Assembly (NCBI RefSeq): GCF_039555535.1
Contig: NZ_CP154630.1
Location: 124,001-188,000 of the forward strand
Direction: 5' to 3'
Source of the DNA: Stenotrophomonas maltophilia
GTDB taxonomy: Bacteria; Pseudomonadota; Gammaproteobacteria; Xanthomonadales; Xanthomonadaceae
DNA length: 64,000 bases
Made by a program: the position numbers and the translations under genes. Below are positions 1-64,000 of this stretch, in pieces. Below the pieces are notes generated by a model. It did no database searches. It saw nothing but the letters and a program-made list of their open reading frames with translations, and was not told where the DNA came from. Position 1 is the stretch's first letter, and each line of letters opens with the position of its first letter.

Positions 1-596
1 TGCTGTGGGTGGGCTGGTTCGGCTTCAACGCAGGCTCGGCGGCAGCGGCCGATACCGTGGCCTCGCTGGCCTTCCTCAATACCGTACTGGCCACGGCAGC
101 GGCCGTGCTCGGCTGGACGCTGGTGGAAGCGATCAGCAAGGGCAAGCCGTCGGCACTGGGTGCCGCCTCGGGCGCGGTGGCCGGCCTGGTCGGCATCACC
201 CCGGCCTGCGGCACCGTCGGCCCGCTTGGCGCGATCATCATCGGCTTTGTCGCCGGCGTGGTCTGCGTCTGGGGGGTGACCGGTCTCAAGCGCCTGCTGA
301 AAGTGGACGACACCGCCGACGTGTTCGGTGTGCACGGTGTCGGCGGCATCGTCGGCGCGATTCTCACCGGTGTGTTCAGTGCACAGTCGCTGGGTGGCAC
401 CAAGGCCGATCTGGATATCGGCCATCAGGTCTGGGTGCAAGTGGTCAGCGTGGGCCTGACCGTGGTGTGGTCGGCGGTGGTGACCACGCTGATCCTGCTG
501 GTGGTGCGCAGCGTGGTCGGCCTGCGCGTGACCGAGGAAGCCGAGCGCACCGGTCTGGACGTCACCTCGCACGGCGAATCGGCCTACGAGGCCTGA
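1..596 (+). CDS. amtB: Ammonium transporter AmtB, 3' part only
   Basis: The reading frame is open from the first base, so this is the C-terminal ~197 residues of a longer gene. It encodes an inner-membrane ammonium/ammonia channel of the Amt/Mep/Rh family. Visible family marks are the segment WVGWFGFNAGSA near the window edge, the GITPACG stretch, and the pore-histidine motif in VFGVHGVGGIVGAILTG, followed by a last hydrophobic helix and a short hydrophilic tail. In related genomes amtB follows a PII gene (glnK/glnB) and is driven by NtrC; here ntrBC lies about 25 kb downstream, with the CDI locus in between. The family call is secure; the upstream neighbours cannot be seen. Confidence 0.95.
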   Translation, partial: LWVGWFGFNAGSAAAADTVASLAFLNTVLATAAAVLGWTLVEAISKGKPSALGAASGAVAGLVGITPACGTVGPLGAIIIGFVAGVVCVWGVTGLKRLLKVDDTADVFGVHGVGGIVGAILTGVFSAQSLGGTKADLDIGHQVWVQVVSVGLTVVWSAVVTTLILLVVRSVVGLRVTEEAERTGLDVTSHGESAYEA

Positions 597-620
597 CCGG
601 TTTCACGGTTTCAAGGGCGT

Positions 621-652
621 CCCGCCACTGCTGCGCTGCACGCAGTGGCGGG
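621..652 (+). terminator. Stem-loop after amtB
   Basis: A perfect 10-bp stem (621-630 with 643-652, CCCGCCACTG/CAGTGGCGGG) and a 12-base loop lie 25 bases after the amtB stop. No T tract follows, so it could be a weak terminator, an RNA-stabilising hairpin, or a small palindromic repeat. The remainder of 597-900 contains no gene I can support; it presumably holds the cdiB promoter. Confidence 0.45.
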
Positions 653-900
653 CGTCAGGTACAGGTTTTCCTTGTGCCACCGGCATCAGTCGACGCAATG
701 ACGGAGCTCTGCTGGTTCCAGTGTAGATCCAGGGCTCTGCCCGCTGGCGGAATACCCTCCGTCGGACATCACACTTTGCCTTGAAGGCTTGCGCCAGCGT
801 GGTTCGCTGGTGCTTTTTCCTGCCACACGATTCCCTTACAGTGCTGCCTCTTCCAGCCGCATCTTCGTCGGTCTGGCAGTCATCAGCAGGGAAAAGCATC

Positions 901-2625
901 GTGGAACAGGGACGTAAAGTACGCAGCCGGGTGTTGCAGTGGCGGTTGTCCGTGGGCGTGGCATTGGCCATCACTGGCCTCCAGGCGCCGGCATGGGCAC
1001 AGACGGTGTCACCGGAGCAGGAACTGCTCCGGCAGCAGGAGCGCGAGCGCGTGCTGCGTGAACAGCAGGAATCCACACCGGATGTGCGCCTGCAGCCAGC
1101 CACCGAAGACCTCGGCCGCCTGCCGGTTGATGAGTCGCCCTGTTTCACCATCACCACCATCGCGCTGCAGGGCGAGCTTGCCGACCGCTTCCGCTGGGCG
1201 CTGGCGGCAGCCGATCCCCGCAGCAATCCCGCCACCGGGCGCTGCCTGGGTACGGCGGGCGTGGACATCGTGATGAAGCGCGTGCAGAACGCGATCATCG
1301 AGCGCGGCTACGTCACCACCCGCATCCTTGCCGCACCACAGGACCTGAAGACCGGCGTGCTGATGCTCACGGTCGTGCCAGGGCGGGTCAACGCCATCCG
1401 CTTCGCGGACGGAGAAGGCCGTACCCCCACCCTCTGGAATGCGATGCCGGTGACGCGTGGCGAGGTGCTGAACCTGCGTGACATCGAGCAGGCGCTGGAG
1501 AACCTGCAGCGCGTGCCGACCGCCTCGGTGGACATACAGATCGCGCCACCGGCCGATGGCGCGGCCGCCAAACCCGGCGAAAGCGACCTGGTGATCAGCT
1601 GGAAGCAGGCGCGTCCGGTACGCGTCAACCTGACCCTGGACGATGCCGGCAGCCAGAGCACGGGCAAGATGCAGGCCGGTGCCACGGTGTCGGTGGACAA
1701 CCCTGCGGGCCTGAGCGATCTGTTCTACGTCAACGTGGGCAGATCGCTGTTCAACGGCAGCGAACGTGGCACCGACAGTTGGGCGGCGCACTACAGCGTA
1801 CCGCTGGGCGGTTGGCTGCTGGGTGCCAACGCCAGCAAGTACGACTATGAGCAGACCGTTGCCGGTGCGTTCGAGAACTACGTCTACAGCGGCTCCAGCC
1901 GCAATGCGGAACTGCGGCTGACCCGCATGCTGTTCCGCAACGCGCATGCCAAGACCAGCATGTACGCGCGTGGCTGGTACCGCGAATCGGACAACTTCAT
2001 CAACGATACCGAGATCGAAGTGCAGCGCCGGCGTATGGCCGGCTGGGAGCTGGGCCTGGGCCACCGTCACTTCATCGGCAAGGCGACACTGGATGTGAAC
2101 CTGGCGTACCGCAAGGGTACCGGTGCCTTCAACGCGTTGCGTGCGCCGGAAGAGGCGTTTGGCGAAGGCACGGCGCATGGCCGCATCTATACCGCGGACG
2201 CGCAGCTGGTCCTGCCGCTGCAGTGGGGCAAGCAGAGCCTGCGCTACATCGGCAGCTGGCGTGCGCAGTGGAACCGCTCGCCATTGGTGCCGCAGGACCG
2301 GTTCTCCATTGGTGGCCGCTACACCGTGCGTGGCTTTGATGGCGAAATGTCGCTGACCGGTGAGCGTGGCTGGTTGCTGCGCAATGAAGTGGGCGTGCCC
2401 CTGGGCGGCGGCGTGGAGGCCTACGTCGCCGTTGATCACGGGCGTGTCGCCGGCCCGTCCACGGCCCGACTGCTGGGCGACCGGCTCACCGGTACGGCCC
2501 TCGGGCTTCGCGGTGGCACCCGCCACATCAACTGGGATGCGTTCGTCGGCAGCCCGCTGTCCAAGCCGCGTGGCTTCCAGACCGCCTACACCACCTTCGG
2601 AATGAACCTGGGCGTCTCGTTCTGA
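901..2625 (+). CDS. cdiB: Two-partner secretion outer-membrane transporter (CdiB/FhaC/ShlB family)
   Basis: A TpsB-type Omp85 transporter that exports the large partner encoded next. I chose the GTG at 901 because it gives a proper signal peptide (basic start, hydrophobic VGVALAITGL core, cleavage after AWA at about residue 33) and 574 residues, usual for the family; the frame is open further upstream to 781. After the signal comes a Gln/Glu/Arg-rich helix (about 38-57), two POTRA-like regions (about 80-235), then a beta-barrel region to the C terminus. The signature YTVRGF is present near residue 480, and the protein ends in Phe as outer-membrane barrels do. It lies 99 bases before cdiA, as expected for a B-A-I operon. 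Confidence 0.93.
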   Translation: MEQGRKVRSRVLQWRLSVGVALAITGLQAPAWAQTVSPEQELLRQQERERVLREQQESTPDVRLQPATEDLGRLPVDESPCFTITTIALQGELADRFRWALAAADPRSNPATGRCLGTAGVDIVMKRVQNAIIERGYVTTRILAAPQDLKTGVLMLTVVPGRVNAIRFADGEGRTPTLWNAMPVTRGEVLNLRDIEQALENLQRVPTASVDIQIAPPADGAAAKPGESDLVISWKQARPVRVNLTLDDAGSQSTGKMQAGATVSVDNPAGLSDLFYVNVGRSLFNGSERGTDSWAAHYSVPLGGWLLGANASKYDYEQTVAGAFENYVYSGSSRNAELRLTRMLFRNAHAKTSMYARGWYRESDNFINDTEIEVQRRRMAGWELGLGHRHFIGKATLDVNLAYRKGTGAFNALRAPEEAFGEGTAHGRIYTADAQLVLPLQWGKQSLRYIGSWRAQWNRSPLVPQDRFSIGGRYTVRGFDGEMSLTGERGWLLRNEVGVPLGGGVEAYVAVDHGRVAGPSTARLLGDRLTGTALGLRGGTRHINWDAFVGSPLSKPRGFQTAYTTFGMNLGVSF

Positions 2626-2724
2626 CGCCTGCACATGACCGGCCTGCGCAGTCCCCTGCGCGGCCAACACGATGCCGCAGCCTGCTGCGCATACAACCCA
2701 ACAGCACCGAAAGGAATCAGCGCC

Positions 2725-5700
2725 GTGAACAAAGTCTACCGTCTGGTCTTCAACCGTACGCTCGGCGTCATGCAGGTCGCCTCCGAGCTGGTCAACGCTG
2801 CACACGGCGGGGTAGACCACCGCGGCGGCAATACCGTCGGCACCCTGCGGCCGATCAGTTTCGCGCTCTGGCTGGTGCTGGGCTGGGTGGGATTGGTGCA
2901 GCCGCTGTCCGCGCAGCAGGCGCCGGCCGATCCCGGCCGTATTGCCGCCGACCCCGGCGCACCGGCAAACCAGCGCCCGACGGTGATCACCTCGGCCAAC
3001 GGCACGCCGCAGGTGAACATCACCACGCCCAGCGCCGGCGGTGTGTCGCGCAACACCTACCAGCAGTTCGACGTCGGCCAGCAGGGTGTCATCCTCAACA
3101 ACTCGCGCGGCGACGTGCAGACCCAGCTGGGTGGCTGGGTGCAGGGCAATCCGTGGCTGGCCACCGGTACCGCGCGTGTCATCCTCAACGAGGTCAACAG
3201 CAGCAACCCCAGCCACCTCAATGGCTACGTGGAGGTCGCGGGTGCGCGGGCGCAGGTGGTCATCGCCAACCCGGCCGGCATCCAGGTCAATGGCGCAGGC
3301 TTCCTCAACGCCAGCCGGGTGACCCTCACCACCGGCACGCCGATCGTCACCAATGGCGTGCTGGACGGGTATCGCGTGGAAGGCGGCAGCATCGGAGTCG
3401 GTGGTGCAGGCCTGGATACCAGTCGCGCCGACTACACCGACATCATCACCCGTTCGTTGCAGGTCAACGCCGGCATCTGGGCCAACCAGCTGCAGGCCAG
3501 CCTGGGAAGCAACGTGGTCAGTGCCGACCACAGCAGTGTCCAGGCGCAGAAGCCGGCTTCTGCGGCGCCCGTCTTCGCGCTGGACGTGGGCGCACTGGGC
3601 GGCATGTACGCCAATCGGATCTGGCTGGTCGGCAACGAACACGGCGTGGGCGTGCGCAACGCCGGCAAGATCGGCGCGCAGGCCGGTGAACTGGTGGTCA
3701 CCGCCGATGGCCGGCTGGAGAATGTCGGCGCGATGCATGCGCAGCAGGACACCCGCATCGACGCCAGCGGCGGGATTGCCAATGCCGGCACGCTCAGTGC
3801 CGAGCGCGAGCTGCGCGTGCAGACCCCGGTAGACGTCGACAATAGTGGTGGCACGCTCAATGCGCGCCGCATCGAAGTGAACGCCGATGCGCTGCGCAAT
3901 CGTGGCGGCAGCATTGAACAGCTCGGAACGCAGGCGCTGCAGCTGCAGGCGGCCGATGTCAGCAATCTGCAGGGCCGCATCGGCAACGTGGCCAGCGTCT
4001 CGCCGGGTACCGGCACCGGTACCCCGCCTGGCACCGGTACGCCCGGAACCGGGACGCCGGGTACGGGCAATCCGGGCACCGGCGCGCCCGGCACGGGTAC
4101 CCCGGGCACCGGCTCTCCGGGCACCGGCACCCCGCCGGTCACGCCGCTCCCGCCCCTGGCAACCGGCATGCTCAACATCGCCGGAACCCTGAGCAACGAC
4201 GGTGGCCGCATTGAAGCCAGCGGTGACCTGCAGCTCAGCGCCCGCAACAGCCTCGACAACAGCGACGGTACGCTGGGCGCCAGTACCCTGCAGGTACAGG
4301 GACAGGCGCTGCGCAACATGCGCGGCACCCTGCAGGTCCAGGGACAGGCGCTGCGCAACATGCGCGGCACCCTGCAGGTCCAGGGTGCGGCCAGCGCGCA
4401 GGTGCAGCAGCTGGACAACAGCGCCGGCCGCATGACCTTCGCCCGTGGCTTCGAGTTGAAGGCGCAGTCGGCGATCAATCGTGGCGGCAGCCTTGCCCAC
4501 GGTGGCAGCGCGGCGACGACCTGGACGATCGGTCAGCTCGACAACGGCGAGGGCAGCATCTCCAGCAATGCCACGCGCCTGGGTCTGGACATCGGCACCC
4601 TGGTCAACACGAAGGGCAACATCAACCACGCCGGCAGCGAAGGGCTACTGCTGCGAGCGGAGGTACTGGAGGGTGTACAGGGCAGCATCGCTACCGCAGG
4701 CGCGGCAGACCTGCTGCTGGGTCGTGCCGACCACCGCGGCGCGCAGCTGGTCGCCCGCCAGCTCGAGCTGACGGCACGGGATTTCGACAACCGTGGTGGC
4801 CGCGTGCTGTCCACCGGCCAGCAGGCCAGTACGCTCAGCGTGCGCAATCATCTGGACAACAGCGACGGTGGCCTGCTGGCCAGCAATGCCGACCTGCAGA
4901 TCGACGCAGCATCCTTTGGCAATGCCGCAGGTACCGTGCAGCAGGCGGGTACCGGCAACCTGCGCATCACCACCGCCAACCTGCAGGGCCAGGGCGGCAC
5001 CGTCCTCAGCAACGGTACCCTGCAGCTGCACGGCGATACCCTCAACCTGCGCAATGGCACCACCGCTGCACAGCGCATCGATGTGCGTGCCGGCGACCTG
5101 ACCACCGCGGGCGGCACGCTGACCTCGACGGGCAGTGATGCATTGCGCCTGCAGGTCGCGCGCACCCTGGACAACAGCGGCGGCACCGTGGGTGCCAATG
5201 GTGCGCTGGACATCAACGGCGGCACCGTCATCAACGATGGCGGCAAGCTGATCGCCGCAGGCACCGGCACCAGCCGCATCCATGCCAGCCAGCGGCTGCA
5301 GAACCAGCGCGGCCTGCTGTCCGGCAATGGCGACCTGGACATCACGGCCGATGGCCTGCTGAACGAGGGCGGCAGCATCGACCACGCCGGCACCGGCACG
5401 CTGAAGATCAACGCGACCTCGGTGCAGGGGACCGGTGGCAGCATTGCCAGCAACGGTCAGCTGCAGTTGAGCGGGCAGCAGCTGGACCTGCAGAAGGGCA
5501 GCACCCGCGCCCGTGACGTGAAGATCGATGCTGCCGGGCTGGACATCAGTGGCGGCAGCCTGCTGTCACTGGGCGAAAATGCGATGCAGCTGCAGGTGCA
5601 GGGCCTGCTGCGCAACGACGGCGGCAGCATCAGTGCCAACGGCGCCCAGCAGATCCACGCGGGCGCGCTGTCCAACCGCGGCGGCGCGCTCAACTCGGCC

Positions 5701-8700
5701 GGTACCGCGGCGTCGCAGATCCGGGTCGACGGCACGCTCGACAACAGCGGCGGCAGCATTGCCAGCAATGCGGGCAACCTGCAGCTGCAGAGCGGCGCCC
5801 TGATGAACGCAGGTGGCACGCTCAGCCATGCAGGTACCGCCGGCCTGGTCATCGACACCGGGCGCCTGGACGGCGCGAAGGGACAGATCGCCACCGCCGG
5901 CGCACTGCAGCTCAACGCGGCCGAAGTCGATCACCAGGGCGCGTCGCTGACCGCCACGCAACTGGACATCACGGCAGCCGGGTGGAACAACCGGGGCGGA
6001 CGCATCGTCGCCACTGGCACCGGCAGCAATACGCTGCGCGTGCAGGGCACGCTGGACAACGGCAATGGCGGCACCCTCGCCAGCAACGGCAACCTGGATA
6101 TCCACGCGCGCACCTTCGGCAATGCCGGGGGAACCGTGCAGCAGGCCGGTTCCGGCAGCCTGGCCATCACCACGCAGGACCTGACCGGTGCCGGCGGCAC
6201 CCTGCTCAGCAATGGTTCGCTGGACCTGCAGGGCGACAGCCTCGATCTGCGCGAGGGCACCACGACGGCGCAACGCATCAGCATCGATGGTGACAGCGTG
6301 ATCACGGCAGGTGGTCAGTTGAGCGCGCTGGGCGCCCAGCCCCTTCAGCTGCAGGCCCGCAGCCTGCTCGACAATACCGGCGGAACGCTGGGCAGCAATG
6401 GCGCCATCGACGTACGCGCAGGGCGCTTTGTCAACGACCATGGCAAGCTGATTGCGGCCGGTGAAGCGGCCTCTGCGATCCGGGCTGCACAGCTGGAGAA
6501 CCGCAGCGGCTCGATCTCTGCCAACGGCAACCTGCACATCGAGGCGGAAACACTGTCGGGCCAGGGCGGGAGCATCGGTACTGCCCGCGCGCTGGATCTG
6601 CAGGGCGGGTCGTTGGACCTGCGCGGCGGTACCGTGGCGGCCGAGCAGCTCGACATCGTGGCCGGCAGCCTGGACAACAGTGCGGGTGCGCTGCGCGCTA
6701 CGGGCAGTGGAACGCTGGCGATGCAGATCAGCGGTCGCTTGGCCAACGACGCTGGCACCATCGCCAGCAACGGTGCCCAGAACATTCAAGCCGGCGAGCT
6801 TTCCAACCGCGGCGGCACGCTCAGTTCGGCAGGCAGCGCTTCCACCGAGCTGCACGTGGATGGCCTGTTCGACAACAGCAACGGCGTGCTGGCCAGCAAT
6901 GGTGCGGCGCTGAAGATCGACGCCGGCAGCATGGCCAACGTCAAGGGCACGCTCAGCCATGCCGGCAGCCAGGGCCTGCTGCTGCGCACCGGGCAACTGG
7001 ATGGCCAGGGCGGCACCATCGCCAGCGCGGGCGCCATCACCCTGCAGGCGGGCAGCGTGGACCATCGCGGCGCCACCCTGCAGGCCGAGCGCATCGCGCT
7101 GGACGCACAGTCCTTCGACAACCGGGCCGGCAAGGTCATGGCGACGGGTGCGGAGGGCAGCCGGATCGACGTGGTCGGCAGCCTGGACAACGGCGGGGGG
7201 GGCCTGCTGGCCAGCAATGGCGACCTGGGCATCCAGGCGGCGGTGTTCGGCAATGCCGGCGGTACCGTGCAGCACGCTGGCGAAGGCGTGCTGTCGATCA
7301 ATGCTGGAACGCTCAACGGTACGGGCGGCACGCTGGTCAGCAATGGCAGCCTGCTGCTCAAGGGCACCACCACCGACCTGCGGGCGGGTGTCACCTCGGC
7401 CAAGCGGATCGAGGTGGATACCGGCACCCTGATCACCGCCGGCGGCACGCTGACCGCGACCGGCGGCGACATGCTGCGGCTGAGCGCGCGCGAACGCATC
7501 GACAACAGCGGCGGCACCGTATCCAGCAACGGTGGGCTGGACCTGCGCAGCGCCGTGCTGGTCAATGCTGGCGGTACGCTGCAGTCCGCCGGCACCGCAG
7601 CGAGCCAGCTGAGCATCGGCCAGGACCTCAACAACCGTGGCGGCCGCATTCTGGCCAACGGTGGGCTCGGCATCACCTCAGGCAGCATCGACAACCAGGG
7701 CGGCACGCTGCACAGCGCAGCACGCCTGGTGGCAAAGGCCGATGGCCTGCTCGACAACAGCAACAAGGGCGTGATTGCCAGCGGCGCGGGCATGCAGCTG
7801 GCAGCGGCTTCGCTGGACAATCGCACCGGCAGCATCGAGCAGGCGGGCGACAGCCTGTTGCAGATCGATGCCGACACGCTGCAGGGTCATGCCGGCCGCA
7901 TCGTCAGCAATGGCGAGCTGCAACTGAAGGGCGAGACCATCGATCTCAGTGCGGGCACCACGGCCGCGCAGCAGGTCAGCATCGAGGCCGGCCAGCTGGA
8001 CAACACGGCGGGTACGCTGAACGCTACCGGCAACCAGGCGATGTCGCTGCAGGTACGCGGCGCGCTGGGCAATGACGGCGGCACCATCGCTGCCAACGGT
8101 GCGCAGCAGATCAGCGCCGGTTCGCTGTCGAATGCGGGCGGTACCTTGAGCTCGGCAGGTACGTCCGACAGCCGGATCACCGTCACCGGCCGTTTCAACA
8201 ACGGCGGCGGCACCCTCGCCAGCAATGCCGGCAACCTGCGTGTCGATGCCGGGCAGCTGGTCAATGCCGCGGGCAGCATCGTCCATGCAGGGAAGGGCGT
8301 ATTGACCTTACAGGCCACCCAGCTGGACGGCGCCGGCGGCAGCATCGCCACGGCAGGCGGATTGCAGCTGGATGCGGTGACCGTGGACCATCGCGGCGCC
8401 ACCCTCACTGCCGATCACTTCGCCCTCAACGCCGACCGCTTCGACAACCAGAACGGCAAGCTGCTGGCGACGGGCACGCAGGCCAGCACCGTGCAGGCCA
8501 CCACGTCACTGGACAATGGCGGCAACGGCCTGATCGCCAGCAATGGTGACCTGACACTGACCAGTGCAGTGTTCGGCAATGCCGGCGGCACCGTGCAGCA
8601 GGCTGGCACCGGCATGCTGGCCATCAACACACACACCTTGAATGGCCAGGGCGGCAAGCTGCTCAGCAATGGCGCCCTGCAGTTGACCGGCGAAACCACC

Positions 8701-11700
8701 GACCTGCGTGACGGCACGCTGTCGGCTACCCGCATCGCCGTGGATACAGGCACGCTGCTCAACGCGGGCGGTTCGATCATCGCCTCTGGCAGCGATGCAT
8801 TGAAGGTGTCCGCGCGCGACAGGCTGGACAACAGCGGTGGCACGCTTGCCGGCAATGGCACGCTGGATCTGCGCAGCGCGCAGCTGCTCAACAACCGGGG
8901 CACGATCCAGGCTGCCGGCGGCGGTATCAGCACCCTGGCGATCACCCACGCGCTGGAGAATCGCGGTGGCCGCATCCTGACCACAGGAGACGCCACCCTC
9001 ACCGCAGGCGCGTTCGACAATCGCGGCGGCATCGTGCACAGCGATGGCAGCAGCGCATTGACCGTGCGCGTCGACGGCCTGCTCGACAACAGCGACAAGG
9101 GCACCCTGTCTGCCGGAGGCGCACTGCTGGCCGAGGCACAGTCCATCAACAACGATAGTGGCACCGTGGCTGCTGGTCAGGACATGCAGCTGACCAGCGC
9201 CGATGCGCTGCGCAACCAGGGCGGCCTGGTCCAGGCCGGCAAGCACCTGCAGGTCTCGGCCAGCGGCCTGAACAACAACAGTGGCCGGATCATCGCCAAC
9301 GACCTGCAGCTGGATACCCGCGGCCAGGCGCTGGACAACCGCAGCGGCATCATTGCCAGTCTTTCCGGAAACGCAGAGCTGCGCAGCGGTGCCCTGGACA
9401 ACACAGGCGGCCTGCTGCAGTCGGCGGCAGCCCTCAGCATCAACACCGCCGGACAGCGGCTGATCAATGCCGGTTCCAACGGCAACGGCATTGTCAGCAG
9501 TGGCACGCTGCAGATCCGCAGCGGCGATCTGGACAACCGTGGTGGCGCGGTGTCCGCCAAGGCCGGTGCCGACGTGCAGGCCATCAACATCGACAACAGT
9601 GGCGGCGGCTCGCTGGTGAGTGCGGCCGACCTGCTGCTGCGCGCGCAGCAGCTGGCCAACACCGGTGGCAGCGTGACCGCCGGTGGCAATGCCGACATCA
9701 GCTTGCAGGGCGCGCTGCTCAACAGTGGCGGCCTGGTGGCCGCGACCGGCCGCCTCGACCTGCAGGCCGGCCATGTCGACAACCGCAATACGCTCAGCCC
9801 GGGCAATGGTCCTGCACTGGGGTTGCAGGGCAAGACCCTGCAGGTGACCACCAGCAACCTGGACAACCAGAACGGCCAGGTGATTGCCGACAACCTCGTA
9901 CTGCAGGTGAACCAGCGCCTGGACAACAGCGATGGCCTGGTGTCGGCGGCGCTGGGCTCCGATGTCCGCGCCGATACCCTGGTCAACAGCGGCGGCACCC
10001 TGGTGGCCGGCAGGCAGCAGACCCTCCGCACCCGCGAGATCATTGGTGATGGCCGGCTGATGTCGCAGGGTGACATGACTCTGGAGCTGGGCCAGAGCCA
10101 CACCAACCGTGGCGAGATGGTGGCCAACGGCACGCTGAGCCTGTCCATCCAGGGCAACCTGGACAACACCGGCAAGCTGGCCGGCGCCAACGTCAACATC
10201 AATGCGGGCAACATCACCAACGCCTCCACCGGCGAGATCAGCAGCATCGGCCTGACCCGCCTTGCAGCGGGCGGCGCACTGGTCAACTACGGCCTGCTGG
10301 ACGGCAACGTCACCCATATTACCGCCGCGACCGTCGACAACATCGGCAGCGGCCGCATCTACGGTGACCGCGTCGCCATCCAGGCAAGTTCGCTCAACAA
10401 CCTGGCAGCCAACATCGGCGGCGTGGACCGTGCAGGTACCATCGCCGCGCGCCAGCGCCTGGACCTCGGCGTCGGCACGCTGACCAACAGCGGCAAGAGC
10501 CTGATCTTCAGCGATGGCGACGCTGCCATCGGCGGTGCCCTGAACGGCCTGGGCGCGGTAGGCAGCGCCCAGAAGGTGGACAACATCGGCTCCACCATCG
10601 AGGTCAGCGGCAACCTGGACCTGTCCGCGCTGGCGGTGAACAACATCCGCGAGAACGTGGTCGTGGAGAAGGTCACCACCGTGCATGCACCGGTGCGGCT
10701 GGAACAACCCGGCTGGTTCAAGAACGCCAACAACAACAACCGGGATTTCCGCGCTACCTCGAATTACCAGCCGTATGAGATCTACTACCTCAACCCGGCG
10801 GACATCCTCGAAGACACCCCCTATGTCACTCCGGATGGCCAGCAGATCCGCAAGGCGGTGATCCGGCTGTCCAGCAACACCAGCGCCTATGCGTTCGCCC
10901 GCGGTGGCGTGCATGGCGCACGCGCGTCACGTGAGCGCCTGAGCGTGCAGGACGGCACGGTCACGATCTATTACGTCAGCCGCGCCGACAACCGCAACAA
11001 TCCCGATCAGCTTGGCGCAGGCGCGGAAGATCCCTTCCGCGATCTGTCCACCCGTGGTCCGGGGTCGCCGCCGATCGAGTACGTGACCGATACCCTTCGG
11101 TACAACAACGCCTACGGCACCTGCACCACGACCTGCGTGCAGATCATCACCTATCCGGACTATGACAATCCGGACGCGACGCTGATCAACATGCAGCGTC
11201 ACCCGCAGGAGACCAGCGGCAACGAGAAGACCCGCATTGCCACCCGCACCACCGTGGAAGACGTGGTGGTTTCGGCAGGAAACAACGCCGTGATCAACGC
11301 GGGCGGCAGCATGCGGATCAGCACCGATCGGCTGGAGAACCGTTTCGCCAACATCGCCGCGGGTCGCGACCTGGCCATCGTCGGCCTGAACCGCGATCAG
11401 TCCGAGGTGATCAATGCTGCCGAGCAGCTGACCCGTACCAGCACCTTCGACAACCAGTCCATCACCTACGGTGGCTCCTCCAGCCGCTGGAAGGCGGCAC
11501 CGATCACCGAGAAGACCGGCGCGCTGGGTTCGTCGATAACCGCCGGTGGCAAGCTCACCATCGATGTCGGCAACCTGCGCAACGACAACAACGGGGGCAG
11601 CAACCCCAACGCCGGTGGTGGCAAGGGCACCGCGCAGCTGGATACCAACGGCCGCGGTGCAGGTGCGGTCGGCCCCGGCGCGGGCAGCGTGCAGGGGCCC

Positions 11701-14700
11701 GGCCAGAGCACAGGCCAGGGTGCCGGCAGCGTGGACGCACAGGGGCCGGGCACCGCTGGCGCGGCGCAGGGCGCCAACGGTGGCCATCAGCAGGCGGTCG
11801 CCCAGACCGACGGCGTGCGCGCGGACGCGGCGGGTGCCCAGGGCCCGAGCCAGGCCGGCAACGCCGGGGCGGGTGCTGGCACGGCGCAGGACATCAATGC
11901 CGCCCAGGCCGGGCAGGCCAATGCCAACGGCCCGGCGGCGGTGCGCGCCGGAGAGCATGCCGGCAGTGGTGGCAATGCCGCAGTGGATGGCAAGCAGGCC
12001 ACGACGACAACCGGTGCTGATCCGCGCGTGGTGATCACCACCAGCCCGAATGCCAGTGCACCCACCGCCAGCCTGTTCAATGTGGACGCCAACCGTGGCA
12101 ACCACATCGTGGAAACCGACCCGCGCTTTGCCAGCTATCGCGATTGGCTCAGCTCGGATTACCTGCTGCAGCGCGCAGGCTTCGATCCCTCGCAGACGCA
12201 GAAGCGCCTGGGCGACGGTTTCTACGAGCAGAAGCTGGTGCGCGAGCAGATCGGCGAACTCACCGGCCGCCGCTTCCTTACCGGCCATGCCAGCGACGAG
12301 GACCAGTACCGCGCGCTGCTCGAGGCCGGTGCCACGGTGGCGAGCGAATGGGGCCTGCGCCCCGGCGTAGCGCTCACCGCCGAGCAGATGGCACGCCTGA
12401 CCAGCGACATCGTCTGGCTGGTGGAAAAGGACGTCACCCTGGCCGATGGCTCGGTGGTTCGCGCGTTGGTCCCGCAGGTCTACCTGCGGGTGCTGCCGGG
12501 CGACCTTGGCAACGATGGCGCATTGCTGGCCGGCGCGGAGGTGGACGTCAAACTGCGCGGTGACCTGGTCAACAGCGGCACGATTGCCGGCCGGCAGCTG
12601 GTCAGCATCGATGCCGGCAACATCCGCAACCTGTCCGGCGGCCAGATCAGCGGTGCCCAGGTGGGCCTGTCGGCGCGGCAGGACATCGACATCATCGGCA
12701 GTACCGTCAAGGCTACCGATGCGCTGGCGTTGAAGGCCGGCGGCAACATCACCGTGGCCTCGACCACCACGGAATGGAAGGATCAGGGCGACCGCCTGTC
12801 GCAGCAGAAGACAACGCTGGATCGCGTGGCGGGCCTGTATGTCACCAACCCCGGTGGCGATGGCGTGCTGTCGGTGGTGGCCGGCGGTGACATCGGCCTC
12901 AAGGCTGCAGAGATCCGCAATGCCGGCAGCCACGGCATCACCCAGCTGGTTGCCGGTGGCAACCTGGACCTGGGTGCGCAGACGTTGGGCCAGAGCAGTG
13001 CGCTGAACCACGACAGCCGCAACCACACCAGCAACAGCCAGACCACGCATGCGGTGACGTCGATTGAGGGCGCTGGCGATGTGGTGCTGGCGGCGGGCAA
13101 GGACATCAAACTGGCTGCAACCCGCATCAAGGCCGATGGCGGCATGGCCCTGCAGGCCGGTGGCGATATCAACAGCCAGGCGCTGGTGGACAGCCGCAGC
13201 AGCGACTTCAATGCAGGTGGCAAGCGCAGCTCGCTGCAGATCAGCCAGAGTGATGAGACCGTGCGTGGCAGCCAGTTGCAGGCTGGCGACAATGTAGTGC
13301 TGAGAGCGAACCGCGATATCAACCTGACTGCCACCCAGGTTGCCAGCTCGGATGGCACGCTGAGTGTGGCGGCCGGTCGCGACGTCAACCTGCTTTCGGC
13401 CAACGAAACGCATGACTTCAGCCTGGACAGCTACGACAAGAAAAAGAAAACCCTGTCGAGCACCACCACCACCCGCCACGCCGAGAGCAGCGACAGCTAC
13501 GCCATTGGCACCGGCCTGATGGGCGAGAGCGTGAGCGTCACCGCTGGCCGCGATCTGACCGCCGTAGGCGCGGTGGTTGATGCCACCGGCACAGTGGTCC
13601 TCGGTGCGGGCAACAATGTGCTGATCACTTCTGCGGAAGACCATCACAGCAGTGAGTCCAGCGAGACCAGGAAGAAGTCCGGCTTCACCGGTGGCTTCTC
13701 CAATGGAACCGCTTCGATCGGCTACGGCAGCTCGAAGAACAGCAGCAGTTCTGCCGAGCAGTCGACCACCCAGGTCGGCTCCGCCATCGCCTCGCGCGAA
13801 GGCAGCGTGCTGATCAACGCCGGCAACCAGCTGACGATCGCCGCGTCCGACGTGGCCGCAGGCAAGGACCTGACCCTGGTCGGCAAGGACATCAACCTGA
13901 TTGCCCGCCAGGATACGGTGGATACCCAGGCCAGCCAGTCGAGCAAGTCCAGCGGGTTCTCGGTGGGCGTCACCTACGACCCGGCCAAGGCGTACCGCAC
14001 TGCACGCGACAACGCCACCGAAGGCATGGCCGACAGTGGCACGATGATGGGCCGGATCACGCGTACCGCTGAAGGCGTAGCGGCCGGCGTGTCGGCGGCC
14101 GTGCTGCCGGCGATCACGGCCGGCAGCCAGCGCTCGAACAGCAACCAGAGCCACTCCACCAGTGACGCCCGGGTCAGCAACCTCAATGCTGGCGGCAATC
14201 TCTCGCTGATCGCCAATGGCGGCTCGATCACCAGCCAGGGTGCGCAGATGACGGCCGAGGGCAATGCTGTCCTGCTGGCCACCAAGGACATCGTGTTCGA
14301 TGTCGCGCACAACACCGAGCGCAGTGACAGCGACAGCCGGGGCAAGGGTTGGGGTATCGCCACCAACTCCGCCGGTCTGCCGTTTGGCACCAACAATTCG
14401 CGCAGCGAGGGCGCCGGCCAGAGCGATACCATCACCGGCACACAGCTGTCGGTGGGTGGCGGTGTACGCATGGCCACCACCGAGGGCGATATCAGCCTGA
14501 CCGCCGCCAACATCGCTGCGGAAAAGGACGTCAGCATCCGCGCTGCGGGCGACCTGACGATCCGTAGTGGGCAGGACACGGTCAGCAATGCCAACCGCTC
14601 GGACAGCAAGGCGATCGGCACTGTGCAGATCTCCGATACCGAGAAGTTCTCCGGCTGGCATCGCGAGCAGCATCGCGATGACAGCGCGCAGGTCTCTCAA

Positions 14701-17700
14701 GTGGCCAGCACCATTGGCAGTCTCGGCGGCAACGTCAACCTCACCGCCGGTGGCAAGTACACGCAGAGCGCCAGCAATGTGGTGGCGGCCAAGGACGTGA
14801 ACATCACTGCCGCTGAGATCGAGCTGCTGACCGCTGACGAAAGCGGTCACTACTCGCAGAGCGACAAGGACCTGAAGATCGGCGCCTTCGCGCGGGTGAA
14901 ATCGCCGTTGATCGATCTGCTCAACAACGTCGACGCCGCCCGCAAGTCCGACGACCGCCTGCAGAAGATGCAGGGGCTTGCTGCTGGTGCCAATGCCTAT
15001 CAGGCCGCCAGTGCCATCTCCAGCATGGCCGGCAAGGGCGGAGGCGGGGCACTGATCAGTGCCGAGGCCGGCGTTGGCTTCAAGACCTCCAGCAGCAGTG
15101 CCGACGGCAGCAGCCAGGTCTCGCGTGGCTCTACCATCCAGGGCGGCGGCAACGTCAACCTGACCAGCACCCAGGGCGACATCCACGTGGTGCAGGGCAA
15201 CCTGAGCGCGGGCAACACGCTCAGTCTGGATTCGGCCGGTGACATCCTGCTGGAAGCCGGCAAGGCGCATGTGGCCGACCGTAGCAAGAGCAGCAATGCC
15301 GGCGCCGAAGTCGGCGTGGGCGTTGCGGTGGGTGCGCAGACCGGTGTGTATGTCTACGCCGAAGCGAGTGTGGGCAGCAGCAAGTCCAATGCCGAGAGCA
15401 GCACCTGGCAGAACACCACGCTGACCGGCAAGAACATCTCGATGAAGGCCGAGGGCGATACCACCCTTCGCGGCGCGACCGCCACCGCCGACCGCATCGA
15501 CGTCAAGACGGGGGGCACGCTGACCATCGAATCGCTGCAGGACGTCGCCGAGAGCATGTCCAAGAACAGCCAGGTGGGCGGCCGCGTGCAGGTCTCGTTC
15601 GGCACCGCGTGGAACGCCGACGGCTACGCCAGCGGAGGCAAGGCCAACGGTAGCTATCAGGGCGTTGGCCAGCAGAGCGGCCTGTTTGCCGGCAATGGTG
15701 GTTATCACGTGGATGCTGGCCACGTGAATCTGGTGGGCGGCGCGATCGCCAGCACCAATGCGGGAAACAGCGAGCTGACTGCGGATTCGCTGACGTTTAC
15801 CGACCTGCAGAACCATATGGACTACAAGGCCACGTCGGGCAGCATCAGCGGTGGCTTCGGCAGCAGTGGCAAGGGCCCGACGGACAAGAGTGTGGGAGCG
15901 GTTGAGCAGCTGCAGGGTATCGGCAGCAGCATCAAATCCGGAACGTTCGGCGGCGTGGATGGTGTCGGGTTCGGCGGTGGACTGCCGATGCATGAAAGTG
16001 GCAGCGACAGTTCAAGCACGCGTGCAACACTGACCGAGGGTAATATCACCATCGGCGGCAGGAAGACCACAGCGGCCGAACTTGGTGTCAATACCGATGC
16101 AGCTGCGGCACACCGCGCGCTGGAGGCAATGCCGGATGCCAACAAGATGCTGGCCGATCAGCAGGCGATGGCGAATGCAGCAGGCACGGTACTGGCCACC
16201 AGCAAGCAGATCGCATCGGACATTGGCAGCTACGGGATCAACAAGATCACTGATGCCTACCTGGAAGGGAAGAGCGCCGCAGAGAAGGAGGCGTTTGCCA
16301 ACCTCAGTTCCAAGGACCAGTACGCCGCCCTTGCCGGATTTGACAGCTCCTACCCTGATGCACTGGTCACGCAGCAGAAGTGGGCACCCGACGGTACCTA
16401 CGGCCGTGCGCTCAACGCGGTCTCCACCGCGCTGGTCGGCGGCGTGGCAGGGCAGGCAGGTGGTCAGGTCATCCCGAACACACTCGCGCCCTACGCCGCT
16501 GAGCTGATTGGAAAGACATTCGATCCAAACAAGCAGAGCGCCGTCCCAAGTGAGGCGATGCAGATGCTCTCGCACGCGCTTCTTGGCGCGCTGCTTGCGG
16601 AGGCGAATGGGGGTTCGGCGGGTACCGGAGCCGCTGCTGCAGGAGGTGGTGAACTGGCAGCCAAATTCCTGGGTGACTACTACGCGCGGCAGAATGGCGG
16701 GCAGCTGACTCCGGAGCAGGAACAGCAGATCAAGGCATTGGGCCAGGCGGTCGGCGCGATGGCTGGTGGGATTGGTGGAGACGGAGCCATGGGTGCGGCG
16801 TTGGGAGCCACCATCGCCAAGAACTCCGTCGAGAACAACTACCTGAATCATGCAGAGCGCATGCAGTTCCTGGACGCCATGCTTAGCTGCATGAAGAGCG
16901 GGGAGCGTTGCGGCGAACAGAAGGAGCTGGCAGCGCTGTCGGATGCGCGCAATACGGCACTGATTGCAGCATGTACCGCGGCTGCCGATTCGCCTGCCTG
17001 CCGCGCAGAGCAGTCGAAACTGGGTGACGCCTATTGGTCACTTACCCAGAATGATTCCACCTATCTGCGATGGATCAACGACAATGGCCTTGATCTGGCC
17101 CAGGCGGCACTGACGAAGGGCAATGGTGGCCAGCTCGCCTCCGATCTGCTGACGCATACGTCTTCCCTGGATGCCCGTTACAAGATCACCTGTGCAGCGG
17201 CAGGGCGCTGCGATCCATTCACCGCCGGCATGCTCGCGTTGAATGGGAAGACACAGGAGGCGGCGGCCAACGCGGCACTGAATCTGCTGTTCGACAAGGC
17301 GGGCTCGGGAGCAGGCGTGGTGACCAACGCGGGTGGAATGGTCATGGACATGGCGAAGATGAATGCCATCTACATGTCCATTGAGAGCACCAAGCAGGCC
17401 TTGAACGACTTCCAGCGCATCGGTGAAATTGGCGGCTGGGGTGTCATGAAGGAAAAGGGCGCCGGCGCCTGGTCGTCCATTTCAGGCTACTTCGGGAACG
17501 GCTGGGATGCGGCGACCTACGAGCTGGGCCTGAACCAGAAATGGAACCTGGCCGATGTGGCCGCAAACGGATTCACCAAGGGGGACATTGGGCTGGACGT
17601 CGCATTGGCTGTGATCAGCCTGGGTGATGTCACCGCGATGCGGGCGGCCGCGAAGGCCAGGAAACTGGCGGCGTTGGAGTCAGGCGCCGCTGCAAAGCCG

Positions 17701-18309
17701 GTGGCACCCGATCTGGTCCCCCCGCGACAGCCGGCAGACGTCCCGGCGCCTGTGAACAAGCCGTTGGCACTGCCTTCGCCAGAGTTCAATGTTCCCAACG
17801 GTTACACGCTGGTCAAGAACGCCGATGGCACGGCCAGCGTTACTGGTCCGCGAGGAGGAACCTACACCTCGACCGGGAGATATACGGATGAAGGCAAGCC
17901 GATCTTCAAAGACAATAGTGGGGGTTACGTCACCTTGGATGGTGCGCGTTCATCGGTCCCCGCTCCCGTCGATTTCGAGTCTGCTCCCAAGCATCATATT
18001 TGCACCAATAAATGTCTTGTGGGGGCCAATGGAAAGGTCGCGTGGACCAAAGAGTACATGCGGTTCTTCGAAGGCGCAGGGCTTGATATAAACAAGTCTG
18101 TAGAGAATCTGGTTGCAGTCAAGGGCCATCGTGGGCCGCACCCTGAGGCATACCATCAGTACGTATATGATAATCTTGACAGAGCGACCAGTGGCTTGAA
18201 GCCTGGCACGGCAGCGTACAACTCTGCAGTCACAAGAACGCTGGAGAGGATGAAGGCAGAAGCGGTTATCGTGGGAAGTCAGGTCAACAAGTGGTTGACG
18301 AGGAGTTGA
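2725..18309 (+). CDS. cdiA: Filamentous haemagglutinin / CdiA-type contact-dependent toxin, 5194 aa
   Basis: Giant secreted TpsA exoprotein. The GTG at 2725 is preferred over 2635: it has an AAAGGA box 10 bases upstream and begins with the extended signal peptide start NKVYRLVFNRTLGVMQVASE typical of TPS proteins. Layout by residue: extended signal to about 66 (LSA/QQ); TPS domain about 90-340 with a NPAGI motif; Gly-Thr-Pro linker about 425-478; long FHA-1 beta-helix built from repeated LDNSGG/ASNG units; a cysteine-containing non-repetitive region about 2640-2850 in the place of a receptor-binding domain; a Gly/Ala/Gln-rich spacer about 2955-3100; FHA-2 repeats; a pretoxin region ending in VENN (16828-16839); and a C-terminal toxin with an AHH-type nuclease motif. 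Base composition falls in the last ~500 bases, which fits an exchangeable toxin tip. The immunity gene follows one base after the stop. Confidence 0.93.
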   Translation: MNKVYRLVFNRTLGVMQVASELVNAAHGGVDHRGGNTVGTLRPISFALWLVLGWVGLVQPLSAQQAPADPGRIAADPGAPANQRPTVITSANGTPQVNITTPSAGGVSRNTYQQFDVGQQGVILNNSRGDVQTQLGGWVQGNPWLATGTARVILNEVNSSNPSHLNGYVEVAGARAQVVIANPAGIQVNGAGFLNASRVTLTTGTPIVTNGVLDGYRVEGGSIGVGGAGLDTSRADYTDIITRSLQVNAGIWANQLQASLGSNVVSADHSSVQAQKPASAAPVFALDVGALGGMYANRIWLVGNEHGVGVRNAGKIGAQAGELVVTADGRLENVGAMHAQQDTRIDASGGIANAGTLSAERELRVQTPVDVDNSGGTLNARRIEVNADALRNRGGSIEQLGTQALQLQAADVSNLQGRIGNVASVSPGTGTGTPPGTGTPGTGTPGTGNPGTGAPGTGTPGTGSPGTGTPPVTPLPPLATGMLNIAGTLSNDGGRIEASGDLQLSARNSLDNSDGTLGASTLQVQGQALRNMRGTLQVQGQALRNMRGTLQVQGAASAQVQQLDNSAGRMTFARGFELKAQSAINRGGSLAHGGSAATTWTIGQLDNGEGSISSNATRLGLDIGTLVNTKGNINHAGSEGLLLRAEVLEGVQGSIATAGAADLLLGRADHRGAQLVARQLELTARDFDNRGGRVLSTGQQASTLSVRNHLDNSDGGLLASNADLQIDAASFGNAAGTVQQAGTGNLRITTANLQGQGGTVLSNGTLQLHGDTLNLRNGTTAAQRIDVRAGDLTTAGGTLTSTGSDALRLQVARTLDNSGGTVGANGALDINGGTVINDGGKLIAAGTGTSRIHASQRLQNQRGLLSGNGDLDITADGLLNEGGSIDHAGTGTLKINATSVQGTGGSIASNGQLQLSGQQLDLQKGSTRARDVKIDAAGLDISGGSLLSLGENAMQLQVQGLLRNDGGSISANGAQQIHAGALSNRGGALNSAGTAASQIRVDGTLDNSGGSIASNAGNLQLQSGALMNAGGTLSHAGTAGLVIDTGRLDGAKGQIATAGALQLNAAEVDHQGASLTATQLDITAAGWNNRGGRIVATGTGSNTLRVQGTLDNGNGGTLASNGNLDIHARTFGNAGGTVQQAGSGSLAITTQDLTGAGGTLLSNGSLDLQGDSLDLREGTTTAQRISIDGDSVITAGGQLSALGAQPLQLQARSLLDNTGGTLGSNGAIDVRAGRFVNDHGKLIAAGEAASAIRAAQLENRSGSISANGNLHIEAETLSGQGGSIGTARALDLQGGSLDLRGGTVAAEQLDIVAGSLDNSAGALRATGSGTLAMQISGRLANDAGTIASNGAQNIQAGELSNRGGTLSSAGSASTELHVDGLFDNSNGVLASNGAALKIDAGSMANVKGTLSHAGSQGLLLRTGQLDGQGGTIASAGAITLQAGSVDHRGATLQAERIALDAQSFDNRAGKVMATGAEGSRIDVVGSLDNGGGGLLASNGDLGIQAAVFGNAGGTVQHAGEGVLSINAGTLNGTGGTLVSNGSLLLKGTTTDLRAGVTSAKRIEVDTGTLITAGGTLTATGGDMLRLSARERIDNSGGTVSSNGGLDLRSAVLVNAGGTLQSAGTAASQLSIGQDLNNRGGRILANGGLGITSGSIDNQGGTLHSAARLVAKADGLLDNSNKGVIASGAGMQLAAASLDNRTGSIEQAGDSLLQIDADTLQGHAGRIVSNGELQLKGETIDLSAGTTAAQQVSIEAGQLDNTAGTLNATGNQAMSLQVRGALGNDGGTIAANGAQQISAGSLSNAGGTLSSAGTSDSRITVTGRFNNGGGTLASNAGNLRVDAGQLVNAAGSIVHAGKGVLTLQATQLDGAGGSIATAGGLQLDAVTVDHRGATLTADHFALNADRFDNQNGKLLATGTQASTVQATTSLDNGGNGLIASNGDLTLTSAVFGNAGGTVQQAGTGMLAINTHTLNGQGGKLLSNGALQLTGETTDLRDGTLSATRIAVDTGTLLNAGGSIIASGSDALKVSARDRLDNSGGTLAGNGTLDLRSAQLLNNRGTIQAAGGGISTLAITHALENRGGRILTTGDATLTAGAFDNRGGIVHSDGSSALTVRVDGLLDNSDKGTLSAGGALLAEAQSINNDSGTVAAGQDMQLTSADALRNQGGLVQAGKHLQVSASGLNNNSGRIIANDLQLDTRGQALDNRSGIIASLSGNAELRSGALDNTGGLLQSAAALSINTAGQRLINAGSNGNGIVSSGTLQIRSGDLDNRGGAVSAKAGADVQAINIDNSGGGSLVSAADLLLRAQQLANTGGSVTAGGNADISLQGALLNSGGLVAATGRLDLQAGHVDNRNTLSPGNGPALGLQGKTLQVTTSNLDNQNGQVIADNLVLQVNQRLDNSDGLVSAALGSDVRADTLVNSGGTLVAGRQQTLRTREIIGDGRLMSQGDMTLELGQSHTNRGEMVANGTLSLSIQGNLDNTGKLAGANVNINAGNITNASTGEISSIGLTRLAAGGALVNYGLLDGNVTHITAATVDNIGSGRIYGDRVAIQASSLNNLAANIGGVDRAGTIAARQRLDLGVGTLTNSGKSLIFSDGDAAIGGALNGLGAVGSAQKVDNIGSTIEVSGNLDLSALAVNNIRENVVVEKVTTVHAPVRLEQPGWFKNANNNNRDFRATSNYQPYEIYYLNPADILEDTPYVTPDGQQIRKAVIRLSSNTSAYAFARGGVHGARASRERLSVQDGTVTIYYVSRADNRNNPDQLGAGAEDPFRDLSTRGPGSPPIEYVTDTLRYNNAYGTCTTTCVQIITYPDYDNPDATLINMQRHPQETSGNEKTRIATRTTVEDVVVSAGNNAVINAGGSMRISTDRLENRFANIAAGRDLAIVGLNRDQSEVINAAEQLTRTSTFDNQSITYGGSSSRWKAAPITEKTGALGSSITAGGKLTIDVGNLRNDNNGGSNPNAGGGKGTAQLDTNGRGAGAVGPGAGSVQGPGQSTGQGAGSVDAQGPGTAGAAQGANGGHQQAVAQTDGVRADAAGAQGPSQAGNAGAGAGTAQDINAAQAGQANANGPAAVRAGEHAGSGGNAAVDGKQATTTTGADPRVVITTSPNASAPTASLFNVDANRGNHIVETDPRFASYRDWLSSDYLLQRAGFDPSQTQKRLGDGFYEQKLVREQIGELTGRRFLTGHASDEDQYRALLEAGATVASEWGLRPGVALTAEQMARLTSDIVWLVEKDVTLADGSVVRALVPQVYLRVLPGDLGNDGALLAGAEVDVKLRGDLVNSGTIAGRQLVSIDAGNIRNLSGGQISGAQVGLSARQDIDIIGSTVKATDALALKAGGNITVASTTTEWKDQGDRLSQQKTTLDRVAGLYVTNPGGDGVLSVVAGGDIGLKAAEIRNAGSHGITQLVAGGNLDLGAQTLGQSSALNHDSRNHTSNSQTTHAVTSIEGAGDVVLAAGKDIKLAATRIKADGGMALQAGGDINSQALVDSRSSDFNAGGKRSSLQISQSDETVRGSQLQAGDNVVLRANRDINLTATQVASSDGTLSVAAGRDVNLLSANETHDFSLDSYDKKKKTLSSTTTTRHAESSDSYAIGTGLMGESVSVTAGRDLTAVGAVVDATGTVVLGAGNNVLITSAEDHHSSESSETRKKSGFTGGFSNGTASIGYGSSKNSSSSAEQSTTQVGSAIASREGSVLINAGNQLTIAASDVAAGKDLTLVGKDINLIARQDTVDTQASQSSKSSGFSVGVTYDPAKAYRTARDNATEGMADSGTMMGRITRTAEGVAAGVSAAVLPAITAGSQRSNSNQSHSTSDARVSNLNAGGNLSLIANGGSITSQGAQMTAEGNAVLLATKDIVFDVAHNTERSDSDSRGKGWGIATNSAGLPFGTNNSRSEGAGQSDTITGTQLSVGGGVRMATTEGDISLTAANIAAEKDVSIRAAGDLTIRSGQDTVSNANRSDSKAIGTVQISDTEKFSGWHREQHRDDSAQVSQVASTIGSLGGNVNLTAGGKYTQSASNVVAAKDVNITAAEIELLTADESGHYSQSDKDLKIGAFARVKSPLIDLLNNVDAARKSDDRLQKMQGLAAGANAYQAASAISSMAGKGGGGALISAEAGVGFKTSSSSADGSSQVSRGSTIQGGGNVNLTSTQGDIHVVQGNLSAGNTLSLDSAGDILLEAGKAHVADRSKSSNAGAEVGVGVAVGAQTGVYVYAEASVGSSKSNAESSTWQNTTLTGKNISMKAEGDTTLRGATATADRIDVKTGGTLTIESLQDVAESMSKNSQVGGRVQVSFGTAWNADGYASGGKANGSYQGVGQQSGLFAGNGGYHVDAGHVNLVGGAIASTNAGNSELTADSLTFTDLQNHMDYKATSGSISGGFGSSGKGPTDKSVGAVEQLQGIGSSIKSGTFGGVDGVGFGGGLPMHESGSDSSSTRATLTEGNITIGGRKTTAAELGVNTDAAAAHRALEAMPDANKMLADQQAMANAAGTVLATSKQIASDIGSYGINKITDAYLEGKSAAEKEAFANLSSKDQYAALAGFDSSYPDALVTQQKWAPDGTYGRALNAVSTALVGGVAGQAGGQVIPNTLAPYAAELIGKTFDPNKQSAVPSEAMQMLSHALLGALLAEANGGSAGTGAAAAGGGELAAKFLGDYYARQNGGQLTPEQEQQIKALGQAVGAMAGGIGGDGAMGAALGATIAKNSVENNYLNHAERMQFLDAMLSCMKSGERCGEQKELAALSDARNTALIAACTAAADSPACRAEQSKLGDAYWSLTQNDSTYLRWINDNGLDLAQAALTKGNGGQLASDLLTHTSSLDARYKITCAAAGRCDPFTAGMLALNGKTQEAAANAALNLLFDKAGSGAGVVTNAGGMVMDMAKMNAIYMSIESTKQALNDFQRIGEIGGWGVMKEKGAGAWSSISGYFGNGWDAATYELGLNQKWNLADVAANGFTKGDIGLDVALAVISLGDVTAMRAAAKARKLAALESGAAAKPVAPDLVPPRQPADVPAPVNKPLALPSPEFNVPNGYTLVKNADGTASVTGPRGGTYTSTGRYTDEGKPIFKDNSGGYVTLDGARSSVPAPVDFESAPKHHICTNKCLVGANGKVAWTKEYMRFFEGAGLDINKSVENLVAVKGHRGPHPEAYHQYVYDNLDRATSGLKPGTAAYNSAVTRTLERMKAEAVIVGSQVNKWLTRS
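4001..4158 (+). repeat. Gly-Thr-Pro tandem repeat within cdiA
   Basis: About ten short units of the form PGTGT/PGTGNPGTGA are encoded by GGTACCGGCACC-like hexamer/nonamer repeats, ending in VTPLPPL. It is a flexible linker between the N-terminal secretion region and the beta-helix. Simple repeats of this kind change length easily by slippage in steps of three bases, so length polymorphism between strains is likely (inference). Confidence 0.85.
4285..4386 (+). repeat. 42-bp in-frame tandem duplication in cdiA
   Basis: The 14-residue unit TLQVQGQALRNMRG is present twice in a row (4285-4326 and 4327-4368), followed by the first six codons of a third unit (4369-4386). The two DNA copies differ at only a few bases (GTACAG versus GTCCAG). 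The conservation at DNA level shows a recent duplication, unlike the diverged FHA repeats around it. Confidence 0.9.
16828..18306 (+). other. CdiA C-terminal toxin module (VENN boundary plus AHH nuclease)
   Basis: Sub-region of cdiA, not a separate gene. VENN (16828-16839) marks the usual boundary after which CdiA-CT sequences vary. The following ~370 residues are Ala-rich with paired cysteines (SCMKSGERCGEQ, ACTAAADSPACRAE) and may help entry into the target cell. The last ~110 residues carry the motif KHHICTNK (HH codons at 17992-17997), then GLDINKSVENLV, then GPHPEAYHQYVYDNL. This is the layout of AHH/HNH-type nucleases of the Endonuclease VII fold found at polymorphic toxin tips. Nuclease activity is inferred from the motif only. 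Confidence 0.75.
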
Positions 18310-18310
18310 G

Positions 18311-18889
18311 TTGAAATACTTTCGCATCAGGCCCGACATGAGCATTGCAGAGCGATGGACTCTAGGGAATATCAATCATGTGGATAACTGGCTCTTCATA
18401 GATCCTCCCGTCAACTTCATGGAACCTGGGACCTACAGCCTTGATCTCGTGAATTGTGGGGTTGAGGTCGATTACTCTCTTGCCGGGTATGCAAGTGTTC
18501 CAGTGGTAAGTGCGAGATTTCGAGATGCGCTTGTTGGCTTGCCTGAGTTCGATGAGCCCTATATGAATGTCGTTGTCGAACCATTGATCATCGAGGGTCA
18601 GGATGTTCGTGGCGAGTACTCTGTATTGATCGTGGAGACGCGCGTTGACTGCGTAGACGAAGGTCGTTCCGATTTCATGAAGTTTGAAGAGGATGATCCG
18701 GTCAGACCGGATCTCGCGGGTCAGTACAGGGCGTTCACGAAACTCATTGTCGATCGAGAGAGGATCGGCGCGAGGCATATTTTCCGAATCGAGAAATTCA
18801 TGGGCGCGTTGATCGTGAGTGAAGAGGTGAGGCGTCGCCTGGATGAGGCTGGGGTGGTTGGTGCGGTCTACGATCCTGTTACTGAATGA
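18311..18889 (+). CDS. cdiI: CDI immunity protein, Imm11-like (DUF1629)
   Basis: Cytosolic 192-residue protein expected to bind and neutralise the AHH toxin tip of the neighbouring CdiA. The TTG start at 18311 sits one base after the cdiA stop and five bases after an AGGAG box within the end of cdiA, so translation is probably coupled. The start MKYFRIRPDM and the end FRIEKFMGALIVSEEVRRRL...GVVGAVYDPV match the remembered pattern of the imm11 family, in which a beta-rich body ends in a 'vSeelkd.l.eag.tG..f.pv' segment. No signal peptide or membrane helix is visible. Composition is lower in GC than the chromosome around it. Pairing with AHH/HNH toxins is known for this family; specificity here is inferred from position. 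Confidence 0.75.
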   Translation: MKYFRIRPDMSIAERWTLGNINHVDNWLFIDPPVNFMEPGTYSLDLVNCGVEVDYSLAGYASVPVVSARFRDALVGLPEFDEPYMNVVVEPLIIEGQDVRGEYSVLIVETRVDCVDEGRSDFMKFEEDDPVRPDLAGQYRAFTKLIVDRERIGARHIFRIEKFMGALIVSEEVRRRLDEAGVVGAVYDPVTE

Positions 18890-18943
18890 GTAATCAATCA
18901 GTACATGGAAAGTTGACAAAATGCGTGGCGCTACCGACCTGTT

Positions 18944-19117
18944 ATGGGTATGTATCTATCCATCTGGTCGGCGTGCTTGGTCGCAGGGGCGATTGTCTTC
19001 CTCGATTCTGAGTTCCGAATCAGCTCCCTTCACTTCCTGCTGGATATCCGCTCAGGGCCAAGGGGGGGCAGCGGTGCTTCGGGTGATCGGCGTCCGGCAA
19101 GTGCAGACTCCATATGA
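18944..19117 (+). CDS. Small membrane-anchored ORF, probable remnant
   Basis: A 57-residue frame starting MGMYLSIWSACLVAGAIVFLD has one N-terminal hydrophobic helix and then a Gly/Arg/Ser-rich tail. There is no clear ribosome binding site. Its 3' part contains TCAGGGCCAAGGGG, which recurs upstream of the intact amidase at about 22607, so the end of the frame may be a recombination junction and the ORF a truncated immunity gene. Weak call. Confidence 0.25.
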   Translation: MGMYLSIWSACLVAGAIVFLDSEFRISSLHFLLDIRSGPRGGSGASGDRRPASADSI

Positions 19118-19151
19118 ATGAAACAGGTTCAATCAGCTCGGCAGTAGCGAT

Positions 19152-19405
19152 ATGAGCAATGTGGGCAAGATGACGAAGTGGTCGATCGCGCTTCTGTCAA
19201 TCGCCAGTGTACTGGCTACGATTTGTCCATGATCAGTCCCCGCCTCCCTGTTTCCGCACCGCTGGCACTGGCCCTTGCGGCCTGCGCGGCTAGCGCGCCG
19301 GTGCAGCACACCCCGTTCGTCACCTGGGTGTGGTCGCCGAACCAGAACGCGCACACGCCGGATGGAATGGATGATGTGATTTCTGTGAGGACGAGGAATC
19401 AGTGA
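19152..19405 (+). pseudogene. Partial 5' copy of the downstream amidase gene
   Basis: From the ATG at 19229 to about 19361, 44 codons match the start of the intact amidase at 22680: both read MISPRL.VSA.LALAL.AC, then APVQH, TWV, and SPNQNA.TP. After that the sequence departs into unrelated codons and stops at 19403-19405, so only the lipoprotein signal and the first mature residues remain. Directly upstream (19152-19228) is another signal-peptide-like start (MSNVGKMTKWSIALLSIA) that runs into the duplicated segment and stops. I read this as a scar of homologous recombination at the amidase 5' end when toxin/immunity cassettes were inserted. Confidence 0.75.
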
Positions 19406-20076
19406 GTACTGAGGGCATTGCAATCCATCTTCAGGCACGGCCTGACAGAGCCATCTCGATTGCCGAGAGGCATCTCCATGTCATGGATAGGATGTCGGCA
19501 ATCGAGTGCCCATTGGGATTCCATGGTCTCGAGCTGTCGCCTGTACCCGACTGTGGAGGAGAATTGCTGGCAAGCTATGAGATCAAGACTGGACTGAAAG
19601 GTCTGTCGATCATCGGTACATACGCTTTCAGGGGGACCGGGTACGACTACGCGGATGTGGCTGCGTTGGACGAGATCATTCTGTATGGGTTCAGAAGCAG
19701 CAACAAGGCACGGGACTATCCGAGCGTTCTGACGAACTGCGTCGCTTCTGTTGCCGAGGCGTTCGGTGCGTACAGAGTGAAGGTCACGTACGGCATGCAT
19801 TCGATGGACTATCAGGACGGTGTGGGCCGAGAGGGGCCAACCCTTGAGGATCTGAAAGCTGCTGGAGTCAAGGATTTCGACGGCAGGAAGAACATCCTGA
19901 CGATGTACCCTGCCCAGTTCTGGGATGCCCGGCTTTGCAGCGACGCACTTGGATTTGGACCCGAGGAGGTTTTCTCCCGCCTTGAAGGTAAGGTTGATAA
20001 GGTGGAACTGACAGCGAGTGGTGTCTACATTCTCCTGAGTGACAAGGTTGATCTTTCCTATGAGGAGTATCTGTAG
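19402..20076 (+). CDS. Unknown protein, candidate orphan immunity protein
   Basis: A 224-residue soluble protein of no family I can name. The GTG at 19402 is preceded by GAGGACGAGGA, a good ribosome binding site. It has no signal peptide or membrane helix; the middle part has the motif YPSVLTNCVASVAEAFGAYRVKV and the end is acidic (KVDLSYEEYL). It overlaps the end of the truncated amidase copy and lies among toxin/immunity debris downstream of cdiA, which is the only ground for calling it an orphan immunity gene. No matching toxin domain is seen upstream. It could instead be an unrelated passenger. Confidence 0.6.
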   Translation: MSTEGIAIHLQARPDRAISIAERHLHVMDRMSAIECPLGFHGLELSPVPDCGGELLASYEIKTGLKGLSIIGTYAFRGTGYDYADVAALDEIILYGFRSSNKARDYPSVLTNCVASVAEAFGAYRVKVTYGMHSMDYQDGVGREGPTLEDLKAAGVKDFDGRKNILTMYPAQFWDARLCSDALGFGPEEVFSRLEGKVDKVELTASGVYILLSDKVDLSYEEYL

Positions 20077-20127
20077 TTCAATCGCCGCGCAAAAGCGCTT
20101 CTGGGTTTGCAGTAGTCCGGAGCGTGA

Positions 20128-20475
20128 CGGGATGACCCGACGGGTTACGTAACGCACCTCATCGATCCGAGCACCAGTAGTCTGATCAACATCACGGTGC
20201 CTGGAGCACATGCATTGGATCCGGGCTTTGTGATCCGACAGGTGCATACGAATGGATCCGGTGGATTCTCAGTCTCAACCAGAGGCTGGGGTACGGGTTC
20301 GAGTCCAATGTTCAACTAGAATTCGTGGGCCGATAGACAAGTGTGGAGTTCCAGTACGCGCGATATTGGTAGCGAAATTGGCAAGTTGCAGTGGCTTTGG
20401 AGTACTTTTCCCTCGAGGCAGAAACGCATGAGCTACCGGGGCCCTGATGGAAAGATGGTGGAGGTCTGCCAGTGA
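20128..20475 (+). pseudogene. C-terminal fragment of a polymorphic toxin, interrupted by an amber codon
   Basis: There is no start codon or N-terminal part. The frame after the stop at 20125 reads DPTGYVTHLIDPSTSSLINITVPGAHALDPGFVIR and ends MFN at a TAG (20317-20319). The same frame then continues open for a further 51 codons (NSWADRQVWSSSTRDIG ... YRGPDGKMVEVCQ) to the TGA at 20473. 'NiTlPGHaLhPGyV.R' tails of this kind are common at the ends of CdiA/Rhs-type toxins, so I read both parts as one toxin tail split by a nonsense mutation. The terminal TGA overlaps the start of the next gene, as toxin-immunity pairs often do. Confidence 0.6.
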
Positions 20476-20924
20476 GTGAGCGTGAGTTGGGGGCAAAGAT
20501 TGTGTCCGTGATTGCCAGTTCCGCGCTTGGAGGGGCTTTATTCATAGGCATTCCGCTGAGTTATCGGATAGGCAGTCTTTCGCAGGCTGCAATTTTCGCA
20601 TCGCTGGTTTGCGCCATAGCTGCTGTGTTGGGCCTCATCTTCGGTGTGCCTGGGGTTATGCTTGTGGATAAATTTCTTCCGCGGCTCAAAGCTCGCCATG
20701 TTGTAGCTGCACCAGTCTGTGCCTTGTTGGCGTGGCTCGCGTTCGAGGGTGCCTTCTCTCCTGGCGCTTGGATAAAGGTCTGGACCAGTCCTTCCTTTTG
20801 GCTTGAGTGGGCTCCCAGGCGCGCTGGCATCATGCTTTTCATTGGGTTGGCCGCGGGTGCCTTCTACATGTTGATCTGGCCGCGGATTGGACGAATGATG
20901 AAGGTCAACACGGCCTGTGATTGA
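20472..20924 (+). CDS. Four-helix membrane protein, candidate orphan immunity protein
   Basis: 150 residues with four hydrophobic segments (about residues 8-29, 36-62, 77-93 and 112-134) separated by short basic loops, so an inner-membrane protein. The GTG start overlaps the stop of the preceding toxin fragment (GTGA at 20472-20475), indicating coupled translation. That placement, and the membrane location, suggest an immunity protein against a toxin acting at the cytoplasmic membrane; this is inference from position, as I do not recognise the family. The gene itself has no visible damage although its toxin is broken, which fits retention for protection against sister cells. Confidence 0.65.
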   Translation: MSERELGAKIVSVIASSALGGALFIGIPLSYRIGSLSQAAIFASLVCAIAAVLGLIFGVPGVMLVDKFLPRLKARHVVAAPVCALLAWLAFEGAFSPGAWIKVWTSPSFWLEWAPRRAGIMLFIGLAAGAFYMLIWPRIGRMMKVNTACD

Positions 20925-20946
20925 GGGCGATGGAATCGGGTGCCTG

Positions 20947-22014
20947 TGCGCAGCAAGGTGGCGGCGGCTGACAGCCAGGCATACAGCGGCGCGGGGAAGT
21001 GGGGCGCCTCGATGACTACAACCGTGCACTGAACGCAGTGACGACGGCGCTGGTGAGTGGTGTGGCGGGACAGGGCGCTGGTCAGGTCGCGCCCAATGCA
21101 CTGGCGCCATATGCCGCTTACTTCATCGGCAGCAAGCTGGACCCGAGCCACGGCAGCGATCCCAATGCGACTCTGCACTTTCTGTCGCATACGGTGTTGG
21201 GTGCGCCGCTGGCGGAAGCCAATGGAGGCAGCGCGGGAACCGAAGCGGTGTCCGCGACCGGCGGCGAGTTGGCCGCGAGAGTGCTGACCAATTCGTTGAC
21301 CGGCGGAAACCCCGCCAAGCTGAGCCCGGAACAGAAGGAGGTGGCGCTGGCGCTGTCGCACGCGGTCGGAGTACTGGCGGGTGGCTTGTTAGCGCAGGAT
21401 CTGGCTGGGATCACGTTGAATGCGGGGATTGCCAAGAATTCGGTTGAGAACAACTTCCTTGCGGAAGACCAGGCTCGTGCAATGAAGCAGCAGCTCGACG
21501 AGTGCGGCGGCGACACTTCATGCCAGAAGACGGTGCGTGATGTTGTTAAGCAACTGTCGGAGCGAATGGACTACGGGCTGCTATCGGTGTGTAGCGCGAA
21601 CTCGTCGAGCCCTGCGTGTCAGGTGTTTGTCAATGCGGCCGTCTCCTACAAGTACGGCTCGTGGCCCGGAGTGCTTGGGCTGTTCGATGAACTTGGTCAC
21701 AGTAGCGAGGCGCTTTCCTCGTTCGGCCACTCCCTGAACGGACGTGCCTATCGTGAGCTGATTTTTGAGAGTGGGGGCTCCAGCCGGTCTATATCCTGCC
21801 TCAAGAACACACTGTAGCTGCACTGGCGGAGTAGGCCGGGAATCTTGACAGGACGATTGATCAGTACGGCCTCTTCTCGAAGGAATCATCAGCTGAGCTG
21901 GGGCTTGGACTTTCGAAGGTACTGCTTCGAAAATATGGCGCTGTTACCATAATCGAAGGGAGCGGAGGCCTCGGGAAGGGTGCGAAGGCGGGCAGTTCTG
22001 AAGCACTGCGATGA
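20947..22014 (+). pseudogene. Orphan CdiA-CT module with pretoxin VENN, frameshifted
   Basis: The central open frame (20999-21817) parallels the pretoxin part of cdiA: RALNAV.TALV.GVAGQ..GQV.PN.LAPYAA, then LAEANGGSAGT, then IAKNSVENNFL. The 5' continuation (KVAAADSQAYSGAGKWGAS) is in another frame, so one base is missing near 21010-21016. A second shift lies near the G5 run at 21773-21777. Beyond it a different frame carries AGNLDRTIDQYGLFSKESSAELGLGLSKVLLRKYGAVTII-type sequence, interrupted by TAG at 21832 and ending at TGA 22012-22014 on top of the next start. It lacks any secretion signal, so it is a displaced toxin tip that could act only after recombination onto cdiA. Confidence 0.75.
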
Positions 22015-22421
22015 TGAGTTTGGAAGAAAATTCTCTGGCGAAGAAATTATTAATGGAAATTGGGTGGCTTTTAATGTCGGATAGTTTCGAAAAATTCTCT
22101 TGCATTGATTTTACGGCTCTGTATGGAAGTGTGGTTTCGTTGAGGGCTTTTCTTGTTGTTCGTGGTAGGGAATGCTTTCTGGTGGATAGTCGTGATCATC
22201 AATTTTCTGATCTTAGGATGGATGTGTGTTCACCTGGTCTCGAAAGGTTGCTTGATGAGGCAGTGGGGGGATGGGTTGGTGGTGTTTCCTCATACTTTGA
22301 TGAGATCCTCATATCGGGAGTAGTTCGCGAAGCGACGACCCGGAGAGACCTTGCGTCCATTGCGGAAGTTTCAAGACTTACACTTTTCAGGGATGAATTG
22401 GTGTTTGAAGTGATAGTTTGA
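22011..22421 (+). CDS. AT-rich small protein, candidate orphan immunity protein
   Basis: 136 residues, soluble, no signal peptide; family not recognised. Two ATG codons (22011 and 22014) are possible starts, and the first overlaps the TGA that ends the toxin module before it (ATGATGA), the layout of a coupled toxin-immunity pair. GC content is clearly below that of the window, with many A/T third positions, a sign of foreign origin. The partner toxin is frameshifted, so this would be an orphan immunity gene. The stretch 22422-22679 that follows is also AT-rich and holds no gene I can support. Confidence 0.6.
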   Translation: MMSLEENSLAKKLLMEIGWLLMSDSFEKFSCIDFTALYGSVVSLRAFLVVRGRECFLVDSRDHQFSDLRMDVCSPGLERLLDEAVGGWVGGVSSYFDEILISGVVREATTRRDLASIAEVSRLTLFRDELVFEVIV

Positions 22422-22679
22422 TGTTGGTTGTTTGCGGATACTGATTGGTACTTTGTGGTCTGATTGAGGTTGTGGGTTTTTGATTATTTTGGTTGTCATT
22501 GGAGAGTGGGGTTGTGTCTAGTGTCGGGCGAGGTGTTTGCGTGCAATTGTTTCTATGGGCTCGTGCGGGTCATTAGGCGAATTGTGGTTGTCGAATATCC
22601 GGTTTCAGGGCCAAGGGGTGTCTGGGAGATCGGCACTTCGCGCCGAACGACTGCTGCAGTCCATGGTTACAATCCGTCC

Positions 22680-23426
22680 ATGATCAGCCCCCGCCTTCTG
22701 GTTTCCGCACTGCTGGCGCTCGCCCTGACGGCCTGCACCGCCACCGCGCCCGTGCAGCACAACCCGCTCGCCACCTGGGTGCCGTCACCCAACCAGAACG
22801 CGCGCACGCCACTCATCATCGTCATCCACCACACCGAGCAGAAGTCGGTGCAGCAGAGCCTGCATACGCTGCGTACCGCCAACAGTGGTGGGCCGGTCAG
22901 TGCGCACTACCTGATCGGCGCCGATGGCCATCGCTATCAACTGGTCGCCGATGAGCGCCGTGCCTGGCACGCCGGTGCCGGGCGCTGGGGCACCATCACC
23001 GATCTCAACTCGGCTTCGATCGGCATCGAGCTCGACAACGATGGCCGCAGCCGGTTCAGTGCGGCGCAGATCGAATCGCTGATCGTGCTGCTGCGCGACC
23101 TCACCACCCGCTTGAACATCCCGCCGCGCCAGGTCATCGCCCATGCCGACCTGGCGCCGACGCGCAAGCAGGATCCGAGCCGTTTCTTCCCGTGGCAGGA
23201 GCTGGCCGAGGCCGGCTTCGGCGTCTGGCCGCGCGCGGCCGACGGGGCAGCACCGGAAGGCTTCGACGCGTGGAATGCGCTGGCCCGCTTCGGCTATCCA
23301 CTGGACAACCGCGAAGCCACCGTCGCCGCCTTCCACCGCCGCTTCCGAGGCCGCGACGACCTGCCGATGACGCTGGACGCCGAGGACGCCCGCATCCTGC
23401 ATTCGCTGCTGCTGCAGACGCCGTAA
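22680..23426 (+). CDS. N-acetylmuramoyl-L-alanine amidase lipoprotein (AmpD/AmiD family)
   Basis: 248-residue amidase_2-type zinc enzyme that cleaves the MurNAc-L-Ala bond of peptidoglycan or muropeptides. The ATG at 22680 begins a lipoprotein signal with lipobox LTAC, so the enzyme should be anchored in the envelope and is closer to AmiD than to cytosolic AmpD. Zinc-site motifs are visible: VIHHTEQ, AWHAGAGRW, IGIELDNDG, and HADLAPTRKQDP. The C-terminal region after PWQEL resembles the peptidoglycan-binding-like domain of AmiD. Its first 44 codons are duplicated at 19229. It sits at the right border of the CDI region, so it probably marks the original neighbour of the locus. Confidence 0.88.
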   Translation: MISPRLLVSALLALALTACTATAPVQHNPLATWVPSPNQNARTPLIIVIHHTEQKSVQQSLHTLRTANSGGPVSAHYLIGADGHRYQLVADERRAWHAGAGRWGTITDLNSASIGIELDNDGRSRFSAAQIESLIVLLRDLTTRLNIPPRQVIAHADLAPTRKQDPSRFFPWQELAEAGFGVWPRAADGAAPEGFDAWNALARFGYPLDNREATVAAFHRRFRGRDDLPMTLDAEDARILHSLLLQTP

Positions 23427-23588
23427 ACAGGCCACCGGCTTGTGGCCGGCAACGGGCTGGTCCCTCGGGAATCTGATCGGGATCACTGAATGGATGGCTG
23501 CGAGATCTTTTTGCAATCCATTCGATGTTGTTCAAGGAGGTGAATGCCTAACGTCGCCCGACATCATCAATCGAGCGAATCACCTCCC

Positions 23589-24083
23589 ATGCGCTACTCC
23601 AAAGCCCAGGTGCTGCTGCACTGGATCTCTGCAGTCATCATCCTCTGGGCCACCATCAGTGGTTTCTCCGTAGCGCTCCTTGACGTGCCGCATACCGTCG
23701 CGGAAGCCATCGGCTTCTTCAACGTATCCATCACCTCGGTGTTGATTCCGTTGTTTGCCGTACGCGTGGTGATTGCCGTCTCAAATCATGGGGATGTGCC
23801 CGCCAGCGGAGCGGAATGGGCCGCGTTGATTGCTCACGCAGCTTTGTATCTTGTCACGATCGTTGTGCTGCTGACCGGCGTGCTGATGATGGAGCGGGAG
23901 ATCAACGTGTTCAACCTGGTGACTTTCCCACAGCCCATCACCGACCCGCAGATGACAATGGCGTTCAATACCGCACATCGATATGCATGCGTCCTGCTTG
24001 CTGGGCTCCTGTTCCTGCACATTGCTGCCGTGGTCAAGCATCATCTATCGGGCAATGCGATCCTGAAGCGGATGAGTTGGTAA
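23589..24083 (+). CDS. Cytochrome b561
   Basis: 164-residue four-helix inner-membrane dihaem cytochrome that carries electrons from quinol. Histidines in the helices fit haem binding: LLHWISA (helix 1), AALIAHAALY, NTAHRYACVLL, and FLHIAAVVKHH. I use the ATG at 23589 because the family starts close to the first helix (MRYSKAQVLLHW). An ATG at 23544 with an AAGGAGG box only three bases before it would add 15 residues and cannot be excluded. The gap 23427-23588 contains an imperfect GCCACCGGCTTGTGGC hairpin and nothing else I can support. Confidence 0.85.
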   Translation: MRYSKAQVLLHWISAVIILWATISGFSVALLDVPHTVAEAIGFFNVSITSVLIPLFAVRVVIAVSNHGDVPASGAEWAALIAHAALYLVTIVVLLTGVLMMEREINVFNLVTFPQPITDPQMTMAFNTAHRYACVLLAGLLFLHIAAVVKHHLSGNAILKRMSW

Positions 24084-24134
24084 ACGTCATGGAAAAGCCG
24101 CTCTGCAGCGGGTCATTTGCACTACATTTGACCG

Positions 24135-25289
24135 ATGACCACATTCAACACCCAATCGAACCGCAGGTACTGGAGCCTGGGTATCCTCGTAGTGCTGGCG
24201 GGGTGCTCCACGTTGGAAACACCACCCGCAGCGGTGCCTGCCCCGTCGCCCGCCACCTACGCCAAGACCGAGTGGAGCGCACTGCCGCCGGTCTCCGATG
24301 CTGATCTGCAGGCCGGCTTCGTGGCCTGGCGCAGCAGCTGCACCCGCCTGAAGAACGACGCTGTCTGGGCCCGGCCCTGCGCCACTGCCGCAGCGGTGTC
24401 AGACAAGGATCCGGCCGCGATCCGCCAGTTCCTGCAGCGCGACCTCGATGTCTACGCCCTGCGTGCAGGTGGCCACCAGGCCGACGGATTGATCACCGGC
24501 TATTACGAGCCGATCTACCCCGGCAGCCTCACCCGCACCGACAAGGCGACGGTGCCGGTCTACGGCACGCCCGATGATCTGATCGTGGTGCAGCTGGACA
24601 GCCTCTACCCGGAACTGAAGGGCAAGCGCCTGCGTGGTCGTGTTGAGGGCAAGGTGCTCAAGCCCTACGACGATGCCGGCACCATCGCGGCCAAGGGCGC
24701 CAAGGCGCCAGTACTGGCCTGGCTGACCGACCCGATGGACCTGCAGCTGCTGCAGATCCAGGGGTCCGGCCGGGTGCGCCTGGCCGACGGCACGCAGGTG
24801 CGGCTGGCCTACGCCGAGCAGAACGGCCACCCTTACCGCGCCATCGGGCGCTGGCTGGTGGACCAGGGCCAGCTGAAGAAGGAAGACGTCACCATGGATG
24901 CGATCCGCGCCTGGGCCCGGGCCAACCCCGCACGCGTGCCGGAACTGCTGCGCAGCAATCCCAGCTACGTGTTCTTCGTGCGCAACCCGGACAGCCCGGA
25001 AGGCCCGCGCGGTTCACTGAACGTGCCGCTCACCGCTGGCTACAGCGTGGCAGTGGACCGTACCGTGGTGCCACTGGGCAGCCTGCTGTGGCTGTCCACC
25101 ACGCGCCCGGATGGCACCCCGGTGGTGCGCCCGGTGGCCGCGCAGGACACCGGCGGCGCGATTGCCGGTGAAGTGCGCGCCGATCTGTACTGGGGCAGCG
25201 GCGATGCCGCCGGCAAGCTGGCTGGCGACATGAAGCAGAAGGGCAACATCTGGATGCTGTGGCCGAAGGGCGTGCCCCTGCCGAACTGA
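24135..25289 (+). CDS. mltA: Membrane-bound lytic murein transglycosylase A
   Basis: 384-residue outer-membrane lipoprotein (lipobox LAGC, Cys24) that cuts the glycan strands of peptidoglycan with formation of 1,6-anhydroMurNAc. MltA domain marks include GLITGYYEPIYPGS and the substrate-groove segment LQIQGSGRVRLADG. The C-terminal 3D domain carries VAAQDTGGAIAGEVRADLYWG, in which the Asp matches the catalytic residue of the family. Length is usual. The short spacer before it contains the interrupted palindrome GGTCA...TGACC close to the start, which may be part of its promoter. Confidence 0.95.
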   Translation: MTTFNTQSNRRYWSLGILVVLAGCSTLETPPAAVPAPSPATYAKTEWSALPPVSDADLQAGFVAWRSSCTRLKNDAVWARPCATAAAVSDKDPAAIRQFLQRDLDVYALRAGGHQADGLITGYYEPIYPGSLTRTDKATVPVYGTPDDLIVVQLDSLYPELKGKRLRGRVEGKVLKPYDDAGTIAAKGAKAPVLAWLTDPMDLQLLQIQGSGRVRLADGTQVRLAYAEQNGHPYRAIGRWLVDQGQLKKEDVTMDAIRAWARANPARVPELLRSNPSYVFFVRNPDSPEGPRGSLNVPLTAGYSVAVDRTVVPLGSLLWLSTTRPDGTPVVRPVAAQDTGGAIAGEVRADLYWGSGDAAGKLAGDMKQKGNIWMLWPKGVPLPN

Positions 25290-25297
25290 ACCGGCAA

Positions 25298-25334
25298 GGG
25301 TCGGATCCCTTCCAAAGGAAGGGGCTCTGACCCC
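25298..25334. repeat. Palindromic repeat, copy 1
   Basis: GGGTCGGATCCCTTCC and GGAAGGGGCTCTGACCC form an almost perfect hairpin. A near-identical copy lies at 25725-25764, so the two flank one small gene. Hairpins of this sequence are, from memory, frequent in Stenotrophomonas and Xanthomonas intergenic regions. This one lies 8 bases after the mltA stop and may act as a terminator or an RNA-stability element. Confidence 0.75.
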
Positions 25335-25396
25335 GGATGCCTGATAATGGCGCCATTCCGTACTTTCCGGCCGCGCCTGCGGCCAGGACCCCTGCA

Positions 25397-25711
25397 ATGA
25401 CCTACGCAAAGCACCACGCAAAATCCGGCGCGAAGTCCGCCGCAAAGAAGTACTACAAGCACTGGGCCGAATCGGGCCTGGGCAAGGGCAACGTGCTGAT
25501 GGAAGCCCGCGGCGAGAAGATCGTCCGTCAGGTGGAGACCTACGGCACGACGGCGGTCTGGGCCGACGAACACGGCCACAGCGACGACCGCTTCCCGCTG
25601 GCCGACCAGCCTGTGTCGTTCCTCGATTTCGATGAGGACGACGAGATCTCCGCGCGCGAGTTCGAAAGCGCCTGGAAGAAGGCACGGCTGGCCACCGGCT
25701 ATCCGGTCTGA
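25397..25711 (+). CDS. Conserved small protein of unknown function
   Basis: 104 residues, no signal peptide. The N-terminal ~25 residues are Lys/Ala-rich (KHHAKSGAKSAAKKYYKH), the rest acidic, ending in FDEDDEISAREFESAWKKARLATGYPV. The ATG at 25397 follows a run without a clear ribosome binding site; an in-frame ATG at 25337 would add 20 residues. A basic head with an acidic tail suggests nucleic-acid or ribosome contact, but no function can be given. It is bracketed by two copies of the same palindrome. Confidence 0.65.
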   Translation: MTYAKHHAKSGAKSAAKKYYKHWAESGLGKGNVLMEARGEKIVRQVETYGTTAVWADEHGHSDDRFPLADQPVSFLDFDEDDEISAREFESAWKKARLATGYPV

Positions 25712-25724
25712 CGCCGCTGGTCCC

Positions 25725-25764
25725 GGGGTCGGATCCCTTTCCGAACGGAAAGGGCTCTGACCCC
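25725..25764. repeat. Palindromic repeat, copy 2
   Basis: GGGGTCGGATCCCTTTCC and GGAAAGGGCTCTGACCCC form a hairpin of the same family as 25298-25334; the loop bases differ. It lies between the small gene and the ntrB operator. Confidence 0.75.
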
Positions 25765-25776
25765 ATAGCCGTTTTT

Positions 25777-25793
25777 TGCACTACATTGGTGCA
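25777..25793 (+). promoter_or_regulatory. NtrC-binding-site-like palindrome at the ntrB start
   Basis: TGCACTACATTGGTGCA is a 17-bp dyad that closely follows the enterobacterial NtrC operator (GCAC...TTGGTGC). It ends at the base before the ntrB ATG, so NtrC bound here would block or modulate ntrBC transcription. That would make the operon autoregulated, as in enterics. Confidence 0.7.
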
Positions 25794-26855
25794 ATGTCCG
25801 ACCCCGTATCCCCGCCGTCCCTCGATGCCCTTGGCACGCCGCTGGCCTGGGCTGGCGCTGATGGCCGCATCATCGGCTGCAATCCGGCCTTCGGCCGCTG
25901 GCTGGGTGTCAGTGGTCGTCGCCTGCTCGGCCAGCCGCTGGCCGCGCTGGAAGTACAGGGGGAGGCGCTGGCCCATTTCCTGGCCCGCGACGAGCGCGAC
26001 AGCCTGCGCCTGAACCGGCTGGCGCTGGCGGTGCCCGGCGAGGCGCCGCGCTTCGCCGAGGGCTGGATGAGCCGCCGCGACGATGGCGGCTGGCTGCTGG
26101 AAGCGCATCCGGTCGATGAGTTCCCCGGGCTCGACCCGACCCAGGCCCTGCCCAGCGCACTCAGTGCGGCGCTGAAGGGGCTGGCCCACGAGCTGCGTAA
26201 TCCGCTGGCCGGGCTGAAGGGCGCGGCCCAGCTGCTGGCCCGGCGCGCGGCCCAGCGCGACGCCAGCGAACGCGAGCTGATCGAACTGATCGGCTCTGAG
26301 ATCGAACGCCTCAACGGCCTGCTCGACCAGCTGCTGTCGCCGGCCCCGGCGGCGCCGCACGCCGAACTGAACATCCATGCCGCGCTGGAACGCGTGCTGC
26401 GCCTGGCCGAGAACGAGGCCGGTTGGGCGGTGCGCCTGCAGCGCGACTACGACCCCAGCATTCCCGAATTCCACGGCGACGCCGACCGCCTCACCCAGGC
26501 GGTGTGGAACCTGGTGCGCAACGCGATCCAGGCCGGTGCGGGCAACATCACCCTGCGCACCCGCGTGGAGCATGGCGTGCGCATCGCCGAACAGCTGCAT
26601 ACGTTGGCGCTGCGCCTGGAGATCGCCGATGACGGCCGTGGCGTGCCCGAAGAACTGGCCGAGCACCTGTTCCTGCCGCTGGTCAGTGGCCGCGCCGAAG
26701 GCACCGGTCTGGGACTGGCGCTGGCCCAGCAGGTGGCGCGCGAGCATCGCGGCACGCTGACCTACCGCTCGCGCCCGGGCCATACCGTGTTCACCCTGCT
26801 GCTGCCGATCGGCAACGGCGCCGCCCCGGCCGAGGAGGCCCTGCGCGATGTCTGA
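25794..26855 (+). CDS. ntrB: Nitrogen regulation sensor histidine kinase NtrB (GlnL)
   Basis: 353-residue cytosolic histidine kinase/phosphatase that sets the phosphorylation state of NtrC under control of PII. It has an N-terminal PAS domain (about 10-110), the H-box LKGLAHELRNPLAGLKG with His132 as phosphate acceptor, the N-box NLVRNAIQAG, and the ATP-lid glycines DDGRGVPEE and GTGLGLALAQQ. No membrane segment is present, as expected for NtrB. The ATG at 25794 directly follows the NtrC-like dyad. It overlaps ntrC by 8 bases. Confidence 0.95.
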   Translation: MSDPVSPPSLDALGTPLAWAGADGRIIGCNPAFGRWLGVSGRRLLGQPLAALEVQGEALAHFLARDERDSLRLNRLALAVPGEAPRFAEGWMSRRDDGGWLLEAHPVDEFPGLDPTQALPSALSAALKGLAHELRNPLAGLKGAAQLLARRAAQRDASERELIELIGSEIERLNGLLDQLLSPAPAAPHAELNIHAALERVLRLAENEAGWAVRLQRDYDPSIPEFHGDADRLTQAVWNLVRNAIQAGAGNITLRTRVEHGVRIAEQLHTLALRLEIADDGRGVPEELAEHLFLPLVSGRAEGTGLGLALAQQVAREHRGTLTYRSRPGHTVFTLLLPIGNGAAPAEEALRDV

Positions 26856-28296
26856 GTCTTCTTCGTCCCCGCAGCGCATCTGGGTGGTCGACGACGACCG
26901 CGCCGTGCGCTTCGTGCTGTGCACCGCGCTGCGTGAGGCGGGCTACCAGGTCGTCGATTTCGACAGCGCCGCGCCTGCGTTGCAGGCCTTGAGCGAGGGC
27001 CCGCCGCCGGCGCTGCTGTTCACCGATGTACGCATGCCCGGCGACGACGGCCTGGTGCTGCTGGACAAGCTCAAGGCCGCGCTGCCGCAGCTGCCGGTGG
27101 TGGTGATGTCCGCCTACACCGATGTGGCCAGCACGGCGGGGGCATTCCGCGGTGGCGCGCATGAGTTCCTGTCCAAGCCGTTTGATCTGGACGATGCGGT
27201 GGCGCTGGCACAGCGCGTGCTGCCGGCTGTGGCACCGGCACTGGCCACGCCCACGCCTGCCGCCGAAACGCACAGCGACCAGCCGCCGCAACTGGTGGGC
27301 GATACCCCGCCGATGCGCGCGCTGTTCCGCGCCATCGGTCGCCTGGCACAGGCGCCGTTGGCGGTGCTGATCACCGGTGAGACCGGCACCGGCAAGGAAC
27401 TGGTGGCCAATGCGCTGCATCGTGAATCACCCCGCGCGCACGGTCCGTTCGTCGCGCTCAATACTGCGGCGATTCCCGCCGAACTGCTGGAGAGCGAGCT
27501 GTTCGGCCACGAGGCCGGTGCCTTCACCGGCGCGCAGCGCCGCCATATCGGCCGTTTCGAGCAGGCCGACGGCGGCACGCTGTTCCTGGATGAAATCGGC
27601 GACATGCCGTTGCCGCTGCAGACCCGCCTGCTGCGTGTGCTGGCGCAGGGTGAGTTCTTCCGCGTGGGTGGCCGCGAGCTGATCCGCGTCGACGTGCGCG
27701 TGGTGGCCGCCACCCACCAGGATCTGGAGGGACTGGTCGCGCAGGGGAAGTTCCGCGCTGATCTGCTGCACCGCCTGGACGTGGTGCGCCTGCAGCTGCC
27801 GCCACTGCGCGAGCGCCGCGAGGACATCGCGCAATTGGCCAGCACCTTCCTGGCTGCCGCCGCACGCAAGCTGGATACCCCGCCGAAGCGCCTGACCGCC
27901 GCGGCCCTGCAGGCGCTGCGCGAGCACGACTGGCCGGGCAATGTGCGCGAGCTGGAGAACGTGTGCTGGCGGATGGCCGCGCTGGCCGCCGCCGACACCA
28001 TCGGCGTGGCCGACGTCGATACCGCGCTCAATCGCGCGCATGGCCGCCGCAGCCCCGCGCACGGTGCCGATCCGGGGCAGTGGGAAGCGCTGCTGGCCGA
28101 GTGGGCACGCCGGCAGCTGGCCGAAGGCGTGGAAGGGTTGCATGCGCAGGTGCGCGAGCGGGTCGACCATGCGCTGCTGGAGGCCGCGCTGCAGATCACC
28201 CATGGGCGCCGCGCAGAAGCCGCTGCCCGCCTGGGCCTGGGCCGCAATACCCTTACCCGCAAGCTGGGCGCCGGACGTCGCCGCGGGGGCCATTGA
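26848..28296 (+). CDS. ntrC: Nitrogen regulation response regulator NtrC (sigma-54 activator)
   Basis: 482-residue activator of sigma-54 promoters for nitrogen-scavenging genes such as glnA and amtB. The receiver domain has acidic residues DDD (15-17), phospho-acceptor Asp60 in FTDVRMPG and Lys in LSKPFD. The AAA+ domain shows Walker A GETGTGKE, the sigma-54 contact GAFTGA, Walker B LFLDEIGDMP and the DWPGNVRELEN sensor region. The C terminus is a Fis-type helix-turn-helix (RAEAAARLGLGRNTLTRKL). It starts inside the end of ntrB, so the two are co-translated. Confidence 0.96.
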   Translation: MSESSSSPQRIWVVDDDRAVRFVLCTALREAGYQVVDFDSAAPALQALSEGPPPALLFTDVRMPGDDGLVLLDKLKAALPQLPVVVMSAYTDVASTAGAFRGGAHEFLSKPFDLDDAVALAQRVLPAVAPALATPTPAAETHSDQPPQLVGDTPPMRALFRAIGRLAQAPLAVLITGETGTGKELVANALHRESPRAHGPFVALNTAAIPAELLESELFGHEAGAFTGAQRRHIGRFEQADGGTLFLDEIGDMPLPLQTRLLRVLAQGEFFRVGGRELIRVDVRVVAATHQDLEGLVAQGKFRADLLHRLDVVRLQLPPLRERREDIAQLASTFLAAAARKLDTPPKRLTAAALQALREHDWPGNVRELENVCWRMAALAAADTIGVADVDTALNRAHGRRSPAHGADPGQWEALLAEWARRQLAEGVEGLHAQVRERVDHALLEAALQITHGRRAEAAARLGLGRNTLTRKLGAGRRRGGH

Positions 28297-28389
28297 ACGG
28301 CCCCTGCACGCGATCCTCGCGCCCGCTTGCCGAACCGTTGATCGTTCATGGACGATGCCGTCCGTAGTGTCACCTGCAAGGAGTCTTCG

Positions 28390-28959
28390 ATGCGTCTGTC
28401 CTCTGCCATCCTGCCGTTGTCCGCCGCCGTGCTGCTGTCTGCCTGTGGCAGTGCGCCGAAGAAGGCCGAGCCCACCCCGCCGCCGCCGACCGTGGTCAGC
28501 GCCGCGAAACAGGCTGAGGCCAATCTGTCGCCGGCCTCGGCCAGCATCGTCAGTGGCCGCCTGGCATTGATGGCGGAGCCCGGTGGCCTGCACATCACCG
28601 GCCTGATTGGTGGCCTGCAGCCAATGCAGCAGGCCGGCTTCCACATCCACGAGCGCGGCGACTGCAGCGCGGTGGATGCCAGCAGTGCCGGCAACCACTT
28701 CAACCCCGGTGGCGCCGCGCATGGCCGCGCCGGCACCGGCAAGCACCACCTGGGCGACATGGACAATCTGCGTGCCGACGCCCAGGGCCGCGCCAACGTC
28801 GATATCCACCTCAAGGGCGTTACCCTTGGCGGAGGCGCCGCCACCGATATCGCCGGACGTGCATTGGTCGTGCATGCCAACGCCGACGACTATCGCAGCC
28901 AGCCCGCCGGCAATGCCGGCGTCCGCATCGCCTGCGGCGTGATCCGGGTTGTCCGCTGA
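28390..28959 (+). CDS. sodC: Cu/Zn superoxide dismutase lipoprotein, first copy
   Basis: 189-residue envelope SOD that converts superoxide to oxygen and peroxide. ATG 28390 follows AAGGAG at 28378-28383. The signal ends in the lipobox LSAC. Metal ligands are visible in GFHIHERGDCS (two His), NHFNPGG, AAHGRAG, HHLGDMDNL (His and Asp of the zinc site) and LVVHANADDY. The two cysteines of the structural disulfide lie in GDCS and RIACGV. A paralogue follows 31 bases downstream, so this is a tandem pair, probably one transcript. Confidence 0.93.
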   Translation: MRLSSAILPLSAAVLLSACGSAPKKAEPTPPPPTVVSAAKQAEANLSPASASIVSGRLALMAEPGGLHITGLIGGLQPMQQAGFHIHERGDCSAVDASSAGNHFNPGGAAHGRAGTGKHHLGDMDNLRADAQGRANVDIHLKGVTLGGGAATDIAGRALVVHANADDYRSQPAGNAGVRIACGVIRVVR

Positions 28960-28990
28960 TCACTGCAGGCATCATCCAGGGAGAGATTCC

Positions 28991-29605
28991 ATGCGTTTGA
29001 TCCACACTTCGCTGTTCGCCGCCATCACCGCGCTGGGCCTGGCGGCCTGCGGCCAGCAGCCCGCCGCACCGCAGGCGGAAACCCCGCCGGCCGCACCGGC
29101 CGACGGCGCCACCACCGAACCGGCCGCAACACCGGCACCGGCCGCCGATGCTTCGGCCACCGCCGAGCTGGCACCGACCCAGGGCAACGAAGCCAAGGGC
29201 AGCGTCACCTTCAAGGTGGTCGACGGCAAGGTTCACGTGACCGGCCAGATCAGCGGCCTGAAGCCGGGCAGCGAGCATGGCTTCCACATCCACGAGAAGG
29301 GTGACTGCAGCGCGCCGGATGGCATGAGCGCCGGCGGCCACTTCAACCCGGGCCACCAGGATCACGGCAACGTTGCCACCGATCCGCACCACGGCGGCGA
29401 CATGCCCAACATCAAGGCCGACGACAAGGGCGTGGCCACCATCGACGGCCCGGTCTCCAGCAACGTCAACATCGGCAAGGGTGATGACTTCGACATCATC
29501 GGCCGCGGCCTGATCGTCCACGCCGATGCGGATGACTACAAGACCCAGCCGACCGGCAACGCCGGCGCGCGCCTGGCCTGTGCGGTGATCCAGAAGGCCC
29601 CGTAA
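28991..29605 (+). CDS. sodC: Cu/Zn superoxide dismutase lipoprotein, second copy
   Basis: 204-residue paralogue of the preceding gene. The lipobox is LAAC; a long Ala/Pro/Thr-rich linker (about residues 22-58) separates the anchor from the enzyme. Ligand motifs are FHIHEKGDCS, GGHFNPGHQDHG, HHGGDMPNI and LIVHADADDY, all intact, so it should be active. The linker would place it further from the membrane than its neighbour. GGGAGAGA at 28979-28986 serves as ribosome binding site. Confidence 0.93.
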   Translation: MRLIHTSLFAAITALGLAACGQQPAAPQAETPPAAPADGATTEPAATPAPAADASATAELAPTQGNEAKGSVTFKVVDGKVHVTGQISGLKPGSEHGFHIHEKGDCSAPDGMSAGGHFNPGHQDHGNVATDPHHGGDMPNIKADDKGVATIDGPVSSNVNIGKGDDFDIIGRGLIVHADADDYKTQPTGNAGARLACAVIQKAP

Positions 29606-29621
29606 GAAGCACGTGCCGCCT

Positions 29622-29685
29622 GTAGAGCCGAGCCACGCTCGGCTGCTCTGCAGGCGGCCTGAGCCGGGCATGGGCTCGGCGCTAC
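29622..29685. repeat. SMAG-like GTAG/CTAC palindromic element (dimeric)
   Basis: The element begins GTAGAGCCGAGC, forms the hairpin GAGCCGAGC/GCTCGGCTGCTC, then a second hairpin GAGCC...GGCTC, and ends GCGCTAC, so GTAG tetranucleotides face outward at both ends. This is the layout of paired SMAG elements, the REP-like repeats of Stenotrophomonas maltophilia. It lies between converging genes and may act as a bidirectional terminator. Confidence 0.75.
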
Positions 29686-29707
29686 AACACGCGGCGCCCG
29701 TTTCCTG

Positions 29708-30595
29708 TCAGCGCGCCAGCAGCTCGCGCGCGTCCTGCCCGGCCTCGCAATGCACGAACAGCACCGGCACACCGTGTGCTTCCAGCACCGCGGCCATCTG
29801 CCGCTGGCGCATCAGGAACTGCTCGTAGATGCCCTTCAGGCGGTCGCAGTCGTTCTTGCCGTGGTTGTAGTGCGCACACCAGCCGGCCGGGTCGAACAGC
29901 GCCATGCGTGCCTCGCCATGGGTGTAACGCAGCAGCGGCTCGGGCGCGGCGTTGAGCCACTCGTCCTCGCCCGGCGCCATGATAGCGGTCTCGATCAGCG
30001 GCCACAGCGCGGCCAGGCCCTGGTTGTCGTACTGCATCGACATCATCGCGGCCAGGTCGTTCACGGTGAAATAGCGCGCGTGCTCGATGCGGGCACCGAA
30101 GCTGTTCTGCGCCATCAACGCGGTGTCGGCATGCGCCATGCCGTTGGCCAGCAGTGTCTCTTCCAGCGCATTGGCCACTGCATTGGTGGTGGCCACGTCG
30201 CTGCCGGTCAGCAGGAACGGCACCACGCGCAGGCCACCGCCCACCAGGCTGGCATCGGCCTGGAACGGCAGCGGTACGTCACCGTTGGCATCGGTACCGA
30301 ACGCCAGCAGGCGCGGGCCCTGGTTGCGGCCCGGGGCACGCATCTGCAGTTCTTCCAGGCGGCGATGGATCGGCCAGCCCGGGCGCAGTACTTCGGCCGG
30401 GTCGAAATGGGCGGCAGCGAACACCAGGTCCAGCTCGGCCACCTGCGGCACCAGCTTGGACAGGTCGCGGCCGACGCGTTCGGCCAGTTCACCGGCCTGT
30501 TCAGCGCTGAGCACCGCCTGGCGGGGGATTTCGCCGCCGGCCAGTTCCAGGGCCAGCACGCCAAGGGCATTCATCGCGGGGTCGGGTTTGCTCAT
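29708..30595 (-). CDS. Conserved protein of unknown function
   Basis: 295 residues, soluble, no signal peptide; family not recognised. It contains a Gly-rich segment (ASLVGGGLRVVPFLLTGSD), a long acidic C-terminal half with DPAGWCAHYNHGKNDCDRLKGIYEQFLMRQRQM, and the sequence VLFVHCEAGQDARELLAR at the end. The start at 30595 is an ATG shortly after a promoter-like spacer shared with the divergent thiolase gene. Conservation in Xanthomonadaceae is my recollection, not checked. Confidence 0.7.
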   Translation of the reverse strand: MSKPDPAMNALGVLALELAGGEIPRQAVLSAEQAGELAERVGRDLSKLVPQVAELDLVFAAAHFDPAEVLRPGWPIHRRLEELQMRAPGRNQGPRLLAFGTDANGDVPLPFQADASLVGGGLRVVPFLLTGSDVATTNAVANALEETLLANGMAHADTALMAQNSFGARIEHARYFTVNDLAAMMSMQYDNQGLAALWPLIETAIMAPGEDEWLNAAPEPLLRYTHGEARMALFDPAGWCAHYNHGKNDCDRLKGIYEQFLMRQRQMAAVLEAHGVPVLFVHCEAGQDARELLAR

Positions 30596-30703
30596 GGTTC
30601 CACGGTTGGCCCATCACAGGGCGGCAGCTACACTTGGCTCCATTATGCCTGCTCCGTCGTGCAGGCCATGTTGCAGACACCCTCATCCATGCCAGGTATC
30701 TCC

Positions 30704-31984
30704 ATGCCCAACGCTCGTCCCGTCGCCATCCTCGGTGGCGTCCGCATTCCGTTCTGCCGCCAGAACACCGCGTATTCGGATGTCGGCAACCTCGGCATGT
30801 CGGTCCGTACGCTGGGCGCGCTGGTCGAACGGTTCGGCCTGCATGGCCAGCAGCTCGGTGAAGTGGCGATGGGTGCGGTGATCAAGCACTCCAGCGACTG
30901 GAACCTGGGCCGCGAAGCCACGCTATCCTCCGGCCTGTCGCCGCTGACCCCGGGCATCACCCTGCAGCGCGCCTGTGGTACTTCGCTGGACAGCATCATC
31001 ACCGTTGCCAACAAGATCGCGCTGGGCCAGATCGAATCGGGCATCGGCGGCGGTTCCGATACCACGTCCGACGTGCCGATCGTCTACGGCAAGAAGCTGC
31101 GTGCGCGCCTGCTGGCTGCCAACCGTGCCAAGAGCACCGGCGACAAGATCCGTGCGCTCACCGCCGGCTTCAAGTTCTCCGAACTGAAGCCCGAGTTCCC
31201 GGGCGTGGCCGAGCCGCGCACCGGCAAGAGCATGGGCGACCATTGCGAGGACATGGCCAAGGAATGGAACATCTCGCGCGACTCGCAGGACGAGTGGGCG
31301 GTGTCCTCGCACAAGAAGCTGGCTGCCGCTTATGAGCGTGGCTTCTTCAACGACCTGATCGCACCGTTCCGTGGCGTCGAGCGCGACAACATCCTGCGCC
31401 CGGATACCTCGCTGGAAAAGCTCGCCACACTGAAGCCGGCCTTCGACAAGGTCTCCGGCCGCGGCACGCTCACCGCCGCCAATTCCACCCCGCTCACCGA
31501 TGGCGCTGCCGCGGTGCTGCTGGCCAGCGAGGAATGGGCGCGTGCGCACGGCCATGAGCCGCAGGCCTACCTGCGTGATGCCCACGTGTCGGCCGTTGAC
31601 TTCGTGCACGGCGAAGGCCTGCTGATGGCGCCGACGGTGGCCGTGCCGGAAATGCTCAAGCGCAACGGCCTGACCCTGCAGGACTTCGACATCTACGAGA
31701 TCCACGAAGCCTTCGCTGCGCAGGTGCTGTGCACCCTGCGTGCGTGGGAGAGCGAGGATTACTGTCGCAACCGCCTGGGCCTGGACGCGCCGCTGGGCCG
31801 CATCGACCCGGACAAGATCAACCTGCTGGGTTCGTCGCTGGCTACCGGCCATCCGTTCGCCGCCACCGGCGCACGCGTGATCGCAACGGCGGCCAAGCAG
31901 CTGGCCGAACGCGGCGGCGGCCGTGCACTGGTATCGATCTGCACCGCCGGCGGCATGGGTGTGGTGGCGATCGTCGAACGCTGA
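30704..31984 (+). CDS. fadI: Acetyl-CoA C-acyltransferase (thiolase, FadI-like)
   Basis: 426-residue thiolase that cleaves 3-ketoacyl-CoA in beta-oxidation or condenses acetyl-CoA. It has nucleophilic Cys in LQRACGTSLDS, the loop IYEIHEAFAAQ, the active-site His in LATGHPFAATGAR, and the second Cys in ICTAGGMGVV. The usual GHPxGA Gly is replaced by Ala (GHPFAATG). I chose ATG 30704 because MPNARPVAILGG is a natural N terminus and AGG lies upstream; in-frame ATGs at 30689 and 30668 are alternatives. It stands alone, without a fadJ-type partner beside it, so its exact pathway is open. Confidence 0.88.
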   Translation: MPNARPVAILGGVRIPFCRQNTAYSDVGNLGMSVRTLGALVERFGLHGQQLGEVAMGAVIKHSSDWNLGREATLSSGLSPLTPGITLQRACGTSLDSIITVANKIALGQIESGIGGGSDTTSDVPIVYGKKLRARLLAANRAKSTGDKIRALTAGFKFSELKPEFPGVAEPRTGKSMGDHCEDMAKEWNISRDSQDEWAVSSHKKLAAAYERGFFNDLIAPFRGVERDNILRPDTSLEKLATLKPAFDKVSGRGTLTAANSTPLTDGAAAVLLASEEWARAHGHEPQAYLRDAHVSAVDFVHGEGLLMAPTVAVPEMLKRNGLTLQDFDIYEIHEAFAAQVLCTLRAWESEDYCRNRLGLDAPLGRIDPDKINLLGSSLATGHPFAATGARVIATAAKQLAERGGGRALVSICTAGGMGVVAIVER

Positions 31985-31998
31985 TTGTTGCGACCACA

Positions 31999-32021
31999 CG
32001 CCAACCAAGGTTGGCGACTAC
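31999..32021 (-). repeat. SMAG-like palindrome (GTAG on minus strand)
   Basis: Read on the minus strand it is GTAGTCGCCAACCTTGGTTGGCG: the GTAG head followed by a hairpin GCCAACC/GGTTGGC. It lies just after the thiolase gene and before the terminator. Confidence 0.7.
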
Positions 32022-32035
32022 CGGGTTCCACATAT

Positions 32036-32064
32036 GAAAACGCCGCCCGATGGGCGGCGTTTTC
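32036..32064. terminator. Bidirectional rho-independent terminator
   Basis: GAAAACGCCGCCC and GGGCGGCGTTTTC form a perfect 13-bp stem with a 3-base loop and an A/T run on each side, so it can end both the thiolase transcript (+) and the hemY transcript (-). Confidence 0.9.
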
Positions 32065-32115
32065 GTTGGTTGCTCCGGTGGGTGCCGACCGTTGGCCGGC
32101 ACACCTCAGCCATGC

Positions 32116-33411
32116 TTACGGCAACCGCGGATTACCGAATTCGTCGCGCTCTTCGTTGGCGTCATACACCGGCGGCTGCACCGCGATCGGCTGCTCTTCC
32201 ACCGTGGCCCGCGACGGCGCTTCAATGCCGCGAACCAGCTCCACGCTGTCCTCGCCACGCTGCAGGCGCAGTGCATTGGCCAGGCACTGCGCGGCCAGCG
32301 CGTGTTCGCCACGCTGCGCGAACATTTCACCCAGCGCTTCCCATGCCGGCGCACCCGCGCCCGCGGCGATGGCTTCGTGCAGGAACGCATCGGCGGCATC
32401 CCACTGCTGCTGGGCCAGCGCCACGCGGCCCTGTGCCAGGCGCAGCGCGGCCGAGTCGTCATGTACGTTGCGCCAGCGCGCCAGGTTGCTCTGGCGGGTG
32501 GCCAGGCGCTCGGCCGGCAGTCGGCCATACAGCGCCACCAGCTCGTCGTCCCAGCGATGGTCCAGGGCCTGTTCCAGCGCCAGCAGCGCGGGCTCGTCCC
32601 AGTTCAGTGCTACCGCACGGCTGGCATACGCGCCCACCACGTCCGGGGTGGGGCGCAGCGCCTTCGGCGTGGCCTCCCACTGCGCGGCCAGCGCATTGAC
32701 GTCGGCCGCTTCCAGCAGCGCCTGTGCCGCCAGGCGTGCTTCCAGTTCGCTGTTCGCGTCGGTCGGCAGCACCTTGCTCTGGCGCAGCGCACCCAGCTGG
32801 CCATAGGCCTCGTGGGCGCGGCCGGCGCGGGCCAGCGCTTCGGTACGCAGCCACAGGCCGCGTGGCGGCAGCGGCTGGATTGCCGCTACGTCCAGGGCAT
32901 TGATCGCATCCACCGGCAGGTCGCGCGCCAACAGCTGTTCGGCGCGCAGCAGCGCCTGCAGCGTGGCATCGCTTTCGCCCAGGCGCTGCAGCAGTGCTTC
33001 ACCGGCGGGGCCGTCGGCACGCGCCTGTGCGCTGCGCACAGCGTTGGCCAGCGCCACCGCGCTCACTTCCGGGTCCTTGGCCGCGCCGTCCAGCAGCTTC
33101 TCGGCACGCTGCCACTGGCCATGTTCGTATGCCTGCAGGCCGTCGATCAGGCGCACCCGGCCCTGCTTGCGGCGGTAGCGGCCCCAGGCCCGGAACGGTG
33201 CGGCAATCAGGCTCCACAGCAGCCACAGCACCAGCACCGCGATCACCGACAGCAGCGCTACCTTCGGCAGGTTGCTGTGATAGTCGTAGCCGCCGTAGCG
33301 CAGGGTCACTTCGCCGAAGCGGTTGAGGTCATCGGCGCCGAGCCATTGCGCGGCGACCACGCCGATGGCCACGGCCAGCAACAGCACGACCAGGGATTGC
33401 AGGGGTTTCAT
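32116..33411 (-). CDS. hemY: HemY-like TPR protein of the haem gene cluster
   Basis: 431-residue inner-membrane protein with two N-terminal membrane helices (MKPLQSLVVLLLAVAIGVVAAQ and VALLSVIAVLVLWLLWSLI) and a cytosolic TPR-like helical repeat region (from about residue 100). It is the proteobacterial HemY of hemCDXY clusters, distinct from protoporphyrinogen oxidase HemY of Bacillus. Its role in late haem synthesis is not well defined. It begins 6 bases after hemX ends, so it is the last gene of the hemD-hemX-hemY operon. Confidence 0.9.
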   Translation of the reverse strand: MKPLQSLVVLLLAVAIGVVAAQWLGADDLNRFGEVTLRYGGYDYHSNLPKVALLSVIAVLVLWLLWSLIAAPFRAWGRYRRKQGRVRLIDGLQAYEHGQWQRAEKLLDGAAKDPEVSAVALANAVRSAQARADGPAGEALLQRLGESDATLQALLRAEQLLARDLPVDAINALDVAAIQPLPPRGLWLRTEALARAGRAHEAYGQLGALRQSKVLPTDANSELEARLAAQALLEAADVNALAAQWEATPKALRPTPDVVGAYASRAVALNWDEPALLALEQALDHRWDDELVALYGRLPAERLATRQSNLARWRNVHDDSAALRLAQGRVALAQQQWDAADAFLHEAIAAGAGAPAWEALGEMFAQRGEHALAAQCLANALRLQRGEDSVELVRGIEAPSRATVEEQPIAVQPPVYDANEERDEFGNPRLP

Positions 33412-33417
33412 GCGGGA

Positions 33418-34395
33418 TTACCTCCGGTCGGTCTGGGTGCGCAGTTGCTGCAGGGTGCTGCCAAGAACGGCGTTGCTGGCCTGCAGCGGAAGCTCGCGCA
33501 AGGCCTTCAGTTCAGCACGTTGCGCGCGCAGGGCCGGTGAATCCGGCCAGCGTCGCTGTGCCCAGTGCTCCACGCGTGCCAACGCGGTATCGCGGCCGGC
33601 GCGGTCGCCACGTTCGATCGCGGCGCGCGCCAGGGTCAGTTCCAGTTGCAATGCATCGTCGGCATTGCGGCGTTCGGCAGCGGTCAGCGGGCCGTTCTGG
33701 CGGCTCGGTGTGATGTCCACGAACGGGGCCAGCGTCGATTGCCACCATGGTTTTGCGGGGGCGGTCGCAGCGTTGCCGGTCACGTGCGAGGGCAGCCCCT
33801 GCAGTGCCTTGGCCAAGGCATCCAGGCGCTGCAGCGACTGCACGCGCGGGCCGGCGCCCAGTGCATCGAGCGCATCGCGCTCCTGCACCAGCGCCTGGCG
33901 CAGGTTCAGGCCTTCGCTGTCGGGAAGGTCGGCCAGCGCGGTGGCAGCCTGTGCGTACAGGCGGCGCGCGCCGTCCACGTCGTCGGCGTAGTTGAGGCGC
34001 TGCGCGGCCTGGGTCAGCAGCAGTTCGGCCTCATCGCGCTGTACCGCCTGGCGCCCCTGGTTGGCGCTGTCGGCCAGCTTGGCCAGGTTCTCTTCCAGCA
34101 GCGCACTGCGCTGCGAGAGGCCCAGCATCTCGTCGCGCAGCACGCGGTTGGTGGCCGCCGCATCCTGCAGGCGCTGGCTGGTCGCGCGCTGGTCGCGGCG
34201 CAGCGCGTCCAGCGTGGCTTCCAGGCCCTGCAGCTGCACGGCGGTGGTCTGCGCCTGCGCGTACTGCTCTTCCTGTTGCTGCTGCCAGAAGTACCAGCCG
34301 GCATAGCCGCCCGCACCCAGCACGACCACCCCGGCCAGCGGCAGCAGCCAGCGCACGGGTCGATGGGGTGGAGCAGCGGGCGGAGTGTCGTTCAT
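33418..34395 (-). CDS. hemX: HemX-like membrane protein
   Basis: 325 residues with a short Pro-rich cytosolic head, one membrane helix (LLPLAGVVVLGAGGYAGWYFW) and a periplasmic coiled coil rich in Gln, Ala and Asp (about 45-150) followed by helical repeats. Matches HemX of enterics and pseudomonads; often annotated as uroporphyrinogen-III methyltransferase, but the SAM-binding methylase motifs are absent, so that enzyme name is unlikely to hold. The ATG at 34395 has MNDTPPAAPPHRP as a natural start. Confidence 0.88.
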   Translation of the reverse strand: MNDTPPAAPPHRPVRWLLPLAGVVVLGAGGYAGWYFWQQQQEEQYAQAQTTAVQLQGLEATLDALRRDQRATSQRLQDAAATNRVLRDEMLGLSQRSALLEENLAKLADSANQGRQAVQRDEAELLLTQAAQRLNYADDVDGARRLYAQAATALADLPDSEGLNLRQALVQERDALDALGAGPRVQSLQRLDALAKALQGLPSHVTGNAATAPAKPWWQSTLAPFVDITPSRQNGPLTAAERRNADDALQLELTLARAAIERGDRAGRDTALARVEHWAQRRWPDSPALRAQRAELKALRELPLQASNAVLGSTLQQLRTQTDRR

Positions 34396-34498
34396 CGGGC
34401 TTCCTTGTCGGCTGTGTTGCCAGTCGGTTCCGGCAGGCCGCGTTGTGCACAGCATCACTGTTGCCGACGGCAGCGGCAAGCGTGACGCACGTCCCTGT

Positions 34499-35308
34499 TC
34501 AGGTCGCTGCCGGGCCGGTGAGCGTGGCGTGTGCAGCGGCGACCAATTGTTCAGTGGTTGGCCCGGCACTGCGCACGACCCGGTGCAGGCCCAGGCCGCG
34601 AGCCTGTTCACCCAGCCGGTCGCTGGCGACCACGATGCTGGCATGTGCCCGCAGGCGGTGCTGCAGCACAGGCGGAATCTGGCGCCAGAAATGCTGAAGC
34701 GCTTCGCCACTGCTGACCGCAAGCACCCAGGGATACGCTGAACGCTCCAGCCGGGCCAACATACGCGGTGGCAGGCCCAGCAGACGGCGCTGATAGACGT
34801 CGGCGCGTTCGAGGGTGGCGCCGGCCGCTTGCAGCTGCGCACCAATGAGGCCGCGTCCACCGGGGGCGGTGACCAGGCCGATGCGCAGGCCCTGCACCTG
34901 CGCCAGAACCGGCAGGGCGAGCAGGCCTTCGCTGTCCATCCGCTGCGGTGCATGCACCTGGTCAATGCCCTGCGCCCGCAACGCGCGCGCGGTGCCTTCG
35001 CCCACCGTCAGCCAAGGACTGCGCTGCGCCTCGGCCAGCGGCAGCAGCGTGGCGGCTGCGGCCACCGCAGCCGGGCTGGTGAACACCACCCGATCGCAGT
35101 TCAGCGCGCGTTGCAGCTGGCGCACCACTGGCGTGCCCTGCAGGCGTTGCAAGCGCCAGGGCGGCAGGGCCACGACATGCCCGCCCAGCCCAGCAACGGC
35201 GCGGCGCAGCGTCGCATTCTGGCCCCGCGGGCGCAGCGAAATGAAGGTCCAGCCCGCCTCGGAACCGGCAGCGCCAGTGGGTATCGTATGGTCGGCCATT
35301 GCCTGCAT
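34499..35308 (-). CDS. hemD: Uroporphyrinogen-III synthase
   Basis: 269-residue cytosolic enzyme that closes hydroxymethylbilane to uroporphyrinogen III with inversion of ring D. Low sequence conservation is normal for HemD; visible marks are SLRPRGQNATLRRA, VVFTSPAAVAAA, VGEGTARALRAQGI, the central GLVTAPGGRGLI, and AVSSGEALQHFW. ATG 35308 has AAGGG eight bases upstream; ATG 35299 is possible. It heads the hemD-hemX-hemY operon and is divergent from the thioesterase gene, with a 35-base shared spacer. Confidence 0.88.
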   Translation of the reverse strand: MQAMADHTIPTGAAGSEAGWTFISLRPRGQNATLRRAVAGLGGHVVALPPWRLQRLQGTPVVRQLQRALNCDRVVFTSPAAVAAAATLLPLAEAQRSPWLTVGEGTARALRAQGIDQVHAPQRMDSEGLLALPVLAQVQGLRIGLVTAPGGRGLIGAQLQAAGATLERADVYQRRLLGLPPRMLARLERSAYPWVLAVSSGEALQHFWRQIPPVLQHRLRAHASIVVASDRLGEQARGLGLHRVVRSAGPTTEQLVAAAHATLTGPAAT

Positions 35309-35343
35309 TATGCGGGCCCTTCGTTGTCGTGGTCGCTGCTCCG

Positions 35344-35811
35344 ATGTCCGTTGATGCCCTGACTTCCTCGTTGGCCGCCCTGCAGGACGTGCTGGACTGC
35401 ATGCCGGCGGTCCGCGCCATGCAGATCCAGCTCGACGGCTATGCCGACGGCGTGCTGCGCATCACCGCGCCGCTGGCCGCCAACGTCAACGACAAGGGCA
35501 ATGCCTTCGGTGGCAGCCTGGCCTCGGTGCTGACCCTGTCGGGCTGGGCACTGGTCAGCCTGCGCCTGCGCCTGGCCGGCCACGATGCCGAGGTCTACGT
35601 GGCCGACAGCAACCTGCGCTACCTGGCCCCGGTCTACGAAGACCTGCATGCCTATGCCGAAGCGGCCGAAGCCAGCGGCTGGGACGCCTTCCTGAATACC
35701 TTCCGCCAGCGCCGCAAGGCCCGCATCAGCATCATCGCCACCCAGCCCGGCGCCGATGGCAAGCCCGCCGCCGAGTTCAGCGGGCGCTTTGTTGCCTTCG
35801 CCAGAGGGTAG
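35344..35811 (+). CDS. Hot-dog-fold thioesterase-like protein (YiiD C-terminal type)
   Basis: 155 residues. The pattern ANVNDKGNAFGGSLASVLTLSGWALV followed by ADSNLRYLAPVYEDLHA matches the putative thioesterase domain seen at the C terminus of YiiD (PF09500-like hot-dog fold). Likely hydrolyses an acyl-CoA or acyl-ACP; substrate unknown. ATG 35344 is used; the frame is open a little further upstream. Confidence 0.82.
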   Translation: MSVDALTSSLAALQDVLDCMPAVRAMQIQLDGYADGVLRITAPLAANVNDKGNAFGGSLASVLTLSGWALVSLRLRLAGHDAEVYVADSNLRYLAPVYEDLHAYAEAAEASGWDAFLNTFRQRRKARISIIATQPGADGKPAAEFSGRFVAFARG

Positions 35812-35843
35812 GATGGCAGGCTGACGTTCTGGGGAAACCACCG

Positions 35844-36269
35844 ATGCGCCGCCTCATCCAGTTCCTGATCTGTTCCCTGCTGCTGGCCAGCGCCGCCGCC
35901 TCGGCCGACGACCTCAGCCGCAAGCAGCGAAAGCTGCTGGAAGAGACCCAGATCGCCTATGGGGCGACCATCCGCTGGGGCAGCATGGACGATGCCATCG
36001 GCTATCTGGACCCCAAGCAGCGCAAGGAAAAGCCGCCCACCGAGTTCGAGCTCAACCGCTACGCGCAGCTGCGCGTGTCGTCCTACCGCGAGCGCAGCAG
36101 CGCGGCGCTGGAAGGCGGCCTGGTCGAGCGCCGGGTCGAAATCGGGGTGATCAACCAGAACACCCAGGCCGAACGCACCGTGATGGTGGTCGAGCGCTGG
36201 CGCTGGGATCCGGAGGCCAAGCGCTGGTGGCAGACCGCCGGCCTGCCGGACCTGTGGAAGGGGCAGTGA
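35844..36269 (+). CDS. Small secreted protein of unknown function
   Basis: 141 residues with a clear signal peptide (MRRLIQFLICSLLLASAAASA/DD). The mature part is charged, with a central helix (RKQRKLLEETQ) and a C-terminal beta-rich part (VIGVINQNTQAERTVMVVERWRWD) ending WWQTAGLPDLWKGQ. Periplasmic location is likely. No family can be named. GGGGAAACC before the ATG is a weak ribosome binding site. Confidence 0.7.
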   Translation: MRRLIQFLICSLLLASAAASADDLSRKQRKLLEETQIAYGATIRWGSMDDAIGYLDPKQRKEKPPTEFELNRYAQLRVSSYRERSSAALEGGLVERRVEIGVINQNTQAERTVMVVERWRWDPEAKRWWQTAGLPDLWKGQ

Positions 36270-36326
36270 CGGGCCGCGTCCGGCTTGTGCGACAATCGGC
36301 GCCCGCTTAATCGACCCGTGACCTGA

Positions 36327-36764
36327 GTGAATTACGAAGAGTTGCTGGCCTTTGCAGGCCGAAACCCGATGCTGTCCGCGGCCCTGGTCGGCCTGACCGT
36401 GGCCATCATCGTCACCGAGATCCGCCGCCTGTTCCGGGGCTTCAAGGGCATCAAGCCCGCCGAACTGACCCAGCTGATGAACGCGGGTGGCACGGTGGTG
36501 GTCGACCTGTCGGCCAGCGGTGACTTCGAGAAGGGCCACATTGCCGGCAGCCGCAACGCCCAGGCCAGTGCCTTCGGCCCGGACAACAAGCTGGTGGCCA
36601 ATGCCAAGCAGTCGCCGGTGGTGCTGGTGTGCCGCAGCGGCAACGCCTCGGAAACCGCCGCCAAGGCACTGAAGAAGGCCGGCTTCGAGAAGGTCTACGT
36701 GCTCGACGGCGGCATTCCCGCCTGGCAGCAGGCCGAGCTGCCGCTGGTCAAGGGCCGCAACTGA
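36327..36764 (+). CDS. Membrane-anchored rhodanese-like protein (YibN type)
   Basis: 145 residues: one N-terminal helix (MLSAALVGLTVAIIVTEI) and a rhodanese domain with the catalytic loop VLVCRSGNASET, whose Cys would carry the persulfide. GTG start at 36327 is preceded by GACCTGA, not a strong site. In many gammaproteobacteria a rhodanese of this type lies directly upstream of secB and gpsA, as here, so the order is conserved. Sulfur-transfer activity is inferred. Confidence 0.88.
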   Translation: MNYEELLAFAGRNPMLSAALVGLTVAIIVTEIRRLFRGFKGIKPAELTQLMNAGGTVVVDLSASGDFEKGHIAGSRNAQASAFGPDNKLVANAKQSPVVLVCRSGNASETAAKALKKAGFEKVYVLDGGIPAWQQAELPLVKGRN

Positions 36765-36863
36765 TTGCCGCAGGTGGCGGATCCGGCCTTGTATGGGCCT
36801 GATGCCGCCCCCATCGCAGTAATTCGACCATCGTTTTCATTGCATTCATTGGAGTTACTGGAA

Positions 36864-37382
36864 ATGTCCGAAGAGATCACCAACGGCGCTGCTGCGCCGG
36901 TCGATGCCGCCACCGGCCCCGCTTTCACCGTCGAGAAGATCTACGTCAAGGACGTCTCCTTCGAGTCGCCGAACGCTCCGACCATCTTCAATGACCAGGT
37001 GCAGCCGGAGCTGCAGCTGAACCTGAACCAGCAGGTGCAGCGCCTGGGTGAAAACGCCTTCGAAGTCGTGCTGGCCGTCACCCTGACCTGCCAGGCCGGT
37101 GAGCGCACCGCCTACGTGGCCGAAGTGAAGCAGGCCGGCGTGTTCGGCCTGGTCGGCCTGGACCCGCAGTCGATCGACGTGCTGCTCGGCACCCAGTGCC
37201 CGAACATCCTGTTCCCGTACGTGCGCCAGCTGGTCAGCGACCTGATCCAGGCCGGCGGCTTCCCGCCGTTCTTCCTGCAGCCGATCAACTTCGAAGGCCT
37301 GTACGCAGAAACCCTGCGCCAGCGCCAGGAGCAGGGCGACGCACCGTCGCTGGCTGACTCCGAGCCGGCCGGCAACGCCTGA
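36864..37382 (+). CDS. secB: Protein-export chaperone SecB
   Basis: 172-residue homotetrameric chaperone that holds preproteins unfolded and passes them to SecA. Family segments are [51 protein letters not shown] and [25 protein letters not shown]. The ATG at 36864 gives the usual length; GGAGTTACTGGAA upstream supplies the ribosome binding site. Adjacent to gpsA, 20 bases apart, the common secB-gpsA order. Confidence 0.96.
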
Positions 37383-37402
37383 TTCCTGCCGCGACGTCAC
37401 GG

Positions 37403-38428
37403 ATGAGCACTACCGCTGACAAGATCGCCGTGCTGGGCGCCGGTTCCTGGGGAACCGCGCTGGCCAGCCTGCTCGCACGGCACGGTCACCCGACCGTGCT
37501 GTGGGGGCGCGACGCTGCCGTGGTCGAAGCCATCGACCAGCGCCACGAGAACCCGCGTTACCTGCCGGGCATCCCGCTGCCGGACAGCCTGCGTGCCACC
37601 ACCGACCTGGCGTCGGCGGTGGAGGGCGCGGCCTGGATCCTGGTGGTGACCCCGTCGCACGCCTTCGGTGAAACCGTGCGTGCGCTGGCGCCGCTGCGCC
37701 CGGCCGGTGCCGGCGTGGCCTGGGCCACCAAGGGCTTCGAACCCGGTTCGGGCCGCTTCCTGCATGAAGTAGCGCGCGAAGTGCTGGGCGAGGACGTGCC
37801 GCTGGCCGTCGTCACCGGCCCGTCGTTCGCCAAGGAAGTGACCCAAGGTCTGCCGACCGCGATCACCGTGCATGGCGACGTGCCCGAGTTCGCGCAGACG
37901 GTGGCCGAGGCGATGCATGGCCCGGCGTTCCGTGCCTACACCGGCGACGACATGGTCGGTGCCGAGCTGGGCGGTGCGATGAAGAACGTGCTGGCCGTGG
38001 CCACCGGCGTGGCCGATGGCATGCAGTTGGGCCTCAACGCCCGTGCCGGGCTGATCACCCGTGGCCTCAACGAGATGCTGCGCCTGGCCGCTGCCATCGG
38101 TGCCAAGCCGGAAACGCTGATGGGCCTGGCCGGCCTGGGCGATCTGGTGCTGACCTGCACCGGCGACCTGTCGCGCAACCGCCGCCTGGGGCTTGCCCTG
38201 GGCCGTGGCCAGACGCTGCAGGATGCCGTGCGCGAAATCGGCCAGGTGGTCGAGTCGGTGCAGACTGCCGACGAAGTGATGCGACAGGCACGCCGCCATG
38301 GCATCGACCTGCCGATCTCCGACCGCGTGCGCGCCGTGCTGCACGGCGAGCAGACACCGGAAGAAGGCCTGCGCGCATTGCTGGCGCGGGAACAGAAACC
38401 GGAATACCCGGACACACTGTTCAAGTGA
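37403..38428 (+). CDS. gpsA: Glycerol-3-phosphate dehydrogenase [NAD(P)+]
   Basis: 341-residue cytosolic enzyme reducing dihydroxyacetone phosphate to sn-glycerol-3-phosphate for phospholipid synthesis. N-terminal dinucleotide fold [17 protein letters not shown], then [17 protein letters not shown], the substrate region [30 protein letters not shown] with the catalytic Lys, and [13 protein letters not shown]. It ends just before a strong terminator, closing the rhodanese-secB-gpsA group. Confidence 0.97.
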
Positions 38429-38432
38429 ATCG

Positions 38433-38462
38433 AAAAACCCCGGCTTCGCGCCGGGGTTTTTT
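38433..38462 (+). terminator. Rho-independent terminator after gpsA
   Basis: AAAAACCCCGGC-TTCG-CGCCGGGGTTTTTT: a 9-bp GC stem, tetraloop TTCG, and six Ts, beginning 5 bases after the gpsA stop. Confidence 0.95.
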
Positions 38463-38512
38463 CATCAGGGAGTACCCCATGCGGGTGCCGGACCGGAGAC
38501 AGGCATTGATCG

Positions 38513-38567
38513 GTGCCAAGCTTGCTTGGCATCACGCGCGCGGCATATCCACGCATGGCGTGGATCT
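38513..38567 (-). repeat. SMAG-like paired palindromes
   Basis: On the minus strand it begins GTAGATCCACGCCATGCGTGGAT (38545-38567) and, 9 bases on, a second hairpin TGCCAAGCAAGCTTGGCA (38514-38535). Same GTAG-plus-hairpin design as the elements at 29622 and 31999. It lies between gpsA and a minus-strand gene that ends 15 bases further on. Confidence 0.7.
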
Positions 38568-38581
38568 ACTGCAACGCCCGA

Positions 38582-39055
38582 TCACCGCGCCCGTGGCGGC
38601 GCGTTGGCGTTGTCCATGTCCGAAAAGATCAGCCACGGCCCATCGCCCTCACGCTTCAGCGTGAGCGTGAACTTGCCGGTATCGCCCACGTTGTTGCCGT
38701 AGCCGTAGGCACCGATGATGTAACCCGTGTTCCCCTCCACTGCATACGCCAACGCGCGCAACCGCAACGGGCTGCTGCCCTGGCCGGCATACGCGGCCTC
38801 GATCGCGCTGCGTCCGCGCACCGGTGGCTGGTGGCTCTGCAGCACAAAGCCATCCTCGGCGAACAGCGCGGCCAGTGCCTTGGCATCACCGGTGCGCCAT
38901 GCCTGCTCGTAGTCGCGCAGCACGCGCTCCAGTGGCGCGGGCACTGCTGTATCGGCCAGGCGCGCAGGCGTCGAGCCTTCAGCTCCGAACGCCATTGCCG
39001 GCGTTGCCAGCAGCAGGGCACTGCAGAAGATCATGGCGAGTGGTGTACGGCGCAT
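38582..39055 (-). CDS. Secreted SnoaL-like/DUF4440-type protein
   Basis: 157 residues with a signal peptide (MRRTPLAMIFCSALLLATPAMA). The mature part has the NTF2-like pattern LERVLRDYEQAWRTGDAKALAALFAEDGFVLQSHQPPVRGRSAIEAAY, typical of DUF4440/SnoaL-like folds. Residues of known cyclases are not recognised, so only a small-molecule-binding fold can be inferred. The ATG at 39055 is chosen because the signal peptide starts there; the frame is open far upstream. Confidence 0.75.
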   Translation of the reverse strand: MRRTPLAMIFCSALLLATPAMAFGAEGSTPARLADTAVPAPLERVLRDYEQAWRTGDAKALAALFAEDGFVLQSHQPPVRGRSAIEAAYAGQGSSPLRLRALAYAVEGNTGYIIGAYGYGNNVGDTGKFTLTLKREGDGPWLIFSDMDNANAPPRAR

Positions 39056-39169
39056 GCGTCCGGCTCCAGGCGATGACGGGAAGCTACAAACGCATCCTAG
39101 CGCGGTGCTGGTTAGAATCACGCGGCCGCCAATTCGGCGGATGCAGCGCAGATCAGACAAGGACACGCG

Positions 39170-39844
39170 ATGAAGATGCGGATCACAGGGATGGCGATGA
39201 TGGCGGCGCTGCTGGCAGCCTGCGGGCAGGCACCTGAGAAGACTGGCGGGACTGCACCTGCTGCGGCGCCAGCGCCGACGACTGAAGCACCGGCCGCCAC
39301 GGCCACCGTGGTCGAGAAGGAACCGTCCATCGAAGACGGCGTGGATCCCGCGGTGTGGGACAACGAAGGCGAACCGGAAGACCCGGACGCCGGCGGCGAA
39401 CTGACCTGCGCGGACAATCCGCTGGCGACCCACTTCTTCACCCTGGTGGGCGGCAACACCGTGGACGACTGCGGCCGCAAGGACCCGAAGGTGCTGGCCG
39501 CGTTCGATGCGCTGATGAAGGGCACGCAGGACGCCGAATCCACCGACAAGGACATTCCGTCGCTGCGCAAGCGCCTGTTGAGCGGACCCAGCGGCCCTGG
39601 CGAGCTGGTAGTGCTGCAGGGCGAGCCGTGGTGGTTCTACACCGCCTGCCAGGCCCACGATTGCCCCGGCACCGCGTTGGCGATGCTGTACTCGCCCGAT
39701 CAGTCGAAGCTGGTCGGCCGTCTTACCGCGCGCTGCCGTGTGTGGTGGCTGGGCGAGCCGACGGCGGAACAGCGTGCGCAGATCGAACAGCGCCAGCCAC
39801 TGCAGGATGCCGCGTTGAAGGAAGACAGCGCGCTCTGCGAGTGA
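39170..39844 (+). CDS. Lipoprotein with Ivy-like lysozyme-inhibitor domain
   Basis: 224 residues. Lipobox LAAC; then an Ala/Pro/Thr-rich linker and an acidic patch; then a domain of ~140 residues with CADNPLATHFF, DDCGRKDPKV, and the segment WWFYTACQAHDCPGTALAMLYSPD. In Ivy proteins (inhibitors of C-type lysozyme) the loop CKPHDC blocks the lysozyme active site; here it reads CQAHDC, keeping both Cys, the His and the Asp, within the same surroundings. I therefore infer a membrane-bound lysozyme inhibitor. Ivy proteins are usually free periplasmic dimers of ~150 residues, so the lipid anchor and linker are extra. The remaining uncertainty is the overall low similarity. Confidence 0.65.
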   Translation: MKMRITGMAMMAALLAACGQAPEKTGGTAPAAAPAPTTEAPAATATVVEKEPSIEDGVDPAVWDNEGEPEDPDAGGELTCADNPLATHFFTLVGGNTVDDCGRKDPKVLAAFDALMKGTQDAESTDKDIPSLRKRLLSGPSGPGELVVLQGEPWWFYTACQAHDCPGTALAMLYSPDQSKLVGRLTARCRVWWLGEPTAEQRAQIEQRQPLQDAALKEDSALCE

Positions 39845-39853
39845 TGTGGCGCG

Positions 39854-39884
39854 CTCCGCAGCGCCGGGCCGTGCCCGGTGCTGC
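39854..39884. terminator. GC-rich hairpin between convergent genes
   Basis: GCAGCGCCGGGC and GCCCGGTGCTGC pair with a CGT loop, 10 bases after the lipoprotein stop. No T run follows. Probably a transcription end shared with the convergent minus-strand gene. Confidence 0.45.
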
Positions 39885-39904
39885 AGTGAGCGTTGCTCCC
39901 CGTA

Positions 39905-40279
39905 TTACCCTTCCGGCCGCATGCGCGCGCTGACCTGTGCGGCCAGCGACAGGCTGGCCATCATCAGGCCCTCCATCACGCGGTCGCCCACGTACTCCTC
40001 GTCGGGTCCGTTCTGGCGCACGCGCTCGGCAGCCAGCAGCATTTCCAGCGCCACGCGTAGCCCGGCCAACGCACAGTCCGCGTCGGCCAGCGCCATGCGG
40101 CGCCCTGGCATCTGATGACGTTCGGGCCAGGGCTGGCCGTCGGCGGCCGCGCCCTGGCCGATGCGGTCGAGCGTGGCGATGAAACCGTGCGGATCGTGCG
40201 GGTGCGGTGTTTCCGAGGGCGCGTCCGCGTTGGCGGGCACGTACTGCGCGCGCAGGCGGGAGGATTCGGGTGTGCTCAT
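39905..40279 (-). CDS. Small protein of unknown function
   Basis: 124 residues, no signal peptide. N-terminal half is polar and His/Pro-rich (PSETPHPHDPHGF); the C-terminal half is helical with LADADCALAGLRVALEMLLAAERV and ends MASLSLAAQVSARMRPEG. It may resemble small DUF6124-type proteins, but I cannot confirm this. Start ATG 40279 with GGAGCCC a few bases upstream. Confidence 0.6.
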   Translation of the reverse strand: MSTPESSRLRAQYVPANADAPSETPHPHDPHGFIATLDRIGQGAAADGQPWPERHQMPGRRMALADADCALAGLRVALEMLLAAERVRQNGPDEEYVGDRVMEGLMMASLSLAAQVSARMRPEG

Positions 40280-40416
40280 GGCAAGGGCTCCGTGCAGGAC
40301 AGACGGCAGCCGCCACGCAAAGGTGGCGGGCGGAGACGTGGTTCGAAAACCGGGCGCTTGTTGAAACCGGCAGGCACAAGGCCTCCACGCTCCGCCCGCC
40401 ATGACCGGCAGACGGA

Positions 40417-40455
40417 TTGCCCGCCGGCGCCACGAGGGGTGACGCCGGCGGGCAA
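40417..40455. repeat. 13-bp perfect inverted repeat in a gene-free stretch
   Basis: TTGCCCGCCGGCG and CGCCGGCGGGCAA enclose 13 bases. It is the clearest structure in 40280-40760, a ~480-base stretch in which I see no gene, tRNA or convincing promoter. A further GGTACCCC segment lies near 40690. Confidence 0.6.
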
Positions 40456-40760
40456 GCGTTGTCAAACAAGCGCACGGGTTTTCGAAGCCCGGCCATCCTT
40501 TTTCGATGGCACGTCATCTGTACGCGTGCTGCTGCGCGGTGCCAATCAGAACAGTTGCATTCAACGCTTGATCAAAGACGCTTTTGGCATTTTTGCATGC
40601 TGTTAAGCCGTCGCAGACGCAGGCGCCGCAACGTCCGTAGCGGCATGGGGAATATGCGACATGGGTCGAAGTTGATGACGTGGCGTACGGGTACCCCACC
40701 AGGCCGATGACGACAGTGCGGGGCGAAGGACGTAAATAGACTTCGACGCACTCCGGTCTG

Positions 40761-41792
40761 TCAGTGCTCTTCGCGTCTCTCGTACCAGGCTTGAGTACGG
40801 TTCACGATCCGCACCACAGACAACATGACCGGCACCTCGATCAGCACACCAACTACCGTCGCCAGTGCAGCCCCCGAATGCACGCCGAACAGTCCCACCG
40901 CGCTGGCAACCGCCAATTCGAAGAAATTGCTGGCACCAATCAACGCCGAAGGGCCGGCCACGCAATGCGCCACGCCCAGGCGACGATTGAGCAGGTAAGC
41001 CAGGCCGGAAGTGAAATAGACCTGGATCAGGATCGGCACCGCAATCAGTGCGATCACCAGCGGCTGCTTCACGATCTGCTGGCCCTGGAAGCCGAACAGC
41101 AGGACCAGTGTGAGCAGCAGCGCACACAGCGAGACGGGCCCAAGCTTGCGAAGCACCCGCTGCAACGCTGCCTCGCCACGACGCATCAGGATCCAGCGCC
41201 GCAGCAACGCAGCCACCAGCACCGGCGCCACGATGTAGAGGCCCACCGACAGCAGCAGCGTATCCCACGGCACGGTGATCGCCGACAGGCCCAGCAGCAG
41301 TGCAACCACCGGCGCGTAGGCAACCACCATGATCGCGTCGTTCAACGCCACCTGGCTCAGGGTGAAGTTGGCATCACCGCGGCACAGGTTGCTCCACACG
41401 AACACCATGGCGGTGCAGGGTGCGGCTGCCAGCAGGATCAACCCGGCGATGTAGCTGTCGATCTGTGCTGCTGGCAACCAGTCGGCGAAGGCATGGCGCA
41501 GGAATAGCCAGCCCAGCAGCGCCATCGAGAATGGCTTCACGGCCCAGTTGATGAACAGCGTTACGCCGATGCCCTTCCAGTGCTGCTGCAACTGGCGCAT
41601 CGCAGCGAAGTCGACCTTCAGCAGCATCGGGATGATCATCAGCCAGATCAGCACCGCAACCGGCAGGTTGACCTTGGCGACCTCTGCGGATGCCAGCGCG
41701 GCAAAAGCGCCGGGCAGGACGTGGCCCAGCAGGGTGCCAGCCGCAATGCACAGCACAACCCACAGCGTCAGGTGTCGCTCGAACAGGCTCAT
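40761..41792 (-). CDS. acr3: Arsenite efflux transporter ACR3
   Basis: 343-residue inner-membrane carrier of the BART superfamily that exports arsenite. About ten hydrophobic helices; the conserved Cys lies in AAPCTAMVFVWSNL, and FINWAVKPFSMALLGW and the LIGASNFFELAVASAVGLFG segment are typical of ACR3. ATG 41792 begins MSLFERHLTLWVVLCIAAG. It is the last gene of arsR-arsC-acr3, 7 bases after arsC. Often annotated arsB, but it is not of the ArsB family. Confidence 0.93.
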   Translation of the reverse strand: MSLFERHLTLWVVLCIAAGTLLGHVLPGAFAALASAEVAKVNLPVAVLIWLMIIPMLLKVDFAAMRQLQQHWKGIGVTLFINWAVKPFSMALLGWLFLRHAFADWLPAAQIDSYIAGLILLAAAPCTAMVFVWSNLCRGDANFTLSQVALNDAIMVVAYAPVVALLLGLSAITVPWDTLLLSVGLYIVAPVLVAALLRRWILMRRGEAALQRVLRKLGPVSLCALLLTLVLLFGFQGQQIVKQPLVIALIAVPILIQVYFTSGLAYLLNRRLGVAHCVAGPSALIGASNFFELAVASAVGLFGVHSGAALATVVGVLIEVPVMLSVVRIVNRTQAWYERREEH

Positions 41793-41799
41793 GGCACCG

Positions 41800-42303
41800 T
41801 CACTGCGCGCCGTCGGTCGGCAGCAGCCGGCCGATCCGGTCCAGCGCCTGCTGCAGCGCCGTGCGGTCGGACCACACCGATTCGGGCAACGCGAGCAATG
41901 CACGCAGTCGCAGCTTCACGATGGCATGGGCCTGCGCGAATGCTGCGGCCTTGTCGGCATCGCTACCCGCTACGGCCGCCGGATCGGGCAGGCCCCAGTG
42001 GCTGCGGACGAAGTCACCGAACACCACAGGGCAGGCCTCCGCTGCGGCTGCATCACACACGGTGATCACCAGATCCATCGGTGCTGCATCCACGAACTCA
42101 TCCCACGACTTGCTGCGCAGCCCTTCAATGGGCATTCCTTCGGCCTGCAACTGGGCCAGCGCGAAGGGGTTGATCTGGCCAGTGGGCTGGCTGCCCGCAC
42201 TGAATGCGCTGAAGCGATCGCCGCCCCAGGCGCGCAGGGTGGCTTCAGCAAGCACGCTGCGGGCGCTGTTGCCGGTACAGAGGAACAGGACAGAACGGGT
42301 CAT
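41800..42303 (-). CDS. arsC: Arsenate reductase, low-molecular-weight phosphatase type
   Basis: 167-residue cytosolic enzyme reducing arsenate to arsenite. P-loop CTGNSAR (CX5R) is near the N terminus, and the downstream pair of Cys in ITVCDAAAAEACP gives the three-Cys layout of the thioredoxin-coupled (pI258-like) class. The SHWGLPDPAA segment supplies the general acid Asp. ATG 42303 used; the TTG six bases upstream is in frame. Confidence 0.92.
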   Translation of the reverse strand: MTRSVLFLCTGNSARSVLAEATLRAWGGDRFSAFSAGSQPTGQINPFALAQLQAEGMPIEGLRSKSWDEFVDAAPMDLVITVCDAAAAEACPVVFGDFVRSHWGLPDPAAVAGSDADKAAAFAQAHAIVKLRLRALLALPESVWSDRTALQQALDRIGRLLPTDGAQ

Positions 42304-42339
42304 GGGCAATCGCTTCGATGGGGAAGGTCGTGTGCGGTG

Positions 42340-42669
42340 TCAGCACTTGCACGCAGGTGCTGCGGGTGCGCACTCCGCGTCAGGCGAGCCCGCGCAGCAG
42401 TTGTGCGTCAGGTACTCGATCAAGCCGTTCATGGCGCCGAAGTTGGCCCGATAGCAGACATGGCGGCCCTGGTTTTCGCTCTCCACCAACCCGGCCTGCA
42501 CCAGCTCCTTCAGGTGGAAGCTGAGCGTGGCTGGGGGCACCTGCAGGGCCGTGGCGATGTCGCCCGCCATGCGACCTGCCGGGCCAGCCTCCACCAGCAG
42601 GCGGAAAGCCGCCAGGCGGGTGGCGTGACCCAGGGCAGTCAGGGCGGCGATTGCATTCAACGTTTCCAT
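42340..42669 (-). CDS. arsR: ArsR-family metalloregulator
   Basis: 109-residue winged-helix repressor. The recognition helix lies in VPPATLSFHLKELVQAGLV; the protein ends in a Cys-rich tail (HNCCAGSPDAECAPAAPACKC), so arsenite may be sensed there, as in ArsR proteins that bind with C-terminal cysteines, and not at the classical helix-3 ELCVCDL site, which is absent. Only 17 bases separate its start from the divergent arsH, so one operator can control both directions. Confidence 0.92.
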   Translation of the reverse strand: METLNAIAALTALGHATRLAAFRLLVEAGPAGRMAGDIATALQVPPATLSFHLKELVQAGLVESENQGRHVCYRANFGAMNGLIEYLTHNCCAGSPDAECAPAAPACKC

Positions 42670-42690
42670 ATTTCTAGAATAGTCGAATGA
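42665..42690. promoter_or_regulatory. Probable ArsR operator between arsR and arsH
   Basis: The 17-base gap and its borders contain the palindrome TTCTAGAA in ATATTTCTAGAATAGTCGAATGAA, with AT-rich arms in an otherwise GC-rich area. Starts of both divergent genes abut it. A binding site for ArsR is inferred from position. Confidence 0.45.
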
Positions 42691-43415
42691 ATAAGCCGAT
42701 CACAAGTACCCACCTGCCCAACCTGGTGGAATCGTCATTGCCCCAGCCCGATCACCGCCAGCTCGCCGCCGCCGATCTGGGGCCGCCACGCATCCTCCTG
42801 CTCTACGGCTCACTGCGGCCGCAGTCGTTCAGCCGCAAGCTGGCGCTGGAAGCCGAACGGCTGCTGCGTCACCTGGGGTGCGAGACCCGGGTGTTCGATC
42901 CGCATGCGCTGCCCATGCTGGACAGCGTGGACACGAGCCACCCCGAAGTGCAGCGGCTGCGTGCGTGGTCGCAGTGGTCGGAAGGCCAGGTCTGGGTCAG
43001 CCCCGAGCGGCACGGGACGATCACCGGTGTGTTCAAGAACCAGATCGACTGGTTGCCGCTGGAAGATGGCAGCGTGCGGCCCACACAAGGCAGGACGCTG
43101 GCGGTGATGCAGGTGAGCGGCGGTTCGCAGTCGTTCAACACGGTCAACACGTTGCGCGTGCTCGGCCGGTGGATGCGCATGCTGACCATTCCCAACCAGT
43201 CGTCGGTGGCCAAGGCCTGGCAGGAATTCGATGACGATGGGCGCATGAAGCCCTCGCCGTACTACGACCGCGTGGTGGATGTGATGGAGGAGCTTGTGAA
43301 GTTCACGCTGCTGACGCGAGGGCGGTCGGACTACCTGGTGGAACGCTACAGCGAGCGCAAGGGCGCCGCGCACGCCGCTGCATTGGCGAGGGCCGCAGGG
43401 GCTGCGGCTTCCTGA
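42687..43415 (+). CDS. arsH: Organoarsenical resistance flavoprotein ArsH
   Basis: 242-residue NADPH-dependent FMN flavoprotein. The phosphate-binding loop is [44 protein letters not shown] and [23 protein letters not shown] are diagnostic for ArsH. The family oxidises trivalent organoarsenicals and reduces quinones or azo compounds. It is divergent from arsR-arsC-acr3 and shares the short regulatory gap. Confidence 0.94.
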
Positions 43416-43438
43416 ATTCCAATTCGCCGATCGACGTA

Positions 43439-44176
43439 TTACTTGCTTGCGCGCCGCGCGCCCTTCTCGTCTTCGTCCTTCGCATCCCCGCGGCTCTGCG
43501 CGAATTCCGGAAAGGTCTTCGCGATCGAATCCTTGTCCGGCAGGATGTAGAACACGCCGCCCTTCTCGAACATGGGCTGCACGATCTGCCCGTAGAACGC
43601 GGGCGAGACGTTGATGCAACCGTGGGTGACGCGGTTGTCGTCCGGCGTGGGCGATGCCAAGCGCTCGGCGCGCTTCTCCTTCGGGCTGCCCGGTGGCAGC
43701 GGATGCATTGAAACGGCCGAATCGTAGTCCACCCACAGCACGCGCCCGGCATCGTCGGAGGGGCCGTAGCCACCAATGAAGCGGCCGGCCGGCGTGGTGC
43801 GGTCGTGGCCAGGAATCGCGCTCAGTGCGAGCTTGGCGACGCCGGGTGCGGAGTGGTCGCCGATGGCCGAACCGAACAGCGCCGGTGCCGCGCCACGCAG
43901 CTTTCCGTCGCCGCTGAAGATCAGAACCTGCGCCGCCGCCTTGTCCATGACTGCAAACGGATAGCCCTGGTTATCCTTGCTGGCCACCACCCAGCCGGCC
44001 AGTTCGATCACCGTTTCGGACACGCCCTGGTCAGGTGGAAGTTCATCAACGGCGGCCACCGGTGGTGCAGGTGCGTCCTTGTCCCTGGCGTTGGCTACGC
44101 CGCTGCATGCAACGACCAGCGCCATGGCCAGTGCGGCATGGAGGGCGCGGCGTGCAGGGGAGGAGTAGGTACGAAT
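43439..44176 (-). CDS. L,D-transpeptidase (YkuD-type), apparent ATT start
   Basis: 245 residues if started at ATT 44176. The catalytic motif is RVTHGCINVSPAFY with nucleophilic Cys, so the enzyme should form 3-3 peptidoglycan crosslinks or attach proteins. ATT is chosen because AAGGAG (44184-44189) lies exactly 7 bases upstream, and the product then begins MRTYSSPARRALHAALAMALVV and ends its signal at VANA/RD, an ideal Sec signal. The nearest ATG (44125) removes the basic head, and a GTG at 44236 lacks a ribosome site. The C terminus is Lys/Glu-rich. The protein faces the periplasm. Confidence 0.82.
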   Translation of the reverse strand: MRTYSSPARRALHAALAMALVVACSGVANARDKDAPAPPVAAVDELPPDQGVSETVIELAGWVVASKDNQGYPFAVMDKAAAQVLIFSGDGKLRGAAPALFGSAIGDHSAPGVAKLALSAIPGHDRTTPAGRFIGGYGPSDDAGRVLWVDYDSAVSMHPLPPGSPKEKRAERLASPTPDDNRVTHGCINVSPAFYGQIVQPMFEKGGVFYILPDKDSIAKTFPEFAQSRGDAKDEDEKGARRASK

Positions 44177-44183
44177 GGGACGG

Positions 44184-44189
44184 CTCCTT
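44184..44189 (-). promoter_or_regulatory. Ribosome binding site that points to an ATT start
   Basis: AAGGAG on the minus strand, 7 bases from ATT 44174-44176. No ATG, GTG or TTG in the right frame lies within a usable distance, so this site decides the start of the L,D-transpeptidase gene. Confidence 0.7.
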
Positions 44190-44282
44190 GCAATGCAATC
44201 CTGGGTGGAAGGACGCCAGTGGCCGGCGAAGGCCACTGGCTCCCGATACAGAGGTGGATCAATTCAAACAGTGAGGGAGCAA

Positions 44283-44555
44283 TTACCCGCGCGGCTTGCG
44301 GCCGGCCGGTGCCCTTTCAAGCTGCTGCACGCGACCTTCGATCTGGTCCAGACGCTGGTTGGCCTGCTGCGCGGACTGGTTGGCGGACTCCGCGCTCTGC
44401 GCAGCACCCTGCACCTTTACGTCGAGCTGATCGAGACGCGAGTTGATGGTTGCAAACTCGTTCTTGTAAGAGGCGCAGGCGCCAAGGCTGACGGTGGCGA
44501 TGAGCGCTACAGCAAGTGCGCGGGCCGTCTTCATGTGTTGCGGGTTCAGGTTCAT
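44283..44555 (-). CDS. Lpp-like alanine-zipper lipoprotein
   Basis: 90 residues. ATG 44555 has GAAGGAGGG upstream; the signal ends in the lipobox LGAC, and the mature part is a heptad coiled coil (FATINSRLDQLDVKVQGAAQSAESANQSAQQANQRLDQIEG) rich in Ala, Gln and Ser, like OprI/Lpp alanine zippers. The C terminus is RKPRG, without the terminal Lys that links Lpp to peptidoglycan (a Lys lies four from the end). The downstream L,D-transpeptidase on the same strand is the kind of enzyme that attaches such proteins. Confidence 0.82.
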   Translation of the reverse strand: MNLNPQHMKTARALAVALIATVSLGACASYKNEFATINSRLDQLDVKVQGAAQSAESANQSAQQANQRLDQIEGRVQQLERAPAGRKPRG

Positions 44556-44766
44556 TGCATTCCCTCCTTCGTCTGGGGAAGCTGGAATATAGCGGCGTTT
44601 GTTCCCGTCGCTACCAAGCGCTTTCAGCTGGAATTTGAGTACGTGGATGCACTGTGAAGCCTGCTTCTGACCCAACATTAACAAGCGGGACCAGGCGAGC
44701 TGATCTGCGTCGACGAAGCGCCTTGTGCCTGTTCAAGATTGCCAATTCATCTGTATGAAGCCGGCA

Positions 44767-45762
44767 TCACGGTATCTGCGCCTGCGCGCTTTCGCCTGCT
44801 CCGCACGCAGGTTGCCATCCACTTGCTTCCAGCAGCGTTGCAGCGTTTCCAGGCTGGACATTCAGCAGTTTGGCTATGGCGTTGCGCGTGTCGGGCGCGC
44901 GCGCAACGTAGGCATGGGCAATGCGGTAGCCGATCCAGTAGCCGAGATCTCCACGGCGCGCATCGTCGCCGGGGCCGTTGTACAGCCACCTCGAAAGATC
45001 GGTACCCATGCTGTCCTGCAGGAACGCGCGCTCCAGCGCACATTCGCGGCCTTGCGTCCAACGAAGCAGATGCGCGTTGGCCGGTTGCCCGGAGATCAGT
45101 TCGCCCACGTACTCGGCGCCGCCTTCAAGCAACGTCTGATAGAGCAGGGTGGGCTGCGCGACATCGATGCTCGCACCGGGCTGTTGCACGTGCACGTACT
45201 CATGGGCGATCAGGTGCACGAAACGATCGCCGACGTCGGGCTGCATCCAGTCAGCGTTGCACAGCGCTTCCAGTCCGATGACCACGCCTGCTTCGGTGGT
45301 CACGCCACCACTGTTGCCGCGGCCCACCAGCACGGTGACAGGGGGAAAGCGCGCAGACGGCAACAAGGCGCCCAGCTGATCGACGGCAGCGGCGACGCGC
45401 GTGCGGATCGATGGCAATGCTGTCGCGCAGGTTCTCGCTTTCGCAAACAACGCCGGCTTGTCCTGGATGGCACTGGCCAGCCGCTCCATCGAGCCGATAC
45501 GGCTGTCGGTGAAGCTGCGCAGGGCATCCGTACCCGCATCCAGATAGCCGTGTTGCAGTTCATCGGCGCTTGGGCGCCCTTGGTTGGCGTCCAGCACCTT
45601 GAAGAAGCGCGCGACATCGTCCGTCTGCACGACGATGTGCCCGGCAGAAACGATGCGCTCAGCCGCCTGTGCCTGCAGCAGCGCGGCCGGCGAGGCGATC
45701 AAGATCAGTGCCCACGTCAAGCATCGAGCGCGGTGCGTATAAGAAGCCGGCAGCGTAGCCAC
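44767..45762 (-). CDS. Secreted zinc-metalloprotease-like protein (DUF2268-like)
   Basis: 331 residues from GTG 45762. The N terminus is basic then hydrophobic (ARCLTWALILIASPAALLQAQA/AE), a Sec signal. The active-site motif HLIAHEYVHVQQ (HExxH) is followed at ~20 residues by LLEGGAEYVGELISG, where Glu may be the third zinc ligand, and by GYWIGYRIAHAYV, matching predicted Zn-dependent proteases of the DUF2268 type. There is no ribosome binding site before the GTG; the first ATAGTT repeat of the transposon end begins 6 bases away, so the native 5' region may have been displaced by the insertion. Confidence 0.72.
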   Translation of the reverse strand: MATLPASYTHRARCLTWALILIASPAALLQAQAAERIVSAGHIVVQTDDVARFFKVLDANQGRPSADELQHGYLDAGTDALRSFTDSRIGSMERLASAIQDKPALFAKARTCATALPSIRTRVAAAVDQLGALLPSARFPPVTVLVGRGNSGGVTTEAGVVIGLEALCNADWMQPDVGDRFVHLIAHEYVHVQQPGASIDVAQPTLLYQTLLEGGAEYVGELISGQPANAHLLRWTQGRECALERAFLQDSMGTDLSRWLYNGPGDDARRGDLGYWIGYRIAHAYVARAPDTRNAIAKLLNVQPGNAATLLEASGWQPACGAGESAQAQIP

Positions 45763-45767
45763 GTGCC

Positions 45768-45934
45768 CATAGTTAGAGCGCGTTTTGGCCTCATAGTTGG
45801 GTGCAGCCGAGGCTCTACATTCACCGACTATTAGCACCTTGGCCCCATAGTCGGGGCGCTCGTAGCGTAGCTAATTGATATCGAAGGAAATGATTGCATA
45901 GTTGGAGACTTCTTTCATAGCTGAACCAACTATG
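45768..45934 (+). repeat. Array of CATAGTT-type repeats, probable TnsB binding sites
   Basis: Core CATAG(T/C)T occurs at 45768, 45792, 45846, 45897 and 45916, all in the same orientation, several followed by Gs (CATAGTTGGG, CATAGTCGGGG, CATAGTTGGAG). An inverted copy, CCAACTATGGG, is at 45926-45936. A weaker inverted copy, GACTATTAG, is at 45826. Spacing is 19-54 bases. Tn7-family ends carry several spaced TnsB sites pointing inward; a similar ATAGTTGGG core in Tn7 itself is from memory. The stretch 45935-46307 holds no gene I can support. Confidence 0.7.
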
Positions 45935-46307
45935 GGTACGCGAATGAATATCCGCTCTCCAGACCGTGCAGTCTGCTGGCGTCTGCCACCTACCTGGATT
46001 CCGATGCAAGGTTGTGAAGACGTGGCTGAACCTAGTGAGGCAGCACGGATCTCGGATGGACGCAACGCGCAATGCAAGAAGTCGCTAATCAATGTGGCAT
46101 GGACCCACAAATGAAAAGCCACTGTTAGTTCCACTCGCGCAATGGGCTCCAATCTAGCATTCGACTCGTCCGGAGAACGCTCGACGTATTAAGGCTTCAA
46201 GGATTGTAATGGATTGATTTTAAAGGAGGTATAACCATTTATGGCTTGCGAAATGCAGAGGGACTCAACGAGCTTGCAACGAGCATTGGTTTGCGTATGT
46301 TGGAGGA

Positions 46308-46559
46308 ATGAACGCACTTTCCCTGCAAAGAGCGGCACTTGAAGCGTCCTCAGAAGAGGAACTGGCAGACAGGATCGTTGATGAGTCTGGGATCTGTGTT
46401 CGCGTGGGGGATGCCAGGCAGCTACTTGGATTCCGTAGCCTAGATGCAGGTAGACGAGCTGCAGTGCAGGGGCGCTTAGGCATCGAAGCGGTGAACCTTC
46501 CAGGTCGCCGTGGACGTTTGTCCCTTCGGCAGGCACCTATCAAGGAGCCCGTGCAATGA
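46308..46559 (+). CDS. Small protein of unknown function at the transposon end
   Basis: 83 residues preceded by a strong TTGGAGGA box three bases before the ATG. The sequence EELADRIVDESGICVRVGDARQLLGFRSLDAGRRAAVQ has the look of a small helical DNA-binding protein (acidic first helix, Arg-rich second half), but no family is recognised. It lies between the repeat array and tnsAB, on the same strand, and is followed by a terminator, so it is a separate transcript. A role in regulating or aiding transposition is possible but unproven. Confidence 0.55.
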   Translation: MNALSLQRAALEASSEEELADRIVDESGICVRVGDARQLLGFRSLDAGRRAAVQGRLGIEAVNLPGRRGRLSLRQAPIKEPVQ

Positions 46560-46591
46560 GCTAAGTAAGAAAGATCTCTGGGGAGAAGAAA

Positions 46592-46624
46592 CAACAAACC
46601 CTGGCTGGCAGGCCAGGGCTTGTT
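46592..46624 (+). terminator. Hairpin after the small transposon gene
   Basis: AACAAACCCTGGC and GCCAGGGCTTGTT form a 13-position stem with one mismatch and a short loop, 33 bases after the stop at 46559. A T-poor tail follows, so it may be a weak terminator insulating tnsAB. Confidence 0.6.
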
Positions 46625-46740
46625 CGCAGCTAGCGCTTAGTTCCGCGTAGCTGAATCTACTCCCGACCCGTGCTTCTTTCAAGTGCTCGTCAAAGCGGGA
46701 GGGGGCCGTGCAGCCATCTCCCACCATGAGGGAGATGGCA

Positions 46741-49131
46741 ATGACCCCAGATCAGCTGAGGGATCATCTAAGAACGCTAGATCTATCAGTAGAAGATAGG
46801 TCCTTCGCACTCGAGCTCTTTGGCCAGGAACCAGGGCGCAGCGTTGGCGCCTATGCACTGGACAATGTGGTCGTCGACTTCTATTCAAGAAAGTGTCGCG
46901 ATGTTCGCAGGCTGGAAAGCCATACAGTCGAGCAAACATTTGCATATGAGCTAGAAATTGATCCTGACGTCATCTCATATGTTTGCCAGGTCACTTGTCG
47001 TGGCATAAGGCGCGGCAATCATGTGTGCACCGCCCATGCAGACTTCTTTGTGGTTCGACGGTCCTCCGTGGAAATCGTGGAATGTAAGCCCATCTCCAAG
47101 CTCAGCACTCTTGTGGAGAGAAAGCCCGAAGAGTGGGTGCTGGACGGTGGGAAATATCGCAATCTGGTGTATGAGCGATGGGCAGCATCCCATGGGATCG
47201 AGTACAAGATCTGGGCCTCACCCAGCAACATCAGCCGATACCATAGGAACTTGCAGTTCATCTACCAAAACTGGGATGAAGATCTCTCAATGGTGCGCCG
47301 AGAGGGCTTTGCTGCGGTGGAAAAGCAGCTTTACATGGGGCCAAAAAGCATCGCGTTTCTTATGGAAGAGATCCCTTGGTTCAACGCTGGGGTCGCAGCA
47401 GGACTCTTGGCGGATAGGCTAGTCCACGGGCCCATAGGGCACATACCGATTACCGATACGCGCAACTTTCTCTTAAGCCTAAGTCAAGAGCAGGCGGAGG
47501 CGATTGCGGCCGAGTGCTGTAAGAACATCAACAACCTGTATGCCGAAGCTAGCGGCCCAGTTGCGCTCGCAAGTTCAGTTGATGTGGCAAAGGCAGTTGC
47601 AAGGCTGAAGAAGCTTGAATGCCTTGCTCGTGAAGGAAAGCGAGCGACACCCAAGATGAGGAAGTTGGAGGAGCGGGTGAGACTAGCGCGCGCAGAGGGT
47701 CGCAATCCTCTAGATGATCTCATCACCAACTACGCAAAGTGCGGGAACCGATCCAGTCGTCTCACTCACGCGCAATCAGAACTTGTACGCGGAGTCATTG
47801 GCTCACATTGGCTAAAGGGTAAGGTTGCGACGCTAGCCGATCTGTATCGTGAGCTAGCCCTGCAGTGCGAGTGCGCTGGCGTTCCTGTGCCTGGCCGGAA
47901 GGCGCTCGTCAGAAGAGTTCGATCCGTTTCAAGGGGGCAACGTGATCTTGCTGTCGGCGGTAAGCGAAACTATCAAGCAAATAGGCCGCGTTCCGACGCT
48001 CGGGTTAGATCAGGCCAAGCGCTTGCTGTGCACTCTGTCCTGCACATCGATGCAACCAAGGTTGACAACCGAGTCTTTACACAAGAAGACGAAGGGCAGC
48101 AAGACCACTGCCCGGTACTGTACTGCGGCCGTGACGAAGCGTCGTCTAAGGTTATGGCCCATGCCTTTGTCTTCGGTCCCGCTCGGCGCGAAGGGCCACT
48201 AATTTTGCTGAGGAACTATGTGCGCGAGCACGCGAAGCTTCCACACGCAATCGTGATCGATCGAGGCACTGATCTTAAGTCAGCCTTAGGTGATCTCTGT
48301 CGAACCTATGGCATCTCCATACTCACAGTGCCGACAGGCGCGAGTCGCTTCAACTCACAGTGTGAGACGGTTCAAGGGCTTATCAATTCCATGGTCAGCC
48401 ACAAATTGATTGGGAGCACAAAGCCAGATAAAGCCGGTAGAAGTGTCGATGGAAAATTCAAAAGCAGATCGACCGCGCGCCTAGATTTCTCGACCGTAGA
48501 ATCCGAAATTCACCACCTTCTGTACAGCCTGATGCCCGAGATGCCCGTGGATGGCTTCGCAGGTGCGCGAGAGCGATTTGAGAACAGTCAGTTGACTGCT
48601 CCAAACTCTGGAATACCAACGGTTGTAGACGATGACTTCCTATTTCAAACTTCAGTGAAATTGAAATCATGCTCTTATGAAAGAACAAGGGGGATCAGAC
48701 ACTGGAGGAGAAGCTACACGAACGCGGATCTCGCGTCGCGCGCGCATGAAGAGAAGATCCTCAGTGCTCGGCGTGATCCTGAGGATATTTCATTCGTTTG
48801 GATTCAGACCACGAAGAGACGCTACAAGGCATGGTGCTCGAAGGTCTCGGAGATTGGTCACTACTCCGAGCAGGATCGTCACTTCGAGGCAATGTGGGAG
48901 CAGTTCATCACGCCGGATGTTGAGAGCAAGAAGGAGGAGCTGCAGCGTAAGAACTATGAGAGGACGAGCATGGCCAACGCCAGGCAGCGAGCCAATGATA
49001 TGGGGCTAGCAAGTGGAAAGGAAACGCAAGCCCCGCCAAATGCGAGTCGATCGAAGGTTCAAGCGAGATTGGTCGTCAACTTTGATGAGCTCCCCGATCT
49101 CATTGTGGAAGGGGATTCGCATGGACGCTAG
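46741..49131 (+). CDS. tnsAB: Fused TnsA-TnsB transposase
   Basis: 796 residues. ATG 46741 is preferred because GAGGGA lies 7 bases upstream; ATGs at 46735 and 46726 are also in frame. N-terminal part (about 35-190) is a TnsA-type endonuclease that cuts the 5' ends: Glu64 in HTVEQTFAYELEID, Asp101 in AHADFFVV, and ECK (114-116) give the E-D-(E)xK order. The C-terminal part is a TnsB-type DDE transposase: Asp437 in LHIDATKVD, Asp507 in VIDRGTDLKSA, Glu542 in QCETVQGLINS, with exactly 35 residues between the last two. Fusion of the two is known in some Tn7-like families. Cut-and-paste transposition is therefore expected. Confidence 0.9.
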   Translation: MTPDQLRDHLRTLDLSVEDRSFALELFGQEPGRSVGAYALDNVVVDFYSRKCRDVRRLESHTVEQTFAYELEIDPDVISYVCQVTCRGIRRGNHVCTAHADFFVVRRSSVEIVECKPISKLSTLVERKPEEWVLDGGKYRNLVYERWAASHGIEYKIWASPSNISRYHRNLQFIYQNWDEDLSMVRREGFAAVEKQLYMGPKSIAFLMEEIPWFNAGVAAGLLADRLVHGPIGHIPITDTRNFLLSLSQEQAEAIAAECCKNINNLYAEASGPVALASSVDVAKAVARLKKLECLAREGKRATPKMRKLEERVRLARAEGRNPLDDLITNYAKCGNRSSRLTHAQSELVRGVIGSHWLKGKVATLADLYRELALQCECAGVPVPGRKALVRRVRSVSRGQRDLAVGGKRNYQANRPRSDARVRSGQALAVHSVLHIDATKVDNRVFTQEDEGQQDHCPVLYCGRDEASSKVMAHAFVFGPARREGPLILLRNYVREHAKLPHAIVIDRGTDLKSALGDLCRTYGISILTVPTGASRFNSQCETVQGLINSMVSHKLIGSTKPDKAGRSVDGKFKSRSTARLDFSTVESEIHHLLYSLMPEMPVDGFAGARERFENSQLTAPNSGIPTVVDDDFLFQTSVKLKSCSYERTRGIRHWRRSYTNADLASRAHEEKILSARRDPEDISFVWIQTTKRRYKAWCSKVSEIGHYSEQDRHFEAMWEQFITPDVESKKEELQRKNYERTSMANARQRANDMGLASGKETQAPPNASRSKVQARLVVNFDELPDLIVEGDSHGR

Positions 49132-50176
49132 CATCCTGCCCCATTTTCCAGCTGATGAGATGAGCTTCCCTTTCATACCACATCAGCGCTTTCTAACTAC
49201 CCAGCACAGCCTACTGAAATCAGTTTCGAGAGCTCGGCCAGGAGACTTTGTTTGGTTGATAGCGCCCTCCTGGTCAGGAAAGAGCGAGTTGCGTCGGCAG
49301 CTGTTGCCTGAGCTCGGAGGAAATCCCCAACTTTGGCCAACAGGCCACTTGCCGCTGATCTCCGTAAGGGCAATCCTGAATCAGGGCGACAAGTTCAATC
49401 CGAAAGACTTCGCTTTGCGCCTACATCAGGAAATAACTGAGCCCGACACTAGCTGGACTAATGCTATGGAAACCGGTGGCGATCCTGACCAAACGCACGT
49501 GGCCGCAGAGCGGCGAGCCTCTTCAGTGTTCTGGCGTGAAGTGCGCGCGAGAACAGCGGAGAGAGACCTTCGTCTTTCGTTTGAGCGCATGTCTAGAATT
49601 CGCGGATTGAGGTACATCGTCATAGAGGAGGCTGCGAACATCTGCAGGGTTCCGAAGAGTCAGAGTTCACGCAACTACATGCTTGGCATCATGGCGCTTG
49701 TTGAAGAAATTGGTTGTGTGGCGATCATGATAGGAACCCATGAAGCGTCCACGCTCTATGAGGATTCCCAAGAGGTGTTCAATAGATCTGACGTTCTCTA
49801 TATGCGTCCGTACGGTCTGAATGACAATGACGACCTGCGATCCTACGCCTCTCTGATCAAGGCGATCGGCAAGGGATTTCCACTTTCAAAAGGTAGCCTT
49901 CTCCAGGAAAACCTAGAGCTCATTGCTCTCAATGGAGGAGGAATTTTTGGCCCAACTCTGCGGTACTTGATGCGGGCGAATGAAGAGCGTTGTCGCAATG
50001 GTTCCAATACCATCGAGCTCGGGCATCTGCGAGCAGCGTCTGGAACCGAAAGGAACCACAGGCTGCTCTGGGGAGAGATAGACGCGTTCAATAGACTTGC
50101 CGATGGCAAGCGTTCTCTACGCCTAGCGGACTTCTTGACCATCAAGGGCTCATTGCCTAGCGAAGGCGATCTGTGA
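49121..50176 (+). CDS. tnsC: TnsC/TniB-type AAA+ ATPase
   Basis: 351 residues, starting at ATG 49121 inside the end of tnsAB (11-base overlap), with AAGGGGA upstream. Walker A is LIAPSWSGKSEL; Walker B is YIVIEEA; a sensor-like IGTHEAST follows. It is the regulator that joins the target-selection protein to the transposase and activates it upon ATP binding. The 4-base overlap with tniQ at its end shows one operon. Confidence 0.88.
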   Translation: MDASILPHFPADEMSFPFIPHQRFLTTQHSLLKSVSRARPGDFVWLIAPSWSGKSELRRQLLPELGGNPQLWPTGHLPLISVRAILNQGDKFNPKDFALRLHQEITEPDTSWTNAMETGGDPDQTHVAAERRASSVFWREVRARTAERDLRLSFERMSRIRGLRYIVIEEAANICRVPKSQSSRNYMLGIMALVEEIGCVAIMIGTHEASTLYEDSQEVFNRSDVLYMRPYGLNDNDDLRSYASLIKAIGKGFPLSKGSLLQENLELIALNGGGIFGPTLRYLMRANEERCRNGSNTIELGHLRAASGTERNHRLLWGEIDAFNRLADGKRSLRLADFLTIKGSLPSEGDL

Positions 50177-51510
50177 GGATGGAACCACCAAGATGGACGG
50201 TACTTCCACCTCTTGAGCTTCGTGATGCAGGTACTCCCTGGACAGAGTCGCTCAATGGATACGCAAATCGCTTGGCTAAGCTCAGCGGAATTTCGTGGTG
50301 CAAGCTGCTTCAGCTTATCGACACCCACTCGTCGGAGGTGCCGTCTAGATACATTGATCAGCGCAGACTCGATGGGCTCGGGCCTGTGTCAGTACGGCGT
50401 GCGCGTTCACTAGAGAAGCTGACTGGGCAGTCACTTGTCGGTGCTACTTTGTATGGACTCTCAGAGATCGTCTCCTCAAGGGCAGCGAGCTGGAGTCGAC
50501 ACGCCGCTTGGTGTCCGATTTGCATCGGAGCTAGCGATATGGACGAGAGCGCCACAGAGAGGCTGATTTGGAGCTTCGATGCTTATTCTCACTGCTCGCT
50601 GCACGACGCCAGGATTGAGAACAGCTGTTCCAATTGTGGACTCGGGAAGTTGAAGAGCATTGCATTGAGAAAGTGCCCATCCTGCGGAGATCGCCTAGAC
50701 AGGCGCACACGCTTTGACTCGGCGAACCCGACTCAGCGCTGGATCAATCAGTGCATAGAGGAACTGATCTCTTGGTGCTCAAATCATCCAAATCAGAGGC
50801 TTGAACTCTCGAACTTGGAGGTGTTTATAGAGGCAGTCGGGGCTAGAGGCGAGCGGCGAAAGTTGGATTACCGACCTCCTGCACGCTTGCCTGCAAGCTA
50901 TTCTGACTACAAGAGCTGGACTAGAGTGAATTGCTTCAGACTCTTTAGAAGGAATGATCCGAGTCGATTAGAGTTCAATGAGCTACTCAATCTATCGGCA
51001 AATCAGTGCGTTTCTGTCTTGGACATTCTTCTCCAGCCTATCGAATCTGCGTCCGAACTTCTGCCTGGAATTGGATCGAATCCGGAGCTCCCACTAGGAC
51101 GCGGTCGAGTGGCAGATGAGCGAAGAGAGTTTGCTCGATTGATTGACGCTCTGCTTGGTGATGACCAGTGCGTCCTTCCATCCTTCCAGGTGCTTGCGCA
51201 GCTGAGCGGAAGACGAGGGTCGTTCAAGTCTGGCCTACCGCACCACCACGCTCACTATGCGGTCCGGCTAAGGCGGCAACAGATGATGATTCGCGGTGTT
51301 TCGCGAAGAACGATAAACAGAGCATTTCGTCTTGCATGTCAGTTGAAACTTTCGCTACAAGGACAGCTGCTGATATCCGAAGCCGTGGCAAAACGAATCC
51401 ACATCGAGATGGATGTCGCATCGAACATCGTGCGATCCGCGGAACTTGCCTGTAGCCTTCTTCTCCCAGTCGGAGGGATGAAGGGCGTAGCTCGTATACC
51501 CAATCTATGA
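50173..51510 (+). CDS. tniQ: TniQ/TnsD-family target-selection protein
   Basis: 445 residues from GTG 50173, overlapping the tnsC stop (GTGA); ATG 50179 is the alternative. The N-terminal TniQ domain has ETPWTES-like DAGTPWTESLNGYANRLAKLSG and a zinc-binding region AWCPICIG ... HCSLHDARIENSCSNCG ... LRKCPSCGDRL. The C-terminal half is helical and basic and would read the target DNA. It is longer than minimal TniQ proteins and near TnsD in size, so insertion at one preferred site is more likely than random or RNA-guided insertion (inference). Confidence 0.85.
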   Translation: MRMEPPRWTVLPPLELRDAGTPWTESLNGYANRLAKLSGISWCKLLQLIDTHSSEVPSRYIDQRRLDGLGPVSVRRARSLEKLTGQSLVGATLYGLSEIVSSRAASWSRHAAWCPICIGASDMDESATERLIWSFDAYSHCSLHDARIENSCSNCGLGKLKSIALRKCPSCGDRLDRRTRFDSANPTQRWINQCIEELISWCSNHPNQRLELSNLEVFIEAVGARGERRKLDYRPPARLPASYSDYKSWTRVNCFRLFRRNDPSRLEFNELLNLSANQCVSVLDILLQPIESASELLPGIGSNPELPLGRGRVADERREFARLIDALLGDDQCVLPSFQVLAQLSGRRGSFKSGLPHHHAHYAVRLRRQQMMIRGVSRRTINRAFRLACQLKLSLQGQLLISEAVAKRIHIEMDVASNIVRSAELACSLLLPVGGMKGVARIPNL

Positions 51511-51663
51511 GCTGAAGCCTTCCTGGTGGTCTTAGAAGTCTCTTGGTCTTAGATGCCCCGTCTGCCTGACGAACACGAGTGCATTCCACGGTTGCGAGGT
51601 GTCAGCAATAGTGCCGAAGGGTGGCATAAGTGCTGTTTGCTACGTCGACGGATGCGCAGAGCA

Positions 51664-52293
51664 TCAGAGCTGTCCAAGATCTTGGACGACCGATCGCCCT
51701 TGGCGCAGGTCGATTGCCAGCAGGCGACCACCTGCGACCTGCCGGCCAGCGGCGCTGTTTAACCATGCCGCTTGAATCCTGCCCGCCTCAATTACCGCAT
51801 CCGCCGCAAAGCTGTCAGGCATGGCCCGCAAGGGCTCGCCGGGTGACGCCAGACCTCCGACCAAGGGTTGCACCACCGTTGCTGCGGTGCTGTTGGACTT
51901 GGCGTAGGCGGTGGCTATCATTCGTCCGGCGCGTGGGCACCACCCTCCAAGTACCAGTTCGGTGCCTAGGGTTTGCCTCGACAGGCCTGCTTCAAGGGCT
52001 GCCTTCTCGTACTCAGGCCAAAGCTGGTCGATCACCAATGTCAGTTCCTTGGCTAGCTGCTCCATTGTGAAGTCCGCCCGAAAGCTGGCCTGCAGCATAA
52101 GTGCGTAGATCCGAAGGAAAAATTGAGTGCTACCGCGGCAGGCAAGCACCACGTTGTGTTGTGGAATCAATAAGAACTTCGCGCCGGACGATTTGGCGCC
52201 GGTGAGTGCATCCTCGGCGAGAGTGTCAACTGCAACCAGCATCCGTTCAGGGCTAAGCAGGACGTTCAGGATACTCAAGTGCGCGCGCTCCAC
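51664..52293 (-). CDS. Unknown protein with a possible Ntn-hydrolase-like fold
   Basis: 209 residues from GTG 52293 (a TTG at 52278 would start SILNVLLSPERMLVAVD). The N-terminal part VLLSPERMLVAVDTLAEDALTGAKSSGAKFLLIPQHNVVLACRGSTQFFLRIY alternates strands like HslV/proteasome-type subunits, in which 'D..A' and a Lys-bearing KFLLIP/K...I segment recur. No N-terminal Thr nucleophile can be shown. It opposes the surrounding cargo genes. The fold is a guess from pattern; function unknown. The 150 bases between tniQ and this gene hold nothing I can support. Confidence 0.6.
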   Translation of the reverse strand: MERAHLSILNVLLSPERMLVAVDTLAEDALTGAKSSGAKFLLIPQHNVVLACRGSTQFFLRIYALMLQASFRADFTMEQLAKELTLVIDQLWPEYEKAALEAGLSRQTLGTELVLGGWCPRAGRMIATAYAKSNSTAATVVQPLVGGLASPGEPLRAMPDSFAADAVIEAGRIQAAWLNSAAGRQVAGGRLLAIDLRQGRSVVQDLGQL

Positions 52294-52350
52294 TGGCTTG
52301 CGGCAATATCATGCGGATTGTGACGATTGTCCATCTAGAAGCACATTGGA

Positions 52351-52632
52351 ATGAATTTTGAGATTTCTGACTTAAAGGCTCGCTTAGAGGCGTGCGAGAC
52401 AGATCTTGCGGCGCACCGTGGCTACTTGAAGGCCCTGGAGTACGGGGTGCGGACGCTAATCATCACGCATCCGGATCCAGACTTGTTATCGAGAGCCTGG
52501 GAGTCGATTCTTCCTGGGATCACTGAGGCTCACGGGCCGGAGGGCGGGTGGATTTTCAACGCGGCCTTCCAGCAGCTGCTCTCGGTGTTGACTCAGCAAA
52601 TTGAGGCGCGGGGCGGCAAGGTCGGTGATTAG
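52351..52632 (+). CDS. Small unknown protein divergent from the preceding gene
   Basis: 93 residues, soluble, with an N-terminal coiled coil (FEISDLKARLEACETDLAAHRGYLKALEYGVRTLI) and a helical C-terminal part ending QQIEARGGKVGD. ATG 52351 follows CATTGGA. It shares a 57-base divergent spacer with 51664-52293, so the two may be a functional pair. The 178 bases after it lead to cnrY and probably hold its promoter, but no -35/-10 can be assigned with confidence. Confidence 0.55.
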   Translation: MNFEISDLKARLEACETDLAAHRGYLKALEYGVRTLIITHPDPDLLSRAWESILPGITEAHGPEGGWIFNAAFQQLLSVLTQQIEARGGKVGD

Positions 52633-52810
52633 GGGAACAGGACCTCGATCTGAGGTGGCATTGCCTCCAAGCCCAGAGCAGGGCTTTCTGGACGATTCAG
52701 GGCGGGACTTGGGGAACTCAAGCACGAATGCTGGAGGGAACTGATGTGCAGCTTTGAGGGGAAGGGGGATTGGCGTGCGTATAAAGAAGGGCAGATGAGG
52801 AGAACTTCAA

Positions 52811-53098
52811 ATGAGTGACGTAGATGAATGGCTGACAAGGGCCTCGGCTGCCACTCGGCCCTGCGGCAATGAGCAGGCCACTGATGTGCTAGTTCAGCGC
52901 TTGTCCCAAGAAGCTTCCCCTTCGCAATGGGCCGGTAAGCGAGAGTTCCGCCGGGCACTCGCATGCGCCGCGCTCGCGGCGGTGCTTACCTGCGGAGGAG
53001 TAGGCTCCGCCTTCTTTGTCACCCAGGCACCCTCGCGCCCGACATGGGTCGCGGCCCCAGCTTCCATGTCCCCATACGCTCTACTGGTGGAACGCTGA
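52811..53098 (+). CDS. cnrY: CnrY/NccY-type anti-sigma factor
   Basis: 95 residues, the same length as CnrY of Cupriavidus from memory. A soluble N-terminal part (SDVDEWLTRASAATRP ... DVLVQRLSQEASPSQWAGKREFR) would bind the sigma factor; one membrane helix follows (ALACAALAAVLTCGGVGSAFFV), then a short periplasmic tail. It tethers CnrH at the membrane until CnrX senses nickel or cobalt. The stop overlaps the cnrX start (TGATG). Confidence 0.82.
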   Translation: MSDVDEWLTRASAATRPCGNEQATDVLVQRLSQEASPSQWAGKREFRRALACAALAAVLTCGGVGSAFFVTQAPSRPTWVAAPASMSPYALLVER

Positions 53099-53544
53099 TG
53101 GCAATCGGACCCCTCATGAGGCTGCCGCTGGCAACAATCGCTGGCGCCATCATTGGCGTCGTGTGCGCGCTGGCTATCGGCTGGACCTGGCACTCGCTCA
53201 ATCCTGGGCACAGCGATCTCCATGAACGCCTTCACGCCGTGGTGCCTCTGGACGACTCGGAGAAGCAGATCCTCCAGGCCAAGGAACAGCTGTTCGCAAC
53301 AAGGCGAGGTGAGATCGAAGCGCGCCTGCGGATTGCCAACCGCCAGCTGGCGGACGCCATCGCGGCTGACCCCAAATGGAACCCCCAGGTGGAACGTGCA
53401 AGTCGTGAGGTGGAGCGGGCTGCGGGCGATCTCCAGCGCATCACGCTCGAGCATGTGTTCGAGATGCGCGAGGGCTTGAAACCCGAGCACCGGCCGGCCT
53501 ACGACAAGGCACTCCTTGAAGCACTTCGCACCGACTCTCCCTGA
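53098..53544 (+). CDS. cnrX: CnrX/NccX-type periplasmic nickel/cobalt sensor
   Basis: 148 residues, one N-terminal helix (LATIAGAIIGVVCALAIGW) and a periplasmic helical hairpin. The metal ligands reported for CnrX (His42, His46, Glu63, His119, Met123) are all present at the same residue numbers: HSDLHERLH, AKEQLF, and HVFEMREG. That match, with equal length, makes this one of the best supported calls of the island. Metal binding is thought to release CnrH from CnrY. It overlaps cnrY by one base and is 14 bases from cnrH. Confidence 0.92.
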   Translation: MAIGPLMRLPLATIAGAIIGVVCALAIGWTWHSLNPGHSDLHERLHAVVPLDDSEKQILQAKEQLFATRRGEIEARLRIANRQLADAIAADPKWNPQVERASREVERAAGDLQRITLEHVFEMREGLKPEHRPAYDKALLEALRTDSP

Positions 53545-53558
53545 GCCACACAAACGTT

Positions 53559-54122
53559 GTGACCATCGAGGACGACAACAACTGGGCAGTTGAAGCTGCG
53601 GCAGGTAATGCTGAGGCCTTCGCTCGCCTGGTCCGCCGTCACTCGCCAGCAATCAAGCAGATGGTTCGAGGCATGGGCCTGCCCGAAACCGACGTCGATG
53701 ATGTCGTGCAGGAGACATTCGTTGCCGCTTGGCGAGGCCTGTCAGAGTACGATCCGACGCGCTCGGTACTTCCCTGGCTGATGCGTATTGGAATCAACAA
53801 GGTTCGTGATACGCAACGGTTTCGACGCGTCCGCCATTTCCTGTTCCGGGCCAAGCCTTTGGATGACGAGGAAGGACGCGCCCTGCATTCCGAGCAGGCC
53901 GGGCCAGAGCAGGTTGCCGGCTCTCAGCTTGAGCTCGCAGAAGTAAGAAGGGTTCTCAACACGATCGACCCGAGCCTGCGTGAAGCCCTGGTTCTGACTG
54001 CCTTCGTCGGCCTTTCCCAGGTTGAAGCAGCTTCCGCCCTGGGTATCAGTCTCAAAACAATAGAGGGTCGCGTACTGAGAGCACGGGCCAAGCTGACAGA
54101 TGCACTGAGCCGCGGGAAATAA
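53559..54122 (+). CDS. cnrH: CnrH/NccH-type ECF sigma factor
   Basis: 187 residues from GTG 53559. Sigma-2 region: AFARLVRRHSPAIKQMVRGMGLPETDVDDVVQETFVAAWRGL; sigma-4 region: TIDPSLREALVLTAFVGLSQVEAASALGISLKTIEGRVLRARAKL. This ECF sigma directs RNA polymerase to the cnrYXH and cnrCBA promoters once freed from CnrY. The 87 bases between it and cnrC contain AAATAAATTTTCG and the palindrome CGCGCAGGCCGCG, where the cnrC promoter should lie. Confidence 0.92.
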   Translation: MTIEDDNNWAVEAAAGNAEAFARLVRRHSPAIKQMVRGMGLPETDVDDVVQETFVAAWRGLSEYDPTRSVLPWLMRIGINKVRDTQRFRRVRHFLFRAKPLDDEEGRALHSEQAGPEQVAGSQLELAEVRRVLNTIDPSLREALVLTAFVGLSQVEAASALGISLKTIEGRVLRARAKLTDALSRGK

Positions 54123-54209
54123 ATTTTCGCCGGATTCGAGGGGAAGGCCGCGCAGGCCGCGTAGTGCAGAAAGACGGCCGAGATTGCGGCCCCACTGCAC
54201 CGGATCCTC

Positions 54210-55433
54210 ATGAAACCATCATTGCTTGCCCTGACGGTGATGCTGGCCCTGACCAGTATCTCTGCGGCCTATGCCTCGGACGCCCCGAACTTCAGCGCGT
54301 TGCTCGAGCAGAGCAGGGCCCAATCCCCCTTCCTTCAGGAAAAGGGGTTCGACACAGCTGCCGCTGCGGGCGAAGCCCGCCAAGCGCGAGCGCTACGTAA
54401 CCCCACCATTGATGCCCTCGCAGAGAATCTCAACGCTCCCCCCAGCAATGGCGCGAGCCAGCGGCAGACGACCTACACCATCAGCCAGCCACTCGAGATC
54501 TTTGGCCAACGTGGGGCTCGAATCCAGGCGGGAGAGAAAGGGCTGCAGGCGGCCGAAGCTCGCCAGCACCAGGCACAAGTCGAATTCGCCGCAGCCTTGG
54601 CTGTTGCCTACGCGTCTTCCGAGGCTGGGCTGATACGGCGCAACATTGCTGCCGAAGATGTTGATCGCGCCAGAGGCGACCTGAAGGCAGCTCAGGCGCT
54701 GGTTGACGCAGGAAAGGAGGCCAGCCTGCGCGTAGCACAAGCCCAGGCCGGCTTGAGCTCAGCAGAAGCGATTGCCGCCTCAAGAGAGGCAGAGGCGGCT
54801 GCAGCTCTCGAGCAACTGTCAGTACTGGCGGGAAGAGCTGAACCCTACTCAGGCACGTCCGAGTCACTCCTGGTGCGCGAGTGGGTTGCGCCCGCAATTG
54901 CGAACGTCGATTCGGCATCTGTCCTGTCTGCGAAGGCAGACGTCGATGCGAGCGATGCGGTTCTGCGCACTGAACGCTTCAAGCGGGCACCGGACCTTAA
55001 CCTCACCGCAGGCCGTCGCAACTTCGCCGCCGGTGGGGACGCATTGGTCGTCGGCGTGTCTCTGAGCATCCCATTGTTTGACCGGAACAGCGGCGGGATC
55101 AGCGCGGCTCGAGCACGGAGCGACGCCGCCCGTGCTCGATTGGATGCAGCACGCCTCCAGAGCCAGGCGGACCGTGCGACTGCGCTTGCGCGTGTTGACG
55201 CCGCCAAGCGAGGACTGATCGCTGCCTCCAAGGGAGAGGAAGCAGCCACGGAAGCCTACCGAATGGCGCGCTTGGGATACGAGGCCGGTAGAACCCCACT
55301 GGTTGAGCTGCTGCTTAGCCGTCGCACGCTGACGGACGCGAGGCTGAGCGTGGTGGATGCACGACTCGCACGCGTTGCCGCCTACGCATCGCTCGCCGTG
55401 GCCAGCGGTCAGATTGCCTTTGGAGACATGTAG
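54210..55433 (+). CDS. cnrC: Outer-membrane channel of the Ni/Co efflux complex (CnrC/NccC)
   Basis: 407 residues with a signal peptide (MKPSLLALTVMLALTSISAAYA/SD). TolC-like coiled-coil protein of the CzcC class: repeated LRNPTIDALAENLN, QPLEIFGQRGARIQAGEKG and RAPDLNLTAGRR segments, duplicated architecture, and long Ala/Glu/Arg helices. It forms the exit duct of the tripartite pump. The stop is directly adjacent to the cnrB start. Confidence 0.92.
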   Translation: MKPSLLALTVMLALTSISAAYASDAPNFSALLEQSRAQSPFLQEKGFDTAAAAGEARQARALRNPTIDALAENLNAPPSNGASQRQTTYTISQPLEIFGQRGARIQAGEKGLQAAEARQHQAQVEFAAALAVAYASSEAGLIRRNIAAEDVDRARGDLKAAQALVDAGKEASLRVAQAQAGLSSAEAIAASREAEAAAALEQLSVLAGRAEPYSGTSESLLVREWVAPAIANVDSASVLSAKADVDASDAVLRTERFKRAPDLNLTAGRRNFAAGGDALVVGVSLSIPLFDRNSGGISAARARSDAARARLDAARLQSQADRATALARVDAAKRGLIAASKGEEAATEAYRMARLGYEAGRTPLVELLLSRRTLTDARLSVVDARLARVAAYASLAVASGQIAFGDM

Positions 55434-56609
55434 ATGAAGAGAAGTATTCCGGCTGTTAACACCCTGACGATGATCGGCGTGGCTACCTTGGCGCTTGGCG
55501 CGGGATTTGGCATTGCACGCTTATCCGCCCCTTCAGAGACGGTGGTCGACCCCGCGAAAGACGAAGCCAGCGCCAGTGCGCCGGCGGAGGCGGAGGCAGC
55601 TCAGGAAGTCGCGATTCCCAAGGAGTATCTTGCCGCTGCGGGGATCTCGGTGGAGCCCGTCACTTCCGCTCAGGTAGCGGCGAATATCACCGCATCGGGT
55701 TCGGTCGTGGCAATCCCCGGTGGTGAGGCCGTCGTGGTGGCACGTGCGGCCGGTAACGTCACCGATGTCATCCGGCAGGTGGGCGACAAGGTGAAGAAGG
55801 GCGAAGTGCTGGCACGCGTAGCCAGCCCTGATGGGGCCCGTATTGCGGCTGACCTTCGTGTGGCCAGCGCCAGCCTCTCCCTCGCCGAAAAGAACGTCAA
55901 GCGCGATGAGTCGTTGCTCGCACAGGGCGTGCTGGCACGACAAGAGGCTGAGGCGAGTCGCGCCGCCTATCTCACAGCGCAAGCAGAAGCACAACGCGCT
56001 GCCCTGGTGGCACGCACCGCCAATGTGGATGGAGGAGGTAGCGTCAACGTCATCAGCCCTATCGATGGAACCATCAGCAGCTCGCAAGTGACTCTGGGCG
56101 CTTTCGTCGAGCCGCAGGCCTCCCTTTATAGGGTCACAGGTTCCAATGGCGTGGAGATTCAGGCCTCCGTTCGTGCGGGTGACACCGGTCGGATCAAGGC
56201 CGGCGACAGCGCGTCCATTACCCGCTCCGACGGAAGCGTCACCTCAGGAAAGGTCCGTTCAGTTGCTGCCGCCGTAGGTGGGCTGACAAGGGCTGCCACA
56301 GTCGTAATCACCCCGAGCGCAGAGGCGAACGGATTGGTTGTGGGTGACGGTGTGCAGGTCCGGCTGGTCACCGCTTCCGGATCGGGTGAGGGGCTGTCTG
56401 TCTCGGAAGAGGCGGTCCAGAACATCGACGGAAAAGACGTCCTCTTCGTCAGAACCAGTAAGGGGTTCACTGCACAGCCGGTCTTCATTGGCCTCCGTAG
56501 CGGTGGTATGGCGCAGATCCTTTCTGGCGTCACTGCGGGAACCCCGGTTGCTACCCGTAATGCGTTTCTGGTGAAAGCCGAGATGAAAAAGTCGGGCGGA
56601 GACGAGTAA
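55434..56609 (+). CDS. cnrB: Periplasmic adaptor of the Ni/Co efflux complex (CnrB/NccB)
   Basis: 391 residues, an RND membrane-fusion protein. N-terminal signal/anchor helix (TMIGVATLALGAGFGIARL), then an Ala/Glu-rich linker, barrel-sandwich lipoyl halves (VVVARAAGNVTDVIRQVGDKVKKGEVLARVASPDGARI), a short hairpin, and the C-terminal domain with AGTPVATRNAFLVKAEMKKSG. It has no His/Met-rich metal-chaperone head. The stop overlaps the cnrA start (TAATG). Confidence 0.92.
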   Translation: MKRSIPAVNTLTMIGVATLALGAGFGIARLSAPSETVVDPAKDEASASAPAEAEAAQEVAIPKEYLAAAGISVEPVTSAQVAANITASGSVVAIPGGEAVVVARAAGNVTDVIRQVGDKVKKGEVLARVASPDGARIAADLRVASASLSLAEKNVKRDESLLAQGVLARQEAEASRAAYLTAQAEAQRAALVARTANVDGGGSVNVISPIDGTISSSQVTLGAFVEPQASLYRVTGSNGVEIQASVRAGDTGRIKAGDSASITRSDGSVTSGKVRSVAAAVGGLTRAATVVITPSAEANGLVVGDGVQVRLVTASGSGEGLSVSEEAVQNIDGKDVLFVRTSKGFTAQPVFIGLRSGGMAQILSGVTAGTPVATRNAFLVKAEMKKSGGDE

Positions 56610-59600
56610 TGATCGAGCAAGTACTCACGGGTGCCGTACGGCACCGCTGGCTGGTTCTGTTCATCACACTGGTGATTGCGGTGATCGGCGGGTGGCAACT
56701 GAACCTGCTACCGATCGACGTGACTCCGGATATCACGAACAAGCAGGTCCAGATCAACACCGTCATCCCGACGCTGAGTCCAGTGGAGGTCGAGAAGCGC
56801 GTTACCTACCCGATCGAGACCGCGATGGCAGGACTTCGGGGCGTCGCGAACACCCGGTCGTTCTCGCGCAACGGCTTCAGCCAGGTCACGGTGATCTTCG
56901 ATGAGAGCGCAGACCTCTACTTCATGCGCCAACAGGTCACCGAGCGTCTGACTCAGGCTCGGCCCCAGTTGCCGGAGGGTGCCGAACCACTGATGGGCCC
57001 GGTTTCGACCGGGTTGGGCGAAGTATTCCACTACAGCGTTGAATTCACCCACCCAGATGGCAAAGATGCCCCGCGAAATGATGGTAAGCCTGGCTGGCAA
57101 AGCGACGGTTCGTTCCTGACTGATCAAGGGGAACGGCTGACGGACAACATGGCACGTCTGGCCTACTTGCGCACAGTCCAGGACTGGATTGTGCGGCCTC
57201 AGCTGCGCACGACGCCAGGCGTAGCAGACGTCGACAGCCTCGGCGGCTACGTCAAGGAGTATGTCGTTGAGCCCAATGCGAGCAAGCTCGCGGAGTACGG
57301 GTTCTCCTATACCGACCTGGCCGACGCGTTGCAGGATGCCAATCTGTCGGTCGGAGCAGACTACATCCAGAGGTCGGGCGAGTCCTATCTGGTGCGCGCA
57401 GACGCCCGCATCCGCTCCGTGGACGAGATTGCCCGTGCCGTTGTGGGCAATCGCAACGGAGTTCCCGTAACGGTGGGTGACGTCGCACGTGTGGTCGTTG
57501 ACGGTGAGCTCCGCCGCGGTGCTGCCAGCCGCAATGGATACGAGACTGTCGTCGGCAGTGCACTCATGCTGGTTGGCGCCAACAGCCGAACTGTGGCGGC
57601 GGCGGTGGGTGACAAGCTGCAGGAGATCGGCAAGACCATGCCGCCGGGCGTGACGATTGTTCCCACCTTGGACCGATCCCAGCTGGTTGTCGCAACGATC
57701 AAGACCGTCGCCAAGAACCTGGCCGAAGGCGCTCTTCTAGTCGTGGTCATCCTGTTTGCATTGCTCGGAAACTGGCGAGCTGCTGTCATTGCTGCATTGG
57801 TGATTCCGTTGTCCCTGCTGATCACCGCGATCGGCATGAACAAGCTCGGGATCTCTGGCAACCTGATGAGCCTGGGTGCGCTCGACTTTGGCCTGATCAT
57901 CGACGGCGCGGTCATCATCGTCGAGAACGCACTGCGCCGCCTGGCAGAGCGACAGCATGCACTTGGGCGCCCGCTCAATCTATCGGAGCGCCTGCATGAA
58001 ACGATCGCCTCGTCCAAGGAGATGGTCCGCCCGACCGTATATGGGCAGGCGGTCATCTTCCTGGTCTTCGTGCCCTGCCTGACCTTCCAGGGCGTCGAGG
58101 GGAAGATGTTCTCTCCGATGGTCATTACCCTGATGCTGGCGCTGGCCTCTGCATTCGTGCTCTCCCTCACTTTCGTTCCGGCGATGGTGGCGGTCATGCT
58201 CAAGGGCCACATTTCCGAGAAGGAAGTACGGGTGGTAGCTGCCACCAAGAGCCGCTATCAGCCGATGCTTCGCAGCGCAATCCGCCAACCCATGCCCTAC
58301 CTGGCCGGTGGTCTTGGCGTCCTGGTGGCCGGCGTTGTGGCCTTTGGCTTTGTGGGTCGGGAGTTCATGCCCACATTGGATGAGCAGAATCTCAACCTGT
58401 CCTCCGTTCGCATCCCGTCCACATCGATCGAGCAGTCCGTCGCCATCGACCTTCCTCTTGAGAAGGCACTGATGACGTTGCCGGAGGTACAGACGGTGTA
58501 CTCCAAGGCCGGTACCGCAAGCCTGGCCGCAGATCCCATGCCGCCCAATGCGTCCGACAACTACGTGATCCTCAAGCCCAAGGACCAATGGCCGGATGGA
58601 GTGAAGACCAAAGAGCAGGTGATCGAGAGGATTCGAGAGAAGACAGCCTTTCTTGTTGGTAACAACTATGACGCCACCCAGCCCATCGAGATGCGCTTCA
58701 ATGAGCTGATCGGCGGCGTTCGTAGCGACGTTGCAGTCAAGATCTATGGCGAAGACCTGACGGCGCTTGCCGGCAGCGCTGACAAGATTGCGGCCGTCCT
58801 CAAGAAGATTCCGGGCGCATCGGATGTCCGTGTGGCGCAGACGGGAGGCTTCCCGACCTTTGACATGGCGTTCGACCGGGCCGCGATCGCCCGTTACGGA
58901 CTCACCGTCAAGGAAGTGGCCGACACAGTGTCTGCTGCTCTGGCAGGTCGCATGGCGGGCCAGATCTTCGAAGGTGATCGGCGCTTCGACGTGGTGATTC
59001 GTCTGCCCCGTGTGGACCGCAGCGATCTCGATGTACTGGGAGCCGTTCCGGTTATGCTGCCGCCAGGCAGTCAGGAAGGCCGTCAGTCTGTTCCGCTTCG
59101 TGAATTGGTCAGTTTCCGCTTCACACAGGGTCTGAACGAAGTGAGCCGCGACAATGGCAAACGTCGAATCTATGTGGAAGCGAATGTGGTCGGGCGTGAC
59201 CTGGGTAGCTTCGTTGACGACGCCAAGGCGGCTATTGCCCAGCAGGTGCAGTTGCCCACGGGTTCCTGGATCGAATGGGGCGGGCAGTTCCAGAATCTGC
59301 AGGCAGCAACGAAGCGACTGGCGATTATTGTGCCTCTCTGCTTCATTCTCATTGCAGCCGTCCTCTACATGGCGATTGGCAACGGTTTGCTGACAGGTAC
59401 GGTACTGACTGCGGTGCCACTTGCTCTGGCCGGTGGATTCTTCGCATTGGCGTTGAGAGGAATCCCCTTCTCGATCTCAGCTGCTGTGGGCTTCATCGCG
59501 GTATCTGGTGTCGCGGTGCTCAACGGCCTGGTTCTGATCTCCGCGATCAAGAAACGCCTGCACGAGGGGCTTCCGCCAGATGAGGCGGTCGAACTGGGTG

Positions 59601-59854
59601 CAATGGAGCGCGTTAGACCGGTTCTTATGACCGCGCTGGTTGCCTCCCTGGGCTTCGTCCCGATGGCGATTGCAACAGGTACGGGCGCCGAAGTGCAGAA
59701 GCCACTGGCTACAGTGGTTATCGGGGGTCTTGCCACGGCAACCGTACTGACGCTGTTCGTGCTGCCTGCGCTGTGCGGGCTGGTACTCCGAAGAACTGCG
59801 CGCAGGAAGGCCGCGGGCATTGAAGACCCCTTGCCGGTACCCGAAGTCGATTGA
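56609..59854 (+). CDS. cnrA: Nickel/cobalt RND efflux pump (CnrA/NccA, HME type)
   Basis: 1081 residues with twelve membrane helices and two large periplasmic loops. It uses the proton gradient to drive divalent cations out through CnrBC. The helix-4 signature is DFGLIIDGAVIIVEN, the DFGxxDGAxxxVEN form assigned to HME pumps for divalent cations (Co, Zn, Cd, Ni) and not Cu/Ag. With CnrX-type sensing, Ni and Co are the likely substrates. Length is near CnrA (1076). Confidence 0.94.
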   Translation: MIEQVLTGAVRHRWLVLFITLVIAVIGGWQLNLLPIDVTPDITNKQVQINTVIPTLSPVEVEKRVTYPIETAMAGLRGVANTRSFSRNGFSQVTVIFDESADLYFMRQQVTERLTQARPQLPEGAEPLMGPVSTGLGEVFHYSVEFTHPDGKDAPRNDGKPGWQSDGSFLTDQGERLTDNMARLAYLRTVQDWIVRPQLRTTPGVADVDSLGGYVKEYVVEPNASKLAEYGFSYTDLADALQDANLSVGADYIQRSGESYLVRADARIRSVDEIARAVVGNRNGVPVTVGDVARVVVDGELRRGAASRNGYETVVGSALMLVGANSRTVAAAVGDKLQEIGKTMPPGVTIVPTLDRSQLVVATIKTVAKNLAEGALLVVVILFALLGNWRAAVIAALVIPLSLLITAIGMNKLGISGNLMSLGALDFGLIIDGAVIIVENALRRLAERQHALGRPLNLSERLHETIASSKEMVRPTVYGQAVIFLVFVPCLTFQGVEGKMFSPMVITLMLALASAFVLSLTFVPAMVAVMLKGHISEKEVRVVAATKSRYQPMLRSAIRQPMPYLAGGLGVLVAGVVAFGFVGREFMPTLDEQNLNLSSVRIPSTSIEQSVAIDLPLEKALMTLPEVQTVYSKAGTASLAADPMPPNASDNYVILKPKDQWPDGVKTKEQVIERIREKTAFLVGNNYDATQPIEMRFNELIGGVRSDVAVKIYGEDLTALAGSADKIAAVLKKIPGASDVRVAQTGGFPTFDMAFDRAAIARYGLTVKEVADTVSAALAGRMAGQIFEGDRRFDVVIRLPRVDRSDLDVLGAVPVMLPPGSQEGRQSVPLRELVSFRFTQGLNEVSRDNGKRRIYVEANVVGRDLGSFVDDAKAAIAQQVQLPTGSWIEWGGQFQNLQAATKRLAIIVPLCFILIAAVLYMAIGNGLLTGTVLTAVPLALAGGFFALALRGIPFSISAAVGFIAVSGVAVLNGLVLISAIKKRLHEGLPPDEAVELGAMERVRPVLMTALVASLGFVPMAIATGTGAEVQKPLATVVIGGLATATVLTLFVLPALCGLVLRRTARRKAAGIEDPLPVPEVD

Positions 59855-59882
59855 GCGCAAGCCCCTTCCACGGCTTCACGTC

Positions 59883-59917
59883 CTGCCCTGCGGATCGGAT
59901 TACGATCCGCAGGGCAG
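59883..59917. terminator. 15-bp perfect inverted repeat between cnrA and nreB
   Basis: CTGCCCTGCGGATCG and CGATCCGCAGGGCAG flank a 5-base loop. It lies 29 bases after the cnrA stop and 35 before nreB. No T run follows; it may attenuate read-through into nreB or protect the cnr mRNA 3' end. Confidence 0.7.
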
Positions 59918-59951
59918 CGGCGCTTTCCACTGTTCCATCTAGAGGTGAGCC

Positions 59952-61286
59952 ATGATCGAGGTCCTACGCTTTCCAACATTCAGGAACCTGTTCGCTGCGC
60001 AGGTTATCGCGCTGATCGGCACGGGCTTGGCTACCGTGGCGCTCTCTCTTTTGGCCTATGACTTGGCGGGGGCTGAGGCGGGCGCTGTGCTAGGTACGGC
60101 TCTGGCAATCAAGATGATTGTCTACGTGCTGTTGGCCCCTCTGTCCGGAGCGATCGTCCCGGCAAATCTACGCAAACCGGTGCTTATTGCCCTCGACCTG
60201 GTGCGGGCGGGCGCGGCGCTTTGTCTGCCGTTCGTCAACCAGATCTGGCAGGTGTACCTGCTCATTGCCTTGCTGCAGTCGGCCTCGGCGTGCTTCACCC
60301 CTCTGTTCCAGTCGACGATCCCGGAAATCCTGAAGGAGGAACGCGACTACACCCGAGCACTGTCCCTGTCGCGCCTGGCCTATGACCTGGAGAGCCTGCT
60401 GAGTCCCGCGTTGGCCGCTGCTCTGCTGACGCTGATCAGCTTCCACGGCCTGTTCGCTGGTACGTCCGTAGGCTTCGTGATATCCGCCATCTTGGTGTTC
60501 TCAACTGCATTCCCCTTCGTTGCTCCGTCCCTAAGAAAGGACGGTCCCTACGCCCGCGCGATTCGAGGAATGCGGATCTACCTGAAGACGCCCAGGCTGA
60601 AAGGGTTGCTTGCCCTTAATCTGTGTGCGGCCGCCGGCGGCGCCATGGTGTTCGTGAACACCGTCGTTGTGGTGCGCAACGTTCTCGGCGGAGCAGAGTC
60701 ACAGGTGGCATGGGCGCTGGCAGCTTTCGGTGGCGGCTCGATGCTGACGGCGCTTGTCCTCCCCAAGGTTCTCGATCGGGTGGCTGACAGGCGCGTGATG
60801 CTCTCCTCAGCCCTTGCAATGTGCATCGTACTTGTGACCCTCGGGCTTACCTGGCTGCTCTCGCCCTCCTCCATAGGTTGGCCCATCGTGCTCGCCGGCT
60901 GGGCATTGTTGGGGATGAGCTATGCGGGGCTGGTGACTCCTGGCGGCAGACTGCTGCGGCGATCAGCGGAATCCACCGATCTGCCATTCCTGTTCGCAGC
61001 GCAGTTCTCTCTCTCCCACGTGTGTTGGCTGATTGCCTACCCTCTGGCTGGAGCCGTGGGTGCGAAGTTTGGAATGCCAGTGGCGATCATGGCACTGGCA
61101 GTAGTCGGCATCGCCGGATTCGTGTTCGCCTGGAGAATCTGGCCCGCCCATGACCCGGACGAGATCTCCCACGGTCACGACGATCTGGCTGCGGACCATC
61201 CCCACTGGGCGGAACACGCTTCTTCCAACGGCAAGCACTCACATCGGTATGTCATCGACGACGTGCACCCTCGTTGGCCTGGATGA
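59952..61286 (+). CDS. nreB: MFS nickel exporter, NreB-like, with His-rich tail
   Basis: 444 residues, twelve hydrophobic helices, MFS-type (LFAAQVIALIGTGLATVALSLLAYDL at the start). The C-terminal ~45 residues are rich in His and Asp (HDPDEISHGHDDLAADHPHWAEHASSNGKHSHRY), as in NreB of nickel-resistant Achromobacter, which exports nickel with such a tail. ATG 59952 has AGAGGTGAG upstream. Position directly after a cnr/ncc operon repeats the ncc-nre arrangement known from nickel-resistance plasmids. Confidence 0.88.
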   Translation: MIEVLRFPTFRNLFAAQVIALIGTGLATVALSLLAYDLAGAEAGAVLGTALAIKMIVYVLLAPLSGAIVPANLRKPVLIALDLVRAGAALCLPFVNQIWQVYLLIALLQSASACFTPLFQSTIPEILKEERDYTRALSLSRLAYDLESLLSPALAAALLTLISFHGLFAGTSVGFVISAILVFSTAFPFVAPSLRKDGPYARAIRGMRIYLKTPRLKGLLALNLCAAAGGAMVFVNTVVVVRNVLGGAESQVAWALAAFGGGSMLTALVLPKVLDRVADRRVMLSSALAMCIVLVTLGLTWLLSPSSIGWPIVLAGWALLGMSYAGLVTPGGRLLRRSAESTDLPFLFAAQFSLSHVCWLIAYPLAGAVGAKFGMPVAIMALAVVGIAGFVFAWRIWPAHDPDEISHGHDDLAADHPHWAEHASSNGKHSHRYVIDDVHPRWPG

Positions 61287-61382
61287 CGGAAACTTGAACA
61301 AGGGGCGCGAGAGGGCACTTTCACCGCTCGCGCCCGACGTTGTCATATCGACTTTGCCAGAACAAGCCTCTAGTCTTTGCCC

Positions 61383-61754
61383 GTGCGATCCCTTCGTCTA
61401 CCAACCAGCGTGCTGTTGCGCAGCTGCATCTTCATGATGCTGGTGGCGAGTCTGTTCGTGCGACCCGTCCTGAATCATCTGGGTGAGCTGCACGGCTTGC
61501 AGCACATCGTGCAGGCTGCGGTGGAACATGGTCACCCCCATGTTGGGGTGAGTGATGCCGCAGACCGTGATCTTGAACACGCGGTTGGATTGCACAGCCT
61601 GTTGCACCAGGCCGATCTGACGGCTTCTGTAGGCATCTTGGCCAGCCTTGCTGGACCCGCTCGAGTTGATCTGAGCGATATCCATCCCTGGCACCAGCCA
61701 GCGGCAGAGCTTCAGCATCATCGCTCATCCCTGTTCAGGCCTCCTATCGCCTGA
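61383..61754 (+). CDS. His-rich small secreted/anchored protein, paralogue A
   Basis: 123 residues from GTG 61383. A basic start (MRSLRLPTSVLLRSC) and hydrophobic stretch (IFMMLVASLFVRPVL) form a signal or anchor. The mature part carries GELHGLQHIVQAAVEHGHPHVG, LEHAVGLHSLLHQADL and ends FRPPI. The same elements (ELHGL.H...AAV.HGH.H, H..LHQAD, FRPPI) occur in 63552-63917. Clustered His suggests periplasmic Ni/Co/Zn binding; the family is not one I can name. Confidence 0.65.
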   Translation: MRSLRLPTSVLLRSCIFMMLVASLFVRPVLNHLGELHGLQHIVQAAVEHGHPHVGVSDAADRDLEHAVGLHSLLHQADLTASVGILASLAGPARVDLSDIHPWHQPAAELQHHRSSLFRPPIA

Positions 61755-61798
61755 GACCCAGGCCTCGTGCTCGCACTGAGCAGAGGCTTGGCAGCGCC

Positions 61799-61822
61799 CG
61801 TCCAGTCAATCCTTACTGGACG
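61799..61822. terminator. Hairpin after paralogue A
   Basis: CGTCCAGT and ACTGGACG pair across 8 bases, 45 bases after the stop at 61754; followed by TTCGTCGCTG, so a weak terminator at best. The remainder of 61755-61998 has no gene I can support. Confidence 0.4.
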
Positions 61823-61998
61823 TTCGTCGCTGCAAGAAATTATTCATTCGTTCCCCGCCCGGACCCCGCTTACGCGCAGTGATCCGTGTGACGTGCCGTG
61901 CGCGCCTTCTGCGCACTCGTAGCACGTTGCGCCGGTTCCCAGTGTCGTAGCGGATAGCTTTGGCGGAGGTCCGCTGACCGCATTCGTAGATCCTCATC

Positions 61999-62751
61999 AT
62001 GATCCCCAGTTCTGAATCCGGGGCGCTCTCGCGCGTCCTTCTCCAACCCCCACTACGGTCGCACTGGCCGCGAACTCTACTCGCACTGCTTTCCCTGTTC
62101 ATGCTGCTACTCACAGCTGACGGGGCGTTGGCTCACGCGATCGCCGAAGGCGACAAGGGCTACATCCAGGAAATATCTGGAGTAAATCTGATCGCATTCG
62201 CCTATCTGGGCGCAAAACACATGGCCACCGGCTATGACCACATCCTGTTCCTCCTGGGCGTGGTGTTCTTCCTGTACCGGATGAAGCATGTCGCGCTGTA
62301 TGTGACGCTGTTCGCGATCGGGCACTCCACAACGATGCTGCTGGGTGTGCTGTTCAACGTGGGCATCAACAGCTACCTGATCGACGCGATCATTGGTCTG
62401 TCTGTGGTCTACAAGGCCCTGGACAATCTGGGCGCCTACCAGCGTTGGTTCGGCTTCCAGCCAAACACAAAGGTTGCGACGTTGATCTTCGGCCTGTTCC
62501 ACGGCTTTGGTCTGTCAACCAAGATCATCGAGTACGACATCTCACCCGATGGTCTGTTGCCCAACCTGCTCGCGTTCAACGTCGGCGTGGAGATCGGCCA
62601 GATCCTCTCGCTTGGCGCGATTCTGATCGCAATGGGCTACTGGCGCCGCACGCCCAGCTTCTTCAAGCACGCCTACACCGCCAATGCCGCCATGCTCTGC
62701 GCCGGATTCATTCTGATCGGCATGCAGCTCACTGGCTACTTCGTTTCCTGA
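61999..62751 (+). CDS. HupE/UreJ-like membrane protein
   Basis: 250 residues with a signal-like N terminus (LLALLSLFMLLLTADGALA/HA) and about six helices. HupE/UreJ_2 marks: YLGAKHMATGYDHILFLLGVVFFLYR, FAIGHSTTMLLGVL, IFGLFHGFGLSTKI and FNVGVEIGQI. HupE/UreJ proteins are nickel or cobalt permeases or accessory proteins; direction of transport is not fixed by sequence. Location beside Ni/Co exporters suggests metal handling. Start at ATG 61999; no strong ribosome site is seen, and ATG 62101 would cut the signal. Confidence 0.82.
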   Translation: MIPSSESGALSRVLLQPPLRSHWPRTLLALLSLFMLLLTADGALAHAIAEGDKGYIQEISGVNLIAFAYLGAKHMATGYDHILFLLGVVFFLYRMKHVALYVTLFAIGHSTTMLLGVLFNVGINSYLIDAIIGLSVVYKALDNLGAYQRWFGFQPNTKVATLIFGLFHGFGLSTKIIEYDISPDGLLPNLLAFNVGVEIGQILSLGAILIAMGYWRRTPSFFKHAYTANAAMLCAGFILIGMQLTGYFVS

Positions 62752-62770
62752 CTTTCAAGAGAACTACATC

Positions 62771-63421
62771 ATGTACAACAGTAAGCCCGCCGAAGGCGAC
62801 CTCCCCACCAGCCGCCAGTTGGGACGCACCACCGCAATTGCCGCCGGCATCGCCATTGTCCTCCTGGTTGGAGTGGTGATGCCATCTGAGTACGGAATCG
62901 ATCCCACTGGTGTTGGTCGGGTACTGGGCTTGAAGGAAATGGGGGAGATCAAGGAACAGCTTGCCGAGGAAGCGGCAGCTGACGCTGCGATGGACGCAAA
63001 GGCCGCCGAAGACGAGGCAGCCGCCCTGCTGACGCAGGTGTCCACGCAGAACCGTAAGACCGTTGAAGTTGCTCAGAAGCCTGCCGCGAGCAATGCGGCC
63101 ACCGCTGCTGAATGGCGGGACGAAGAACAGGTTGTCCTGGCGCCGGGCCAAGGCACCGAGATCAAGCTCGTCATGAAGGCGGGCGAGCGCGCCAGCTACC
63201 AGTGGTCTGTTGAAGGCGGCGTCGTGAACTTCGACACCCACGGAGACGGCGGCGGTCGAGCGATCAGCTATGAGAAGGGTCGAGGGGAAGCCACCAAGCA
63301 GGGGGTGCTCCTGGCTGCCTTCGACGGCAACCACGGATGGTTCTGGCGCAACAGGGGCGAGGAGCCCGTAACGCTTCTGCTCCGCACCGGAGGGGAGTAC
63401 GAGTTGATCAAGAAGATGTAA
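62771..63421 (+). CDS. Membrane-anchored partner of the HupE-like protein
   Basis: 216 residues: a cytosolic N terminus, one helix (TTAIAAGIAIVLLVGVVMP), a coiled coil (LKEMGEIKEQLAEEAAADAAMDAKAAEDEAAALL) and a C-terminal beta domain with YQWSVEGGVVNFDTHGDGGG, FDGNHGWFWRNRGEEPVTLLLRTGG. It begins 19 bases after the HupE-like gene, with AAGAGAA upstream, so both are one transcript. I recall similar 'transmembrane anchor' proteins next to HupE-like genes, but the function is not known to me. Confidence 0.7.
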   Translation: MYNSKPAEGDLPTSRQLGRTTAIAAGIAIVLLVGVVMPSEYGIDPTGVGRVLGLKEMGEIKEQLAEEAAADAAMDAKAAEDEAAALLTQVSTQNRKTVEVAQKPAASNAATAAEWRDEEQVVLAPGQGTEIKLVMKAGERASYQWSVEGGVVNFDTHGDGGGRAISYEKGRGEATKQGVLLAAFDGNHGWFWRNRGEEPVTLLLRTGGEYELIKKM

Positions 63422-63434
63422 ACCGCAGCGGTTA

Positions 63435-63469
63435 GCGGTGGCCGGGTGCGCTTAAGGCCCGGCCACCGC
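63435..63469. terminator. 12-bp hairpin after the anchor gene
   Basis: GCGGTGGCCGGG and CCCGGCCACCGC form a perfect stem with an 11-base loop, 14 bases after the stop. No T tract. Probably ends the HupE-anchor transcript. Confidence 0.55.
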
Positions 63470-63551
63470 CCTATGTGCGGTATTTCCGATGGGCTGCGCC
63501 CAGTTTCGGCCCCCTCGACAACCCCAGCCAGCCCCGCTTAAGCTAACCCAT

Positions 63552-63917
63552 ATGCGTCTTTCCGCCCGCCACGGCCTTGCCCTCAGGATCAGCTTCTTTG
63601 CGCTGATGCTGTTGAGTGTCGTTGCGCGGCCGATGGTGATCCAGCTCAGCGAACTGCACGGATTGGAACATGACATCGCAGCAGCGGTGGATCATGGCCA
63701 TTCACATGCCGGCGGTGCGGGCGACAATCTGGACCCGGATCACGCCACTGGCGCTCATGCGGTACTGCATCAGGCAGATGCGAGTTTCGCTGGAAGCCTG
63801 TTCACGCCCCACGTCTACCTGGCTTCACTACCGCTGGCCGGTGAAGTCCATGCTCTGCGACTTCTGAGGGTGCCTGCAGGGCACCCGGCGTCACCCTTCC
63901 GACCTCCGATCGTCTGA
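63552..63917 (+). CDS. His-rich small secreted/anchored protein, paralogue B
   Basis: 121 residues from ATG 63552. Basic start, hydrophobic stretch (ISFFALMLLSVVARPMVIQ), then SELHGLEHDIAAAVDHGHSHAGG, HATGAHAVLHQADAS and a final FRPPI. It is a diverged duplicate of 61383-61754 on the other side of the HupE-anchor pair. The sequence from 63918 to the window end has a GCGCCTCCCG...GGAAGGCGGCGCG hairpin and ends with CCGGAGG, which may be the ribosome site of another gene. Confidence 0.65.
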   Translation: MRLSARHGLALRISFFALMLLSVVARPMVIQLSELHGLEHDIAAAVDHGHSHAGGAGDNLDPDHATGAHAVLHQADASFAGSLFTPHVYLASLPLAGEVHALRLLRVPAGHPASPFRPPIV

Positions 63918-64000
63918 CGACCCTAGCTGCGCTCTAGCAGCCTGAGCGCGCCTCCCGTGTAGCGGAAGGCGGCGCGTCGTTCTGACTTTCTTTCCGGAGG

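Follow-up and report, generated by a model that had tools for sequence, protein, structure and literature searches.

A 64,000-nucleotide stretch of the Stenotrophomonas maltophilia genome (the window) carries an operon of transposition genes related to those of Tn7, and the locus raises the question of what kind of element these genes belong to and how that element chooses its target. The best explanation, which we hold with considerable confidence, is a Tn7-superfamily transposon that is complete and site-specific, belongs to the branch with fused TnsAB, is probably directed by TniQ to the DNA upstream of a porin gene and duplicates 4 bp of its target. The core genes are as follows.

46741..49131, plus strand: tnsAB, a fusion of a TnsA endonuclease with a DD(35)E transposase, 796 amino acids (the reading frame opens at 46708)
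49121..50176, plus strand: tnsC-like AAA+ ATPase gene, 351 amino acids, ATG start, overlapping tnsAB by 11 bp
50173..51510, plus strand: tniQ/tnsD-like target selector gene, 445 amino acids (Pfam TniQ, 1.4e-10, above the cut-off)

The probable start of tnsAB, the ATG at 46741, agrees with the homologue in isolate ISL-67 in both start and length. A Pfam scan of TnsAB recognised neither TnsA nor TnsB, so the fusion call rests on a sequence match to a solved structure and on an alignment of catalytic residues. TnsAB matches PDB chain 9bw1_M ("Integrase", 898 amino acids) in two stretches, 23-202 and 339-581, with an E value of 6.2e-21. E75, D112 and K127 on the TnsA side (numbered from 46708) and D448, D518 and E553 on the TnsB side are invariant in 45 of 45 aligned sequences, and the 35 residues from D518 to E553 fit DD(35)E exactly; from what is known of Tn7, we take all six to be catalytic. 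Pfam found just AAA_22 in the TnsC-like protein, below the cut-off, and the protein matches TnsC of 8fcu (2.2e-6). TniQ matches the TniQ of 8fcu (1.9e-8) and the TnsD of 8v32 (1.2e-7); it has a TniQ domain at 24-146 and zinc-ribbon-like cysteine pairs, and its C-terminal part of some 260 residues matched no family, DNA-binding families included. Across the genome there are three TniQ-domain matches, one within the element and two elsewhere. The operon proposed by a sequence-only reading, a TnsA-DD(35)E fusion with a TnsC ATPase and a single TniQ, is real, and its placement in a fused branch with CRISPR-associated kin fits 9bw1 as the nearest solved relative by sequence. The 9bw1 entry has TnsC and TnsD chains in common with 8fcu and 8v32, and we take all three to be the type I-B2 element PmcCAST.

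That reading also implied a discrete element, and gave the interval 45755..51510 for its core. Both ends were located and relatives with empty sites were found; the proposed start was one base off the left junction, but the extent fell far short. The element is 28,170 bp long, from 45756 to genome position 197,925 (window coordinate 73,925), and some 9.9 kb of its right part lies past the window edge. The junctions are these.

44767..45751, minus strand: host DUF2268 protease gene, interrupted by the insertion at codon 3-4
45752..45755, no strand: AGCG, the 4-bp target duplication in its left copy; removal of one AGCG gives the empty site of the relative L021
45756..45934, plus strand: left transposon end, terminating in 5'-TAGCCACGTGCCCATAGTT, with six motifs that resemble CATAGTTGG
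Genome 197,926-197,929, outside the window: right copy of the target duplication, AGCG

When the flanks are joined with one AGCG removed, they differ from the empty site by one substitution across 18 bp at the junction. By reading, the element end gives the interrupted protease gene an in-frame GTG. TAGCCACGTGCCCATAGTT is the terminus at both ends. The left-end motifs (45768+, 45792+, 45824-, 45846+, 45897+ and 45926-) are presumed TnsB sites, and AACTATG is clustered in 4 and 3 copies at the two ends. Such arrays of putative TnsB-type sites are as expected of a Tn7-like transposon; the motifs resemble what we believe to be the Tn7 site, ATAGTTGGGA, and presumably share with the Tn7 TnsB sites the core ATAGTTGG. 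The termini begin 5'-TAG, and the TGT/ACA that is typical, if not universal, of Tn7-like ends is absent.

The sequence-only reading had further stated that no Cas gene is present. Among the 17 non-core open reading frames scanned across the whole element, including the part to the right of the window, no Cas family was recognised; these frames comprise 16 of cargo and one of 83 amino acids that precedes tnsAB. The statement thus holds for the frames scanned up to the right end, and no Cas genes came to light further right in the element. Neither TnsE among the scanned frames nor a partner gene for TniQ in the operon was recognised. The cargo amounts to two RND metal-efflux operons in total, with accompanying genes.

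51664..52293, minus strand: open reading frame of 209 amino acids, no family
52963..53544, plus strand: Metal_resist family protein (PF13801, 1.6e-20)
53559..54122, plus strand: ECF sigma factor
54210..59854, plus strand: three genes for an outer-membrane factor, an adaptor and a CusA/CzcA-type RND pump
59952..61286, plus strand: MFS transporter with a His-rich tail
61999..62751, plus strand: HupE/UreJ_2 membrane protein
L015:6-9182, right of the window: second RND operon, a further HupE/UreJ_2 gene and a gene for an AAA ATPase

The insertion point had been described as lying next to a predicted protease gene and not at glmS. The protease gene is indeed cut and the site is not attTn7 downstream of glmS, but the protease gene does not mark the site. 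As a candidate attachment site it failed, since no intact copy flanks the insertions in G001 or G052 and the constant neighbour, on the opposite side of the element, is the porin upstream region. What stays fixed is a conserved stretch of non-coding DNA that precedes the gene for the Ax21/OmpO porin (ompO/ax21; TIGR04273, 4e-97), and the protease gene is incidental: in certain species its start codon falls at this distance.

Five insertions from three lineages, with TnsAB proteins 39-100% identical, all lie at a set distance of 13-17 bp from the same TTCAGGGAACT. Measured to GGGAACT, the distance is 15 and 14 bp in two 99.7%-identical copies (in this genome and in S. maltophilia D457, respectively), 17 bp in G052, 17 bp in G001 and 13 bp in ISL-67. 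The G052 copy is decayed, its TnsAB being 89-90% identical over residues 1-568 and truncated at about 564, and the TnsAB proteins of G001 and ISL-67 are 39% and 64% identical; in ISL-67 the site end and tnsAB are on separate contigs joined by end similarity only, and a search for the second end did not find it. The anchor is unoccupied in 16 of 29 loci (L021-L049). The copies in this genome and D457 share the anchor but differ in exact base and in duplication, and they are therefore independent events. The tns operon points towards the target in this genome's element and away from it in G001a, a difference that weighs against the homing account. A hairpin in the target region scored no better than shuffled sequences (z -0.5). 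The five insertions show a recurrent site in front of the porin gene in Stenotrophomonas.

Could the shared location reflect ancestry or recombination between flanks, with the element a decayed remnant in a common hotspot? D457 lacks TnsAB residues 230-359 and the G052 copy is truncated, as such an account would have it, but in this genome all three core frames are open, the catalytic residues of TnsAB are kept, the ends match and the duplication is exact. Moreover, duplications and exact positions vary between copies whose TnsAB identity falls to 39%, and we regard an origin without homing as very improbable.

For a homing transposon, we suggest the following sequence of events. TnsAB would bind the CATAGTTGG arrays and excise the element, with its TnsA half cutting the 5' strands and its TnsB half joining the 3' strands, as homology predicts. 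The C-terminal part of TniQ would read the conserved DNA upstream of ax21/ompO and, via TnsC, set the element 13-17 bp beyond TTCAGGGAACT. Strand joinings 4 bp apart would then produce the 4-bp duplication that is seen in the sequence. Target selection by TniQ is what we infer, and the data are consistent with the earlier view that TniQ makes the choice alone.

It is also conceivable that TniQ serves as an adaptor and not as the reader of DNA, the site being recognised through a host protein that occupies the porin operator. The right ends of this branch lie upstream of ompO/ax21, padR (G608 and G649) and ntrC (G269b and G361) in the resolved members, and the two ntrC ends are 23 and 22 nt, respectively, from a TGCAC-N7-GTGCA palindrome, which we take to resemble an NtrC site. 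Partnerships between TniQ and other selectors are known (PMC10293859). However, the operon has no recognised partner gene, and the same paper ties TniQ proteins of more than 400 amino acids, in loci with two TniQ/TnsD proteins, to direct target choice; the TniQ described here has 445. We think the adaptor role quite unlikely. In favour of direct reading by TniQ, the best other match to its C-terminal part is that of the same-site element G001a; the match is weak at 34 bits, however, and G414 comes close behind at 29 bits.

The length of the duplication departs from expectation. A 5-bp duplication had been predicted, and a 2024 review gives 5 bp as characteristic of all Tn7 relatives, but comparison with empty sites gives 4 bp: AGCG in this genome (against L021) and CGTG in D457 (against L030). 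By reading, both empty sites show nearby substitutions and no difference in length. Of 42 related loci tried, 11 yielded elements whose ends could be resolved; in these the duplication is exactly 4 bp in seven and exactly 5 bp in two (G026 and G250), and two, G001a and G361, were retained despite having no exact repeat. Ends were sought with a base-weighted score in 41 of them, all but G701, which lacks a left flank; the ranking ignored the duplication, and the true ends were chosen by eye among the top pairs. The other 31 of the 42 loci, without resolved ends, include G001b, G014, G412 and this genome's own distant cousin, G000b, and the 4-bp count refers to the resolved elements only. Two other routes to the ends were abandoned: an inverted-repeat score with motif counts was swamped by G+C-rich noise, and comparison of near-identical pairs revealed module edges instead. 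Four outgroup plasmid elements gave no clean duplication, and a search of 27 same-genus genomes for the empty site of G269b matched five, none spanning both flanks.

Against this stands the view that the element is an ordinary Tn7-like one with a 5-bp duplication and that the 4-bp reading comes from misplaced ends or later mutation. G026 and G250 have exact 5-bp repeats by the same method, and G001a, whose flanks hold no exact 4-bp repeat (GTAC/CTAC), can be read as 5 bp if its ends are moved inwards to GACGGG, giving TACTA. Some 4-bp cases have imperfect flanks as well: the left flank of G608 is the end of a neighbouring element, and that of G649, which a short likeness had suggested was also a neighbouring end, is by reading part of a cut coding-like stretch. 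Yet the flank overlap is exactly 4 bp for this genome against L021 and for D457 against L030, and a 5-bp reading requires an identical outer base change in both copies. In G657, a neighbouring end is spaced by AAAG, the same four bases that follow the right end, whereas the spacing in G026 is five, GCTTG. When flanks were cross-paired between elements, a 4-bp match arose in 1 of 110 pairings, as did a 5-bp match. We consider a standard 5-bp element unlikely and, since two independent copies show 4 bp when compared with their empty sites, file this one as a variant branch and not as a standard Tn7-like member. Among the papers listed by our literature search, which left most subscription journals outside its range, those inspected report no 4-bp target duplication for Tn7-type elements, and no title or opening of an abstract concerned this very element. 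One match combined "4-bp", "TSD" and "TnsB"; in the part of that text available, "4-bp" is the size of a mutation.

Several known systems resemble this 4-bp, porin-directed transposon in part. Type I-B2 and I-D CRISPR-associated transposons, to which its nearest solved relatives 9bw1, 8fcu and 8v32 belong if our assignment is right, likewise have a fused TnsAB, TnsC and TniQ/TnsD, but here there is no recognised Cas family, one TniQ and not two, a target other than a tRNA and a 4-bp duplication. With Tn7 (glmS, TnsABCDE) it shares, by homology, the core chemistry, arrays of TnsB-type sites and recurrent site-specific insertion; in contrast to Tn7, TnsA and TnsB are fused, TnsE is missing from the scanned frames, the site lies upstream of a gene, the ends are TAG and 4 bp are duplicated. 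Tn6022, at comM, also cuts a coding region (PMC11406308 Table 1), but its TnsA and TnsB are separate and it has a TnsF partner (PMC10293859). Ends other than TGT are known from McCAST (I-D) and some I-F3 elements, which differ in being RNA-guided; the available text of PMC11406308 on these elements makes no mention of a 4-bp duplication.

A sister branch contains both 4-bp and 5-bp elements, and four of its members adjoin tRNA sequence (two by ARAGORN, two by eye). Whether this genome's order contains a whole branch of fused-TnsAB Tn7 relatives that joins its target strands with a 4-bp stagger, and whose TniQ proteins are adapted to the 5' regulatory DNA of host genes (porin, PadR, NtrC) and not to gene ends or tRNAs, is, in our judgement, evenly balanced. 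The TniQ proteins of that branch possibly read operators, or regulators bound to them.

Throughout the Tn7 superfamily the 5-bp stagger is regarded as invariant, and a 4-bp branch offers natural pairs, such as G657 and G026, in which to find the determinant of stagger in TnsB. If such a branch exists, stagger length would be evolvable within the superfamily, as the sister branch has elements of both kinds. Homing upstream of a gene by a single, CRISPR-free TniQ would likewise extend the range of attachment sites read by protein with a new kind, and the five natural insertions already sketch out the sequence that would be recognised.

A Tn7-like core with fused TnsAB is indeed present in the window, as its operon, its matches to solved chains and its conserved catalytic residues all indicate. 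The window covers bases 124,001-188,000 of a genome made up of a single contig of 4.83 Mb. Both motif clusters of the element end in TAGCCACGTGCCCATAGTT, from which we place its limits as follows.

Features of the element
Window 45756 to 73925 (genome 169,756-197,925): whole element, 28,170 bp, with terminal TAGCCACGTGCCCATAGTT at both ends
Window 46741-51510: tnsAB-tnsC-tniQ operon, with overlapping gene ends; fused TnsAB (796 aa), TnsC-like protein (351 aa), TniQ (445 aa)
Cargo, metal and regulation: ECF sigma factor, Metal_resist protein, two RND efflux operons (CusA/CzcA type)
Cargo, membrane: MFS transporter, two HupE/UreJ_2 proteins
Cargo, other: AAA ATPase with only partial matches to defence ATPases; ORFs without a family

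The sequence-only reading had recognised a real element and underread its extent. The left end has six CATAGTTGG-like motifs (45768-45934) and the right end three (genome 197,860-197,913). TniQ alone of the three core proteins scored above cut-off in a Pfam scan, and an NCBIfam scan named none of them. The closest solved chain to TnsAB was 9bw1, in two stretches spanning the TnsA and TnsB parts; that to the TnsC-like protein was 8fcu, and those to TniQ were 8fcu and the TnsD of 8v32. Residues E75, D112 and K127 and the triad D448, D518, E553, with a last spacing of 35 (numbering from 46708), were invariant in all 45 aligned TnsAB sequences. No Cas family was found among the scanned element ORFs, in agreement with the earlier statement that Cas genes are absent, and no CRISPR part was recognised. 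The ISL-67 relative (Stenotrophomonas sp.) carries Gabija GajA and GajB genes adjoining tnsAB as cargo (L077:4837-9119). The chromosome holding the window also encodes a second fused TnsAB, accompanied by a separate TniQ (G000:C1:4,270,480-4,274,305; L003, L012, L013), and a third TniQ gene at 2,414,926, in a 508-aa frame.

A 5-bp target duplication had been expected, and comparison with empty sites gave 4 bp instead. In L021, the nearest relative lacking the element, the site reads ATGGCACTGCTGCCGGC, and the occupied site (G000) reads ATGGCACCGCT|element|CGCTGCCGGC; allowing for one substitution, the two flanks share four bases, AGCG on the + strand. S. maltophilia D457 (G075) carries the same element, at 99.7% identity over 26 kb, and comparison with the empty locus L030 shows it bordered on each side by CGTG, likewise four bases. 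A 5-bp reading fails in both insertions alike, at the same outer base. The D457 copy has lost TnsAB residues 230-359, with about 1.25 kb of different sequence in their place (L076 / G075:C1:165,745-166,995), and is therefore probably non-autonomous.

When an end-finder was run on the TnsAB loci of 42 places, 11 elements were resolved, of which seven (G000, G075, G608, G649, G269b, G036, G657) have an exact 4-bp repeat and two (G026, G250) an exact 5-bp repeat. The other two, G001a and G361, lack an exact repeat and each match at three of four bases; G001a has flanks GTAC/CTAC, and a 5-bp reading is possible from the inner ends. Neighbouring ends support both lengths, being spaced by 4 (AAAG) in G657 and by exactly 5 (GCTTG) in G026 (G026:C1:4,607,761-4,607,799). 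By reading, a terminator-like stem next to tRNA-Gln in G036 is restored to a perfect 10 bp once one 4-bp copy is removed. Two of the 4-bp assignments are less clear-cut: on its left G608 is flanked by a neighbour's end, and G649 by a cut coding-like stretch. At G608:C2:87,864-87,898 the ends abut, and the final 3 bp of the neighbouring end fall within the duplication. Flanks cross-paired between different elements matched at 4 bp in 1/110 pairings and at 5 bp in 1/110.

An IQ-TREE tree of 45 TnsAB sequences groups the G000 element with ISL-67 (100/100), then with G001a (100/99), inside a 31-row branch (100/97) in which all four exact-repeat rows (G000, G608, G649, G269b) have 4 bp; G001a and G361 belong here too, and G075, a second insertion of the G000 element and likewise 4 bp, is absent from the tree rows. 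The 11-row sister branch (100/98) contains both lengths, 4 bp in G036 and G657 and 5 bp in G026 and G250, and duplication length requires at least 2 changes on the tree. The second fused-TnsAB gene of the G000 chromosome falls in this sister branch, with tRNA-side elements. TnsAB relatives of either branch occur in 25/395 genomes of the family (E 1e-20), in 10/398 of the order (1e-60) and, among 369 of the class (1e-60), in the G000 genome alone; these samples overlap.

By homology, TnsAB would pair and cut the ends, TniQ would mark the target site, and TnsC would connect the two at a fixed distance. Among sister-branch elements, the C-terminal parts of TniQ are most alike where the targets are similar: G026 and G657, both at tRNA-Met-like sequence, score 154 bits vs 115 for G036 and G657, the pair that the TnsAB tree joins instead. 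Apart from itself, the C-terminal part of the G000 TniQ scores highest against G001a, with 34 bits, but G414 comes close at 29, which makes this weak support.

Within the 31-row branch, a PadR-family gene begins 97 bp beyond the end of G608 and 96 bp beyond that of G649; the ends of G269b and G361 lie immediately ahead of ntrC, at 23 and 22 nt respectively from a TGCAC-N7-GTGCA palindrome. In the sister branch, ARAGORN finds a tRNA-Met starting at right-flank base 26 of G026 and a tRNA-Gln starting at right-flank base 25 of G036; partial tRNA-like sequence lies alongside G250 and G657 (by eye).

The left neighbour of our element is a DUF2268 protease gene, interrupted at codon 3-4. The transposon end (window 45756-45768) provides this gene (44767-45751) with a GTG in frame and leaves its first residues almost unchanged, so that, by reading, a near-normal N terminus could still be produced. 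Some 2 kb further left, at window 41800-43415, are genes that by eye resemble an arsenic cluster (ArsR-like, phosphatase-like and ArsH-like), the distance being counted from the element. We reject the protease gene, the neighbour named by the sequence-only reading, as site determinant because the G001 and G052 copies have no intact protease gene alongside. The constant neighbour is instead the upstream region of a porin gene (TIGR04273, OmpO/Ax21, 4e-97), ...CCCTGAATATTGAACTGA...TTCAGGGAACT, with the element end 15 bp from GGGAACT in G000, 14 in G075, 17 in G052, 17 in G001a and 13 in ISL-67, where the end and tnsAB sit on different contigs and their linkage is therefore inferred from end sequence. 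This anchor is unoccupied in 16 of the 29 loci L021-L049 and absent from the fetched stretch in the other 13, which include distant protease paralogues and D457 itself. In G001 (C11:226,969 and 250,794), a same-site element has its tns operon oppositely directed relative to the target. Judging from these recurrent end positions near GGGAACT, one site is common to three TnsAB lineages (the G000 element, ISL-67 at 64% and G001a at 39%). The element is more unusual than was first stated in two respects missed by the sequence-only reading, its 4-bp duplication and its target upstream of a gene.
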